Part shown: one piece after another, positions 1-64,000 of the stretch
How the letters are laid out: every line of letters starts with the position of its first letter
Position numbering within the stretch: the first letter of the stretch is position 1
Source: Cylindrodendrum hubeiense
Lineage: Eukaryota > Ascomycota > Sordariomycetes > Hypocreales > Nectriaceae
Direction of reading: 5' to 3'
DNA: 64,000 bases
Assembly: GCA_014621425.1 (NCBI GenBank)
Contig: JAANBB010000105.1
Span: forward strand, 41,806 to 105,805
The notes under the pieces: model-generated
Databases searched by the model: none
Told to the model about the DNA's origin: nothing
The model's input: the letters and a program-made list of their open reading frames with translations, nothing else
Program-made: the position numbers and the translations under genes

Positions 1-1744
1 GCCGTAGTACCTCGCCAAATTAAGGCTCCTAGCAAGACACCGCAACGCAGGAGATCGGAGAAAGAGGTCCCCGGTATTGCTCTTTTCCAGCCACGTAGAT
101 GAAACCAGAACGAGGGTTTTGTTTTTATGCCTTGGCCTTGATCATAGCAACTGGCACGTGCAGACTGAATAATTACCGCCCCTGCAGCCGCACCCTTGAG
201 GGGTCGTGTCCATCCCCACCACCCAACGCTATCAGCGCGATGATAAACCCTAATCCCGAAATACTTCGTGTTTAGCGAAATTCATATATTTCACCATATA
301 TCCCCGCCAGCTGAGCATAGGCTAAGGGAGAAGTTTGATTCCGTGAGCCATTGAAAATTGGTATTAAAGGACTGATCTTGCCTTCAGCATCCACCTAGAA
401 GCGTTAGTGGCCATTGTGGCGATTAGCATAATCCCTGTCGCAGTGGTCCCACGAAGGCCACGAAGGCCTTTTGCTATTGAACTTTTCAGTTTTATAGGCA
501 CCTCAAAGAGGCTGTGGAAGCAAACATGTGAAAATTGATGCCACAATTGAGGGTGCTTCTAAGAGGCTAGTGAGTGCTTTGGTAGCCGAGTTCAACCGCG
601 CATGCGCTAGATTGCTCTCGTTTTTGGAGACCTTAGCCAACAGCAATACAGTACTAAGCAGGAAATCGAAAGGTTTCAAGCCTTGTCATGAATGAATACA
701 GATTCTTAGAAATAAAACCCTCGGGATTTATGAAGCCGAACGTGTTGTTACACTAGAAATACAATAGACTAGGTCGGTGATAATGCCATCGAGCTTGCCC
801 GATCTATTGGGATCCTGAGCAATCACAATAATTGATCGAGGAATAACGATGATCTATAATAACCTAGAAAAGTTTAAAACTCGGTCCACGCCTCGAAAAC
901 AACGAACAAATTGGGCGGGCTCGTTTACCATTCTGAGGAACGAGACATGCCACCTCTAGCCTTCACTGAGCGGAACCGCGATAAATGGGGCCACGCCACA
1001 GTCCTAGTGCATGGAGTTCAATCTCATGTGTAACCCCTGTTCATTGTTAAGCGAGTCGGCAGTCTAAATTAGCCAATCGAGGCAAAATATAATCTGGGTC
1101 TATAAAATGCCCACATATCGGCTCATGCCGCTCGCAGCCCACTCATGGATACACTCGCGGAAGGCAACCGTGGACCCGGCGATTTGTGCAAGGTACAGGC
1201 ATCAGGCATGCATCAACCAACAGCCGTGAGGTTCTGGGTGCGAGAGCCCCATTGGATTTGTCTTCCTCTTGGTGCGCTTATCTCGGGCTCAAGGAGACAA
1301 GGGGTTCTTTCCCCCGACACCCTTACCGCCGCACCATTTGGGGCATTTCGCCGTTGAAGCACTTGTATTATTTATGATGAAGTTGCTTCTAAGGGTTTTC
1401 AGAAGTCAGTTCAATACTGGGTCTTGGATTGGCCGTGTCTTATCAGCATGAGATGTTGCGGAACCACGTAAAGTCACCCGACTTTGTACGCTTGTATACT
1501 TCAGACTTGCACTAGGATAGGCTACAACCGAAGCTGGGTAGCTGCCCCCGATGCTGCCGTGACTTGTCTAGCCCATCTTTGAGCCGTCAAACAACTTTCC
1601 GAGGTGCTCTTCTGTGAATTTACGTGGGATTCGGATTGGCTGCGCCTGGGAAAGACCGAGAAATAACAAACGACCATGGGAATTGCATCAGAAACATGAC
1701 ATTCTACCTTTCATAACATAGTACTGCGTTAAACCAGATCTTTT
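1..1744. other. Gene-free left end
   Basis: No supported gene was seen. Only short open frames occur, without recognisable domains or a coherent splice structure. A TATA-like element (tataaaa) lies near 1101, followed by an ATG at 1145, but the 70-residue frame there has no family resemblance. The part next to 1745 would be the 3' flank of the minus-strand methyltransferase gene. Confidence 0.5.
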
Positions 1745-3250
1745 CTAATCTTGCTCAGGCTTACGCCCGTACACGTAACGTACGATCATATAGCTATGAA
1801 CCTTGGGGTTACGCATTGCCTTACGCAGACTCATGAGGAACAGATGATACTCATCTTTGGGCCACTTGACAACTTCGTGCCACATCATGAGAGTATAACC
1901 TGCAGCCATGTATGAGAATTCTGTCAAGAGTCAAATGGGCGGCTTCCTTACCCTCAATATCGTTCTCTAGCGTAAGCTTGACAAATCGGCCAATCTCAGC
2001 AAGCTTTGGGTCTTTGGGCCAACCACTAATAGGGAACTAAACGATATAATTTAATAAGAACCCATGAAGCGTTTGTAACACTTACCTTGTAGTCCACCGT
2101 CTTTACGTCCACAAAGCCAGCCTCTCGAAACGCATCTTGCTGCAGGTCGCGAACGAAAAAGGAATTACCTAGAATTTTGCCACCATCTTCGAAGAGCTTC
2201 TGATAGGTCTGAAATATAGGTTCCAGGTCAGTAGTGCCATCGTCACTGCGGAACTCGACATCGGCTTCAGCCGATTGCACCCAGCCTCCGGGCGCACAGC
2301 AGCGGTACGCCTCTTTGAATAGGGCGTTCCAATCATTTATGGCACCAAAAAGGTATCGAAGATGGACGAAGTCAAAATGATTTTCGTTCCAAGTCCAGGA
2401 TTGGGTAGCATCGTCGATGTCAAAACGAACATTTGGGGGAACCCATTGTGGTTGGCAAGGCGAGAGGTCAGTACCAACAACGTCCGTACCGGGATATCGA
2501 TCAGCAAATTCTCTGAATTCGGTAAGCAGGGAATTTATGTTGGTATGTTTAGCTGCCTTACATTGCCCAGATCCCTTGCACAGTTATTATTAGGCAATCA
2601 CTAGGGGAACACTCACTAGCTTACCACTTCCTGTACCAACATCAAGAACATTCTACAGCATAAAATGTTAGGCTCAATACACGCGGTCGGCCTTTCATTT
2701 TATTAAAGGTGTCATACCCGTAATTCACTAGTATTTACGGGGGCGAGGAACAGCTCGTTGTCCAAAAGGAGCGTCAAGTAATGGTGACTGCCTGCTGGAT
2801 TAGACTTGTATTGTTCAACCGTTGTATTTTGAAGCCCCACGTCATGTCCATAGACTCTACTTGTTGATCGTCGTTGGGGCAAAAGTAACTGGAGGCGAAC
2901 TTTTCACTGTGATAGGTGCGTCCCTCACAGCGACGATACTCAAGGATACTGGAAGAGACTGAGGCTGTCGAGCTTTGTCTGCGAGCCCTATTAGAAACGC
3001 GAGACAAGGGCTGTCTCATGGTTTACTGACGCATCATCGCCAATGGATGAGTCGGCGTCAACCTGGGAATCATGCTGCAAAGTGTTAGTCGCGTCTCAAA
3101 TGCAGACTGGTGCTTCGGTCACACATCAGAATCATCGGCGGGAATAAGCTCGTTTTGATGTTGAGGAGATTTTGAAGGAGATTTAGTCTGCAAAGCGGTG
3201 GGTGTCGACGCTTGGGGCGGTTTTGTCGCCTCAATAGTTGGGCTCGACAT
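1745..3250 (-). CDS. LaeA-like SAM-dependent methyltransferase (9 exons)
   Basis: My model has nine exons on the minus strand: 3125-3250, 3031-3074, 2841-2987, 2718-2787, 2625-2652, 2562-2574, 2086-2512, 1952-2036 and 1745-1899. Together they give 364 residues with no stop. A low-complexity N-terminus leads to the EYRRCEGRTYH block (residues 73-83) typical of this fungal family. SAM motif I is NVLDVGTGSG (130-139), completed across the micro-exon as GIWAIEFADRYPG. An acidic motif (VVGTDLSP) and the GGWVQ strand follow. The C-terminus carries MWHEVV and ends near YGRKPE. These LaeA/UMTA-type enzymes have a Rossmann methyltransferase fold. A few act as regulators of secondary metabolism, and most have unknown substrates. 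All introns are 43-65 bp. The length and complete motif set suggest an intact gene. A role in regulation or in tailoring a metabolite cannot be told from sequence, and no biosynthetic gene lies next to it. Confidence 0.9.
2562..2574 (-). other. 13-nt micro-exon of the methyltransferase gene
   Basis: This exon reads GGATCTGGGCAAT on the minus strand. It is flanked by introns 2575-2624 (50 bp, GTAAGC donor) and 2513-2561 (49 bp, GTAAGG donor). With one base from each neighbouring codon it encodes the Gly-Ile-Trp-Ala-Ile stretch that follows SAM motif I throughout the family. Skipping it would delete conserved residues and shift the frame. Confidence 0.85.
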
Positions 3251-4012
3251 GGTCTTGAATGTAGCACGAATATAATTAAAGCGGCAGAAGCAGGAAACAT
3301 AGAAAAAGAACAGTTTGGGGTGAGCGCTTAGGAAACTATGTAAGGGAATGCCCCTAGTCGCCGACCGCAGGGGTACACTGAGTTAGGAAAGTATGACCCG
3401 CGCAGCCGGGGTTTAAATGTTGACAAACAGAGCCCTGTGATGTGTCGGTAGCCATTAACCTAGTATCTCAATGTGCTGCTCAACTGAAAGTCAGGTGCTA
3501 GATTGGTACTGACTCAGCTAATTGTCGTATGATATGTCCTGGGACCCCTACACCGCCGGGGAGACGGAACTATCGAACATCTTGGCAAGGAGCTCCGCTT
3601 AAACTCTGGCATTTATTGGTGCACTGCCTGCTTTCTATTCCTGCCTTCGGATGCCCTGTTATAGCTGTGATGAGGCCGCCGATTCTTTGCGTCTTTTAGT
3701 GCCAATGTGAATCGGAACCGATGTATTGTGGCTGTCACATTACTCTTAGCTGGTGGCGTCTCAATAGGTTGGACACAATAGAGACAGACAGGTCTCGCTG
3801 GACTCCCATGGATCGCTAGATTAATAAACCTGTTTATCGAATATGCTTGGTCTTGGTTAGGCTGGAAGGCCAAAGGAAATCATCTTATTGTCTCAACAAG
3901 CATGAAGCCTTCACAGTGCAACAATGTTTCAGTTGTGGTATAAAAATCTCGTGTCATCTACTTCGTAAATCTAGCTGCCTAGTTTGGTCCTCAAAATTGC
4001 CATATACAACTT
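3251..4012. other. Intergenic, upstream of the methyltransferase gene
   Basis: This stretch holds the promoter of the minus-strand methyltransferase and the 3' flank of the gene ending at 4013. Short open frames on both strands show no family signature. No repeat or RNA gene was seen. Confidence 0.5.
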
Positions 4013-4825
4013 CTATGTGGCATGGGATTCTTTTGCTATTTGATGTTGCCAAAGACACATGCCGGTAATAGCAGCCATCAAAGTCCAGTGGTATCCTATC
4101 TCTTGAGTGGTTCCACTTCCCAGGTATTGGAATGTACCAGCCTCAGATCGGCCGACGCTTGAACCAGTTCCGAAAACGCCCACAACTTCTTCTTTCTCAT
4201 TCACTAAGCCAGATCCGGAATGTCCTCGTGGGGTCTTTTCGACACCACCCCGCGGAGAAATCGGCTTGCTGTATGGAGGCGGTCGTTTGTGTTTCTGTCG
4301 ATACGGTTCATGGCCAGGATATGGTGGTGGAACTGCTCTACTGAAGGTGGGCCCCAGCCGCACCAGCTTCCATCCCGAACTTAACATGCCGAGCCTCTTC
4401 ATTTCGTCTCCGTCGCAGTGACGCCACTCGAAGGCCTCGTTTCTATAGCTATTGCCATGGCCTACCATCAAGGTGAAGCAGTACGTTTCCACTTTGCCCC
4501 TCTGATATCGCATTGTTGCTCGACATGCCATGATTCCCGCGCTCAGAACTTCAGGAAGATAAATAGTGAACTTTTTATGTTTCCTCTTGACGTAAACCAA
4601 CGGCGATTTTCTTAAGCTCACGCCAGAATGAAGGATCGTGCAACCTCTCCAACCTTGAGGCATGCTGACGGCGTATAAAGGTTGTGAGCCGGTGGCAAAG
4701 ACGTACAGAACCGGCACGGGTCCAGATTTCGCGTAGGTTAGGTGAAAAATATGAGGGATTCCTTTACAAGCCACCTTTTCCGAGGTGTCAACCAAAGGTG
4801 GCAGTTTTGAGGATGAGGCCCCCAT
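4013..4825 (-). CDS. Unknown fungal protein with MGASSSK N-terminus
   Basis: The frame gives 270 residues from the ATG at 4825. It stays open further upstream, but the upstream part is low in information, while the chosen start gives MGASSSK, a textbook N-myristoylation signal (Gly2, Ser6). The N-terminal two thirds is a compact globular segment containing PLYAVSMPQGW (an MPxG-like turn), a run of alternating beta-like strands and FEWRH near the middle. The general look recalls the tubby/LURP-one-like beta barrel proteins seen as hypotheticals in fungi, but I cannot confirm that. A proline- and glycine-rich linker follows, and the last 30 residues contain a short hydrophobic stretch (WTLMAAITGMCLW). 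If myristoylated, the protein would sit on the cytosolic face of a membrane. The gene stands alone with no operon-like neighbour. Confidence 0.65.
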   Translation of the reverse strand: MGASSSKLPPLVDTSEKVACKGIPHIFHLTYAKSGPVPVLYVFATGSQPLYAVSMPQGWRGCTILHSGVSLRKSPLVYVKRKHKKFTIYLPEVLSAGIMACRATMRYQRGKVETYCFTLMVGHGNSYRNEAFEWRHCDGDEMKRLGMLSSGWKLVRLGPTFSRAVPPPYPGHEPYRQKHKRPPPYSKPISPRGGVEKTPRGHSGSGLVNEKEEVVGVFGTGSSVGRSEAGTFQYLGSGTTQEIGYHWTLMAAITGMCLWQHQIAKESHAT

Positions 4826-5647
4826 GGTGAGTGTATCGGTCAAAGTACCACACCTGGGGATGAGAAGACGCCTTCCGCCAACAGTCGTCTTGTTTGGCAG
4901 CGACGAAGAGGTGGACGCGCGGCCGAGGCCTGTGGCCGTTGCAGAGGATTCGAAGCGGACACCTGAAGCGGGGCGTGCGGTACTTGCAGTTCGTCGTGAA
5001 ACGCAGGCGGTGAGGGCTTCGTTATGTACGATGATTGAGGGGCACGTCAACAAGGCACCAGCTGGACTCTGTAGGCTTCCACCGCTCTGAAAATCGATCA
5101 AGCAGCTGATTTGATGAGAGAGCAGAAATGAGAGAGCAGAAATGAGACGGTAGAATTGTCCATCGTGACGGTGAACGTAAGCGTCTTGGCTCGGGTCCAT
5201 GACGCGTTCCCGCCAAGCAAATCCGCAGGCTTAGTCACCATTTGTTCCGCTACCCAAATTGGGATGAAAACCTGAAGTACGGCGGCCCAAGCACCAAGCA
5301 CCATCCAGTTTGAGGTCACGGCCAGTAGCCCATTTCTGACTAGGAGTCTCCAGACCCCGGAACGACAATCGGTTGCCTGGAATTTGATCCACTATGTACC
5401 CGAATGTTCACATAGAGTATAGCTACCTAGTTGATAATTCCTGGATTAAACCCAGTTCGACATGTGACTCCGTTGGCCTGGCATTCCTCTCCTCCTACGG
5501 CATGCTGACGGCTCACCGATCATAGGGAATTATTCAGAGATGGCAAAGTCCGCTAACTCTCCTAATTATCTTTTTACCACACCTCTCAATACCATTTACC
5601 CATTCCTACCAGCAGCAGGCCAAGATGTCTGACCTTCCAATGATTAA
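4826..5647. other. Intergenic, with a short tandem duplication near 5114-5143
   Basis: This is the promoter region of the minus-strand gene starting at 4825 and the 3' flank of the dehalogenase gene. The 14-mer agagagcagaaatg is repeated directly near 5115-5142. The 3' half of the region has no coding signal. Confidence 0.45.
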
Positions 5648-6441
5648 CTATTGACCCTGCTTCGACCTACTCAAAATTTCTGTTATCGCTTCATCAACCC
5701 CACCCACAATAATTGTCGGCTCCGTGTCAGTTAGACCTCCCAGGGCATCAATCCATCCAGTGCACGCCCTGTCAATCCAAGCTGACTGAGCTCCGGCCGA
5801 CCTTGCACCAAGCGCATCGAACGGGTTGGCGCTTACAACCCAGACTTGAGTCAACCCAACACCTGACTCCTCCGCTAGGTGATGGTACGCCTTAGGGTCT
5901 GGCTTGAACCTCCTAACCGGTTCTACTGTAATGAGTCTGCCAGGTTGAGAGAAGTAGCTCATCTTGGACAGCACCGATGACGTCCGCACTGATGCCGTGA
6001 CCATGTCATCGGTCCCGTTGGAAAATATGTAGGCATCTAATGAAGGTTCATTCGCCACCAAGTCCATTGCTGCCTCGATCTCAGGGAACGACTTTAAATT
6101 GTTATACGCGTTCATCAGCCGCTCTGTATCGGTGCTGGACAGGGTGAGTCCCTTCTCAGCGACGGCATGCTGTAGTGCGGCGCGAGTGATTTGGGAGAAT
6201 GGTAGATATGTTGCTACTCTCAACTTAGGGTCCACTTGTTATGGTAAGATGAAAACAATGCGCATGAATTCTTACCCATGCTATTAGCTCGCCATGTATA
6301 TTCCAGCTGATACCTGCGCCATTGCGCTGCCAAGTCTGTGGCCAAATCGTCACCGAACAGCTCACCAAGTTGCTTAGCGATTGATTCGGTCGACAGCAGT
6401 GTTCCATACAAGTCGAACCCTATAACAGTTTTGCCTGTCAT
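5648..6441 (-). CDS. Haloacid dehalogenase type II (HAD superfamily)
   Basis: Two exons, 6276-6441 and 5648-6234, are joined across a 41-bp intron (GTAAGA donor, CTTAC branch site, AAG acceptor) to give 250 residues, normal for this family. The HAD motifs are in order: nucleophile Asp10 in GFDLYGTLLS, motif II Ser127-Asn128 in YIFSNGTDD, motif III Lys166 in RRFKPDPKAYHH, and motif IV with Asn192 and Asp195 in WVVSANPFDALGA. Bacterial L-2-haloacid dehalogenases use such an aspartate to displace halide from 2-haloalkanoic acids. Many fungal members are annotated only by homology and their substrates are unknown. No signal peptide is visible, so a cytosolic enzyme is expected. I chose the ATG at 6441 because it sits nine residues before the catalytic Asp, as in relatives. 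The frame is open a further 21 codons upstream. Confidence 0.9.
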
Positions 6442-7376
6442 CCTGATTGATTCTAGGTGAGTGTAGTCATCAGCACGTTGTCTGCAAGAAATAAGGGATA
6501 TCATAAGGTGGCCCCTCTTGGGATATCTGCTTTGTATGTTTTCTCAAATGCGGGGAACCTGCATAACCTCGGAACGAGGCTGACTTCTATACACAGTACC
6601 CGGCCGGTACTTCAGATCAATGATGACAAGTTATAAAAATAAATTAGTAACCAGCGCTAGAGTTGGACAAATGGATGAGGCGACATAATTAAAAGCTTGG
6701 AGGCAACAAGCAACAGAAAGCAAGGCTCACAACGAGGCTTCTCGACCTGGTCTTATGGGGCTATGTGATCTCCAAAGTAGGCCCGCTCGCTCAGCCTAAA
6801 TGGCGGTTTCCTCGGCGCGACCCTGATACTAGCTCAGCTTAAAGCGGCAACATAGCAGATTTAAAAAGGTAATGAGTTTTGCTGTGCCTTAGTTTCGGTT
6901 TCGATTTATGCAGCATTCCCGTGGCTTCATCTGGCATTTTGAGCCCTCGAAAAACGATGGTCTTACGTAACTTGCCATGGCATCTTATTCCGAAGGCGGT
7001 ATAGGAGAATTATATGTATAATAATCTGTTAAAATTGTTGCTCCAGCATAAAATGAAGCGCAACATAGCGTGCTGGGCTATGTATTATCTTTATGCAGTA
7101 ATCTGCTATCCACTCCATAACTGGAGTTGGAGATGGTATCACCATAGTCGTAAACCCGACATCATAAGCCAATGGCTGCAGTCATTATGATCCTAATACA
7201 CAACATCATACTAATCCAATCTAGCAATTAAACTAGGAATAAAGTGATAATTGTAATGAAAGGATTTGATCCAAAACCACTCTGAGGTCGGCTCAAAGCT
7301 ATGAATAAAAATGAGTGAGCCTCTCGCCTACTCATAAAGAGGACAAGGAATCTCCGAATCATTGCCCTCCTCGCCA
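6442..7376. other. Intergenic between dehalogenase and an unknown gene
   Basis: This is the promoter region of the minus-strand dehalogenase (near 6441-6700) and the 3' flank of the gene ending at 7377. It is AT-rich from about 6990 to 7300. I see no coding or RNA signal. Confidence 0.5.
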
Positions 7377-8893
7377 TCAATGCCACATTTTCCACATCGG
7401 ATTATGCTTCCCGGAATAGTCAACCCATTCACTCGGTATTTGACGTAGCTTATCCGACACTTTGAATCCTCGAAACTCGATGTTCTTGTCAATGTAGGGA
7501 AAGAAGTAGGCCAAGCCTTCGAACTTCCCGCAGCGGTTGGTTAGGAAATCAAGATGACCAGATTCGATATCTCTTAAACGCTGGCCGTCACCAGTTTCTC
7601 GACCCTGGAGTCTGTAATAAACCCGACGAGAGAGAGACGGCACCAATCTGCTGTTTTTTGTCTCATGGCCGGCATCCCGGCTTCGCTTATCCATAGAGAC
7701 CTGCAGGCGACGCCTTTTTCTCTTGTTATTCCCATCATGTCCACAGTCTTCCCCAGGCCCGACGATGACGTCCAACTTCTCTTTAGAGAGGCCGAGGAGC
7801 ATGGTACCCTCGATAATTCCAAAGTGAAAATCTGCAGTAAGGGTTCCATCTCGGTTATCGCGAATATCCAAAGTGAAGTTCTTCTCACAGCTTTCTCGCC
7901 AACCATTTCTAACTGCATCGCATTGCACGATGTATGACCCTTGACACTGATGGAGCTCGAACAACGGAACTATCGCTTGTTCATCAGTGCTCTCCTTTCT
8001 GTTCTGGCGTACGGGGCCCTGGCTCGACCGCTTCATGTGTTGCCGGTGGCTCTCCATGGCATTCTCCCACTGGTCATCTTGTCGTCTCTTGCGGGTCTTG
8101 TCGGCCTCGTCTCCGATGCCCCTTGCCAAACTCCAAACTGCACCCCAATCCCATCCAATGCACAAAGTTCTACCTGTACCATTCCCTCCGCTTATGGTGT
8201 GTAGTCCAGCAACTCGTGTCGCAATGATATGGATACAGTGTCTGTCGTTTAAACCGTACAATGCCAGCGGTTCTGTCGTTTTCCCCCTGTCAGGCTGCCC
8301 ATCAGTCAAGAAGTAAAAGTCCATGAACCGATCAGCGTCCAGGCTTGCTCTTTGACCTGCCGTTGTGCATTTGGCGAATTCCTCCTCGTTTTTCTGTTTT
8401 TTATTTGCCTCATAAGCATGAACATCGCTTTCCCATGCGTGTTGTAGAGGTTCGTAATCGCGTCGCATCGACTCTTCCAGGCGAATCACAGATTCGGGGA
8501 CCCGGTCACACTAGATAGTAGGATCTCAGGATAAGATTATCTGCTTACATGCAGCGGCCACGCAAAGTGATATCATATTTGGTTACTAACCTTGCCTTGG
8601 CGAACCGCGTCCTCGAGCAGGTCCCGGTGCTTCGATACTGTAGCAGACGAAGCAACCTTTATTCCATAATGTCTTAACTGTGCAGCAAAGAAGGTTTTTT
8701 TGAACAGGATTTTGGCTGATTCCTGTGCCTCTTTTATGTCTGGTTTGAGCAGAAGGATCTCAGGGTGGAACAGCTGTTTCAGGCGCAAGCTCTCAAATCT
8801 GTCAATGTTTGAGGCACTGAAGCGCCCTTGTCTCAATTCAAAGCCTTCCTGCTTGAGAACCGGCGGCTCAGGACGACTGCCAGTTTCTTTCAT
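7377..8893 (-). CDS. Unknown fungal protein, 2 exons
   Basis: Exons 8591-8893 and 7377-8510 are joined across an 80-bp intron (GTTAGT donor, TAG acceptor, phase 0) into 478 residues. I do not recognise the family. The N-terminal 130 residues are rich in Lys, Glu and Arg and probably helical (for example RRDYEPLQHAW). The middle has an aromatic- and glycine-rich stretch (IGWDWGAVWSLARG) followed by a strongly charged linker. The C-terminal half alternates hydrophobic strands (FELHQCQGSYIVQCD, GTLTADFHFGIIEGTM) with a lysine/arginine-rich insert (NNKRKRRRLQ) that could serve as a nuclear localisation signal. No signal peptide or membrane segment is visible. The strand pattern around FHFGIIEGTM resembles a small beta-sandwich, which is inference only. 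The frame is intact, so the gene is probably real. Confidence 0.7.
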
Positions 8894-11800
8894 ATTGCAA
8901 TCGCTCGCGTTGTGTGATACTTGAGATTACCTGCAGAATCCTTGAAAAGGTTGGTCTCATCAATTATCTGGCGGACGGACATACCCCTTTTCATTTACTC
9001 TCCCCTGTCAGGCAGGCGAGAGTCAGCTATCGCTCTACAGATAAGCGACTCGGCAGGAAATCACTAGGCACTAAAAAAGGGAGCCTGGCTCATCTTTGCC
9101 TACTCCGTACTGTTGTGTTTAATGATAAGATGGAATGCGTTGAAGATATGAAAGACGTGGTTAATTGCAGGACTGCCCAGAGGCCGTAAGGACCGCAATG
9201 ATGGAGAGATCGAGAGAGACCAGATGTAATCTGCTCGAATTTGCGGACAGATCATAGAGATCATTATGATGTAGGAGGCTTTGGAACTAAAGTTGGAAAA
9301 AGCAAATACAGGCCAAAGGGTACTGCTATGATGAAGGGGATGACTTCCTATGACGACATCGTCATCTCGGTAAGAGAATGGGTATGATTGTTGAGGATGG
9401 GAGGAAATCGGGTCACGTGAGGCAGTGGCACAGCACCACTGCCACTCACACTGTATCTACACACTGTTTCACACCACAGTTAGCGAGGGCAGCTTGGGCT
9501 CTCTCAATTAATTCAACATATTTAACTTCGTCACCTTTACGGTCCTTTTGACCTCTATTTTCTGCCCCTTTGGGCCCTACAATTCACTATGATAGTCTAG
9601 GGTAGGTAGCTTTCGCCGAGACCCACCCTTTCAAGAAAATCAACCACACAGCTCAATCCCGCTTTAAAGAACCAACATATGAACTATATTAATATTTAAG
9701 ATTCAAGTACTTCTAGATCTCTTATAATTAGTTGAATAGAGTAGAGGGAATACAAGCCGCCAACGTGGTAGGTTGGGCTCGGTACTATAGCTGAATTTTA
9801 GTGCGGGGTCTGGCGAGGCTGGCCGTCAGCATTTGAAAATAGCAAAGAGAATTTTCAAATACTAATAGCCAGCTCAGCACAATTTCCATTATTAAATATA
9901 ATGAATTCTTCTGGAATTAACCTCACACACACCTTTATAAACCTGAAAACCCCCTATCTAAAGGCTAAGATTAGTACAGAATCTACCAATCTAAAATACA
10001 CAAAAAGAGTAAAATAGAACAACCATCCAGGATCACTGGAGGAATAGCAAAATGAACCTTCTCTATTACTATATAATTGAGTATGTAAAGAAAGATGCCC
10101 CTCACGATTTCCAGAGATTTCCCTGGGTATTATACTCAGGAAACCCCTAGGATATCTAAGGGAAATCCTCCGTTAATCCTCGGAGAGGCTTGGGAAATCA
10201 GACTAGCTTTTCCAAGGAAATCCCGCGGAAGTCCAGGAGCCGTCCGGAGCACGCCTCAGGGTTTCCGAGGATTTCCGGTTGGTTTCTTTTTCCAATCCTT
10301 GGTAATATCCCTGGGCAATTAAAGTTGTTTCCTCTGGGCTGGCCTAGACCGCTATAATACAGTGGGATACCCCACTGAGGATGACGCTGGTGCCCTACTG
10401 CCACACCGGGTTCTGTAATAAAGATGCCCGTCGCATCTGTGTTTGCCAAGCTGTTATGTTGGATTATCAGAAACGCTAACAGAGATTCAAGAAACTTTAA
10501 TAAGTCTGCCCAGAACAATCAGCCCTTAAGGGGCTTCCAGACAAACTAAGTCTTAGGGAAGATCATCCAGAGTTAATTTCAGTAATGAGGAATAATGAGA
10601 TATCTTATTGTTCTGGCTTACTGCTCCTAGCTGAGTTATAGACACAATCAACACCTGGGCAAATCCGCAAGATATTTGGACTAGTAACCTAGTCATGAGG
10701 TTTCTTGGTATTCAGGCTAGGAAGGTAGTACAGAAAGTTATCGAATTGATGAATACGCTATGCATCTAGTCTATAACTGATCCGAGCTCACATATAACAT
10801 ATTAACCTTGAAAGCCCGTTTGTAGCTCGACTCTGAAACGCACAAAATAGTAAGCCTTTAACTTATTAACAATAACAATGTTATTATCTCCTTTATATTC
10901 CTCCGCCTGGGTCAGCATGCTAGGTGGCATTGGCAAGGAAACTGTTGTAATAATGCCCATTGTTCATTTCTTAAAGGTTATAGTACGAACAGCTGGACCA
11001 GATAAAGCTTCTTAGATATAAAGCGAATGTCCTGTTGCAGCAAGTTGAAATAGTAGAATGATTTTATCATAAGACGAGCCCATAATCGGGTACTGTTTTG
11101 CTTCTAATATATCTGAAGTTTTCATCTTAGCCGAGGGGCGTATAGAGTTGGGTTAATCACTCTTAGTGTTTGCGAGGTGTAGGGGGCATACACACACACG
11201 CACAAGACGGTTAAGCAGTCTAATACCTCCAGCATAATAAGAAACCAAAGCTCTGGGCTTTTTTTCCATAGCGGATCAGAATTTGGGGATTGATCAGGGC
11301 ATCCCAGCACACAGGAGGCAATATTATACGATTCAGCAGGGAATAGGGTGGGGTCACTGTATCTTCAGCCCGCAGCGGTTAGGAACTGGGCAGATAACTG
11401 ACGCTGTAACACCCTGCTAGGAGATATGCAGGTTACAGGTTCTCGAATGACCGAACGGCATACAGCAGCCAACCGCCTGTTGGTGATATATCATACTGAC
11501 CAGGGCCCCCTTGCTCATATTAAGTAGACTTCGCACGTATTTCCATTAAAAAAAAACCCAGCACATAGAACGAAAGTATTAAGTATGCTTGCTTCTCCTA
11601 ATCCGGGAGCGTCGCCGGATTAAGATCAAACTTGCGATTCGTCTTTGTGCAGTATACATCTGTGTGCTCAGGAGTGCTGGGGAATACCTGAGACGACGCT
11701 GAACCCACTAAAAATCAGAGCAGGTGGGAATACAGTAAGTGGTCTTGACTGAGACGGAGTAACGGCTGACTGTAAATGCAGCACCGTGGCGCAGGTAATT

Positions 11801-12390
11801 TGTCACCGGAACTTCATACACAGTCCATGCGAAGTCTGCACTAACAATGCAGGCGATAATCATCAAATCTCCGGATGTTACCGGGTGCTAACTGTTTGTT
11901 AGGAAGGACGCGTCTGCAGGCGTTAGGTTCTTTTGATTCATTGAGGGTTATTAGCGAGCTACCCCACTTGTTGTGGTCTTACCAGTTCGGACTTTAGCCA
12001 ATAGCGCGGCGAATACACAATGCAAAGTAACTGCCGGGTGGGCTCCTTGGCCCGGCCGGGGTGGAATCCGACCAGGTCTCATGAGGTTACGGAGTCGACA
12101 ATACTGGCCCCAATATAGCAAGGGGGCTTATACCCGGCTTGAAACTGGGGCGACCATGTTAGTAATCCCCATTGATGTGTTGGCTCGTTGTCTGCACCTA
12201 TTACGATGCTCCATGATCGGCTCTTTCGCAGCCAATCTACTGCGCAACTTTTTCTTTACTTCATTTTGCCAACTGTCCTTATCTGTTCTGTTACAATCTG
12301 TGCCTGAGTAGCCCCGATCTGGAGAACGATCAACAAGATGCCGTATTTCATTGATGGCGATGACTGCATGGTACGCTACCAAATGGAAGA
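8894..12390. other. 3.5 kb gene-poor AT-rich tract, likely repeat relic
   Basis: No intact gene was found here. Most of 9,650-10,080 and 10,560-11,110 is AT-rich with many stops in all frames, as expected for a mutated transposon or repeat-induced point mutation, but no transposase or reverse transcriptase motif survives that I can recognise. Inside it is a patterned GC-richer patch (see 10095-10322) and a short CA microsatellite at about 11,190 (cacacacacacg). The last few hundred bases would hold the promoter of the membrane protein gene starting at 12391. Confidence 0.45.
10095..10322. repeat. Patch of reiterated GGAAATC/GATTTCC words
   Basis: Between AT-rich flanks this patch repeats short words on both strands: gatttcc near 10108, 10117 and 10270, and ggaaatc near 10161, 10194 and 10216. 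They are interleaved with ctcgg/ccgag and cctcgg words. The alternation of a word with its reverse complement could form small hairpins. The frame across it is open for 75 codons but looks like a by-product of the repeat. Its nature (minisatellite, MITE core or chance) is open. Confidence 0.35.
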
Positions 12391-13432
12391 ATGCGCCTCT
12401 GTGCTCACCATTGCCAGATATCCGAATGGATTCTGCTAGCCGCCGCCTACGTTTTCGTCATCCTGCGCGTTTACACTCGTCTCTTCCGCTTGCGCCAGAA
12501 AATAGATTGGTCTGACTGGTTGCTCATCGTCTCTGCCATCGATGCCCTCGGCCTGATTATTTGTGATACCTTGACCTACCAGATGGGCGTCCTTGATGCG
12601 TGGGAGCCATCTGTCCGGCTCTCCAAGGTATTAACTTCATCCCCTGCAAGAGTAAATAATCATTCATGGGAAGAATCTAATTCTGGAAGATCTCTTTCGC
12701 CTCCAACTACTTCTATGATGTCGGCATGGTTTTCCCTAAGTTAAGCATGCTGGCTTTCTACTGGGGCTACTTCCTCCCTGATATTAGCCTGGGCATGCGA
12801 AGGCTGCTCTACGGCATCACTGCCTTTGTCTGTGCATCCTACACAGCCATTCTCTGGGATGATACCTTCTTCTGTGGTGGAGATGTTTCTGTGCAGTGGT
12901 CGCAGGAGGAGGGTGCTTGCAGTGTCTTTTATGCGTCTGCGCCTTTCATCCTTAATTTCACACTGAATTTAGCCTGCTATCTCGCTGGTAAGGCTACTCT
13001 TGGGATAAAAACGTACCTCCAGGCTTGAGCTGACAAGTTCGTCGCTAGTTTACGCCCTTCCACTTATCCTATTGATCCAGGGCGTTCTGAGACCTTCTAA
13101 GGGCCTCATCCTCACCTTTTCCCTCGGTACCCTGACCATATTTAGCACTGTCGTTCGATTTGCGTCTCTCAAAATTGGCACGGGACAAGAAAACCTTGTT
13201 TGTGAGTCGAGCGCTTTTTTCATGTGTCATTAGCAGGAAGCTCGCCTAAGTGGAACTGGTAACTGACTGTAGTGTGATAGACCCTCTTAGTATGGTCGAG
13301 ATAACACTTGCCCTTACTGTTGTTGCTCTTCCTGGGCTGAAGCCTCTTCTTCACCGCTCCCCTCTTAATCCTCCGACTCCCGAGAGAGTAGAGGTTGGTA
13401 ATGACTTCGTTAATGTATATGGAGTGAAGTGA
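12391..13432 (+). CDS. Rhodopsin-like fungal integral membrane protein
   Basis: Four exons, 12391-12627, 12690-12987, 13049-13201 and 13251-13432, are joined across introns of 62, 61 and 49 bp to give 289 residues. The protein is a multi-pass membrane protein of the large fungal rhodopsin-domain/PTH11-related group. Helices are visible at ILLAAAYVFVILRVYTR (about 14-30), DWLLIVSAIDALGLII, the segment from VGMVFPKLSMLAFYWGY, LLYGITAFVCASYTAILW, FILNFTLNLACYLAV, PLILIQGVLRPSKG/ILTFSLGTLTIFSTVVRF, and a final ITLALTVVALPGLKPLL. The signature RVYTRLFR after helix 1 and the cysteine in FFCGG fit the family. Oddity: family members usually have about 25 more residues before helix 1. Here the ATG at 12338 opens such a stretch in a different frame and runs into a stop just where helix 1 begins, so either the start is at 12391 or a one-base frameshift has damaged the N-terminus. 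Function is unknown for most members; some sense host or nutrient cues. Confidence 0.75.
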
Positions 13433-13663
13433 GTGTCTTTATTAAAAAATGTTTAAATATATCAATGAATGAATATTTAAAAATCCTGTCTCATTACACT
13501 GCGAAACGTCTGGTATTCTAAGTAGATCAGGCTGCGAGTTTATTTGAAATCTGTTTATCATGAGATTGAATGACATTGCTTGAGACCTTGGCTTCTGTCG
13601 TAATGGTAGTTGTGGATTCAACATAATTCTTGTTCACTGCAATCTATGTTAGACTGGTCGAGC

Positions 13664-15124
13664 TCATCTTCGCTCACTTGAGACTTGCAACTTACTGGGG
13701 GCACGGTGATATTGGTCAACCCAAGTGACGTTAGTATTTGTAAACAGCGCAACCTTTTGAACAAAGTTGGGGTCTCTCAGGAATTCCCGTGCGACGTGGA
13801 CAATATCAGACTTTCCATTGCTCAAAATCTGTTCGAGGTCAACGATTAGCGCGCTCACAAAAGGTCGGGAACTATCATAAGATCACACACATCATCGACA
13901 GTATTGCCATCTCGAATCCAGCCAACAGCACCGACAAAAAGGTTGGGGATATTGAGATCCTTGACGGCTTTCGCGAAAGGAACTTGGTATTGCTGGCCAA
14001 GTCGGACCTGTTGTCGCCGGTCGGCACCACCGCTCGACACATCTAACAGGTCTACACCCTCTGCAGCAAGGATTGGGGCATATCGAAGGGTATCCTCCAG
14101 ATCCCAACCCTCCCCATGGGGTAGCCAATCTACTGCAGAGATCTTCCAGAAAAGAGGCATGTCCTTGGGGATATTGCGTCTGATGGCGCGGACGACTTCC
14201 ACACCAATTAGCGTGCGGTTTTCGAAGCTTCCCCCCCAACGGTCTGTTCGCTTATTGGTCTACTCCGCAAGATAAAGATTAGCCTCAAGAAACCCCTATC
14301 CTCAGAGATATTTGGTAGTGCTTACCGCAGGTGAGGCAAAGGAATGGAGGAGATATCCATGTGCCCCATGGACGGCAATCGTATCGACCCCGGCTTCAAC
14401 GGCTCTGCGAGCTGCTTGGCCGTAAGCCTCAATTGTTTCTAGAATATCTTCCTCAGTCATCTCAGTTGGAATGGCATAATTTTCATTCCACGGCTCCGCA
14501 GTAGGACCCTGGACGTCCTGGGTGCAGCCGCCAAACTCGTCAGGGACCAGCTGCAAACCCAGCCAAGGTGGACATACACCACTCTTGCGGCCAGCGTGCT
14601 GGAGCTGAATAGCGACCTTTTGCGACTGCGAGTGGATCAGGTCAACAATTCTCTTCAGGGGCGCGATGTGGTCGTCGGACCAGAGACCAGCATCCTGTGG
14701 TGTGTTCAGACCCTAGAAAAGCGATGCAATTCGTTAGTAATTCCATCTGGCTTCATTTGGGAACACAACAAGATATGTGGTGGTAAATTAATCATACCCT
14801 CGCGATGACTGCAGTCGCTTCTAAGGTGATGAGGGCGCTCCCTCGCATGGCCCATTGTCCGTAGTGTGCTACATGGAAGTCGCTAAACATGCCATCTTTA
14901 CAGCTATACATGCACATGGGGGCAACCCAGATCCGGTTTTGGAACGTCTTGCCACGTATCGTGATGGGTCGGAAGGCAACATTTACTGTTTCTTCGGTAA
15001 CACCATCTTCGGGCTTGAGAATGGCGGTGCCCACCGGAACTCGCTGCTTTGGCGTGAAGAAGGGTAGGTCAGGTACGACTTCACTACGGAAGTCTGAGTA
15101 CTGAGACTGCTGAATGGAACCCAT
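13664..15124 (-). CDS. Old Yellow Enzyme (NADH:flavin oxidoreductase)
   Basis: Four exons, 14798-15124, 14326-14712, 13891-14259 and 13664-13828, with introns of 85, 66 and 62 bp (all phase 0), give 415 residues. This is an FMN-dependent TIM-barrel reductase of the Old Yellow Enzyme family, closer to the YqjM-like branch. APMCMYS carries the cysteine that tunes FMN in that branch. VAIQLQHAGRKS is the first barrel motif. [25 protein letters not shown] is the usual His-containing loop followed by the S-P-x-x-N-x-R-x-D and GGS sequence. The phosphate-binding end is VHVAREFLRDP. Such enzymes reduce activated C=C bonds of enones or N-heterocycles using NAD(P)H. No signal peptide is visible. The gene is divergent from the LamB/YcsF gene, with 524 bp between the two starts, which suggests shared control and a common pathway with the cluster to its right. 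Confidence 0.92.
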
Positions 15125-15648
15125 TGCAAAAGTGTATTGGTTGGGGGAAAATAGGAAAATGCGTTTGAGAGCAGGAGCTTTTGTCGTCAACAGAGACAAG
15201 TTCAGCTTGAACCTCAAGATGAACAAATATTGTGTCAATCTGGGGCTGATTTAGATGGAGTTTTGGCCAGGGGTAGTGATAACGAATAGAGTGGCGATAT
15301 TTGAGTCCAGACGAATCTTACGAGCCAGAGGACCGGTCAGTGTCTTCTCTATCTTGACTAATTACAACACCCGATATCGTATCAATTGTCATTCGAACTG
15401 ATGAGTTTGGGCATGCCATCCCCGCCCCTTCAGAGTTGAGTTTCTACCCCATTATTTCCCTTTCGGGCGTTTCTAGCTGGATCCGCTCTGCAAGCTTAGC
15501 TCTGGTGTGGCAGCCGACTTTCCACCCCAGCTTCGGTCCCCACACACTCCTTGTCGCTCAGAGTCTCTGATGTGGCACTAGCAGAAGGTACCCGTATTTG
15601 TCGAGATTGGCTCTGACAGCCAGTAAATTATCGGGCATTGAAATCGAA
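15125..15648. promoter_or_regulatory. Divergent promoter, OYE / LamB-YcsF genes
   Basis: The 524-bp spacer lies between two divergent starts (15124 minus, 15649 plus). It is the natural site for common binding by the cluster's C2H2 regulator. No specific operator could be assigned by eye, and there is no other gene in it. Confidence 0.5.
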
Positions 15649-16623
15649 ATGGTCCTCCCAGAACCAGCAACAAACATTCGTTCCCGGAAAGCATCTCATC
15701 TACCAAGCATCGACATTGACATTGTTGCATCTGGGCAACCAATTGTCACCACCATATCAACCGGCATCATGACTTGCGGCTTGGCTCGCAAGTATGAAAT
15801 CAATTCCGACATGGGCGAGGGCTTCGGCCGATGGAAGATGGTAAGTTCGCATCTTCACCTCGAGTTCGATTGGCCATCATCCGTTAACCCAATTTTCTAG
15901 GGGCCAGACGAGGAACTAATGCCACTCATTGACGTTGCAAACATCGCATGCGGTTTTCATGCTGGCGATCCTTCCATTATGCTCAAGACCATTCGTTTGT
16001 GCAAGAAGTATGGCGTGAGAGCAGGTGCTCATCCAGGACTGCAGGATTTATTTGGTTTCGGCCGAAGAAAGATTGAAGTTGACACTGGAGACATGTACGC
16101 CATGATTCTTTACCAAGTCGGCTCCCTCAAGTCAATGCTGGATGCCGAGGGTGTTGAGCTGTCTCATATTAAACCACACGGCGAGCTTTTTTTCTACATG
16201 CAGAGGGACAAGGGCATTATGGAAGCTGTTCTTAAGGCTTGCGCTACCTTCAAAGTTCCCGTGTACGCATCCCATAATCCAGAGCAAGAGGCGATGTGCA
16301 ATGAGATGGGTATTCCATTCCAGGGAGAGATGTACGTCGACGTGGACTACTCGCCCGAGGGCAAGCTCGTCCCCGTAGCTCAGTCTCAGATCGCCACCCC
16401 GGAATTGTGCCACCAACGCGCACTCGACGCTACCATGGAAGATACCGGCATAGATAACAACGGCACCAAGTTCAAATTTGGCTTTGAAGGCAAGCCTTTC
16501 AGTATTTGTCTACACTCCGACGCACCTACCGTGTTGGAGAATGCCAAAGAGGTTCGGAGGGCAGTCGACAAGGCCAATCAAGTAAAATTCATCATGGAGA
16601 TGACACAAGCCACCCATAACTAG
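15649..16623 (+). CDS. LamB/YcsF family protein (PxpA homologue)
   Basis: Two exons, 15649-15840 and 15901-16623, with a 60-bp intron (GTAAGT donor, TAG acceptor) give 304 residues. The family fold is a metal-dependent TIM-like barrel. The motifs are complete: NSDMGEGFG, NIACGFHAGDP, GAHPGLQDLFGFGRR and HIKPHGELFFYM, where bacteria usually have KPHGALYN. In bacteria PxpA is the A subunit of ATP-dependent 5-oxoprolinase PxpABC and acts with PxpB and PxpC. Bacterial genes of this family also often sit with biotin carboxylase and biotin carrier genes. Here the PxpB-like, PxpC-like, carboxylase and carrier parts are fused in one protein encoded at 20292-24087. The N-terminal 55 residues are an extension relative to bacteria, and fungal relatives seem to have a similar one. 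No targeting signal is evident. The substrate is more likely a lactam or other cyclic amide than 5-oxoproline specifically, which is inference. Confidence 0.93.
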
Positions 16624-17311
16624 ATTAATTAAAATTCATCATATTTCATGTAGATAGAAGATATAAGGAGTAGGGAGATAAACCCAATTCCCATATGCTG
16701 TCGTATGAGTAGTCATAACAGACTTGCTGCTTTTGAGATTAGTATTGAACCTGCTCAGGTCTACAAATATCGAGATCATAAGTTCATATAAAGGGCCCAC
16801 ATAATTGCTGCTATAATTATTTAAGTCCAAGGCCGTATTGCCAACTTTTTAGTATCGGCACGAGTTTTGGTTTACGGGGGCCAGCGAAGGTCGAGACTCG
16901 GTATTAGACCTAGAGACAGGCCCGCGCGACCCCGGTAATCAATGCATCCAGGCTAACTTATCGCTGTGGGGTACCGTCATAGGAGGCCAAGCGGGCGCTG
17001 ACAGTTCCCCACCCTAAACCCAACTGAGTCTGAACACTATCAAGCAAGAGATAAGAATCCCAGCGAGTGGAAGAGACGTCGGGGTAGAAAGGTCACTAGT
17101 GATGCTTGTGTATCATGGACTCATACAACCCGGTATCCATGTCAAAAGGCCGTGCAAGGTGACAAGTACAAAAGGTTGGTACCACCTCCGTCACGGAAAC
17201 CATTTGCTTGACAACTTCATCGACTTTCAATTGGGTTGCACATCGACTTGTGCCATTATCTTCATTATTCCCCGCCATCTGGCTTCTATTGCCTGCTCTA
17301 GATCAACTACG
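16624..17311. other. Intergenic, promoter region of the MFS gene
   Basis: The stretch follows the PxpA homologue stop and precedes the MFS start. The coding frame is open upstream of 17312 to about 17099 but shows no family similarity there, so I treat it as 5' leader. No other feature was seen. Confidence 0.5.
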
Positions 17312-19025
17312 ATGGCGACTGCAGTGCCCATCCCTGGAACTGTCCAGCTTGTTGACGTTCAAGGCGTTTTCAACGTGGAACATGGCCAACATTCTCGGGA
17401 AATCGTTCTCGTCCCTCAGCCTACCGACAATCCCAATGATCCTCTCCGCTGGACCGTCAAACGGAAGACCAAGAACATTATTTGTGCCATGGGATGGTGC
17501 TTCTTCGTTGCCGCCATGATCTCCGGTCTCTCGCCCGCCTACATCCTAATCGAAGAGGACACCGGCATCTCAATCGCGGATTTGAGCACCGGCAATGGTC
17601 TCCTCTTCTTGTTCCTTGGCTGGGGAACTATGATTACGCAATGCCTTGCGCTCAATTATGGCCGTCGTCTGACGTTGGTGATTTCTATCATCTTAACCAG
17701 TGCTGTGACTCTTTGGACTGCGTACGTCGAGACTAAAGGAGAATACTTTGCGAACCGCATTCTCCTCGGAATTGTCTCCTCGCCGCAAGAAACGCTCATC
17801 GAGGTCATCATCGGCGATATTTTCTTTACACATGATCGAGGGTTTTATATGGGTGCCTATAGTTGGACCTTGTGGTGTGGTGCGTTCCTCGCCCCAGTCG
17901 CTTCTGGTTATGTTGCGCAGGAACTTGGATGGCGATGGATCCAATACGTCTTGACTTGTATTGGCGCTGGAGTTGCCATTGTCACCTTCTTTTTCTTCGA
18001 GGAGACCATGTTCTACCGCCATCATAATGTTGCAGACCTGTGCGAAATCTCCGACCTGGATCCCAAAAATGGCACCAAGCCTCCCGGAGCAATTGAAAGC
18101 AACACAAACACCGGGACGGAGAAGGACTCTAAACTTGAGGACCAGGATAGAGACTCTGCATCAAGGTCTATTGATTCCCCCGCACTTGGCTCAACGGAGA
18201 GCACGACGACATATCTGGAAAAGCTGAAGCTATGGGGCTATCGCGACCCGCGGCAACACAACCCTTTCAAGCTCTTCCTCTTGCCAATCAAGCTTCTATT
18301 TATGATCCCTGGAATGTCCTTCGGAGGCTTATTGGTGGGCGGCATTCTCTCTTGGTACAACGTTGTCGGCGGCTCCCTCGCCCTCATCCTCGGTAACGCC
18401 CCTTACAACTTCAGCGCGAACAACATCGGTCTCATGTATCTCGCTTGCGTTGTTGGTGTAACGATTGGCTGCTTAATCTCAGGATGGTTGTCAGATGCGC
18501 TCGCACTTCGCCTTGCGCGCCGTAATGGCGGCGTGATGGAGCCCGAGCAACGTCTGTGGACCTGTCTCATCGCGCTTGTAGCGCATCCCGCTGGCTGCCT
18601 TCTCTACGGAGTAGGAGCATCATACCATATCCACTGGGTAGGAATTATGTTTGGGCTTGGACTTATCTCTATCACTTTGCCAATGGGTTCCAACCTGGCT
18701 TTTACCTATATTCTCGACAGCTACAAGGAAGTTGCGGGAGAGGGTCTTGTATCCGCCATTCTGATTCGCAATATGATGGGTACGTATCTCTATTCTATTT
18801 TCTTTCCCCGGAAAACTAACTTGCCCAGGTTTTGCTTTTGGTTACGCTGTTGTCCCAATGATTGAGAATCTTGGACTTCGCTATGCCTTCGTCTTAATTG
18901 CTATTTTAGGCTTGGCATTGTGGTTCAGCGCTATTGCAATGATTTATTTTGGCAAGTCACTCAGGCGGTCTACCGCACAGTCGTACTGGAATCTAGTTGA
19001 AGAATACGGTTCAAAAGCTCATTGA
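17312..19025 (+). CDS. MFS transporter
   Basis: Two exons, 17312-18779 and 18829-19025, joined across a 49-bp intron (GTACGT donor, AACTAAC branch, CAG acceptor), give 554 residues. The N-terminal region has the NPNDPLRW motif found before helix 1 in fungal major facilitator drug/nutrient carriers. Helices include ICAMGWCFFVAAMISGLSP, GNGLLFLFLGWGTMIT, TLVISIILTSAVTLWT and YSWTLWCGAFLAPVASGYV, with GRR after helix 2 or 3 as the A-motif. A long hydrophilic loop (about 230-310) separates the two six-helix halves, and the second half ends with VLIAILGLALWFSAIAMIYF. It should sit in the plasma membrane. Placed between the PxpA homologue and the carboxylase fusion, it is the likely uptake carrier for the cluster's substrate, or its exporter. 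Confidence 0.92.
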
Positions 19026-20291
19026 GTTGATGATAGACGACCCATAAGCAATACTGGCGCTTCAATATGGGTATATGGAATTTGTTGTCGTGTTTTTATG
19101 TTGTTTTTGTTTCCTGACTAGCTCTCTACTCAGATAAGCTATCATTCCACTAGGAAGCCTCTAGTCATTCATAATTAGTTAACTCTTATGTCACAAGTGT
19201 CAAGTGGATGAGTTATTTTGTGAGGGGGAAATTTGTGTCCGTCAAGTTTAAGTAGATATTTAGTTAAATTCAATCCGTTTGATGCATACTTTACTCGCAG
19301 CAAAGATGCCATCGAACCCGCCTCCAGTGTGCACATGGACTTTTGACGTGGGATATACCCCACGCCTCTCGCAATTGAAACCTCAATTTAATAATACTGA
19401 TTTTAATTTCGCGTTCAATAACCGAAGTTTTGATGTTGTGCCTTAAAGCAATTCGCAGCCCCTGTTTCATTACATTTCTAGTGATCAAGTATCTCGCCCT
19501 TGACTTTCAGAGCCTGCAACATCGTGATTGCAGCACAAGTCTTACGGCACTTCGCCTGCTGTAGTCGCATTGTTCTTTATCACTTCTTTTTTTGGTCACA
19601 TCTATCCCATTCATTTCCTTTTTGTATTCGTGTCCCTCTATTAGCTGGTTTACTTTAATTCATTTGGTCTTGGGACATCCCTGCGTCGCATTTGATGTGG
19701 CTGGTTGGGTGGATGCTAGGAAAGTGAGGATCATGATAGAAGCAAGATTCTAAAGACGGACAATTCGAAACAGCAGCTTCCTGAGATGAATAGCTCCCGA
19801 GGTCCCGGGCTCAATTGTTCTGCAACTGCATCCCCTTTCTCAATTACCACTGTCTCCCAATCGCCCTCGCGCCCTCGCGCCCGCTCGTGCATGGCGCGCG
19901 TTGTCCTGCCAGGTCTAAGCACAGCACGTAACACCCGGTCTTCCTGCGCCCGTTGCTTGTCAACTAGCCGTGAGAGGCCTAGTGGAGTATGTGGTTCCTC
20001 GGGTCATGATCATGGGGCCCTTGCGGAGGCCGTAGATAAACCCCATAATTTCCTAATTAGGTAATTTTGGGGTATCAACTCTAACCAGGATTGGTGATGG
20101 GCGCACTCGGTCCTCCGGATGTGATATTACGATTGCATTTTACACAACAAGCCGTGGTTGTGTTCTAGTAGGGAGTATAGCCAGAATAACTAGCCTTGAT
20201 TTTCCGCTCACAGATGCATCTATCTAAGCCTCAAGCTATTGTGGTAGTATTCTTGTAATTTCTGGCTCTGCCATACTCCTTTTCAAGCAAG
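19026..20291. other. Intergenic, promoter region of the carboxylase fusion gene
   Basis: There is no supported gene in these 1.27 kb. A GC-rich stretch at 19,855-19,890 repeats cgccctcg three times. Open frames on both strands in 19,730-20,060 lack family similarity and protein-like composition. The last part is the presumed promoter of the gene at 20292. Confidence 0.5.
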
Positions 20292-23200
20292 ATGGGGTCC
20301 ATCGATTCAGGATCGTTGCGCAATATCCGGAAGGTCTTGGTGGCCAACCGAGGTGAGATTGCGGTTCGATGCATCAGAGCTTGTCGGGAGCTAGGAATCA
20401 AGAGCGTCGCCATTATCACAAATGCAGACGCAACCTCCCTACATGCCACTTTGGCCGACGAAGCAGTCCTGCTGCCCGGAGACGACAGCACTGCTTACAC
20501 GGACGGGTGAGTAACTTCCTGCGCGACGCTAGCCTCTCGTATTTCCAAAGCGCTGTTGATCCTAATAAATTTTGAAATGGAATAGCGATGCTATATTGGA
20601 CATTTGCAAGAGCACAGGAGCTGATGCCATCATCCCTGGATACGGCTTCTTGAGTGAAAATGTCGAGTTCGCCGACACCGTATCAAGAGCGGGTATCACC
20701 TTTGTCGGCCCCTCTTCAACATCAATTAAGGCCATGGGTCTGAAGCATGAGGCCAGAGCCATTGCAGAGACCGCAAATGTCCCAGTAATTCCCGGTACAC
20801 GGCTTTTAGCATCTGCCGAAGAGGCCATGGATGCTGCCATGGAGCTAGGCTTCCCGATTATGCTCAAGGCGACTGGTGGAGGAGGCGGCATGGGGCTGCA
20901 GATCTGCCATAGCGAGCAGGAGATCAACACGGCTTTTGCAATGGTCGAGAGCCGAGCCAGTACGCTTTTCAAGAACAGTGGTGTTTTCTTGGAGAAATAC
21001 TATCCACGTTCGCGGCACATCGAGGTACAAGTAGCCGGCAACGGTGAAATCGTGGTGGCCTTTGGAGAGCGTGAATGCTCTCTACAGCGCAGGCACCAGA
21101 AGGTGGTTGAAGAATGCCCAAGTCCCTTTGTGGAACGAAATCAGGGGCTCCGTGAAAAGATGCTCGAAGCTGCCGTCAATTACGCATCTCAACTGAAGTA
21201 CAAGAGTGTCGGTACCGTTGAGTTCCTCGTGGATGATGAAACGGCAGACTTCTTCTTTCTTGAGATGAACACGCGCTTGCAGGTTGAGCACGGAATTACC
21301 GAGCTTTGCTACGGAGTTGACCTGGTGCATCTGATGCTGCGACAGGCCGACTACGAACGTGGCGGACAGATTGGAATACCATCAGACATTCTGCAAAGCC
21401 TTGGGAGACCCCAACCACTGGGATCAGCTATCGAGGCCCGAGTTTATGCGGAGGTACCGCTCAGAGACTTTGCCCCTAGCCCCGGAGTATTTCAATACGT
21501 TCACTGGCCTGAAGGTGATGGTGTGCGAGTCGACACATGGGTTCGAAGCGGCCAGCGGATCACACCCTTGTACGACCCGTTAATCGGAAAGATCATAGTG
21601 CACAGTCCTGATGGTCGAGCGGCCGCCCAGAAGATGATGCTTGCGGCACTGGCAGATACCGCTCTTCAGGGAACGCAGTCAAACTTGGAGTACCTTTCAC
21701 GGGTTATCGAGTCGGAGACTTTTGTGAGCGGCAGCACATTGACCAATTCTCTATCGACATTCAAATTCAAGAGCTGCTCCCTTCAAGTCGTCGACCCTGG
21801 CGTGTTCACGACAATCCAAGACTATCCGGGTCGTATCACCGTGGGACATGGAGTGCCTCCAAGCGGCCCCATGGACGATCTCAGCGGTCGAGCGGCGAAT
21901 GTCCTGGTCGGAAATGACCAGGGAGTTGAGTTGTTGGAAATAACCCTGGCTGGTCCAGCATTGTTGTTCCACGAGGCAGCTGTCATTGCCGTCTGCGGCG
22001 CTGAGCTTCCCTTGACTATCGACGGCGAATCTCGGCCGATGTGGTCTAGGATTATTGTCAAGCAAGGTCAGACTCTGAAGCTCGGCAAGATTACTGGGAA
22101 TGGCCTGCGAACATACTTGAGCCTCAAGGGCGGCTTCCCCGAAATCCCCCAGTTTCTTGGGTCCAAGTCGACGGCCCCCGAGCTAGCTTTTGGTGGCCTC
22201 CAGGGGCGAAAGCTCCACATCAACGACACGATCGCTCTACCTTCGCAATCGGGGGGTTGGGCTGCGGCAGCCACACCGCTGTCCCTGCCACGCGAAGCCA
22301 TACCGGACTTCACCATCACGAGTGTCTATTGCATGGACGGCCCGTACGGATCTGATGACATTCTCACCGACGAGGGGCGGAAAACTTTGTACGAAACTGA
22401 CTGGGTTGTCAGTCATAACAGCGGACGCAGTGGTATAAGATTAGGAGGTCCGCGATTGAAGTGGGCTCGTACGTCTGGAGGTGGCGGCGGATCGCATCCG
22501 TCCAACGTCTTCGACTACGGTTATCCCAATGGCGGTGTCAATTGGACGGGTGAATCTCCCATCATCTTTGCCCACGATCGTCCGGACCTGGGTGGGTTTG
22601 TCTGTCCCACGACAGTATGCTCGGGTGAGATGTGGAAGGTTGGTCAGCTGAAAGCTGGCAACACTGTGCGATTCCGGCCTACCACCTTCGACACCGCCAT
22701 CCGGATTACTCGGGCGAAGGACTCCTATCTTGAGGCCCTCAGGACGTACGCACAAGGAAATGCTTGTCAGATTCCCTCTCTGGACATTGAGTTTGGTGAC
22801 GAGCCCACGCCTTCCATAATGCACCAAAGTCCGCGCTCAAGCAGCCATCCTCAGGTGACGTACCGCCAAGGCGGTGATACGTGTATCATCGTCGAGTACG
22901 GAAACCAAGTTTCCGATCTGCGAAACACAGCATGTGTTCAGCATCTCTCCAAGGGGTTGATGGCGTTAAACCTCTCGAGCGTGCGTGGCGACGCCAATTT
23001 TGCGACGCTCACGGTGCGTTTCGACCCCTTCCAGATGGACCGGTCTGTACTGCTTCAACAACTTATCGACCTCAATGGGCGCATTGGAGGGACTGCTGGC
23101 ATGAAGATAGCTGCTCGACAAGTGCAGCTCCCCATTTGCGTGGATCACTCATCGCTTCGAGAGTCTGCCCAGAGGTACATGGAAAACATCAGGCCTACGG

Positions 23201-24087
23201 CCGCCTACTTGCCGGACAATATCGAGTATCTTCGGAAAAGCAATGCTCTCCAAAGTCGACGCGACGTCTTTGATTCATTGCTGAAGACGCCATGGCTGGC
23301 TGTCGCTGTTGGCTTTTACGTCGGGACACCCATCATGTTCCCTCTGGATCCCCGGTACCTCTTTACGGGTCAGAAATACAACCCAAATCGAGTTTACACG
23401 CCAAGCGGCTCAGTCGGTCTGGGCGGCTCCTTGTTGTGTGTATACCCTATTGCTGCCCCGGGAGGTTATCAGCTCATGGGTCGGACACTGAGTGCCTGGG
23501 ATACGGCGGGTAACCGCCCTGGTTTCTCGTTGACCCGGCCCTGGTTGTTCAACCACTTCGACCTCATCAGGTTCTACGAGGTATCTGAGGAAGAATACAA
23601 CAAGGCGCAGCAGGACTTTGAGGCTGGCCGGTTCGTGTTCGACATTACAGAGACGACGCTCGATATGGATGAGTACATTGCAAAATTCGATGCAGCGAAT
23701 CGAGACCCAGAGTATCTGGACTGGCGAGAACGTCAAGCGGCGGCGGCCATGGAGATGGGAGAGCTAGAGCAGCGGCTCTTTGACGAGTGGTCAACGGCAA
23801 AGGCCGCGGAAAGCAACGATGCAGCCGACGAAGATGCCGACGTTGATTCCAGCAAAGCCGTCTTGATTGAGTCGCCAGTGGATGCCAATGTCTGGAAAGT
23901 CCTGGTACAGCCTGGAGACGAGCTACAAACGGGGCAGACAGTGGCGGTGCTCGAGGCCATGAAGATGGAGATCAATATTGTTGTCGGGGATGATCAGGCC
24001 GGGGCCGTGGTTGTCAAGATCAGCCAACCGCCGGGGACCGTTGTCAGCCCAGGGACAGTCGTAGTGAGAGCTCGGAGACAGGAATGA
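20292..24087 (+). CDS. Urea-carboxylase-like fusion: biotin carboxylase-PxpC-PxpB-biotinyl
   Basis: Two exons, 20292-20506 and 20586-24087, with a 79-bp intron (GTGAGT donor, TAG acceptor) give 1238 residues. Domain order: biotin carboxylase N-domain (from [12 protein letters not shown], about 14-130), ATP-grasp domain with glycine-rich loop [11 protein letters not shown] and [14 protein letters not shown], carboxylase C-domain to about 450, an AHS2/KipA (PxpC-like) domain from about 468 ([16 protein letters not shown]), an AHS1/KipI (PxpB-like) domain about 831-1060, and a C-terminal biotinyl domain with EAMKM (biotin on Lys1198). This is the architecture of urea carboxylase, but no allophanate hydrolase domain is attached, unlike fungal Dur1,2 urea amidolyase. 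Urea carboxylase carboxylates urea with ATP and bicarbonate. Relatives act on guanidine or related amides. The linked PxpA homologue suggests the product goes to a metal-dependent hydrolase. No targeting peptide is evident. Confidence 0.93.
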
Positions 24088-24792
24088 TTGAGACGATGGA
24101 ATTTGTGTGTCGCTCCGCTGATTCATTGCATTGAGTACATGTACATATGGGTGGCCGAATAGCAAAGTAATTGGTCATGTTTGGATTACCTATTTCTCTG
24201 ATACTCCCTTTGTCTCGCCATCTCATCACTTGCTCGACCGGTGCTTAATAACTAATGCTGGCCTTGTTATTAAAACATGACAACCCATTCATGACTCCCT
24301 GAGACCACTCGTACCCGTGGTCAGTCTCATCCTAGCGTTTCCACCAGGTAGCATCCCACCCCGCCTTTCCGCCACGATACGCACCACGAATTTCCCCCTT
24401 CGTCCGATGAGTCCAGAGCCCGTCCAATGGCCGCTAAACCAGCATCAGCAAATGCGTAGTCAGCACCCGGTAGTCAAGTAGTGTGAAAGTCTCGCCTTCT
24501 TAGCGGCTTCAGTGGCAAGTGGTCAGTTCTTTGCCCCACCCTCGCCTATCGTTTATCGTTCTGTCACAGGCCGTGTCTTATCTCGACTCTGTCCCCGCCA
24601 CGATACCATTTCACCGGGACAGACCATCTCCGCAGCGCGTCCTCGCAACGTCCACCACGCCATCTGCCGTCTGCCCAAGTTCGCGGGTCTCAGCTACATG
24701 CATCTGCTGCGGCCGTTGGTGGCCATCTCCATTCTTCTCAATCGTCCCCCCGCGTCCCACGCGTCCACTCCGTTGTCGCCGTGAAACCCGCG
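24088..24792. other. Long leader/promoter of the C2H2 regulator
   Basis: This is a 705-bp spacer, C- and T-rich in its 3' half. The frame of the regulator is open upstream from about 24487 but contains no ATG before 24793, and the translated text has no family resemblance. It is treated as promoter plus leader. Confidence 0.5.
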
Positions 24793-27586
24793 ATGAAGGG
24801 CCGCCCCCGGCTACGCGTAGCTCCTTGCTCATTCTGCAACAAAGAGTTTAAGCGGCAAGAACACCTAGACCGGCATCTGCGTACCCGCAAGTATGTCCTT
24901 CTCTCGTGGGTCTCGATGCTGAGCCCTCTCTAGATACCCGGGAGCGACCATTCGGGTGCGCCTGTGGCCGCATGTTCTCGAGACAGTAGGTCCTTGTCCC
25001 CCCGTTTATTCCTCCCTTGCGCCCATCTCCATCTTCTCTCTCCACCTCGCCAACATCCATTGGGTTGATCGCTGCGACGGCTGGATGCTTACCATGATAC
25101 CACGCGCGTCTAGGGATCTTCTCAGTCTGCATTACCGACGCTCTCACTGTTCAGCTCCTACTCCCGACATAACCCAAGCGAGACGAGATTCCGCGACTGA
25201 GCGACCCCCCCAACCTACCGCCGACCGAGTGTCGTGGACTGGGCCCGAGGCCCTTTCTCCTCCGTTGGCCAGGAGCCCTCATGGGCAAACTTCGCCCTCT
25301 TCCTACGTCAGGCAGCCTGGCACGTCTCTTGTATTTGAGGGCACCAGGTCCCAGTTCGCCACACGAGCCCATGCGACACACACCATCGACGTCATTCACG
25401 ATCTGCCAACTACCGCCATCGCCCATCTTGCTCCCGCCGCGCCATCTCAGGAACAATTCATGGGCAAATTCTCAATACACTATCCTGCTATACAAGATCC
25501 GGAACATAGTCCCGGTGACGTCTCCCGCAGCAGCGGTGATGCATCGTACAGGGAAGACAATGTTGAAATGGCCATCGAAACTGCCCCCGACTTTATGCAG
25601 TTTCAGCCTTTCGATGTCGACTTCTTCTCCAACGAAACAGACATGATTAGTGACTACCTGATGGGTGTCTTCCCACCCATGAACTATCAGCCGTCATTGA
25701 TCGAGAATGCGCCTGACGGTGCGTACAATGCGACAGACGGGAACTCGGAACCCGTCCTCCCTCGCGCTCCTCTTTCCAATGATATTGAGCTACTGGCTCC
25801 CATGCACGTTTCCCTCGAACCAAACCAGCATCATGCCAATACCATTCATCCTCATACGGTTGACCCTGAAAACGGGACCAGCCTGGCTCGCGATGGGATT
25901 GGCGCATCACTGGACGCCATTGACGACATCATAGCGACTAATCCATGGGCCGTGTCAGCAGTGGTGTACGAGAGGCTTTCCGTCGAGGTTATGAAACACG
26001 AGCACATTTTCCCAGACACATTCGTTCTTCCGTGCCGACAGACGTTGACGCGACATTTTGCCAGCTTCGTCCGTGGATTCCACCCCCACCTGCCCTTCAT
26101 CCACCTCTCAACCACCTGCTTAGATTCCATGTCGCCCATGTTGTTGCTGGCTCTTGTAACAGTTGGATCATTTTATGGATTCGAGCATTCCGACGGCTAC
26201 ACCCTGTACTTTGTTGCGAAAGCAATCGTCACTAAGAAGCTGGAGGAGCGTCGCCGAGAGGCAGCTTCACATTTGCTCCGCTGTTTTCCACACTACGCGG
26301 GACTCCCCCCTGGCGCATCCGGAGGCTCCAACGCCTCCACGCCTCAATCCGTGGCTCTCGCTACCGTTGATATTGAGCTGGTGCAAGCCTTGATGGTGCT
26401 CATTCTCGCCATGTCCTGGCTCGATGGACCGCTTGCTGAAGATGCGCTTGCAATGAGCAGTCAACTTTCCGAGCTTGCTCGTGAGGCCTTGAAGATCCCG
26501 CATATCACCCACGTGAATGATACCTGGAAGGAATGGGCGCACGAAGAAGAGTGGCGTCGGACTCTCTTTTCCGTCTACTTCGTCTTCAATATCCAAACCA
26601 TCTGTTTCAATGTGCCACCGCTCCTCCCCAACTCAGAGATGAATCTTCCCCTCCCGTGTTCTGAAGTAGAGTGGAAAGCACCTAACGCGACAGCCTGGAA
26701 TCGCCTCCATCGGAAGGGGAGCCTCCGCGACATGAGGTTTTACCACCATGTCAAGCAATTATTGTCTGGGAAGCCACTAGATATGGACGTCCCGGTAACA
26801 GAATTTGGAAATTATTTGCTCATTCAAGGCCTGGTGCAGCAAATCTACTTTGAACGGCAGGCTGCATCTGCTCTATTGAGTTCGTCGGCGAGCCTGCCAG
26901 CTGCCACCATCAAAATCTACGATGCTGCCCTTCGTGCGTGGCAATCTTGTTGGGACTCGGCCATCGAGTCTACGCTTGATCCAGCGTCTCCTCATGGTCC
27001 CCTGGCCTTCAACTCCACAGCCATGCTACGCTTGGCCCATATCCACCTTGGGGTTGGCATGTACACCCAGTGCATGCTCCGCACGCGCGATCCCAGAGTG
27101 TTGGCTCGAGCATTCGAAACAGGCCCAAACCCTATTGCACTCGAGTCAGCCCATCTGGATCAGGCGGTATTACATGCAATCTACGCGTTGAGAGTACTCG
27201 TGAGGGTTGGAATTGCGGTGGTTGCGCGGGGCCGGACGGGACATTGGAGCGTTCAACACGCCATTTGCAACTTTGCCTGCGCGCTGTTACTTGCCAATTG
27301 GCTCGAAAACCTCTTCTGTCTAGTCTCTTCAGATGGACTTGAAGCTCTGAGGAGTGAAGACAAGCGATTACTCGGCACTATCGAACGCCTTATACAAGAG
27401 ACTCATTTGGAGGGTTCTCTAGGCCCAAAAGACTCATACCCTGGCCGTATACGCCGCCTCGCCATTGCTGCCTTGAGGCTCTGGGCCGAAACGTGTAAAG
27501 GAATCCAAGTATTCGAGATTGTTTACGTCGTAGGCGAAACGCTCTCCCTCATAGCAGAATCGTTGGAAAAGCATTTTGAAAGATAA
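24793..27586 (+). CDS. C2H2 zinc finger / fungal_trans transcription factor
   Basis: Three exons, 24793-24886, 24934-24985 and 25114-27586, give 872 residues. Finger 1 is C12-x2-C15-x12-H28-x3-H32 and finger 2 is C40-x-C42-x12-H55-x4-H60, linked by THTRERPF, a standard inter-finger linker. Intron 1 (24887-24933, 47 bp) must use a GC donor (GCAAGT) to complete His32. Intron 2 is 24986-25113. A long acidic, Ser/Pro/Asn-rich stretch follows. From about residue 330 comes a fungal_trans (fungal-specific transcription factor) domain with the CRQTLTRHFASFVRGFHPHLPFIH start, a helical repeat core and a C-terminal LWAETCKGIQVFE segment. It should be a nuclear pathway activator. As the last gene of the run it probably controls the divergent OYE/PxpA promoter, the MFS and the carboxylase genes. 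Similar C2H2/fungal_trans proteins control catabolic clusters such as nicotinate use (HxnR) in Aspergillus. That is a comparison from memory, not an orthology claim. Confidence 0.88.
24887..24933 (+). other. GC-AG intron splitting a zinc finger codon
   Basis: The 47-bp intron has a GCAAGT donor and a TAG acceptor and interrupts the codon of the second histidine of finger 1 (C|AT). A GTATGT donor four bases downstream (24891) would instead change the frame and destroy finger 1 and finger 2. That alternative frame happens to stay open through the second intron, so automatic gene finders could choose it wrongly. Confidence 0.7.
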
Positions 27587-28307
27587 TAGGATATAGACCT
27601 GGGGTGTATCGAGCTTTACAGCGTGTGAGCTGATAAGCTTAGTGACGGTGTACTTGTGATTAAACTGTCGAGTTTCTTCATATGTCTGTCTGTTTTGAGT
27701 CTTTCATATGATTGCAACGCCACATAGTGCGGCTTGGTGTCCTGACCGAAGGGTAATTAATTATTACTGGTCGCAGAGGAAAAGAACATGTTGATCAGGT
27801 TTTGATTGCTTATTGACGTTATCTAACCGTAACATAATGCAATCGATTCTATAGATCCAATGTCCCACACTTTGATCATACAATTATAACTTGATATCAA
27901 TTACGCAAAACTCAAGTTGTGAATCACTGCTCAATTAACACGACTCCAATCCTCCTTGTGGTTAGTGATGTTGACGCAATATTAGCAAATTTCAACAACA
28001 CACTATTGGCTAATTTTGACGACTCACCATTGGTCAATTTTGACGACACTGTCTTAGGTGATAGGATCTCACAACGACGTGAGAATATGTAATATGTATG
28101 CACTAAGCTTAGACCATGTGATTAGTGTGTTGTGACGGCGGGCATGACCTAGGATGTGAGTTTACCAACGGCATGAACACACGGCTCGGTTGTGCTACCG
28201 AGTTCGGCTGTACATAAGAGGCAACATCTATAACTTAATTAATCAGGCCCGTGATGAGTCGGCAACTATCGAGACTTCGATACTACTCTTTTACTCACTC
28301 ACGCAAA
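27587..28307. other. Intergenic with a three-copy 24-bp imperfect repeat
   Basis: The spacer between the regulator and a broken dioxygenase contains three diverged 24-bp units at 27975-28046. The rest is AT-rich with no coding signal. Confidence 0.5.
27975..28046. repeat. 24-bp imperfect tandem repeat, three copies
   Basis: The units at 27975-27998, 27999-28022 and 28023-28046 share an attgg/attag core followed by aattttgacga or aatttcaacaa. The first unit is more diverged than the other two. The role is unknown. Confidence 0.65.
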
Positions 28308-29306
28308 ATGTCATTTGTTACTGCCACCGAGACAGAGTCGGCCGCCGTGCCCCAGGGGAGCGACAACGGCCAGAGCGCTAACCAGCTCATTAGCGAGCCT
28401 GTTCAGTACAGTAGCACCCTCGACCAGTATGAGTCCTTCAACGTTACACCAGTAATCGGTAGAGAGTTTCCGACCTCGCAACTGAGCGAGTTTCTCAAAG
28501 ATGATACTAAGATTTCGTGATCTCGGCATAACGGGTCGGTTCATTATGCTCAAAGTCTTGATCCTAGCTGACGATGCAGCAGTTGCTCAACGTGGTGTTG
28601 TCTTCTTCCGCAACCAGGATCTCACTGTTGAGGAACAGAAGCTCTTACGGCAAAAGCTTGGTCTTCTGACAGGCAAGCCTGAGACTTCCGTAGTGCGTCT
28701 TCTAATACAGACCATATATGACTAAAACCAACATGGTGTCGAATAGTTACATCGACACGCAGTCAATAATAGCAAACGAGGTGTTGCTGTTGATCAGGCT
28801 GGTAACCGTGACGATGAGATCTCTGTCATCTCATCTGAGGTAAGTCACATCATCCAGTTCTATACTACCACATTTTTTGACTGAGATGTTTTTCACCTAG
28901 CAAAACAAGAAGTTTTACAATGGCATCTTTACTGTCGACTCTAAGAAGATTGCCAGCCATGGATGGCACGCAGAGTAGGTGATTGTTCAAAAGCCTGTGT
29001 CGCCATTCTGACATTTGCGACAGCATCTAATTCGAGCCAATTCCTTCGGACTACACAATCTTGAAGGTCCAAACTCTCCCTGAGGGCAGTGGTGGCGACA
29101 CCCTGTGGGCATCCGGCTACGAAGCATACGATCGTCTATCTCCAGCCTGGCAAAGGTTCGCGGAGACTCTGACGGCTACTCACGCCCAGGTGCGCTTATT
29201 CTAGTAGAACATGCAAATCAGACATCTAACATGTTTTCCATAGCCCTACTTCCGGAAGCTGTTAAAGAAGCACTACGCAAGACCTCGGTCGCTTATAGCA
29301 ACTTAA
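28308..29306 (+). pseudogene. Broken TauD/TfdA-like dioxygenase
   Basis: The ATG at 28308 opens a reading frame typical of fungal Fe(II)/2-oxoglutarate dioxygenases of the TauD/TfdA family (QRGVVFFRNQDLT is the recognisable segment, with the LTVEEQ helix after it). An extra T at about 28515 shifts the frame in the first exon. Later segments (NKKFYNGIFTVDSKKIASHGWHAE, then FEPIPSDY) lie between what look like old introns. The first Fe ligand H-x-D block has lost its Asp, with a stop in the frame just before FEPIPSDY. The protein text ends near RPRSLIAT, well before the distal His and Arg of the catalytic site. The gene is therefore decayed: frameshift, stop and C-terminal truncation. In the living family the enzyme would hydroxylate taurine, sulfonates or similar. 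Confidence 0.8.
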
Positions 29307-30286
29307 AAAGGTACTAGAATTACTGGACTAAGTCTACGATATGGTCAGTTTATATCTCTATCCAGCTGTATACAGAGTGCTTCAATACGAATTAAATGCA
29401 TACCTTACCTCTGAGACTACTACCCTATATCACTAATGTGACAGCTGGTGTGGTTGACTGTGCCTAGGATACATGAGAAGTAGAAATACATTACATTCCT
29501 GAAAAGATCACTCAAATCGAATATACACACTACTGTCATTTTAATTCAATCACTTTTGTACAATCCTTTTCTATTTTGAAAACCGCGCGAAACTTGAGCA
29601 GACTAAATCATATCACTTACTTCATTAAACCACGCACATAAATTTATATGCGCAAGCTCATATTAGTAAACCTCCTCTACATATTACACTTACAAACTGA
29701 AATCAAACACTGTTTCCCTCCGATTGGAAAATTCTTGGAGTATTGTTTAATCATGGAAAGCCTGATCTGTATCTGGCCGAGATCTGAGCTCTTTACGTCG
29801 TGCTATTCTCCATATGTCATTACCACATTCCGTAGCCCCACTAATGAGGAGGTGAAATGAACTTCTAGCGCTGCGCTAGGAGGTTCTGGATCCACTAAGC
29901 TGAAAATAAGACCCATGGGGCTGAAAATGCCCGACCAGGGCAGAGCTCCCCTTTTGCCCAGGCTAGCGCATGCTGGGAGAAAGATAGTGCAGTAAGGTTG
30001 ACATTGTGGACCGTTTTGCTGGTAGACTGTGCCTTAATATCGGAGCCAGCGAGAACTATTTCGACTCCGCCGCTCACATGCAGGGTCATTTCGCTGATAA
30101 GGCGACACGTGGGGAATTTAGATGGGGCATCAACAAGTTGGGCGGAGGTAGTCGAGTCGTATATATATTGGGGTATGGACCGCTTGGCGTTACCTAGATC
30201 TCCTTTTAATATCCCCGCTCAGCGTATCTCGCCCGATCTGATAAATAACCCTGTCCCCAGTCAGCCTCAATAGGCCGCTGAGTCCA
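29307..30286. other. AT-rich spacer, promoter region of the tetraspan gene
   Basis: The section from 29,330 to 29,860 is AT-rich and contains no coherent frame, consistent with decayed sequence next to the broken dioxygenase. From about 29,880 the composition returns to normal. The promoter of the gene at 30287 lies here and contains the TATA-like element at 30160. Confidence 0.5.
30160..30169 (+). promoter_or_regulatory. TATA-like element
   Basis: tatatatatt lies 118 bp upstream of the ATG of the SUR7-like gene at 30287, within the distance range seen in fungal promoters. The assignment rests on position and sequence only. Confidence 0.4.
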
Positions 30287-31455
30287 ATGGGACTTAGGAA
30301 TACAAAACCTCCCTCCTGCGCAGTGGTGTGGGGGTTGAAGGAAGATTCTCGAGGATGGCGATTATGGCTCATCGTTGCTGTATTGCGTAAGTCAACTAGA
30401 ACCCGTCTCCCTCGAATGAGATCTCCCCTCTCCAAACAGAGAGAAGAAGTTACAAGGTGACAAGGGCTAACATTTTGCACCAGTTGGCTTAATTGTCAAT
30501 TTTGTTGCTGTGTTAGGGTGTATGTCTCCTACAACAAGCACAATATATTTGTATAAGCTTGACCATGATCAATTGCTTGGTGCAATCGAGGTGGTCACAA
30601 ACAGCTCTACAGAGGCATTAGAGAATACCGCGTTGCCTCAGGCTTGGTATTGGGGTCTCTCAGGTTAGTCAACTTTACGAGTCTTCTCCGCGGCGTCCTC
30701 CCACATCTTGCGCTTTATTTGTGGTGGTAAAAATACAGCCGACTAACTTGATGCCAGGCGTATGCGACGACCAACGATACTGTGAACGAGCCTTCCCCCC
30801 GACCTTCTCTCTTGGTACCATGGTCAAGACTTCTCTTGGCCACTCCTTCGCCGACAATGAAACCGCCATCGCCGCTGCCTACAAACCTTGGGCTTCTGCA
30901 ATCCGCAAGTCGTCTATTGACGGCTCCTCCGAGACAGTCTCCTCCCAGTTACACTCCGACCACGCCAAGTTCTTGTCCTTTGCCCGGGCATCTGCCGCAC
31001 TCGCCATTCTTGCACTCTTCACCTCCGTGGCTGTATTTGCTTGCGCCCTTGTTTCCATGCACCCACGTCTGCAGGGTCGTCCCCCACTGTGGGCGCTGTA
31101 CCTTGCAACCTTTTTCGATGGATTGATGCTGCTTGCGGCCACTGCACTGGCTATAAACGCCATGAACTATGGGCCGCGCTCTATTATACGATACGCCGGG
31201 GTTGAGATTAAGACGGGTGAGTTTCTTGGCCCGGGCATGTACACGCTCATGGCAGGTGTCGTAATCAAGTTTATTGCTATCGCAGGCTTCTTTGTCGGCT
31301 TTGTCGTCTTCGGTATAGTATCGATCGTGGCCGCAGCCTGGCCGCTCCTTTTTGGGTGGTGCATGTGCGGGGGCAGGAGGCATCACTACGTATGTAACAA
31401 CTGTGGTTGGACAGGAAGTGGCTCATCCGGAGATGTTTATTGTCCTAACTGCTGA
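30287..31455 (+). CDS. SUR7/PalI-like tetraspan protein with C-terminal zinc ribbon
   Basis: Three exons, 30287-30386, 30484-30663 and 30758-31455, with introns of 97 and 94 bp (GGCTAAC and GACTAACTTG branch sites) give 325 residues. Helix 1 is WLIVAVLLGLIVNFVAVLG. An extracellular loop has the claudin/SUR7 signature WYWGLSGVC with a second Cys in CDDQRYC. Helices 2-4 start at ARASAALAILALFTSVAVF, LYLATFFDGLMLLAATAL and TLMAGVVIKFIAIAGFFVG. SUR7/PalI proteins organise plasma-membrane domains (eisosomes) or sense pH (PalI/Rim9). Unusual here is the cytosolic tail: CNNC near residue 305 and CPNC at the very C-terminus form a Cys4 zinc ribbon (C-x2-C-x13-C-x2-C), which I do not know from SUR7 proteins. 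Without the first two exons the protein would lack helix 1 and the loop signature, which is why I use the upstream start. Confidence 0.85.
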
Positions 31456-32039
31456 GACTTGGTTTTGTAGTTATTCAGTAGTTTTAGCTCTCAGTTTTCA
31501 AAATTTGCATTGGCATAGTGATAACTCTTTCCTTGCCTTTGGGTGAAAGCGTTCTGCAGTTGAGCCCAGGCTACTTTGTACTGTAGCCCTTGATTTGAGC
31601 GGGGTTCCTCATAGCGATATGTAGCATACAACTTAATCCGTCCCATACTTCTAGCCAGGCAGGGGGGACTCCAATTAGATTATATTTCCGTGCAATTGGA
31701 AACCAGGCATACCTCACCTAACTCGCTGAAGCAATTTCTGTCATGCTTATCAGACTCCAAGCATTCAACCTAAGCAACTTAATCCTACTGAAATCTACTT
31801 GACGAGCCTATCTCCGTTTTCTCAATTGTGGATTGGCTAGTCGATTCCTCATGGATTTATTCGAACCTGTAAAGTTGAGTCAAGATGTTATTTAACAAGG
31901 CTGCTGAGAGATGGGGGCCTAACTGGGCACCTTAGTCAACCCACCAGGTAACCCGAAATGAGGGTTTTCTTTTTCTATCACAGCCTGACCCCACTCTAGA
32001 CTTTCTTTATAACCATAAGCATCATTTCATCGCGATAGG
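31456..32039. other. Intergenic, no feature seen
   Basis: AT-rich spacer after the tetraspan gene. I see no coding frame, RNA or repeat signal. Confidence 0.5.
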
Positions 32040-32345
32040 ATGTCTCCCACTACTATCCAGGGTGGAGCTACCATCGCTAGGACAGCAACCTTGTTTACAA
32101 TCCTGAAAAATTCTCTCAATAAGACAGAAGCCCGACCACGCGTTCATAATCCTTTTAGAACTTCTTTCACACCAATCAAGCCCTTCCTACATAGTCTACC
32201 CCCTGCATTGTTTCTAAGAGCGAGACAATTCCTCCAGCGCACTCCCTCAGCTACTTCATGGCCCTGGGCGGCAATCGCCGCTATGATTGCTTTGGGGATT
32301 CTCTCGATACTGCCGTATGCATCTTTCCCTATATTTGCTAGTTGA
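32040..32345 (+). CDS. Possible small membrane-anchored frame upstream of HET pseudogene
   Basis: This frame of 101 residues has an ATG, a basic N-terminal half and one strong membrane segment near the end (WAAIAAMIALGILSILPY). It stops 100 bp before the first HET block. It may be the N-terminus of the same decayed gene or an independent short protein. I do not recognise it. Confidence 0.3.
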   Translation: MSPTTIQGGATIARTATLFTILKNSLNKTEARPRVHNPFRTSFTPIKPFLHSLPPALFLRARQFLQRTPSATSWPWAAIAAMIALGILSILPYASFPIFAS

Positions 32346-32443
32346 AATGCCCTTGATGATTACGCTGAAAAGCGCCGATCCGTGCGAGAGGAATAACAGG
32401 TTATGAAGAGATTAGGGTAGCCTGAATCTTCGGCGACGGTTTA

Positions 32444-34272
32444 TTCCCGGCTTGAAGATAATGAGTTCCGCATTCTAGGTCTAGAACCAGGAGCTATGCA
32501 TGATGGAATTAAATGCAGGGTACACATCTGCAAGCACTTTGATGAAATTCCGTATCGGGCGCTGTTGAATGCCTGGGGTGATCGAAGAACGGTCGAGACG
32601 GTCCAATGCAATGGACAGACCATTGGAATAGGATCTAAGCTTCATCAAGCACTAGTCCACCTAAGGGATCGCTATCATAAAGAATTATTTGGATTGACGC
32701 ATTGTGTATCAATCAAGATGACTTCAATGAGCGAGGCCACCAGGTTCGAAGTATGAAGACTATATATGCCAAAGCTAGACAGGTTTTGGTTTGGCTGGGG
32801 CAGGAAGATGAGGCTTCCTGGAAATAATCTCAACCTTTGAGAATATCCAGAGTGGCATCATTTGAGTCTGCACTTGGGTTCACACCGTCTGATCAATTTG
32901 AGCTGACCAGTGACTGGGAAACAATCGGGTTCAACTTTGCTATCACAGAAAATAAAGGCCACCTTCTAGCAGCAGACTTGATCTCTCTGACAACTCTTCT
33001 AGAGAGGCCATGGTTCAGGCACTTGTGGGTTCTCCAGGAAGGCACTCATGCAAAGCGAGTTACTCTGCTTGCTGGCAGATGCAGCATTGACTGGGAGCTC
33101 CTTGCTTGGCCAATTAGGGACATATACCACTCCGGCTTGATCCTGGGTTCTTTCACGAAAACGGCCCAGATTTGTTCCTTGGCTGTCGTTGAGATGGAGA
33201 ACATGAGACAATCTCAACAATCTTCTACGTCCAAAAATCAGCGAGGCTTACTCTCTATCTTATTGGCTACTCATGCAGGAGAATGTTCGGATATACGAGA
33301 TAAGATATACGCCGTTCTCACCTTGGCAAGCGACTACGACGTGGATCGCAATGTTGACGATTTTGGGCTGGATTATCATTTCAGTCCAGGGGAGGTCTCT
33401 ATAAGATTCGCACGATCGTGTATTGCCCGAGGAAACTTGGAAATCCTTTCCTGCACAGCAAGAGCCGAAGCTGCAGCGAGCGGGGAATTTAAAGGATTGT
33501 CATTATGGGTGCCAGACTGGACGAGAATTGATAATGAAACTCCATTTATCCGATATCAGGACCAAATTCGATTCAATGCAAGCCTTGGCCTCTGAATCTT
33601 AGTTTCTGATAGTCCCAAGGTGACAGAGGACAACAAACTAATCCCGTTTAGAGCCGCGGTTGACGTTGTGAAAAAGGTTGGGCCTCTCTCGACTTTCAAA
33701 GAAAGTGGGATCTACCACAAACGTCCAGAAGAACTCGATCAAGTCTTATTTGCCAACGGAAAATGGCTATATGACTGTCAGGACCTATGCTGCTCGACTC
33801 ACCGGGACGGGCTATCCAACTACAACCACAGGGAAGCATTCTGGAGAAGCATGACAGCTGGATTAACAGGCGAAGGATAAGATGCCCCTAAAGATTTTAG
33901 CTTGTGGTTCCAGAAATATCTACAATTGCTAGGCCAGATATATCTGTCAACCCGGTCAGATTTGAAGGATAATTCTGACCCAGGAGGTATGCCAGCCTCG
34001 CATATGAAAACTTACGATAACCAAACGCGGCTGCAAAGCGATGCTATTGAATCCGCGGTACTTATGTAGGCCTCAAAAAGACGCTTTACTGTAACTGAAG
34101 GTGGGATGATGGCATTGGTTCCGAACACCACCAGGGGGGGGATGTCATTATTGTCATTGCCGGTTGTAGAGTGCCACATGTCTTTAAGAAAGTTCTACCA
34201 AGTTCTAGTCAGTATTATAGTGTTCTTGGGGAGGCATTTATTGCTAAATTAATGGATGGACGATTTCTTCAG
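32444..34272 (+). pseudogene. Decayed HET (heterokaryon incompatibility) gene
   Basis: In order, the fragments are: an early HET block (YSRLEDNEFRIL and the later AWGDR), a frame change near 32,680, then the HET core [18 protein letters not shown] and VWLGQEDEA in another frame, a stop, and a long open segment 32837-33595 with ERPWFRHLWVLQE, the second HET motif. Another frame break and a 33620-33880 segment follow, and the C-terminal box RFTVTEGGMMALVPNTT, which shifts inside a run of G at about 34,131-34,140, continues as a GEAFIAKLMDG-type end. At least three frameshifts and a stop prove decay. HET proteins trigger a death reaction when genetically different hyphae fuse. The remnant lies near another HET relic and a WD40 relic. 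Confidence 0.82.
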
Positions 34273-35040
34273 TCATACATAGAGAATCAAAACAAAGCTG
34301 GGAAAGAACTTAATAAGTCATTATTTAAGTATTTTCTATTTATATAGGTCTTATAGTTTATTATATTGTGTGTGGGAATGGCACAGAGATGGTCAGAGAC
34401 CTAACAACCAACCCACCCAAAACAGATGATGTGACCGTGGTGATAACAGCACAATGGCAATGCGTCCGCAATGTCGGTAAGGGCGTAGATAAAGACTCTC
34501 AAAGTGACCAAAGTAGACCAGCCTGATCGATACCATCAATTAGCATCATCTGATCAAACGGTCCTCAATACAATGCCGCAAGAATGGGCCAAAAAGAGCG
34601 TAAATTCGTTGTGCTGGAAAATCATATGCTAGATGACCATGACGGTGCTAAAAGGTTGAGAATCCGGATGAATCTGACCGCGATCCCTCAATCCTACCCT
34701 GCAGCTCACAATGACTGACTAATAGACCTTATCCAATAGCCTCAATGCCTGCTGGAATGACCTAGAAAGGATATCCCGACCTCAAAATGGACTTACATCA
34801 TGACTGGCACACATGCTAGCCAAGAATGCCTTTATAGGCATTCTACCCCGGAAGACCTGCTATCCCTAACACAATATTTTACCTTAAATTAAAACCTCTT
34901 AAAATATTCATTAGATACTATAACCTGTATATACTATATATATTACGTAAATTAAAATTATTAATGAGAATTGATAATACTAACTATTATTTAAAAAGGA
35001 GAGTATTTAACTGAAAGATCTCTGTACGAATTTGAGGTTC
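34273..35040. other. AT-rich spacer between HET and WD40 relics
   Basis: This is AT-rich (especially 34,860-34,990) with no recognisable frame. It resembles the other degenerate blocks and may be mutated repeat sequence. Confidence 0.5.
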
Positions 35041-35420
35041 AAGAATATCAGAACAATCACATCAGTGACCTATTATTCTCGCCGGACTAAAATGTTCTAC
35101 TCTCCATCTCAACGGGTCACGATATACTAATGATCTGGAATCCGATATCGGGCAGACAGAGAGCAAGAATAAAAGGTAAGTTTTCGGTAGCCGTATTTTT
35201 ACCAACCTCGGAGCTGATTGCAGCTGGCAGCAAAGTAATCATCAAAATTTGGCGGGTTGGCACTGTCGAACAGATTTAGACAATCCATTCCAAGAGGACA
35301 ATGTTTATCACTGGCCTTTTCACCCGACTCGACCCAGTTCGTATCAACAACCTTCCGAAAGGAGGAGGTGATATTATGGGACATCCATAGTGGTACACTT
35401 TTACATTTCAGCGCTGGTCG
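35041..35420 (+). pseudogene. WD40-repeat remnant, probably of a STAND/NLR-type gene
   Basis: Blades of a WD40 propeller can be read in shifting frames: a first with LIWNPISGRQ, a second with ELIAAGSKVIIKIWRVG and a third with SLAFSPDSTQFVSTTF ... VILWDIHSGTLLH. The frame changes between them and stops occur, so no continuous protein exists. No NACHT domain was found in the window. In fungi such repeats often form the sensor part of HET-E/HET-D type incompatibility proteins, which fits the nearby HET relics. Confidence 0.6.
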
Positions 35421-36583
35421 GGAGTTCGGTCAGTCAAGCGTAGTGGCTGTTGCAACTGACTCGAGCCTTGGAACAGCGTTAAAAAGAAAAGTGAAAAATT
35501 ATAGAGGGGTATCCTTGAATTTCAAGGCTCCAAGTTTACCATGCATGATGAGAAAGTGGTTATTCGAGGAGATGAAACTGAGTTGGGTTAGGAATCAGCC
35601 AAGGCTTTGGGGCTTTGCATTGACAAGCCACTTAGCGTAAATATCCACGTTAGAGCTTTTATGATGATGGTCGGGGCTTTGGCATCCAATTCTAGGCCTG
35701 CTACTTTGACATGCTATGTGGCAGCCGAGATAATCATGTGTCCGAGCAGCATCCTTCATGATGGTGGCCCAACTAGGCCTAGCGGAGTCTGTGAAGCCAA
35801 TTATCCTTTGCAATCCAGCCTGTCAAATGATATGCGAAGTGGAAGATGAGTCTCCATAAACGAGCCCCATCAAGCAGCATGATAATCGATTCAGTTGTTG
35901 ACGATGGAAGCTCTTGGTTTATATCAACTGAGGGTCTTGAGCTCATATTTTATAGAGGAATCTAGACTAACATGTCGGCTCTGATCCGCAGCTGGTCCGA
36001 CTGTAGAGTCGGTTCCGCTACTTGGGCCCCATCTATGTGATCACTCACGCCCGGTGGGAAGTTAATCTTGGAAGCTAACTAAACTAAAAAGATTTCCTGC
36101 ACATTTATGCAGAGCGCGGCTTTCTCACTCTCGGAATGCCATCGTCACTGGTTTTGGAAACAGGAATGACAAAGTGGCACCACTAACAAAATACAATAAT
36201 TAGCTACTGACTGAGCAATGACCTGAGTCTATGGGTTCTCGATTAATTGATGAAACTCACTGTCATGGGAGGGCAATTCCGTGGTTTGGGTGATATGTCA
36301 CATCCAGAGGTCTAGAAACTCTGCTATGGACTTTGCCTGCCGCGACATCCCTGATAACATTGGTAAGATATATGTAACTAGCTCGGCTGGTGCTATTCAC
36401 ATACCTTAGATATAGGTGACATATTGCCCTGGCTTCAGACCCTGAATAGCTCCACATTTCTGGTTATAAGAAGCAGCTAGATGCCCGCACCACAAGCCAC
36501 AGTGTTATTCCATTAGTAGTCGTAAAATTATGTATTGGGATGATCTAGCAGCCAATACTGTTAAAAGAACCCTTGCACTAAAA
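35421..36583. other. Intergenic, no feature seen
   Basis: This is a 1.16 kb gene-free stretch. Short frames of up to 80 codons exist but have no family signature, and part may be decayed continuation of the WD40 gene. Confidence 0.45.
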
Positions 36584-37317
36584 TCAGACCCAGGTTAGCA
36601 ACCACCAGGCTGCAAGGGCTCCATATATGCTGAAAAATGCCGAGATTGAGCAACTGGAAATCGAGATCGTTGATGCGAGCGAGGTTGTCACTGTCGGTAT
36701 TTCCGCGGTGGTAGTAGTATTGGACTCGGTGGACAGAGAGACAGGGACCTCAATGAACAGGGTTACATTGTGGATTAAAAACTCGGACGAGGGGTTGGGG
36801 CAGTTCTGTTGGACCGATAGATAGGTGTTTTCGAGCTCATCGGTATAGGTGAATGAGTGATTGGAAGTGATTTGGAGGGTCGAAAAGGTGGGCAACAGTT
36901 TTCCGACCCAGACGATGGTGTCGTTTAGGATCACGCTCATCTGACAAAGCTTGGAATCTTTGAGGTCGGACCGTGGAGCTTTACCGGAACGTGGATCGAA
37001 GCTCTCCTGAGGATTTGAAATCTCGATCCCGACAGTGACTTGGATAGCGTCTCCATCTTCGGCGTCGGCGGGGAACGTGGCAGGGACCGTGAAGTTGGCA
37101 GTATCTAACGGCGAGGCAAACATTCGGCTGTTCGAAATCGGGGTCAATAATCTGCGCTTGGTCACAGGGAGGAGGCATCGGCTCACATCAAAGTTCCATT
37201 GTAAAAAGTCGCAGTGTTGCTCAATATGGCACCAGTGAGATTTTGCGTCGCACTGTTCTGGGTGGCTCCGATAGTGGACAAGAAGCACACGCAAATGAGG
37301 GCACTGAGGTTTTTCAT
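36584..37317 (-). CDS. Secreted, probably GPI-anchored surface protein
   Basis: Exons 37187-37317 and 36584-37127 are joined across a 59-bp intron (GTGAGC donor, CAG acceptor) into 224 residues. It begins with a signal peptide (MKNLSALICVCFLSTIGATQ) and has many N-glycosylation sequons (for example NLT, NGT, NFT). It ends with a Ser/Thr-rich segment and a hydrophobic tail (SAFFSIYGALAAWWLLTW), the pattern of a GPI signal. The middle is a beta-type domain with VPATFPAD and four cysteines. No family could be named. Such proteins sit in the fungal wall or outer plasma membrane. The start is the first ATG of the signal peptide. Confidence 0.7.
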
Positions 37318-38543
37318 GATGATAAAGACTCCAAACACTAGGGACGCAAAAACGATTTCCAGAAAATTCAAATCTTGCGGTAGATAATTCACACATGTGG
37401 GAGACGCGGTCATTTATTATTGTGATTGCAAACCACGCAGCAAGGGTATCCAATTTGTTCGGCATGATTTCCCAATCTTGATAGGCTTTCCGTACTCGCT
37501 ACTCCTTAATGAAAGGCTATATCTCGCAATGCGGCCTAAAGAAGCTTAGGGTTTAATCTTAATTGGCGACCCATGCTCTGCGGGTCCCATCAATTTGAAA
37601 CGCTTCATTGGCGTTGGTTAGGATAGTGCCATCTTGTGACCCTTGGCGCATCTGTCATCCGATTGTTAGATTGGTCCTGATCCTGATCAATCTATCCCTT
37701 GATCCTTTAGACTGTTTCAGCCACATCCGATGTGTGAAAATACCGTTGCGCTAAATAACCTTCCCCGCGCAGCATCCACTTACCTCATTCAATGGAGGCC
37801 GATGAAGGATCTCAATGATCGGATCAACTTCTTGGAGATTTACATGATAAAATAGCTCACATTTGCCAACTGCGTGCGGCTGGATCTACCGCATGCTGGA
37901 TAGTGTGCATCTCATGGAAGACAATTCAGCATCCGGTCGCATAGGATCGCTACAGTCAGTGTGCGGCATTAGCTTGGGGGTTGGCGAATTGACGTTATGG
38001 ACGGGGTCACGCTCGGTGAGGGTGAGGTTTGTCTTTATTTGACGATTTTCCGGGTGGGCGGGAGGTGTATATTAACTAGTCAGATGGTGTTCTTCTAGGT
38101 CTATTTGAGAGGGACAGCAGTGTTAGGGGACCCTGGAGGTGAAGTGAGGATCTTGGTATGGTAGGATGGTCAGAGATTGAACTTGTCATGACCATAACGT
38201 AGGCCTGTTGCGATATCGTCGACAAGACCGAGGTATCCAATCGAGAGGCGGCGTCCTCGTTGTCGGTATTAGAGGAAATAGGGCATCCATCAGGCTCAGG
38301 ATCGGTCGGTGTCTGTGTCAGAAACCTGGTATTTTTCTCAAAGGTGACCTTGTTCTTTCCGTCACCGTCTCTTCGATGACGATCGAGATTACGGTCGTTT
38401 CGTTGGGGCTTATCATAGCGGCGATCACTGGAATCCTGAGCCTTGCGGTTGATTTGGCAGTGGTGGTAGCGATCGGCACGGCGTCAGTACCAAGAGGCCA
38501 ATTGTCAATAAAAATCTCCTAGACTTGGTGCACTGATGCAAGT
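37318..38543. other. Intergenic, no feature seen
   Basis: This is the promoter region of the surface protein gene and the 3' flank of the NADAR gene. One open frame (38208-38522, plus) is hydrophobic but lacks any support. Confidence 0.45.
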
Positions 38544-39188
38544 TCAACGCCAATGATGCCAATGATCTTGCATCTCAGCCTCTTCTGCGTGCCGTAGACG
38601 CTCTCGCACCGCCATCAGCGCCTTGCCAAGTCGGTTCTCCCCCCAGTGGATCTGGTGGTTCATGGCATGTTTCTCTGAATACCCAATTCCCCAAACCCGA
38701 TCTCTCGACGCCGCCTCGCACAGTAGCCTGTCCCCCGTGGCCAGCAGCTTGCGCCTGAGATGTATGTTCTGACCGAATTTTGCCATGTTGCCGGCCTCGA
38801 CGACCAGGCTCTTGATGGGGCGCCAATTTTGTTCTGTGAAACCGACAGTCAACTTGCCAAGACGTTTTTGCTCCTTGGGGTTGTCGCTCGCGAGAACCCG
38901 GGTTTGCCTGTCCGTGTCTTCGAAGTGCGCTGCCTTGCAGTACATCATGAATTGTTCAGAGCAGTTGAATTTGATATCGAGATCTGGGTCATCGCTTGTG
39001 GTTCTTGTGGTGTGGCCGACGAGACGGAATATCTCATCGCGGGAGACGGTGAAGGTGCAGGGATACCACTGGCAGAACTCGCCATGGGTGGCATTCGGCA
39101 TATAGAAGAAGAGAGGTCCTGGCTTAGCCTTCGAACCCTTGGGGAGTTGTTCTTGCTGGTGAACCTGGCAATTCTTTCTACGCGGCAT
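38544..39188 (-). CDS. NADAR family protein (YbiA/DUF1768-like)
   Basis: A single exon gives 214 residues. The NADAR fold is recognised by LSQWYP-like FCQWYPCTF near residue 40, SEQFMMYCKAAHFED, LGKLTVGFTEQNW, GNMAKFGQN, LLATGDRLLCEAASRDRVWGIG and GKALMAVRERL, in the family order. Known members are N-glycosidases that remove ADP-ribose from modified guanine (DarT-type nucleobase ADP-ribosylation), or, in YbiA, cleave a riboflavin-pathway intermediate. Bacterial genes often appear in defence islands. The N-terminus here has 45 extra basic residues. The catalytic residues by family analogy are the Glu in SEQ and an Asp or Trp in DRVWGIG. It is located between a surface protein gene and HET relics. 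Confidence 0.88.
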   Translation of the reverse strand: MPRRKNCQVHQQEQLPKGSKAKPGPLFFYMPNATHGEFCQWYPCTFTVSRDEIFRLVGHTTRTTSDDPDLDIKFNCSEQFMMYCKAAHFEDTDRQTRVLASDNPKEQKRLGKLTVGFTEQNWRPIKSLVVEAGNMAKFGQNIHLRRKLLATGDRLLCEAASRDRVWGIGYSEKHAMNHQIHWGENRLGKALMAVRERLRHAEEAEMQDHWHHWR

Positions 39189-39785
39189 GGTAGGAAGATG
39201 GCCTCTGAGATGTTGCTCAAAGCTATATCCGGGTATCGGTAAAATGTTGATATATCAACATCCAATATGATATGTTTAGGTAAACAATTCAAGATACGGT
39301 AACTAGGTTGTAGGCAGCTTTAAATACCTGAGATGGTAGTGAGTCACTAGGTATGTATGCTAAGTTGACAGTTCTTTGTCCGATTTAACTTTGCCCGAAA
39401 TATGATTTATCCGTGAAGGTTAAAATGGCAACCTTGATGGTTAACCTTCGATAAGTTCAACCGAATATCAGCTGCCGAGAAGGAGGCCTGCGAGAAGATA
39501 GAGTGGGAGACTTTTGGAAATGATTCCAGACACTGCTATATAAACTCATTAAAATTCAGTATCCGGAGATCGACCTCCTTACTGCTCTTGAAAAGCCAAT
39601 AAGTAAAGTAAAGGCTGTTTGAAACCCTAATTTAGATGAGAAACATAATCTGATTATTTTAATACTTGAGTAAATACTACCACAGTCTAAGATTTAAGTA
39701 AAATTAGAAATACCACAAGATTAATATTACAAGATGACTGGGCATTCCCGAGAGACATTCGAAAACCTGTGCCTGTTCATCGAAT
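39189..39785. other. AT-rich spacer
   Basis: This is AT-rich with several runs of A or T and no coding signal. It is the promoter region of the minus-strand NADAR gene on its left side. Confidence 0.5.
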
Positions 39786-40600
39786 ATGGCTTTTCTGGTA
39801 GACCAAACTCATGAGACCACCCCGATTCTCAAGTCGACCGCTCCTTATGTCATCCGCTACCAACGAGGAGAACAAACCCCGAGGTTTGAGCCGAGGTATG
39901 AGACTTTATCTTACATTTGGGCATCTTCGGAAAATCTTGTGGAAATTCAAGTGTTCCACACTAACAGTCCCGGTTCCCGAGAGTCGGCCACGATGCAGCT
40001 TGGTCGCAATTTGCACCCGCGCTAAAGCAGGTTCGGTACCCCGGCCGTCCTCACACGCTATTCATAGACGCAATATACATCAACCAAGGCGATATCAACG
40101 AACGGAACGCGCAGATCAAGCGTATGTGAGCTATCTACTCGCTCGCTGCTCGGGTTGTTGTCAAGGTTGACCCGGAAGCGGACGATAGCACACATACACT
40201 GTTTACCATCGGCCACTTGGGGGCCCAGGTCGAGTTTACTGTGGAAGGCTTCGAGGCTGACGCACCGGGAGCAAGTGAGCCGAAGTGGTACAAATCACCA
40301 TCTCGCATGCCATACGATGCCCGAACTTGGTCGTCATTGACAGCGCTCCTAGGTCGGCCCTGGTTCAGCCGCGTATGGGTCATTCAAGAGGTCCTACTTG
40401 CCAATCCCCGGACCCATCGTCCAGTGCGGTGGCGCGTGCGTCCCTTGGTCAGCCTTCCGCCAAGCCGTTCTGATCCTGAACCAAAAGCAAGAACTGCCCG
40501 CTGAGCTGCGCAACCTGGAATACTTGAACGATGCCTACCAAGGCAGCCAGTCTAGCTCTATGGACGGTCTTGCAGACTTAAAATTGCGCATACTAGAATA
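39786..40600 (+). pseudogene. Second decayed HET gene (truncated)
   Basis: The ATG at 39786 opens a HET domain N-terminus with YETLSYIWASSE. One base is missing at about 40,018. The next frame reads TLFIDAIYINQGDINERNAQIKRM and meets a TGA where a serine codon is expected. A third segment holds LLGRPWFSRVWVIQEV, the second HET motif, then another frame change follows. Only the first half of a HET protein is present. It is not identical to the HET relic at 32444-34272, so the two are not a recent duplication. Confidence 0.8.
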
Positions 40601-40828
40601 AAACTCATAGCGAATTCACTCCAACATTTCCCATCTCAGCTCAGCTTATCTCATCAGTCTCCGTGCCATAGCCCAAATGAATTCAGCCATCCGCTCCCCA
40701 GAAAATGACGCTGAAAATTACATTGGGCTGCAGCTTGAATCTTCATGTAAATGATGTGACTCGCCAATCTCTTACTAGTCTTCGCAATAGCTGTCAAGCT
40801 AGTGGAATCCTCTAGACAGCCACGAATT

Positions 40829-41216
40829 CTACGAAGAAGCTTCTGTAACCTTCGCTTCCTCCGCCTCGACATTGCTGGGTGTCACATCAGATTCAGAGTC
40901 CTCACTCTCAGACTTCTGACATCGGGGGTGACACGGGTCGATATATTCACAAGTACAGTAATCTGTGCACGTTCGGTAATGCGAGATGAGGTGCGACGTG
41001 GCAGCGCACCGAGCATTTCCCTCCCAGTAGCAAAAGTGGTAGGCTGGACCTGTGGAACAATTCAGAGCATAATTATTCCGTTTCTCATTTGTCGGAGCTG
41101 CCAAGACGCAACAAACGCCGAGTGCGAGGGCCAATCCTGAGATTGATGCCTAGACTATGAAGATATTAGCGATTGTTCTCATTAATCGTTATGCTCCTTG
41201 TTGAACTCACCTTCAT
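40829..41216 (-). CDS. Small cysteine-rich secreted protein
   Basis: Exons 41211-41216 (codons for Met-Lys only) and 40829-41149 are joined across a 61-bp intron into 108 residues. The mature N-terminus follows a signal peptide (MKASISGLALALGVCCVLAA). The body then has eight cysteines (NCS, FCY, RCA, TCT, YCT, TCE, PCH, RCQ) and ends in an acidic tail. No known fold could be named. The small size, secretion signal and paired cysteines are those of fungal effector-like or antimicrobial proteins. The function is unproven and the locus is next to HET relics. The tiny first exon could be missed by automated prediction. Confidence 0.75.
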
Positions 41217-42877
41217 GATTATGCGAAAGATGTTTATCGAGGCAAAAAATAGGTATGGAGGTTTAGAAAACCGATGTGAAGCGGATTAAGCTCCGTAGAT
41301 ATGTGTGGGTGATGTGTTGCAACCATCAGCCAGTTTCTTCCAGGAAATCTGCCCCCATCATCGCTTAGAATCATCGCCCTGAACCCCCGGAAGTTGCGGT
41401 TACAGCCGCTTCTGCCCCAGATCCCAAAAACACATCCTCATTCTTTTCCCCTCTCCTTTGTCTCTCACGTTCTCTCTCTTTTCCTTGTCTCTTTTCCTTA
41501 TCTCTCTCGGCAGTCGGAAGGCTCGGTCGTAAGGTCGGGTTCGAAGACGCGCCGCGCTGTACAGCAGCCTCGAAAGTGGTTTTCCCCCTGATTCCCTCAA
41601 AATCGGTCGCTATTGCAGTCGTCGGGCTGCGCCCTGGATATCCGCTGACGGATGCCGGGCCCGAAATAATAGGTCAAATAGGGCCGTTTAATTGCTAGAT
41701 GGAAGAGGAAGAAGGATCACAATCTCGGCTCGCGTGGAAGGATATTAGTCTCACACGTGATACGGACTGCGGGTCCGAGGCACGGGCCCATCGGGCCCGT
41801 GGCCCCGGTCCCGGGTCGGTCTTAGCAAGCCGCCGGCTCCGGCCGAAGCTAGCTACCCTGTACCTAGATTCTTTAGCTGTAGACACCAGCCTAGCACGTC
41901 GTCTTGCCCATAGGGGATTCTGTGGGCACCTCCAGTGCCCTCACGACGGTAATAATACAACAACAACAACATGTTGCAACCATCACTGAGACGGGGGATC
42001 CCCGATTTAAACCCTCGCTGAAGATTCATGGACGCATCTCCGCCGTCTTTTCCGGGTTCGGTTGGTGATTTCAAGGTAGATCGACGCGTGACGCATTGAA
42101 CTTGCGGTGGTGTGATTGTTGGTGACAGGCAAACACTACCTGAATGCCGCATAGATAAGAGCTAGGCTCTGGTCATACATTTTGTGTTGGTTCGACCCGA
42201 CTACTGGCCCCATGCTAATCTTGCATCTCGATGTTTGCTCGACCCAAATACATGTCCCATGGCTCGACCGTGGTCATGATCTTTGATACTGGCTCGACTT
42301 GAGTACCATGGTCCCAACTCTGCAGATAGCTACCTATTGACTTTATTTGCGCTTTATTGTAGCTTAATGCGACGCCCATAGTTCAATTTCGTATACAGCC
42401 AAAACCATCCGTTCGCACGAGAGCCGGCTACACGCCTCTTAGCACCCCCCTGTAATAGAATATCATGCTGGTTCGATACGAGAACCGGTAGCACGGCATT
42501 TTGCCTCCTGTATTGCAGCATGATGTTGGTCGAATACGAGAACCGGCTACGCGGCACCTTTCCTCCTTCCATATTGGACCAAGATGTTGGTCCAATGTTT
42601 GCCTTTTCAGCTTCTCCAGCACCTTGACCTCAACAATAAAGCTTGTGATGCCGAGGATGCTTTCAAATGAAATTGCTGTACAGTCCTGGAATTTGCACTG
42701 AGAGTCATTTCCATCACTTGTAGCATTTCGCAACTTCAACTCCTCGTTCCCCCCGTGTCTAGAAACATCCAAAGGACTAGACACCACTTATACATTACTT
42801 CAGACCTATAGACAACAAAAAGTCCATCTATTCTTCTTCTTTTGAACTTCTTCTCGAGTTTCCATCCTCTTCCGACG
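41217..42877. other. Intergenic with low-complexity and tandem repeat tracts
   Basis: No gene was found. Contents: a pyrimidine-rich tract at 41,445-41,515 (runs of ctctct and ttcctt), a short (caa)n run at 41,958-41,972, a GC-rich segment with several gggcccg words around 41,655-41,830, and a degenerate 61-bp tandem repeat at 42,370-42,590. The 3' end would hold the promoter of the gene at 42878. Confidence 0.5.
42370..42590. repeat. Degenerate 61-bp tandem repeat
   Basis: At least two clear units and one diverged unit repeat the pattern atgttggt(c/t)cgatacgagaaccgg followed by gcacggca or gcggcacc and a cctcct segment, ending with tattgcagcatg or tattggaccaag. Units begin near 42,466 and 42,526. 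An older copy with gagccggctacacg starts near 42,400. It lies upstream of the gene at 42878. Confidence 0.55.
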
Positions 42878-43348
42878 ATGGAAAGTGCCCGTGAAACAAG
42901 AGCCATTGGCGACACGGGAGAGTTGCCAGAACCAGCCCTGATTATCCATCCCTCCCCAGCTCAGGAATGGACGCTCAGCGGCTATCCAGTGGTGGATGGC
43001 CAATACCTTGACGGCGCCTCCGGAGCTATCAAGACAATCGCTGTGAACGAGGAATTCATCTCCGGTCCTCCATCCCTCGACATCTACTGGCACAATCGTA
43101 TGCTGACTGGCCGCGACGACCAGTTCTTTAGCATAGGTATGAGTGGCTTTGTGGACGTTACAGAGTACGTGAGACGTATGGGTAACTTTATTGCCAAGGG
43201 ATCTTGTGTTATTATGGTGCTCAATGTCACCAAATTTTCTGTTAATGTGGTCGTTGCTACTGAGCTATCAAGAGATGAGATGATGGGCAGGTTGAAAGAG
43301 TATGGACTTTGTTCTCCTCATAGAGATTTCAAGGATCAGACTCAGTAA
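42878..43348 (+). CDS. Unknown small protein
   Basis: The single open frame from the ATG at 42878 gives 156 residues. I do not recognise it. The first 25 residues are polar, and the rest looks globular with alternating strands (IKTIAVNEEFISG, SLDIYWHNRM, CVIMVLNVTKFSVNVVVATEL) and a helix near YVRRMGNF. A signal peptide is absent. The frame can be read 36 bp further upstream without a better start. It precedes the 43858-45221 deaminase-like gene by 0.5 kb but runs in the opposite direction, tail to tail. Confidence 0.6.
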   Translation: MESARETRAIGDTGELPEPALIIHPSPAQEWTLSGYPVVDGQYLDGASGAIKTIAVNEEFISGPPSLDIYWHNRMLTGRDDQFFSIGMSGFVDVTEYVRRMGNFIAKGSCVIMVLNVTKFSVNVVVATELSRDEMMGRLKEYGLCSPHRDFKDQTQ

Positions 43349-43857
43349 TAGTAATTGACCTACTTATGATTCTATAGACTGTGAGTGAACTTGAAGTTTA
43401 AGTTAGAGACATTCTCAGTATAATAGTTAGGTAACAAGATAGTTAGAATGAAGGAGTATGTGGATATTAGTATTTTGTCTCCATTATCGTTCGTATCCAC
43501 CTTAGCGAACTTTATTGAAGAGACCACTTAGAATCAGGTAAGTAGAAAAAAAGGGTAAGTAGATCGTCAGGAGTATAGAATAATAAGAAACATATTGATA
43601 AATGTATAGCTATTATAGTACTGACTTTAGTATCTGAGCCTGAGCTATTATAATTATGACAAACAATTCTAAGATCAATAAGTATATTTTAAGTCTCATT
43701 TTACTATAAATAATTAAAAGAAAAAAGCTTTAGAATAATAATAAGAATACCTTTAGACATGACGTATTCTTCATTCGAGGCTGCTCCTAATGTAATTAAA
43801 AAAAGGACAAATGAACAGATACTAAGTTGAGCTTGAATCCTCTTCCATCCATGAAGT
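43349..43857. other. AT-rich spacer, no feature seen
   Basis: This separates two converging genes. It is AT-rich (to an extreme around 43,550-43,800) and shows no coding signal. Confidence 0.5.
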
Positions 43858-45221
43858 TCAATTCTCGACCAACAGCTCTTCGGCTTCCAGCCATGATTTT
43901 GATCTTTTTGGAGCCTTGTCCTTCTCTAGTTTTGGAGAAAACTGCGATTCTTTTGCCCCAGCTCTTTGAAGAAGATGCTTACAATTAGCACAAGGGGCCA
44001 TCAAATTTTTCCATATCTCACTAGTAGAGAATTCATCATACTCAGCATACTCTTCCTTTTCCATGAACTCCCGTTTGAGAGCAAGACCTGCCATTGAGTT
44101 TTCGTTTTGTGTCCTTTCTCTAAGATCATGTGAGGAATAGAGTTAGCGATAGACAGTAATCTCCGTGTCGCGGGGATACATACGCTAGGAATCTTATAGC
44201 GAATGGGTACGTTTCGGCGCAGTTTCCGAACGGTACCATGTTGCGATCGGCCAGTTTCATGTTTGGAGCTGTCTTGTCTTTGAAGTCGTTTTTCTGGACC
44301 ATGGGTATCTTTTGACACCTGAATAGCGTATTGAAACGAGCCTCTTGCACACGCTCTCTCCATGATCCCGTATATTTCTCAGAATTTTCCACCGTATCAA
44401 AACTGTCCCCCGCAGTGGATGCTCCCAGAAAGTATCGCCCCCAATGTTGCTTAGTGCTTTCGTCGACTTCGATGTGCCATGTGCATTGGAACACGAATGG
44501 CAAATTACCTTCACCTTGAATATCGGGCGTCCACTTCCATTTGATTTCTGAATGACCAGCAATACGTGAGCACCATCGGCCATAGACGGCTGTGAGAGGG
44601 AGGTAGAAGTTGTTCTTGTTAGCAGCGGACGGCGCCGGCCCCAGGAGGCTGAAGAAAAGACCGAGTAGATCGTAAGGGCACCACCAGTCTGCTACTGGGC
44701 CCATGAAGGTCTGTATACTTTGCCTGAAGGACCAACCACTGACAATGAATTTGGATGTCTTTTCATCAACCCTTTTCCAATCTTGGTCCAGCAGCCGTGC
44801 AATATGCGACGATGGTTGTTTTGCAACGTCCTTGTATAGACTCCCGTTCGGGAGCCTGTTGCATTGGTCAATTACGGAGCGTTGACCTTGAGGAATGTAG
44901 GTATTATCACGCGAAACTTACGAAAGACTTATTAAACGATTGTAGATTGCCGTAAGGAGAATACGTGCATCTTGATATCCAGGTTCAACTCCACCTGCCA
45001 CAGCGACCTTGTTCATCCATTCAAAAATCTACCACTGCATTAGCCTCCAGCTGATTTTAACGACACTTAAGGCATACAAGAGGGATGGAATTTTGTCCAA
45101 AGATCTTGAAAGCCTTCATGGTACACACCTTGGCCCTGTTCCATTTATAAGCTGTACGGAACCACTTGTCTTCTGGTTTTGTCCCAAAAGGTGCCAGAAG
45201 GTCGAATTGTGGGCTTGCCAT
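43858..45221 (-). CDS. Deaminase-fold protein (CAE...PCxxC), unknown substrate
   Basis: Four exons, 45129-45221, 44922-45028, 44184-44855 and 43858-44119, with introns of 100, 66 and 64 bp give 377 residues. The N-terminal domain is mainly helical, with a conserved-looking PYDLLGLFFSLLGP stretch. The C-terminal part has Cys279-Ala280-Glu281 in GNCAETYPF and Cys334 and Cys337 in APCANCKHLL. C-A-E (in place of the commoner H-A-E) and P-C-x2-C are the metal and catalytic signatures of the deaminase superfamily. The Glu would shuttle protons and the three Cys bind zinc. Deaminases of this superfamily act on nucleotides, RNA or DNA, and several arose from bacterial toxin systems. The substrate here is unknown, and no secretion signal is visible. 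The gene faces the unknown gene at 45541 head to head with a 319-bp spacer. The start MASPQFD is the first ATG of exon 1. Confidence 0.75.
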
Positions 45222-45540
45222 GTTTGGTGTTTTTGTTAGATGCCTTGATAGAATTGTGACGAGACTTAGTGGTTAGGATGTATAGAATCCTTCTTAGATA
45301 AAAAGAGCTAACAAAGAAAGGTTGCCCTTTTGAACTGTTGCATACTATCTCCCCTCCTCCTTCCAGAGACGCACGTGATAAAGGTTTGTGCATAAATTCA
45401 AACTACCGGGTTTCCTCTTTCCGTTCAAACTCTTCTCATCCAAGCACCTCGACCCACGTCACCCCCCTCGGTCATCCCAAGCCGCAACGAGAAAAGCCAA
45501 CCGGTTGAACCAATTGAAACTCTTCAAGCGCAAGAATAAA
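45222..45540. promoter_or_regulatory. Divergent promoter of the deaminase and its neighbour
   Basis: The spacer between start codons 45221 (minus) and 45541 (plus) is 319 bp. Shared control of the two genes is possible; no specific operator was assigned. Confidence 0.4.
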
Positions 45541-45957
45541 ATGGTACGTAAACGTCATTTTGTCCCTGTTTTCCTTTGTCTTCTGTATCTCTTCCTGCAT
45601 AATGCGATTCTCTGACCAATGCACCAGTCTATCCCTGCAAACTTAGTCCCCGACGACTGGACTACTGACCCCGAAGAAATGAGGAAGGACTTCTATTGGG
45701 GGGAAAACGGCAGCGGTCGACTGGCCGCAGCATCCGTCGGTATCACCAACCCAGAAGGTCTCATGATCAAAGACAGGGAAGCTGGAGGAGATAGCTACAT
45801 GTTCCAGGACGCAAATGGGTTTTACTTGTGGAGTATGCCCACGGATGACGTGTACCGGTACGCCAAGCCCACAAGTCGTGATGCCATTCTGGCCGAGATG
45901 CGTAAGCCCGCGGGTCGCGGAACGGTGGAGATGACGTTGATGCCTCGACGTTCTTAG
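45541..45957 (+). CDS. Unknown small protein, two exons with a lone ATG exon
   Basis: Exon 1 is only the initiator ATG (45541-45543). An 84-bp intron (GTACGT donor, CAG acceptor) leads to exon 2, 45628-45957, for 110 residues. Starting at the ATG at 45619 instead would give 112 residues without splicing. The sequence has an acidic WTTDPEEM region, a WGENGSGR loop, a short beta segment and ends in TLMPRRS. I do not recognise the family. It has no signal peptide. Its position head to head with the deaminase-like gene suggests paired function (for instance partner or inhibitor), which is inference. Confidence 0.6.
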
Positions 45958-47097
45958 ATTGATGGACAAGGAAGGTACTGGCTGAATGGAGTTGGTGGAG
46001 ACAAGACACAGATAGCAATGATAGGACGCAATGAATGATTCGGCTTTGGATCATGTCACACATTGTGACTTTCCCTTCACCGTTGTTGTATTACATATTA
46101 CAAATGTAACCTCTGCATTAAAAAGTGTAATATAGCAATATTGTTATGCTATCGGCCCGACCCGTCGCTTTCCTGCAGCCGACCACATTTGCTGGTGTAC
46201 CAAGCGGGGTGAGAACATCACTCCAGATCAATAGTTGCACTTTGTACGAGAGCAAATGCCGTGTCTTCTTTCGGCAGCGTGCATGTTCACCGACGGACCG
46301 TATATGCATGACCAGTTGTCCCTGACTCAGAACCCTCGAGTCCCATCATGCGTTCTAGGCAATGTAGAGATAAGGAGCGTATCATCAATGTGTCGTGTCT
46401 GTCACACGAAAAATGCATGATTGCAGTTTGTGGGGGATCTGCATCGTGTAGCAACTCCATGAGTGTAAGCTGTTCTGACATGAGTCACATGCAAGGTGAC
46501 GGATGAACTAGTTGAGAGGTGGGAGAACCATACTGATCTTCACCATCTGCAGCAGTGACGCAGTCGATACATCCCGTCTGTGCAGACAATGGGGGTTTGT
46601 CTATCATGACACCATTATTTAGAAATAGTGTCCAATCTTTCAAACGGGGTTTACCGGGTCGTTTCGTATGATGACGACAAGGTTGCGGGGTTTACCAGAT
46701 CGTTTCGTATGATGACGACAAGGTTACGGGGCTTACCAGATCGTTTCGTATGATGACGACAAGGTTACGGAGTTCTTGAAGAAGGAGAAGCAGAACAAAC
46801 AGTAAATATTATGTTTTGATACTATCGGGGTAGTTAGCGTCTGGTCTGGAAAAGTCCAACAGCGACAGGTGGTTGCATGTCGTGCAAATATCAGTTCACT
46901 TCTCGTAAGAATGCCTTCTGAGGGTCGAGCTTCATTTGGCAAACAAGTAATTCAATTTTCGCAGAAGGACACAGAAATTGCAAGAAATCGAAACTGTTCC
47001 TTGCGTAATGGATGTTTGGCTAAAGCAATTGAAACATACTACACAGAACACTCGACTAGCTCTCCATTTCTCCGCCTACAAAACCCTATGAAATCGT
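45958..47097. other. Intergenic with a 41-bp tandem repeat
   Basis: No gene was found between the small gene and the giant minus-strand gene. The only structure is the three-copy repeat at 46646-46768. Confidence 0.5.
46646..46768. repeat. 41-bp tandem repeat, three copies
   Basis: The three head-to-tail units at 46646-46686, 46687-46727 and 46728-46768 share the core cgtttcgtatgatgacgaca. The first differs at the g(g/a)t position and the others are nearly the same. A unit of 41 bp would shift any reading frame, and there is no sign of a host gene. It probably arose by slippage. Confidence 0.9.
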
Positions 47098-50000
47098 TCA
47101 AGACATTATAACATCTACAGATAGAGGAGAATTATCCACTATCATGACGTTGGGGTCCTCCAGGGGCAGGGCAGGATTTCTGCAATATCTCGCTCGAGAC
47201 TGAATAGTTGCGGTTGCGGAACCAGTTCCCGGAGCATTAATGCTAGCCAACCCAAGTAGAAAGCTCAGTTCAGGTACAGCCGGAGCTATAACCCATCCTT
47301 TCTCAGCCCTGGGAAGTAGACGAATACGCAGGTAATACCGGTTCTGATTCTGGTCGTGAAATGTTGTTGGAATGACATTGAAGCGCAAGTTTGTCAACAT
47401 GTGCGCGCCGGGCCCAGTATAGTTGGACATCAGGAAGTAGGTGGCCTCATCCCGTGAACCAAGTGCAATATCGACAGTCACCTCCATCAATAAGTACTGG
47501 TTGATTTCGCTTTGCTTGAGGACAATGGAGAAGATGAGATCTTGTGGCAGGTTCGTCCTCTCCAATCTGACTTGACTATGATTTTCAGTCAAGTTGCTGC
47601 TGACACGCATCAGGAATCTGGGTGCTGATGCTGGCTCGGATCCTGGTGGCTGATCTTTGTTTGAACGGGCTCCAAGTTCACTTCGTTGAAGGCTGATGGG
47701 AATGTTGTCTAGGTAATTAATACTTGGACCTTGATGAAGTGGCAAGGCTCGAACGTTAGGCGCCAGGTAATTTGAGAGCGCATCTAGTTGAGGCACGTAG
47801 TTTGCATGTCTCGTGAAAGTATCCTCTTCGTGGCTTGCATTGCCATTGTCGTTGTTGTCATCCGAATCACCTTCTACAGGCGCAGTAGAGACTTCCGTAC
47901 CAGGGGCGGAAAGCTTCTTAACCCTCACTGCTTGTAACATGTTGATGGTTCTCAACTCTGGGCTTCCACTTCCCATATCAGGAGGCGCCAAGCTAGCGAT
48001 AGCTTGAGCAGCCTTGGAAGACTCAGCCATATTGATTGTCAAATTATAGATAGGATCGTTGAGTTGCATAGCAAACAGTGCCGATGTCGAAGCGTCATCG
48101 TCAAAGTAAGGTAGGCCAGTGCCATCCTGCTTTCCCATCATTTCTTGCAGGACTTTGAGTTGAACATCTGCAAAGGCGGGCAGACGTAGTATGCGCAAGT
48201 CATTGAGATTTTGATTGGGTTGGGAGCCCCATATGAATATGTTGTCTGATGAGTTATCCCCAGTCGGAGCATAAACAATTTGTTTCAGAGCTTTATGTCT
48301 GTCCTTATCGGTTTCCCGAGCTTGTTGGTCAACAGTGTATTGCCGTCTGATATCGACCTTGATTTCGGTAGGTTCAAGACCCCGACCCACAGCAAACCGT
48401 TGTTGGTGGGCAGGCTGCGTCAACACGAGAGAGGAGAACTGTGCAGAGCCAGGCACACGATCCATGAATGCCATCATGACCCCATCTGTAACAATTTCGT
48501 GGCGCAAGAGAGGTGCACCTAATGGCGGATCCTGGCCAGCGGCTTTGAGGGCCGTATCATTGGATACAATTTCAACGCGAAGATCTGGGAACATGGTCAC
48601 CAAGTCCGAGCGAAGGTAGAACCCATAAGCAGGTATCTGGATGCGATGCTCCATTCCATCAGGTGTGCGATTGATGTAGTCATTGAGTGCTTTCTTGATA
48701 GCAACGCGATCCTCGTCAGTACCAAAGTGGTTGCCGAGAGATAAAGCTCCATCGATGAGAGCATCGACCCAGTTCTTGTCAATATGAAAGAAACGGAGGT
48801 TTTCTGGCTGTAGGTATGTCGGATCAGGAAGAAGACAGTGTGCTGGCACACCCGCAAGGAACATACGATCGACCAGCCACGAGAGTACAGTCATCCAGTC
48901 TGAGGATTGCGGATTATTTGTCTCATCGTATGGATCACCCGATTTGCTTGAAGCCAATCTGCGAACAGAGTCCAGTGCGGCAGCTGGGTACTTGTCTTCA
49001 AAGACAGGCGAATCAAATGAGAGCGCCGGTCGATCGCGACGTTTGAGCCTTTTGTGGTGCCATCTCTTTTTGGCTCCTCCATGTCTAAAGACGGGTCCGC
49101 TAGGTCGTCCCCTACCAGGCGCTCCTTCAGGTTCCTGAGGCTCAAGTGGACCTGAACCTACAGGGTCTGAAACGCGTTTGTGAAGATGGATATCAGCAAG
49201 ACCCTTGACCATGGAAGAAAGATCCCCGAGGAGGTCATTGCGAGTGCGAAATGCTGTGTCTCTGACCTCCTTGATAGCACTGATCTTGACTTGTTTTGCT
49301 GCGACTGCATGTACCTCAGTTCTTACCCGTCCCAGCGCAGCTACGAATGCTTGGTCACCGAGTGCCATGGTACGGCCAACTTGCCAGGCGACAGAGTATG
49401 TCATGTCCATGATGCCAATCTGTTTATCGAGGATTTGCAAATCCAAGCCTGAGGTTGAGCACTTGGTCAGATGGTCCAAGGTGGGCACGTATGTGGGCGT
49501 GAATGGGCCTCGATATAGTGCTACAGTTGCCTCGCCTGTTTGAGTTCGATATTTGACCAAGGTGTACCCATCATTCAGACGACGTCCAACAAGTTGCTGA
49601 ATCTTGTCATCAGACGTCTTCAGAGGCGTGATGATTTCATCTGGAGCTCGCAAAACGTTGAGAGTGCGGCCCAAGCTTTCAAAAGCGTCTGGAACATTGA
49701 GTGTGTTTGGTGGGAGCACTGTATAGTTCCAGCTATACAAGGAACAGAGAGCCACATATCTGTGGTTCTGACCTGGGTAGTTCATCGCCTCAACGCCCTC
49801 AATCGACACTAGATGTGCGCACATGGTCGTTGGAATGACGTTATCAAGCGGCCCAGATCTGTTGCCCACAACGATACTAAAGACAGCTGTGTCTTCAACA
49901 CCAGCAAGAGCCATTCCAGACCCGTTGATCTTGCGGACGTGGGAAAGGTATTTGTACTGCGATGTGTCTGGTCCGCTGCCCTTTACTCGATTTCCTTCAT

Positions 50001-50832
50001 CGTCAAAGGTTGAGAAGAGACTAGTGAACAGATCTGGCTGTACAAAGATGAAGTCTCCGCGGCTAGAAGATGGTCCAAGTTTGTCCGTGACGGGAGTTGT
50101 CACGTTAGGGCTCAACTTCCATAAATCATCGATGCTCATGTTGACTGTCATCGTGGATGATTGCTTGACTGGCTTGATAACGCCATCGCTGGTATTGAAG
50201 AAGATGCTACTTGCACCGTCCAAGTCCTCTGGCGGTAATCGCAGCTCGTCTTGGGCGAATGAGAACACGACAAGCCAAGGCACACGGTTGCGTGGTACGT
50301 CGCTGGCTTTGGCTCCTGTGTCTGTGTCGCCCAAGGCTAGCCTTTTCATTTGTGCTTTGAGCTGCTTGTTCGTGCCACCTCTCGGGCTTCCGAGCCGTTC
50401 CCATGGAAGATGCGGATCTGTCAAGACGACATGCGGCAAGATTCGGTGATCATCGCTGTAGCCTGCTGGAGGATACGTAGAGTGGACGCTTCCGTCTGGC
50501 AGAGAGAATTGTGGTGCATCGACATAGAAGGCTTGATCTGCCTCCAACTGCAGTGTTTCACCATTCGCCTGGATGGTTTGTTTTACGGAGATGATGTGCT
50601 TGGGTCCTGCTTCGATTCCAGGAGCCCAGAATGAATTGAGCTTCTGCTCGCCTGGAAGCAATGGATCAATTTCCTCCTCGACGGCCTGGCCATTTGCCAA
50701 TACGGTCACAGGTTGAATAATGTTGCGACGTGCGTCAATTCGATTGGCAGCGACAGCACGGCGAGAGTGCCGTATCGTCAGATGTCGAGGAGAGTCGATG
50801 CGGGTACTCTTCCCTCCAGGGTAGATGCCCAT
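47098..50832 (-). CDS. Giant protein A, bacterial-like family of unknown function
   Basis: A single exon gives 1244 residues, from the ATG at 50832 (the frame is open ten codons further with a GTG). No signal peptide or membrane segment. Segments that match, from memory, a bacterial family found with giant proteins of the kind encoded at 53330-57538 and 58491-63624 are: PWLVVFSF (about 185), LSHVRKIN and AHLVSIEG (about 340), WVDALIDGALSLG (about 687) and GFYLRSDLVTMFPDLRVE (about 736), followed by the LLRHEIV block. In bacterial homologues the last is GFLLRSxVV-WPGLEV. A basic patch (KKRWHHKRLKRRDRP) is near residue 590. No catalytic signature is visible, so it may be a structural or binding protein. 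The lack of introns in a long fungal gene fits transfer from bacteria, but composition is not obviously different by eye. Confidence 0.72.
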   Translation of the reverse strand: MGIYPGGKSTRIDSPRHLTIRHSRRAVAANRIDARRNIIQPVTVLANGQAVEEEIDPLLPGEQKLNSFWAPGIEAGPKHIISVKQTIQANGETLQLEADQAFYVDAPQFSLPDGSVHSTYPPAGYSDDHRILPHVVLTDPHLPWERLGSPRGGTNKQLKAQMKRLALGDTDTGAKASDVPRNRVPWLVVFSFAQDELRLPPEDLDGASSIFFNTSDGVIKPVKQSSTMTVNMSIDDLWKLSPNVTTPVTDKLGPSSSRGDFIFVQPDLFTSLFSTFDDEGNRVKGSGPDTSQYKYLSHVRKINGSGMALAGVEDTAVFSIVVGNRSGPLDNVIPTTMCAHLVSIEGVEAMNYPGQNHRYVALCSLYSWNYTVLPPNTLNVPDAFESLGRTLNVLRAPDEIITPLKTSDDKIQQLVGRRLNDGYTLVKYRTQTGEATVALYRGPFTPTYVPTLDHLTKCSTSGLDLQILDKQIGIMDMTYSVAWQVGRTMALGDQAFVAALGRVRTEVHAVAAKQVKISAIKEVRDTAFRTRNDLLGDLSSMVKGLADIHLHKRVSDPVGSGPLEPQEPEGAPGRGRPSGPVFRHGGAKKRWHHKRLKRRDRPALSFDSPVFEDKYPAAALDSVRRLASSKSGDPYDETNNPQSSDWMTVLSWLVDRMFLAGVPAHCLLPDPTYLQPENLRFFHIDKNWVDALIDGALSLGNHFGTDEDRVAIKKALNDYINRTPDGMEHRIQIPAYGFYLRSDLVTMFPDLRVEIVSNDTALKAAGQDPPLGAPLLRHEIVTDGVMMAFMDRVPGSAQFSSLVLTQPAHQQRFAVGRGLEPTEIKVDIRRQYTVDQQARETDKDRHKALKQIVYAPTGDNSSDNIFIWGSQPNQNLNDLRILRLPAFADVQLKVLQEMMGKQDGTGLPYFDDDASTSALFAMQLNDPIYNLTINMAESSKAAQAIASLAPPDMGSGSPELRTINMLQAVRVKKLSAPGTEVSTAPVEGDSDDNNDNGNASHEEDTFTRHANYVPQLDALSNYLAPNVRALPLHQGPSINYLDNIPISLQRSELGARSNKDQPPGSEPASAPRFLMRVSSNLTENHSQVRLERTNLPQDLIFSIVLKQSEINQYLLMEVTVDIALGSRDEATYFLMSNYTGPGAHMLTNLRFNVIPTTFHDQNQNRYYLRIRLLPRAEKGWVIAPAVPELSFLLGLASINAPGTGSATATIQSRARYCRNPALPLEDPNVMIVDNSPLSVDVIMS

Positions 50833-52064
50833 GATGACTTGCTTTGGCTCACTTGTGACCACGTTTGTTTATAATCAAAGGGTTCTGGTCCAGCGAGAAG
50901 AATTGAATGAAGATGAACAACAATGTTGGTCTAATATTGTCGACAGTCCTAATTGAAGATGATGGTTTTATTCCTTCTCAAGTGTTGGAAAAGGATCCAG
51001 CACACGAACTCTGTTTGAAGACTTTGCTAAGCCAGAGATTCACGAGACGGATGCTAGAGGAATACCATGAATGCGATGAAAGGACGTGATGAAGATGGCC
51101 AGTACTGGCTGCTCTTGATCATGAGAATGTGATTTGCGCAATAGTCACTTCTTCCACTGCAGCAACACCGCGTCGGCACACGTATGATAGTCAACCCGTT
51201 GTAACGATCTTTTCCTGAATGCGCATCTAAATAACGGGGCGTCGGCATTGAGAAGCGCGTCAATGGAATCACAGCTCTCCGTGAACTCGAACATGCAGCA
51301 GGTGGGTCACACATTGTTGAGGGGTGGGCGATTATCGTTTCGCACGTGAAGGGTGTATCTGCATGGTCCAAGCATTGAGCAGCATAAGCGTCGCGGGGAG
51401 AGTATCTTTACCGGATGATCGCCCGCATTGCATGCGCAATGCCAACAATGTCCCGTCGTGCAGATACGGACCGAGCGGGGTTGAGTTCCGAACGAGATTG
51501 AGATATGTCTGTTCCTAATCAAGTAAGGATCAGAACCAGCATATGATCTGATATGCAACCAAACCGAGTAATCACCCTTCGAAGTGTAACGTGTAACGGA
51601 ACATGCGCTATGCGCCAATCGACCCACCTCCATAGTGCATCGGAGCAGGCCGCTTAGCTGCGACACATTTCACATGGCAAGCCCAATTGCAGTAATCAAG
51701 CTACGGCATGGTACGCATAGTCACCGAGCTTACCAACGATCTCATCACTGACGTTGACATTTCGCAACTGTGACAAGCACTGCAGAAGCGGGGTGAAGCC
51801 ATCCCGAGGAGCAGCCGTTGTTCAGCTCATGCAGTGCAAATAGGTTCGGGAAGGTTACGCAACTTGCATCCGGTCAGTAGGCCTCAGTACGATGACGAAA
51901 GGATGAGCGGGGAAGAAATCTCGGACTTGGAGTGAAGAGGAAAGGGTGAACATGGAGGGGGTTCCTGGTCTGCCCTCCTGAATTTACAGGAGGCTTCATC
52001 AGTTCTCCTTGAACCAGAAGCTTTCCCAGCTAGAGAGACAGAAAAATTGGCCATCTAGTCAATC
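50833..52064. promoter_or_regulatory. Divergent spacer between giant protein A and the lectin gene
   Basis: This is 1.23 kb between two divergent starts (50832 minus and 52065 plus). Short frames occur on both strands with no similarity. It is the presumed common promoter region of the two genes; no binding site could be named. Confidence 0.45.
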
Positions 52065-53102
52065 ATGGCTCCCATCACAGCTATCATCGACAAGTCCGCC
52101 CCCGACGACAGAGTCATTAAGCTGTTCTACAATACCGGAAAGGCTCAACTCGGCCTTGCGTTATGGTCGGGAACGAAAGATGCCGATCCTGAGGACTCGA
52201 TACAGACTCCTCAGGAAGTCGGCAATGGCCAATACATCCTCAACCCATCCCAGATGGCGAGCGTGAACTTCAAAGGTGCAGAAAGAGTCTTTGCTCTCAC
52301 AACAGCAAACCCGTTCAAGGTCACCAGAAATGACACATACACTCTGTCTGAGGTTTCTCCAGCGTACCAGAAGCTCCAAGAGGATATAATAATTGGCAAT
52401 ATCACGATTGCTTCATGTGCCAGTGATGACAATGCATGGGTCTATTTCAGCAGGTAAGTAGCCTACCCACCCTCAGACTATGGGCTGGCAAAAGTTTATG
52501 TATGCTTTATACACTAAAAAACAGCTAATGACGCTCACCAGGCCTATAGGCGACAGCAGCAGAAATCTTTGGGAATTAGATCTTCAAACCTCACGGACCA
52601 CTCAGCTTATATTCACTCACGACTTATGGATCAATTCCTTCGCTGCTGCTTGGTATGATACCATAACTGGGAAGCGAAGTGTCATCTACGAGGGAAGTTC
52701 ACTAATGGAGTATGTTGTCGATGATGCTACAAGTGAGTCGTCCATGCCAATGCATCCATTCTGCACTCGACATCTAACCATTATTTCTTTCGATTTATAG
52801 ATGGTAGGGCAATTGCATCAACAGGAGATATGCAGCGCAATACTCCAGTGGCCGTCGCTTTCAATGCTGGTACCGTCTTCCTTTACTACTGCGGGAGAGG
52901 CGCTGCTGGAGGCATTCGGCGCACTATTAGGAGAAACAATACCTGGGGCACCTCTACACTTATTGACGGTATTACCATTGCTCAGGATAGCCAGCTTACC
53001 GTGGTGAGGGCTAATGGCATTAATCATTTGTTATATGTGGCGAGAGGTCAGAACGAGGCGGAGGATGATTACTTTGTACACTACCGAGATGAGATTGAAT
53101 AG
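52065..53102 (+). CDS. Fucose-specific-lectin-like beta-propeller protein
   Basis: Three exons, 52065-52453, 52542-52732 and 52801-53102, with introns of 88 and 68 bp give 293 residues, close to the length of fungal fucose-specific lectins (about 310). Repeated blade-like units are visible: VIKLFYNTGKAQLGLALW, the SSRNLWELDLQT segment, SLMEYVVDDAT, then IRRTIRRNNTWGTSTLI and LTVVRANGINHLLYVARG. Each blade has a central strand, a polar turn and a W or Y. In the known family six such blades form a propeller whose clefts bind L-fucose. Here the blades are diverged, so sugar specificity cannot be given. There is no signal peptide, as in many fungal lectins. The gene lies between two of the giant genes and converges with protein B (227 bp between stops). 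Confidence 0.72.
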
Positions 53103-53329
53103 TTCCCATGAGGACTGGCAGATCTAATAGTAAAGCAGACAGGACGTTGAAATATCCCACAAGAGCCAAAGGATCCGCTTTGTAAATGACAATGCTCAAC
53201 TACAACGATAGTAACTTCAGTGTGATCAAGAAGGCATTTGGGATCATTCTCCTTGTAACCTAATTCCAAGACGTAAATTCCATGTTAATCCTAAGTAAAT
53301 GCACCACGAGAACCCGACGACCACTCATC

Positions 53330-56300
53330 TTAGGGTTTGGTTGGCGCCATGATTGGGTTTCTCAACTGCAAGAACCCCTCAACAGCAGCGTAAGGTCCAT
53401 CCTGGAACGCAGGCGTCATCAAATCACCCTTCTTCTCAATACCAAAGGCGTTGTAAACAGCCTGAGAATTACCATCCTCTCCCTCCGTCGTTCCCGACGC
53501 GGACTGTGCCTCAGCGTAGGGCTGAAACCAACTCCAGTCTCCACCACCTAGGGAAGGGAGCAATAAGTTGCGCTTCGGGACGTCACGAGCGTTCTTACTG
53601 GTTAGCTTGTCCGTTTCGAGGTATCCAGGGACATCGTTGACGGGCATTGTCAAGGGTCCTGCGTGAAAGAAGGCTGTCATGGTGTCCATAGCTTTTTGCC
53701 AAGTCCAGGGCGGTAAGAGTAACTCCGCCGCTGGTAAGAAAGACGAATATGCGTGGACGGGTGTGAAAGGATCCAGTATAGCGCCGAAGATTGCCATACG
53801 AGCATTACGTTGATCCTCATAGGCAATAGGTTCAATGGCGGGTGAAGCTTCAGAGAATGGAGGCTGCCAGAATGGGTCAAAGATTGGGTACTGGTCAGTG
53901 TCGAGTCCGATCAATGGCTCCGTGGCTTTGCCATCTGGGAGGAAGAACGTTTTGATCTCATCATAGTTTAATTGATCGGACCCAGGAGTTGTTGTGTCAA
54001 AGTAACCAACGAGTCCATCGTAGCCCGCCTCTTCATTTCCGAGCCGTAGTTGAAGTTGATAATACGGGGTCTTGTTATCAGGATCCGATGGCTTCAACAG
54101 TGTCCGCTCAGGATCTACCACCTTGCTTTGGGTACTTTGTATCTCGAGAGACGGTCCACTCAGTTCGACAGACCAGCCAGTATTGACGAGCGCAAGCGGT
54201 TTGCCTACAATGGAGTTGAGGAACTGTGCGTAGGCACCAGGAGCTGGAGGTAGCTTCTGTTGTGCGGTGGTTATCATACCCCAGAACCCGAGGAGGTATT
54301 TCGGATCAACCATTTTGGAGATGAGAGCATCGAGCTCTCGCGTATCAGGAGTGGGCTGTGCATCTGGGTCAGGGCTGAACGGTAACCACTTGGGCGACTG
54401 GAGGGTACCCAGAGGACCGCCGACGCGAACCTCGCGGTAGAATGTACCGTCAGGGAGGAAGAATTGAATACCGTAGTCAGCATAGTTGGTGATGACCCAT
54501 CCCCAAATTGGTGATTCCCATTCTGTGACAGGGCGCCAGGTTGCAGAGCCCTGGGAGCTACCGCTTGGGTCATCGGAAATGCGTCTGACAAACTTGGCAT
54601 TGATTCGCGCCGGCTGATTCATTTGTGGAGGCAACTGAAGGAACTCGCATTGTTCCGAGTTATCCTGGATTACAGTATTGGCGTATTTCTTCCCATCCAG
54701 TGTGACCTCCTGTGGTGCATAGAAATCACTGATGCAGGGATAGATTGGCGGTGGCCCTGCCACACGCGGCTTTTGGTCAATGGCCATGAGAGATTGACCA
54801 AACTTGTCGATTACGTTGAACTTGCGGAACCGGAACTGACCGTGTGTCACAGGTTTGAAGGGACAGTGCTCACTGTCGGTAAAGTTTACCAAAGCAGCAT
54901 ACGGAGTCAAGGCTGAGTTGCCATCGATGAGCTTCAGCTTATCTTCGGTCAATCCAGCTTGATTGAAAGCTGCTGCGTTCATGACATAGCTTGAATCTCC
55001 TTCAGGACCGACGACTTTGTTTTCCGGCTTCAGATGACTGCCCTCTGCTTGGGTGACGAGGCCACTAGCAAAGCCGGATAGTGGTGAAGATAGATATGAT
55101 AGCTCACTAATATTTGCAAGCAAATTGTTGCGATCTTCTTCGGGCAGATACTGTTCGAGGATACTGGGCGGCGTGTTCTGGAACAGCTGCTTGATCTTGG
55201 CACCCAAAGCAAAGCTTGGCTGAGGCAAGATCAGCACCCGTCCAGACAAGACGCGAACATCTTGTTTCTTATCACCTTGCCATCTAGGAAGAGCATCCCA
55301 CAGTGGCGGAGGTGTCTCGCTATCAGATGGCACAGTGATTCCATACCTGACGAGCTTGTCCTCCGAGTGTCGGGCAGTGTGTTCATCTAGTTTCCAGAAC
55401 TCAAACGGCACGTGAGTATATTCTACTTCCCACTCCGCGTAGAGTGGGAACCATGGCTGCCTGTCACCCCACTGATCACGCCAGCGCTGGTCGGTAGTCA
55501 ACTGGTCGTGAAATTGAGGGTAAAATTTCCCTTCGCCTGGTGTGCCGGAGTCGTTACCTGCAGGTCGGAGGGCGTGAAACTCCGTGATTAATGCTTTAGC
55601 AGCTGTTCCCAAGACCGTAGGCAGCTTTGCTACGACCAAATATGAGATTGCATTGAGCGTGCTGGGTAGATCTTGATCGGCTATAATGGTCTGGTACGGC
55701 GCCCGAATGTTGAGGTTGTCGAGATAATCAAGCGCCCAGCCAGACGGGATGCCCCCAACGAGGACGGTAGGATCATTTCCACCGTAAAAAACCGGCTCAC
55801 TCGTTGACTCGACGTTGGCCAAGAGGTTGGCCGAACCATCAGTCGGGTTTAAGAGATTGCCAACCTGCGTTTGAAGCTGTCCGATACGAGTTTGGAGTCC
55901 ACTGATACGGCTTGAGATTCTTCCCGCTTCGGCCTTGAAATTTTCATTTTGGTCATTTCCTTGATTATCGCTCTGACCTAGATCACTGGCATATTTCCAC
56001 CAAAGAGAAAACATGTCCCAGCGGTATTGGAGCATCGCTCTATCGCACGAGTCAAGCAGCGCCTGTGTAAGGTTCAATTGATTGAGCTTCATAATGGCTG
56101 CGGGCTCAGGTTCAGTGGGTTGGTTGGTGCTTGGATCATCAGACTCGGCAAAAAAGTACTTTGAGCCGCCTGGAGAACGAGTGTAAGACCAGTTGTATAC
56201 GGAGTCTTTGGCCTCTCGCTGGCCTTCAACGCCATCATCACGCGCTTGAAGGAGGGATTCGAGGGCTAAGATATCTTCCTCCAACTTGGCGACATCCTCT

Positions 56301-57538
56301 GAATTCTCGCTGGCGTCTCCGCGCGCGTGACAATATGCCAACAGTGCATCCATTGGAGTTGTGCCAACCGCGACTGCTGCCTGTTTCTGATCACGCAGGC
56401 GATCGTTGAACCCATCAGCTGGGACGCTTTTGGGCTTATTCTCATGGTCCCAAGTCACATCGTACATGCAACTATGACAAAGGACGCGGATCTGACTCTG
56501 AAGGTCCATCCAAGGGTCAGGGTTTGCCTCGTCTGTGCCCATCAGCGTCATGAAGAGTGACTGCAGGCTTTCTCCATGGGTAACATTGGCCCCCGATTTC
56601 CAGAGGGGGTCAACAGTGTCTTTCCAATGCCAACCCAAAACGTAGTAGCTTGCTTTGGCGTAATCGAGATACGAGGGTTCCTTGCTATCCCCGTATTCGA
56701 AGTTGTCCAAGATACTGAAGACGTTGGCATTGTGCATCTGGAAGTCGGCGAAGAGCTGGTTTCCACTTCGGAGGAGACTGATGTCTGGAGGATCAACACT
56801 GGGATTCTGGTTCTCAGTCCACTCGGATAGCGGTGTCTTGCGTCCAATGAAGACTTCAGCTTGCTCGTTGATGTTTACATCAGTACCGGCATGACCGAGC
56901 ACGAATGGCGCTACGTCCGTCTGCAAATCCGCTTGAATGGGGATGTCTTCCAGAGACCAGACGTAGTCGCTGTCAACCACCCACGCTTCATATTCTCTGT
57001 CTTTGAAGGCGTCTTTTGCACTCGATGGCTGTATGCTATCAAGTTCAATTTTTCTTATAACAATCCAGCGCGTCGGAGGCTGCAGAAAGTCCGGTGTAGT
57101 ATGAGTAGAGTTGTCATCTGCCCGAGCAGATGTCGCATCTAGTCCACGTCGCAATCTCTCTGCCTTTTTCCTAGACTCCGGCACAGAATCACTTGCCGAG
57201 ACGCCTGATCTGTAGAAGCGGGGAAGCGTCCAGTGGATGTAGACGCCATGACGATGGCGGAGAGGATTGGGATTTGGACGACCGCCTAGGTCAGTCAACC
57301 GCGAGTTGATGGACGCCGGCGCAGTGTTGTGCAGGGCAACGTGATTCTGAACATCGCTCTGAAGCAGAAAGCTGTCGAGTCTGAGAAATGTGTAGTTGGG
57401 TTGAGTGATGGGACAGATACGCGCAGTCGTGTCTTCATCTCTTCCCGTGCCGCATACAGCTGGATTCAGCACGAATACATCTAACTGCATAGGCACAAGA
57501 GCGACATCAAAATCCACGATTCCAGTATCGTCACTCAT
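53330..57538 (-). CDS. Giant protein B, bacterial-like family of unknown function
   Basis: A single exon gives 1402 residues, from the ATG at 57538. There is no signal peptide. N-terminal blocks GVYIHWTLPRFYRSG (about 100), TRWIVIRKIE (about 158), the segment EAWVVDSDYVWSLEDIP (about 183) and a YYVLGWHWKDTVDPLW stretch (about 297) resemble a bacterial family in which GVHLHW-LP, PNRWLVVR, VVESD and YLVxGWYSD are typical. CMYDVTWD later matches the bacterial HGMIYGVxWD. A heptad-like region (ISSRISGLQTRIGQLQTQV, about 550) may be a short coiled coil. The C-terminal 600 residues look beta-rich with no known domain. No catalytic motif was seen. It is divergent from protein C with a 952-bp spacer. 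It is probably part of the same system as proteins A and C. Confidence 0.72.
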   Translation of the reverse strand: MSDDTGIVDFDVALVPMQLDVFVLNPAVCGTGRDEDTTARICPITQPNYTFLRLDSFLLQSDVQNHVALHNTAPASINSRLTDLGGRPNPNPLRHRHGVYIHWTLPRFYRSGVSASDSVPESRKKAERLRRGLDATSARADDNSTHTTPDFLQPPTRWIVIRKIELDSIQPSSAKDAFKDREYEAWVVDSDYVWSLEDIPIQADLQTDVAPFVLGHAGTDVNINEQAEVFIGRKTPLSEWTENQNPSVDPPDISLLRSGNQLFADFQMHNANVFSILDNFEYGDSKEPSYLDYAKASYYVLGWHWKDTVDPLWKSGANVTHGESLQSLFMTLMGTDEANPDPWMDLQSQIRVLCHSCMYDVTWDHENKPKSVPADGFNDRLRDQKQAAVAVGTTPMDALLAYCHARGDASENSEDVAKLEEDILALESLLQARDDGVEGQREAKDSVYNWSYTRSPGGSKYFFAESDDPSTNQPTEPEPAAIMKLNQLNLTQALLDSCDRAMLQYRWDMFSLWWKYASDLGQSDNQGNDQNENFKAEAGRISSRISGLQTRIGQLQTQVGNLLNPTDGSANLLANVESTSEPVFYGGNDPTVLVGGIPSGWALDYLDNLNIRAPYQTIIADQDLPSTLNAISYLVVAKLPTVLGTAAKALITEFHALRPAGNDSGTPGEGKFYPQFHDQLTTDQRWRDQWGDRQPWFPLYAEWEVEYTHVPFEFWKLDEHTARHSEDKLVRYGITVPSDSETPPPLWDALPRWQGDKKQDVRVLSGRVLILPQPSFALGAKIKQLFQNTPPSILEQYLPEEDRNNLLANISELSYLSSPLSGFASGLVTQAEGSHLKPENKVVGPEGDSSYVMNAAAFNQAGLTEDKLKLIDGNSALTPYAALVNFTDSEHCPFKPVTHGQFRFRKFNVIDKFGQSLMAIDQKPRVAGPPPIYPCISDFYAPQEVTLDGKKYANTVIQDNSEQCEFLQLPPQMNQPARINAKFVRRISDDPSGSSQGSATWRPVTEWESPIWGWVITNYADYGIQFFLPDGTFYREVRVGGPLGTLQSPKWLPFSPDPDAQPTPDTRELDALISKMVDPKYLLGFWGMITTAQQKLPPAPGAYAQFLNSIVGKPLALVNTGWSVELSGPSLEIQSTQSKVVDPERTLLKPSDPDNKTPYYQLQLRLGNEEAGYDGLVGYFDTTTPGSDQLNYDEIKTFFLPDGKATEPLIGLDTDQYPIFDPFWQPPFSEASPAIEPIAYEDQRNARMAIFGAILDPFTPVHAYSSFLPAAELLLPPWTWQKAMDTMTAFFHAGPLTMPVNDVPGYLETDKLTSKNARDVPKRNLLLPSLGGGDWSWFQPYAEAQSASGTTEGEDGNSQAVYNAFGIEKKGDLMTPAFQDGPYAAVEGFLQLRNPIMAPTKP

Positions 57539-58490
57539 GTTGGTTGATTTGGTGTTTGCTGTGGTGATAGTAAAGATTGAATATGGACTTGGAGACCGAG
57601 CTTGGGCAAGGTCAACGAAATGAAGCCTTCGGTATATTGAGGATCTTGTCCAACTATGCTAATACGAGGAGAACGATGGACTATGATTCGGCTCAAAGTA
57701 CCTTTCCCGCCTAGCAGACCAAAGAAACCGCTAATCTCACAGGCACTGACATCTTGGACCCATACGTCCATTCAGATCTTGCATTGTTTTCTCACACCAA
57801 CTTCGGCATCTCATCTTTTCTCCCCCTCTTTTCGTTGCAAACCAATACGGCCCGTCTCGCATGACGCTACTGTAAGTTGGCGGATCTGAATCTACCTGCA
57901 GTCTTGTGTGACAGTTGTCATGTGGGGGTCACTCAACAGGCTTGCATGGAATGTTGACGCACCATCAGCGTCATAAAGACTTTGTCTGGGAGGGGAAACG
58001 TGCATGGAGCTGATAAGCACATGTAACACGCATATGGAGTTACAACGGGGCAGCTCGCACTCTACTCACACCCTCCATAACCATTAGAACATTTGATGCA
58101 CATGCATCTAACGGAGAGCTCTGATAATAATACTCCGGTTGAGTTCTTTGCTACACGACGTATCAGGAAGAAGCTGTTCGGGGTCTACCATGGTCCCCAA
58201 CACTGAACCGTGGGAATTTTCTCGGTTTCTCTTCTTGATCATGTGTATCCTACTCATTCGTTCTCTGATTCTTCCAAGCTCAATTATCCGGCTCCCTTCT
58301 TATCAAGTCATCCCCTAGCTGAGCATTTTCACATACTGATAAACTCTGCTCAACTTATTATCGGAACCCTACCAGCTTTCACCCCAGAAGCTTAGCCTAG
58401 GGGTAGAGGAGCCAGTACCGTTTCTTTTTTACATCCTGTCGCCAAGGGCTAGCAACCTTTCTCTAGCAGACTCCCCAGGGCAATCGCAAA
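57539..58490. promoter_or_regulatory. Divergent promoter region, giant proteins B and C
   Basis: This is 952 bp between two divergent starts. A TC-rich stretch lies near 57,780-57,850. No gene was recognised; short frames have no similarity. Confidence 0.45.
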
Positions 58491-61400
58491 ATGACTGTGT
58501 CCTCAAGCCCCCCTCGACGCGATGAACCCACAAACAATTCCTTGATAGCAACCAACTCGACAACTTATAGCATCTATGCGAGCTCTGCAGGTAGCAGTCC
58601 CGGCGAAAATGTCCAAGTTTTGTCACCGGACAGCCTCGTGGATAAGTTCGTGGCAGGATTGAATCCTGACAAAGTCATCATCTTGTCAACCACGCCAGAC
58701 CCAATAGCCAGTTTCGATGCTTCTGATGAAACCGTAAAATGGTTCCAGAATATTGATGCTGACGCCACTGGCTCCCTAACCGTCGATGATTCAGCGGCAA
58801 AGAACATTGAAAGCTTCGAGTTCAAGCTGTCTCAACCTTGGCCACTCGTCTTCAGCTCTGCCAGTGATGTCTTGCTCTTCACGTTCGGTTCCACCGGTCT
58901 TGTAGGCGGCGATGCAACAGGATCCCGAATTGAAGCGCCTGGTATTGACTCAACTGGCAACATGCTGACCTGTGGTCTTGACTTCGTCAAAATGGAAGAC
59001 ATCACAGGAGTCAAAGTCAAGGACGTCTTCAAGAACGCCAACCAAGACGGGATGACTGAATACCTGCTAGATGCAATCCTTAACCTTGAGGTCACGCTCA
59101 AGAAGCCGGACACTGATGCCCCGCCCAAGAGGAACGCTCTGTGGTTCGTTCCATCAGCGGCTAAGCGGCTTGAGACTCGCCTACAGTTCCAGCTGTCACT
59201 GTTTGAGCCCTTGCAAGATCTATTCTCATTTGCCCTGAGAGGTCTGGTGATTGAGAGCGCAGATGTCGTATACAAGAGTACGATGCAGCTGGCATTGACA
59301 GAAAATGGCGAGAAGCCTGTTTTTGACGGTGAAGTAGCATTCAGCATTGAATGCACCATCAACAGCGCTGGCAGTACAGTGTCAATGCTCGCCGGCGTCG
59401 AGTTCACCCCCTCTACCATTAACTTTACCTTCATGTTCCTCTCCCCAGATCCACTTTCAGGAATACTGAAGTGGTTGGCTGATCTTGCAGAGGATGACGC
59501 TGTTGAGGCGGTGGTTGACGAACTTCTAAACAAGGAAGAAAATGGAACCAAGGTTCTGCCCGGGGCAACGTTACGGAGACTGCGTGTTGCGCTTGATACA
59601 AGAAAAGACCCGCAGAATCCCAGAATCGGCTCCTTTTCTTTCGACATCGAGGTATCTGCAAGTTTTGGCCGAGGGGAAAACACCAATACTCCCATCTTCT
59701 TGATCACATATAATTGGGATCGGTCTATTGGTACTTATGGTACTCTGACTGGACAATTGTGGAACGGTAAGTGATAGCCCAGTTGACGCTCTGTCTCTTT
59801 TACTGATTGAAGCCATCTTCCAGATTTCAACACGTCCGATGATCTGGACTTGGAACCGAGTGGAGAGAAGTGGGCTATTTTGAAGCCTGTGGCTACCTCG
59901 CCAGCGTCGTTTATCGACATTGCCACTCTGATCCCCGGCCAGAAGGTGGTCAACATCCCCGACACCCTGCCTTCTGAGATAACCGTTGCATCCCTTCAGT
60001 TATCGCAAGAATCATTTGCCCTTCGGTGTGCGGCTACCGCTAAGCCCCGATCTCCGGGCTCTGCCCCTCAACCTTATCTGGGTGAAGTTGTTCTCTCTGC
60101 CTATTTCAATTGGGGTAGAAGCTCGGCCTTTGCTTTTGACGTCGGAATATCCGTCATGATTGATCCTCCAGAGGAGTCTGAGTTCGATACCCCAGCAGCT
60201 TTTATCGGATCTCTGAGCTATGCTTCACCCAATCAATCTTGGGAACTCAGGGCCTCCATCAATGGGTTGTATGCAGCCGTCCTAGCCGATTTCTTCGACG
60301 AAGATGCAAAAGACCACATTGGGCCGCTGATCAACTCCATTGCCATCAACACTTTGAGTGTTGAGTACGCATATGAGAGACCACAAGGCGGTACTAGTTC
60401 AACAACCGTGGGGAGCACATTCGCTATCTCTGGCGACTTGGTCATTGCAGGGTTGAGATTGAATATTGACTTCACGTACAACTCCGGTGGTTTTGTGTTC
60501 TCAGCAGCGCTCAATCCAGAGAATAAGGAGGATGCCAAGATCGGAGACATCTTAATAGACATCCTTGGTTCTGAGTTTGACATACCAGATTTCGTACACA
60601 ACACCTTACTGGTTGGTGATAACAAGGACGCGTTCCGTATCGATATCCAGAAGAAGACGACAACTTTAAACGCTGTTGACATCGAGTCATTCCAATTCCT
60701 CGCGCAACTCAATATCGGGCATCTTCAAATCCTGTTCTCCCAGCTTCACAGCACCAAATGGGACGCGAAGGATCCTTCAAAGCGACTATTCAAAGCAGCC
60801 ATCAACGGCTTTGGCGCCATGGAGCTTGAGATCCCTCTGATCGGCACATTGACCCAGCCACTTGATGAGCTCTACTTCCTCTTCGTCCAGGATCCCAAAC
60901 CACCAAGAGCCCCAGGACAGCTTACAGGGCTTACCCGGGAGGACGTTGCTCTATTCAACAGCGGCTTGCAAGCCAATCAGCTGCTGGTTGCTGATAAAAT
61001 CAAGCCTGACCAAGCCAAACCATCAGACCTTCTGGTGCCATCTGGATGTCACTTCGCCGTCATCATTCGCAGTACCACGGGTGAGCGCATGTGTCTGCTT
61101 AGTTACAGCTTTATGAAACCTCAGGGTTCTTCCTCTCAAGCGTTGATAGATCCTGCTTCTAGTGTGCGAAAGGGCAGAAGACGCACTGGGGATGAAATGG
61201 ACGATGGAGGCCCTAGTGCTCAAGCGCCATACAAGAAGGTCGCAGGCCCAGTGGCGATTAGCAACGTTGGTCTTAAGTACAAGGATAAAACATTGTCAAT
61301 CGTCTTTGATGCGACCTTCCAGCTTGGCCCGATTGGATTCTCTCTGCTCGGCTTCAGTCTTAACACTCAATTCGAGACACTGGACAAGCTACCAATCATC

Positions 61401-63624
61401 AGTGTCAACATCAACGGCTTGGCAGCATCCTTTGATAAATCTCCATTCACCATTGCTGGAATCATCGTCCACGGCAATGACGGCGCCATGGATTACTATG
61501 CTGGAGGGTTGATAATTGGTTTCCGTCCGTATCAGTTCCAGGCAGCCGGCTTCTACGGTGTCATCACTCTCAAGAACAGCAACGGTAGCTTCCAGAGCGT
61601 GTTCGTCTTTGCAAAACTCAACGGTCCGCTCATGACGCTTGCGTTCGCTGAAATCAGTGGAATATGCGGTGGTTTTGGCTATAATAGCAATGTTCGCCTA
61701 CCATCCATAGATCAGGTGTCCGATTTCCCGTTCATCAACAGCAGTCGACTCAGCGGCAACGACAATGCGCAAGAAGTACTTCTAGAGCTCGTCGATCCCT
61801 CAGCCGGTGGATGGTTCCAGCCACTCGATAGCACCTACTGGGGTTCAATTGGCATGAGGCTCTCTGCGTTCCGTATGCTAAACGTCGACGCAGTGGTTGC
61901 AGTCCAGTTTGGTAACTCGGTCAAGCTGGGTATCTTTGCCGCAGCGGTTTGTGACATTCCGTCGGCCAATTCGCGACTCAAGCTGGCCCATGCTGAACTG
62001 GGCATCGCCGCTGTCCTGGACTTTGACTATGGCTTCCTCAAGATCGAGGCTCAGTTATCGCCCCGCTCGTACATTCTCAGTCCTAATTGCCATCTCACCG
62101 GTGGTTTCGCTCTCTGCTACTGGTTCGATGCGCCTCTTGCCGATAGAGCCAGAATTGGAGACTTTGTTTTTACGCTAGGCGGGTACCACCAAGCCTTCCA
62201 CGTACCCGTTGGTTATCCCAACCCTCCTCGCCTGGGTATCAGCTGGAATTTGGGTGGCGGCTTGTCAATCTCTGGAGAAGCTTACTTTGCAATCACGACC
62301 AAAGCATGCATGGCTGGTGGGCGCCTGCATGCTGCGTTCAAAGCGGGACCGCTGTCTGCTTGGTTCGATGCCTTTGCCAATTTCCTCATCAACTACAGAC
62401 CATTCTACTTTGACATGTCAGCTGGAGTCTCCGTCGGCGTGGGATTCAGCATCGACTTCTGGTTCATCCACATTCGCATCTCTGTCCAGATTGGCGCCGA
62501 GCTTTACCTTTGGGGCCCACCTGTTGCTGGCCGTGTTCACGTCGACTTCTGGATTGTCGCTTTCGATATCAATTTTGGCGATTACATTTCCAAGGACGAA
62601 AAGGTCACCCTGGTGGATTTCTACGAACTTGTACTTCAGGATTCGCCTGCATCTTCCTTCGCGTCGGCGAAAGCCTTGACCACTGGAGAGAGTATGGAGC
62701 GAGAACAGCAATCAATTACAGCGTCAGCATTGACGAGACCCAAGAACGAAGCACACAATTTCCTTGCCGAGTCTGGATTGTTAAACCCCAATGACGAACC
62801 AGAGCGGGGACAGACAGACCCATGGACTGTCCGAGCTGGCACATTTATTTTTGTTGCAGAATGTAAGATGGCCATAACTGCTGTCAGGACAAGCGATAGT
62901 GGTGCTCCAATCCTTCAACACAACGAGGTTTTCAGTAAGCCGATGAAGTTGACGACGTCCATGACTTCGATCCTACAGATTCAGGTCATACATGAGGACC
63001 GAAGCAATCCTGAGGAAGATTGGCAATTTGAGAAATATATACAAATGCTTCCAAGTGCTCTATGGGCAAAGTGTAAGTCTTGCCAGCATGTTTCTCTCCT
63101 CTCTTCTTATACTTGGGAAGATTCAGTTCTGTTCTGCTATCGCCGAACTCGTCCAGACAAGCTAACCCGTCACAGATGACCGACGAACTGATCCACGCCA
63201 GAGCGGAAACAATGTCGGCGATCTGCTCAACACAAATGACGGTAGCCCTCCTCTCATGACAGGCGTACGAGTCACCGCACCCAAGCCAACCATATCTCCC
63301 GATCCATTCCCAGCCTATAAGGTTGCGGATGCAGACCTCCAAGAGCTGACTGCAGAGCGTCCTTTCCCTACTATGGTCACTGCTGAGGATGCGTGGGCTC
63401 CTGTCAAGCCGAATGATGATGTCAAAAAGCGATATGAAGACGTTCATGATGCCTGGGCAAATCCTGTGCTAGAGGACAAGGGCCAACAAGGGTTCGTGGG
63501 CGCCTTGGCACAGAGCTTGGGATGGAGTGGCGTGAGTGGGCTGCAGAGCGTTGCTGGAATTCCAGATAGGCTGAAGAAGGGTTTTATGAACATGTATGTA
63601 GCGTCCCCATTGTTAACTGCCTGA
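58491..63624 (+). CDS. Giant protein C with DUF6603-like region
   Basis: Three exons, 58491-59766, 59824-63072 and 63176-63624, with introns of 57 and 103 bp give 1657 residues. The protein consists mainly of alternating hydrophobic and polar beta-type strands. The region about 950-1350 (for example GLIIGFRPYQFQAAGFYGVI, GSIGMRLSAFRMLNVDAVV, GNSVKLGIFAAAVCDIP, LKIEAQLSPRSYIL, LGISWNLGGGLSISGEAYFA, ARVHVDFW-type end with LYLWGPPVAGRVHVDFW) is what I recall as DUF6603, a domain of unknown function in bacteria and some fungi. Sequence logic of the strands suggests a large beta-barrel or beta-solenoid. No signal peptide, catalytic motif or transmembrane helix was seen. It ends with a helical C-terminus. 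It is the rightmost gene of the giant-protein locus and the last gene in the window. I recognise the domain by memory only. Confidence 0.8.
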
Positions 63625-64000
63625 GTTTGATAGTATGTAAGTTTTGACATAGAGGCTGTTGTCCTCCAATTTGAATATGAATGTTGTTTAATTTAAAAAG
63701 GGATTTAGTTATTACTCTTACTATGAAGTTAGTATAAGAGTTTTTTTCTGTGATTAGTGGGTAAAGTTTTAAGTTAAGGACTTAATTAATATATTAGTCT
63801 GTTTTAATAGAATTAAGATCTAATAATTAGACTATATATTAAGAAAATAAGAAAGATATCTATAAATATCTTTATAAAAATAATAAACTAAGTATACCTA
63901 ATATAATATTTATTAAAGATTAAAGGATATTATTTTTATATATTTAGCTTTTTTTCTTATTTATAAGTATTTATCTTTATATAGTTTTTTAATTAATTTA
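63625..64000. other. Extremely AT-rich right end
   Basis: From about 63,650 the sequence is almost only A and T, with homopolymer runs and no frame. This is typical of RIP-mutated repeats or AT-rich isochores in fungal genomes, and probably marks the border of the giant-protein locus. Confidence 0.6.

Follow-up and report, generated by a model that had tools for sequence, protein, structure and literature searches.

The insecticidal Tc toxin complexes combine several giant proteins with possible glycan-aimed modules and have no apparent signal peptide. DUF6603 (PF20248) is a domain family for which no function is stated in Pfam. In the nuclease-protease modules of antiphage systems, as presented in excerpts of PMC12799240, an enzyme of the metallo-beta-lactamase (MBL) fold is encoded directly upstream of the core. 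On the fungal side, excerpts of two further reports describe cytoplasmic fruiting-body proteins that are toxic to nematodes (PMC6238071) and lectins that are active against fungivorous nematodes (PMC4539729).

The locus analysed here lies in a window of 64,000 nucleotides from the ascomycete Cylindrodendrum hubeiense, in which three giant proteins, named A, B and C, are encoded together with a lectin-named gene. The results suggest that these proteins belong to an undescribed molecular machine kept in bacteria and fungi. Pfam offers no domain for two of the three core families and a DUF without function for the third, and a confident model of B is unmatched among solved structures. Despite this, the core forms a unit across bacteria and Pezizomycotina, and a related second type exists in bacteria and haloarchaea. 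In the open-licence papers searched, no description of the system was found and DUF6603 was likewise without papers; none of the titles listed for C. hubeiense concerns it.

Gene organization and core proteins

The features of the locus are collected in Table 1. The protein sizes and the intron status given by a sequence-only reading of this DNA were obtained again from the open reading frames and their splicing. The orientations that it described are those of the coordinates and strands: the A/lectin and B/C pairs are divergent, and the lectin/B pair is convergent. The AT-rich right border is also present, with a GC content of 0.389 in positions 63001-64000, and the window, which covers positions 41806-105805 of its contig, stops at the end of this contig of 105805 bases.

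Table 1. Features of the A-B-C cluster of C. hubeiense (positions in the window)
Feature	Positions	Strand	Description
Gene A	47098-50862	-	Intronless; 1254 aa from GTG, 1244 aa from internal ATG
A/lectin intergenic	50863-52064	.	Common 5' stretch of divergent pair
Lectin-named gene	52065-53102	+	293 aa, 3 exons; introns 52454-52541, 52733-52800
Gene B	53330-57538	-	Intronless, 1402 aa; homologue of gene 3 of the bacterial operon
B/C intergenic	57539-58490	.	Common 5' stretch of divergent pair
Gene C	58491-63624	+	1657 aa; exons 58491-59766, 59824-63072, 63176-63624; introns 59767-59823, 63073-63175; homologue of gene 1 of the bacterial operon

C had been described as DUF6603-like, and its Pfam match to this family exceeds the curated gathering cut-off (514.1 bits against 27, E 4.7e-154). 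DUF6603 is the only Pfam family found in C, and A and B match none at E<=1. The identity between the window A and the bacterial A of about 760 residues, encoded by gene 2 of the operon, is about 22-28%. No NTPase or other switch was recognised in the core proteins with Pfam, and no export signal is prominent by hydropathy. Structure models were considered for C and B. The B model, which is that of a bacterial homologue, is confident and found no match at E<=0.001 in the PDB or BFVD using Foldseek. The C model, of low confidence (pTM 0.49), was likened to porin barrels or to the apoB belt, although Foldseek retrieved no PDB entry for it at E<=0.001; a likeness of fold is in any case no proof of function.

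A conserved operon in bacteria

In scattered bacterial taxa, and on plasmids in some cases, among them pCLA1 of Streptomyces clavuligerus ATCC 27064, the genes are arranged as a tandem operon in the order C(DUF6603)-A-B. A system is called type I here when homologues of all three proteins are encoded together, with the DUF6603 protein C as the anchor of the loci, and the window cluster belongs to this type. In the 28 named bacterial loci that were found with C alone, A always adjoins C (28/28), B is present in 27, the exception being a locus (L030) whose contig ends within A, and a further protein, D, is present in 24. Samples from three phyla gave C proteins over the cut-off in 12/396, 9/398 and 16/395 genomes, a patchy distribution totalling 37 positives; 20 of these loci were fetched, and A or its distant form A2 adjoins C in all 20. 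The second locus type, a distant C-A2-B2 form, occurs in bacteria and haloarchaea; no homology was detected between B1 and B2 or between D1 and D2. The earlier reading had placed the three families close together in bacteria. This linkage is real, and since the bacterial homologues adjoin one another, its idea of one multi-component system holds as well.

Other recurrent families were sought in the flanks of the first locus set, where one cluster spans 4 loci. A phage origin was also considered and rejected: a search of 50,697 phage records with the C protein of Embleya gave nothing, and no B relative was found among 35 pattern matches in IMG/VR.

Fungal clusters and their descent

The fungal neighbourhoods examined are three diverged A-B-C clusters of the C. 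hubeiense genome, that of the window and two others (C178 and C57). In a sample made of the 120 best matches per window protein, and biased towards these proteins, 42 of the 120 listed fungal A proteins lie on a contig of exactly the same length as that of a listed B. The trees of fungal A and B are congruent (r=0.989), a value reached by none of 1000 permutations, and in each tree the fungal proteins group in a single clade that excludes the sampled bacteria. A, B and C constitute a linked cluster in ascomycetes and an operon in bacteria. That unrelated large genes should adjoin by coincidence in C. hubeiense was ruled out, with a negligible probability left, by the prokaryotic operons, by the two further clusters of the same genome and by the mirrored trees.

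A joint horizontal transfer had been proposed. A recent event finds no support in the single fungal clades or in the three deeply diverged paralogous clusters of one genome; from these sequences, any transfer from bacteria would be ancient, with its direction unrooted.

The A protein of C57 carries a C-terminal extension of about 930 residues. A homology with the lectin, suspected by eye, was unsupported by hhalign, and the last 719 residues of the extension gave no lectin support in Pfam or PDB sequence searches.

Variable partners of the core

D follows the core in most actinomycete loci and in three Bacteroidota loci; none was detected among the loci of Pseudomonadota and Paenibacillus. Over 66 locus pairs from Streptomyces and Kitasatospora, which are close relatives and non-independent, the stems of D are 77.6% identical, its tips 27.0% and B 81.5%. 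One of the 22 B proteins scanned and one of the 20 D proteins scanned contain an F5/8 type C (discoidin) domain.

In fungi, the recurrent companion is the lectin-like gene. Several of its UniRef homologues are labelled 'Fucose-specific lectin', making it a putative sugar binder. It matches no Pfam family at E<=1, and the search against PDB sequences gave no convincing match, the sole hit being a nanobody (E 0.019). Among the 28 homologues found, some share a contig with A or B. A member of the family also sits between A and B in C178 (34.1 bits, E 9.4e-13; the best of 2000 shuffles reached 6.2 bits), so that the A-B interval holds such a gene in two of the three C. hubeiense clusters. The fungal lectin-like addition to the system that had been proposed is borne out by these homologues and by the position in C178.

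In a minority of loci, an enzyme-type gene lies directly upstream of C, most often a ComEC-like MBL-fold ORF with motifs of the types THxDxDH and KxS/GHHG. On the same strand as C, it was found in 8 of the 46 bacterial type I loci, overlapping or touching C in seven and lying 1058 bases away in one. It also precedes C in two of the three fungal clusters (C178 and C57), and neither of these two ORFs has a match in the window. The two MBL ORFs tested gave matches to the LmuA, RTasMBL and Avs1a models of PADLOC; the window B and the bacterial C, A, B and D matched no PADLOC family at E<=0.01. The other upstream genes are varied and include a class 3 lipase. A crude motif scan around C revealed no trypsin-like partner; the same scan missed the annotated trypsin-like peptidase lying about 11 kb downstream in locus L009. 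The earlier statement that no catalytic motif is present agrees with the lack of Pfam enzyme matches in the four window genes; an MBL-fold gene does, however, accompany both sister clusters and the eight bacterial loci.

Possible function

From the linkage, which was observed, we infer at slightly under an even chance a modular conflict machine with a C-A-B body, probably intracellular, a recognition part provided by D or the lectin, and an optional enzyme. A, B and C would be the body of one multi-subunit machine, in which C may give a large beta-sheet barrel or belt meeting membrane or lipid, with A and B assembled around it. D or the lectin would recognise a surface glycan or a foreign molecule. 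Where an upstream enzyme is present, it could be the part that does the damage, in the manner of the pro-nucleases known from Avs, Lamassu and Hachiman. Such a machine would act in conflict between organisms and be either an immune sensor-effector or a delivered antagonist; as no export signal is prominent, delivery would need an unknown route. The recognition and enzyme partners are seemingly swappable. The absence of MBL from most loci and from the window cluster speaks against the conflict machine, as do the lack of PADLOC matches for the core proteins tested, of a trypsin-like partner in the crude scan and of a detected D in Pseudomonadota and Paenibacillus, and the low confidence of the barrel or belt likeness of C. 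A fuller version, in which an undescribed machine of this kind in bacteria and filamentous fungi joins the C-A-B body (distant C-A2-B2 in bacteria and haloarchaea) to exchangeable recognition tips in bacteria or a lectin in fungi, and to exchangeable enzymes, chiefly an MBL nuclease of the Avs/Lamassu type, is a doubtful proposal.

Three other readings were weighed. In the first, C-A-B with D or the lectin would sense an invader and free an MBL-fold nuclease, like Avs, Lamassu and Hachiman. Such an intracellular immune system agrees with the PADLOC matches of the MBL, with its place directly upstream of the core, as in the modules of PMC12799240 (excerpts), and with a patchy occurrence, partly on plasmids, of proteins devoid of a prominent export signal. 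It is nevertheless unlikely: only 8 of the 46 bacterial type I loci carry the MBL, the core proteins tested lack PADLOC matches, Pfam shows no NTPase or other switch, and the crude scan gave no trypsin-like protease partner. The second reading is a delivered toxin-like complex, aimed at other cells by variable tips or lectin, with C as pore or lipid contact and MBL or lipase as cargo. The diversification of the tips on a conserved D stem, the discoidin domains, the lectin-family gene of fungi, the barrel-like sheet of C and the varied upstream genes, lipase included, point in this direction, as do the nematode-toxic cytoplasmic proteins and anti-nematode lectins of fungi (excerpts of PMC6238071 and PMC4539729). 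A and B, however, match no Pfam family, toxins included, and nothing in the PDB matches the B model at E<=0.001; this reading is rather improbable too. In the third, of similarly low probability, the proteins would form a shell, a belt or a transfer machine that serves structure or lipid handling, has accessories that bind carbohydrate and takes no part in conflict, the patchy distribution of C and the strong variation of the D tips both arguing against it.

If the fuller version of the conflict machine is real, filamentous fungi would have kept a working immune or weapon system of bacterial type. With its diversifying tips and an enzyme typical of defence, a conserved and modular complex present in both kingdoms would constitute a new conflict or lipid-handling machine. 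As the bacterial operon is compact, the system is testable in laboratory bacteria.

Comparison with known systems

The likeness to the MBL pro-nucleases of Avs/AVAST, Lamassu, Hachiman and DRT, as these appear in the excerpts of PMC12799240, lies in the MBL-fold ORF that immediately precedes the core gene, in its two motif types and in the PADLOC matches of two ORFs. In contrast to those systems, the core proteins tested here have no PADLOC model, no trypsin-like protease was seen by the crude motif scan, known to miss some, and the MBL is optional, missing from the window cluster and found also in a fungus. With the Tc toxins, the A-B-C system shares several giant proteins, possible glycan-aimed modules and no apparent signal peptide; Pfam found no TcA- or RHS-type domain in A and B (no family at E<=1) or in C (DUF6603 only). 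The window gene resembles fungal fucose-specific lectins through the UniRef names of its homologues, and differs from them in having neither a Pfam family at E<=1 nor a convincing PDB match. Finally, C bears the DUF6603 domain, yet here it belongs to a system of several genes, of which two locus types exist.

Conserved linkage of C, A and B in prokaryotes

The three giant proteins of the window, A, B and C, belong to families whose genes are linked in bacteria. The sequence-only reading had likened them to bacterial families encoded close together, and the bacterial homologues are indeed neighbours, arranged in tandem C-A-B operons. A TBLASTN search of 72,556 plasmid records matched A in 8, B in the identical 8 and C in 13. 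C, A and B follow one another on one strand in Streptomyces clavuligerus, two Embleya, Streptomyces sp. NBC_01276 and Paenibacillus polymyxa; P. sonchi has adjoining A and B genes, with no C detected. Genome contigs scanned with C as the sole query yielded 28 loci, mostly from Streptomyces, with A directly downstream of C in 28/28, B present in 27/28 (the L030 contig ends within A, and B of L044 is cut by a contig end) and D, the protein encoded downstream of B, in 24/28.

DUF6603, the domain of C, scored over cut-off in 12/396, 9/398 and 16/395 genomes of three phylum samples, counts that include three centre genomes already known to be positive, and in 0/14 control genomes. Loci were examined in 20 of the 37 positive genomes, hand-picked across phyla (L082 and L083 look closely related), and A or its distant form A2 adjoins C in all 20. 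Thirteen are of type I (C-A-B), with B present in 12 and not found in L078; seven are of type II (C-A2-B2), with B2 seen in five, while in the remaining L089 and L091 a contig end truncates the locus. The C open frame of several Pseudomonadota reaches about 3,200-3,500 codons, with a large uncharacterised N-terminal part.

Between the two types, hhalign shows homology of the C proteins (probability 99.5, 418 columns) and of the N-terminal regions of A and A2 (probability 96.5, E 9.9e-10, 187 columns); no relation between B and B2, or between D and its type II counterpart D2, was detectable. Type II loci, often including D2 (L012-L016, L079-L081, L089, L091-L093), are also carried by haloarchaeal plasmids. 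They are a second undescribed DUF6603 system.

Fungal clusters

The window covers the right-hand 64 kb of a contig of 105,805 bases in a 47.5 Mb genome. Re-derived open reading frames reproduced the positions and sizes first given for A, the lectin-like gene, B and C. The AT-rich right side also reported then is real (GC 0.389 at 63001-64000), but the border itself is the contig end. C contains DUF6603 (PF20248, E 4.7e-154), while neither A nor B has a hit in Pfam or NCBIfam at E<=1. Homologues at E<=0.001 number 324 for A and 427 for B, out of about 8,000 candidates scored per protein; the organisms named among the best 120 of each are presumably Pezizomycotina. Apart from the cluster, a run of four genes (15919-27586) resembles what we take to be a lactam/5-oxoproline-type utilisation cluster.

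Coordinates of the features discussed
Feature	Sequence	Position	Strand	Remarks
A	window	47098-50862	-	1254 aa (1244 from ATG), no intron
Lectin-like gene	window	52065-53102	+	293 aa, two introns
B	window	53330-57538	-	1402 aa, no intron
C	window	58491-63624	+	1657 aa, two introns
LamB/YcsF	window	15919-16623	+	
MFS transporter	window	17099-18865	+	
Biotin carboxylase	window	20572-24087	+	1171 aa, CT_A_B and CT_C_D domains
Fungal_trans regulator	window	24956-27586	+	
C	C178	3854-9720	-	
MBL ORF	C178	9687-10985	-	
A	C178	11264-14851	+	
B	C178	17042-21415	+	
C	C57	47478-53141	-	
MBL ORF	C57	53145-54206	-	
B	C57	54738-58937	-	
A	C57	59518-65157	+	
B match	C1	385978-387693		partial or stop-interrupted
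C match	C112	194198-194766		partial or stop-interrupted
Conflict-type genes	L009	1-4566; 29336-33126		
Long C frame	L042	3497-13345		
Long C frame	L085	1230-10982		
Long C frame	L087	1113-11666		
Protein upstream of C	L019	6948-8453		~490 residues
Protein upstream of C	L038	3041-4504		~490 residues

Two further A-B-C clusters are found in this genome, on contigs C178 and C57. Their proteins share 26-35% identity with those of the window over the longest BLAST stretches, and the three genes stay together in all three clusters despite a different order in each. The A protein of C57 (L063/L064) bears a C-terminal extension of about 930 residues, without family match, whose repeats look propeller-like by eye. 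Remnants or partial matches occur on C1, C112, C135, C168 and C690. Those to B (C1, C690, C168) and to C (C112) are partial or stop-interrupted, and genes of these families seem to have been repeatedly duplicated and lost.

Co-location in other fungi was read from equal sizes of the longest contig rather than from contig names. Such an exact match with a listed B was found for 42 of the 120 listed A, and with a listed A or B for 10 of 28 lectin homologues. The consecutive Fusarium austroafricanum locus tags F53441_1547 (A), _1548 (lectin) and _1549 (B) agree with this result.

Trees of A and B were built from 68 loci (45 fungal, 23 bacterial), leaving aside 10 close Streptomyces relatives and loci short of near-complete A and B. 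The fungi form a single clade in both (support 0.90 and 1.0), and within it A and B patristic distances correlate at 0.989, a value reached in 0/1000 permutations. Midpoint rooting gives no direction of transfer; a transfer from bacteria is plausible in view of the wider prokaryotic range, and would be ancient if real.

Variable parts around the C-A-B core

The loci are modular, and the parts flanking the core differ. The lectin-like gene has no Pfam match; several of its 28 homologues carry the UniRef name 'Fucose-specific lectin'. As in the window, the A and B genes of C178 flank a homologue (320 aa, best of three splice models), scoring 34.1 bits (E 9.4e-13) in a single-sequence search versus at best 6.2 bits in 2000 shuffles.

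D is encoded downstream of B in most actinomycete and three Bacteroidota loci, and combines a conserved stem with a variable tip. The first locus set contains 38 D ORFs, and a motif located the stem end in 17 of them. Where stems of different loci were >=60% alike (66 pairs, not independent because the loci are close relatives), mean identity was 77.6% for the stem, 27.0% for the tip and 81.5% for B; tips were 65-75% alike in two of the 40 pairs listed. An F5/8 type C (discoidin) domain was found in 1/22 B and 1/20 D scanned, and D stems gave weak Ig- or fibronectin-like matches (E 0.056 and 0.065).

Of the 46 bacterial type I loci that include C, at least 8 have a metallo-beta-lactamase-fold (MBL) ORF upstream of it on the same strand (L006, L011, L041, L076, L078, L082, L083, L088), a lower bound since L021, L086 and L087 hold <1.2 kb upstream. 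The two frames touch or overlap in seven loci and are 1058 bases apart in L011. MBL also adjoins C in C178 and C57, two of the three fungal clusters; none lies beside C in the window. In a Pfam scan of MBL ORFs other than those of C178 and L082, Lactamase_B exceeded the cut-off in three of six bacterial ORFs scanned together and fell below it in the other three, L041 gave only a weak Lactamase_B_2 match, and C57 matched no family. The two ORFs submitted to PADLOC, from L088 and C57, matched LmuA, RTasMBL and Avs1a.

Other upstream genes encode a class 3 lipase (L042), CAP and TerD (L018), DUF4135 (L074) and a LysR regulator (L084). L019 and L038, from two genera, carry upstream proteins alike by eye and without Pfam match, possibly an alternative enzyme. 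The C-A-B-D operon of L009, a Streptomyces plasmid, sits amid genes whose annotations are of conflict type. CHAT-domain and CATRA caspase-associated genes precede it, a trypsin-like peptidase gene follows some 11 kb beyond B, and a protein kinase is also annotated; the locus has no MBL.

Proposed mechanism and comparison with known systems

Linkage, modularity and tip variation are established by these data; as to function, we infer a modular conflict machine. C-A-B would form its body, with D or the lectin serving for recognition and the upstream enzyme acting as an optional effector. Such a complex could be an intracellular immune sensor or an antagonist acting outside the cell, or it may instead handle lipids. 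Antiviral systems are reported to have repeatedly taken up MBL nucleases of this kind, which are usually encoded upstream and are switched on by a partner protease (PMC12799240). A motif scan found no trypsin-like partner here, and also missed the annotated peptidase of L009. No paper on DUF6603 was found among the open-licence papers searched, PADLOC models matched neither the window B nor any of the bacterial C, A, B and D, and PHROG gave no match to the bacterial proteins tested.
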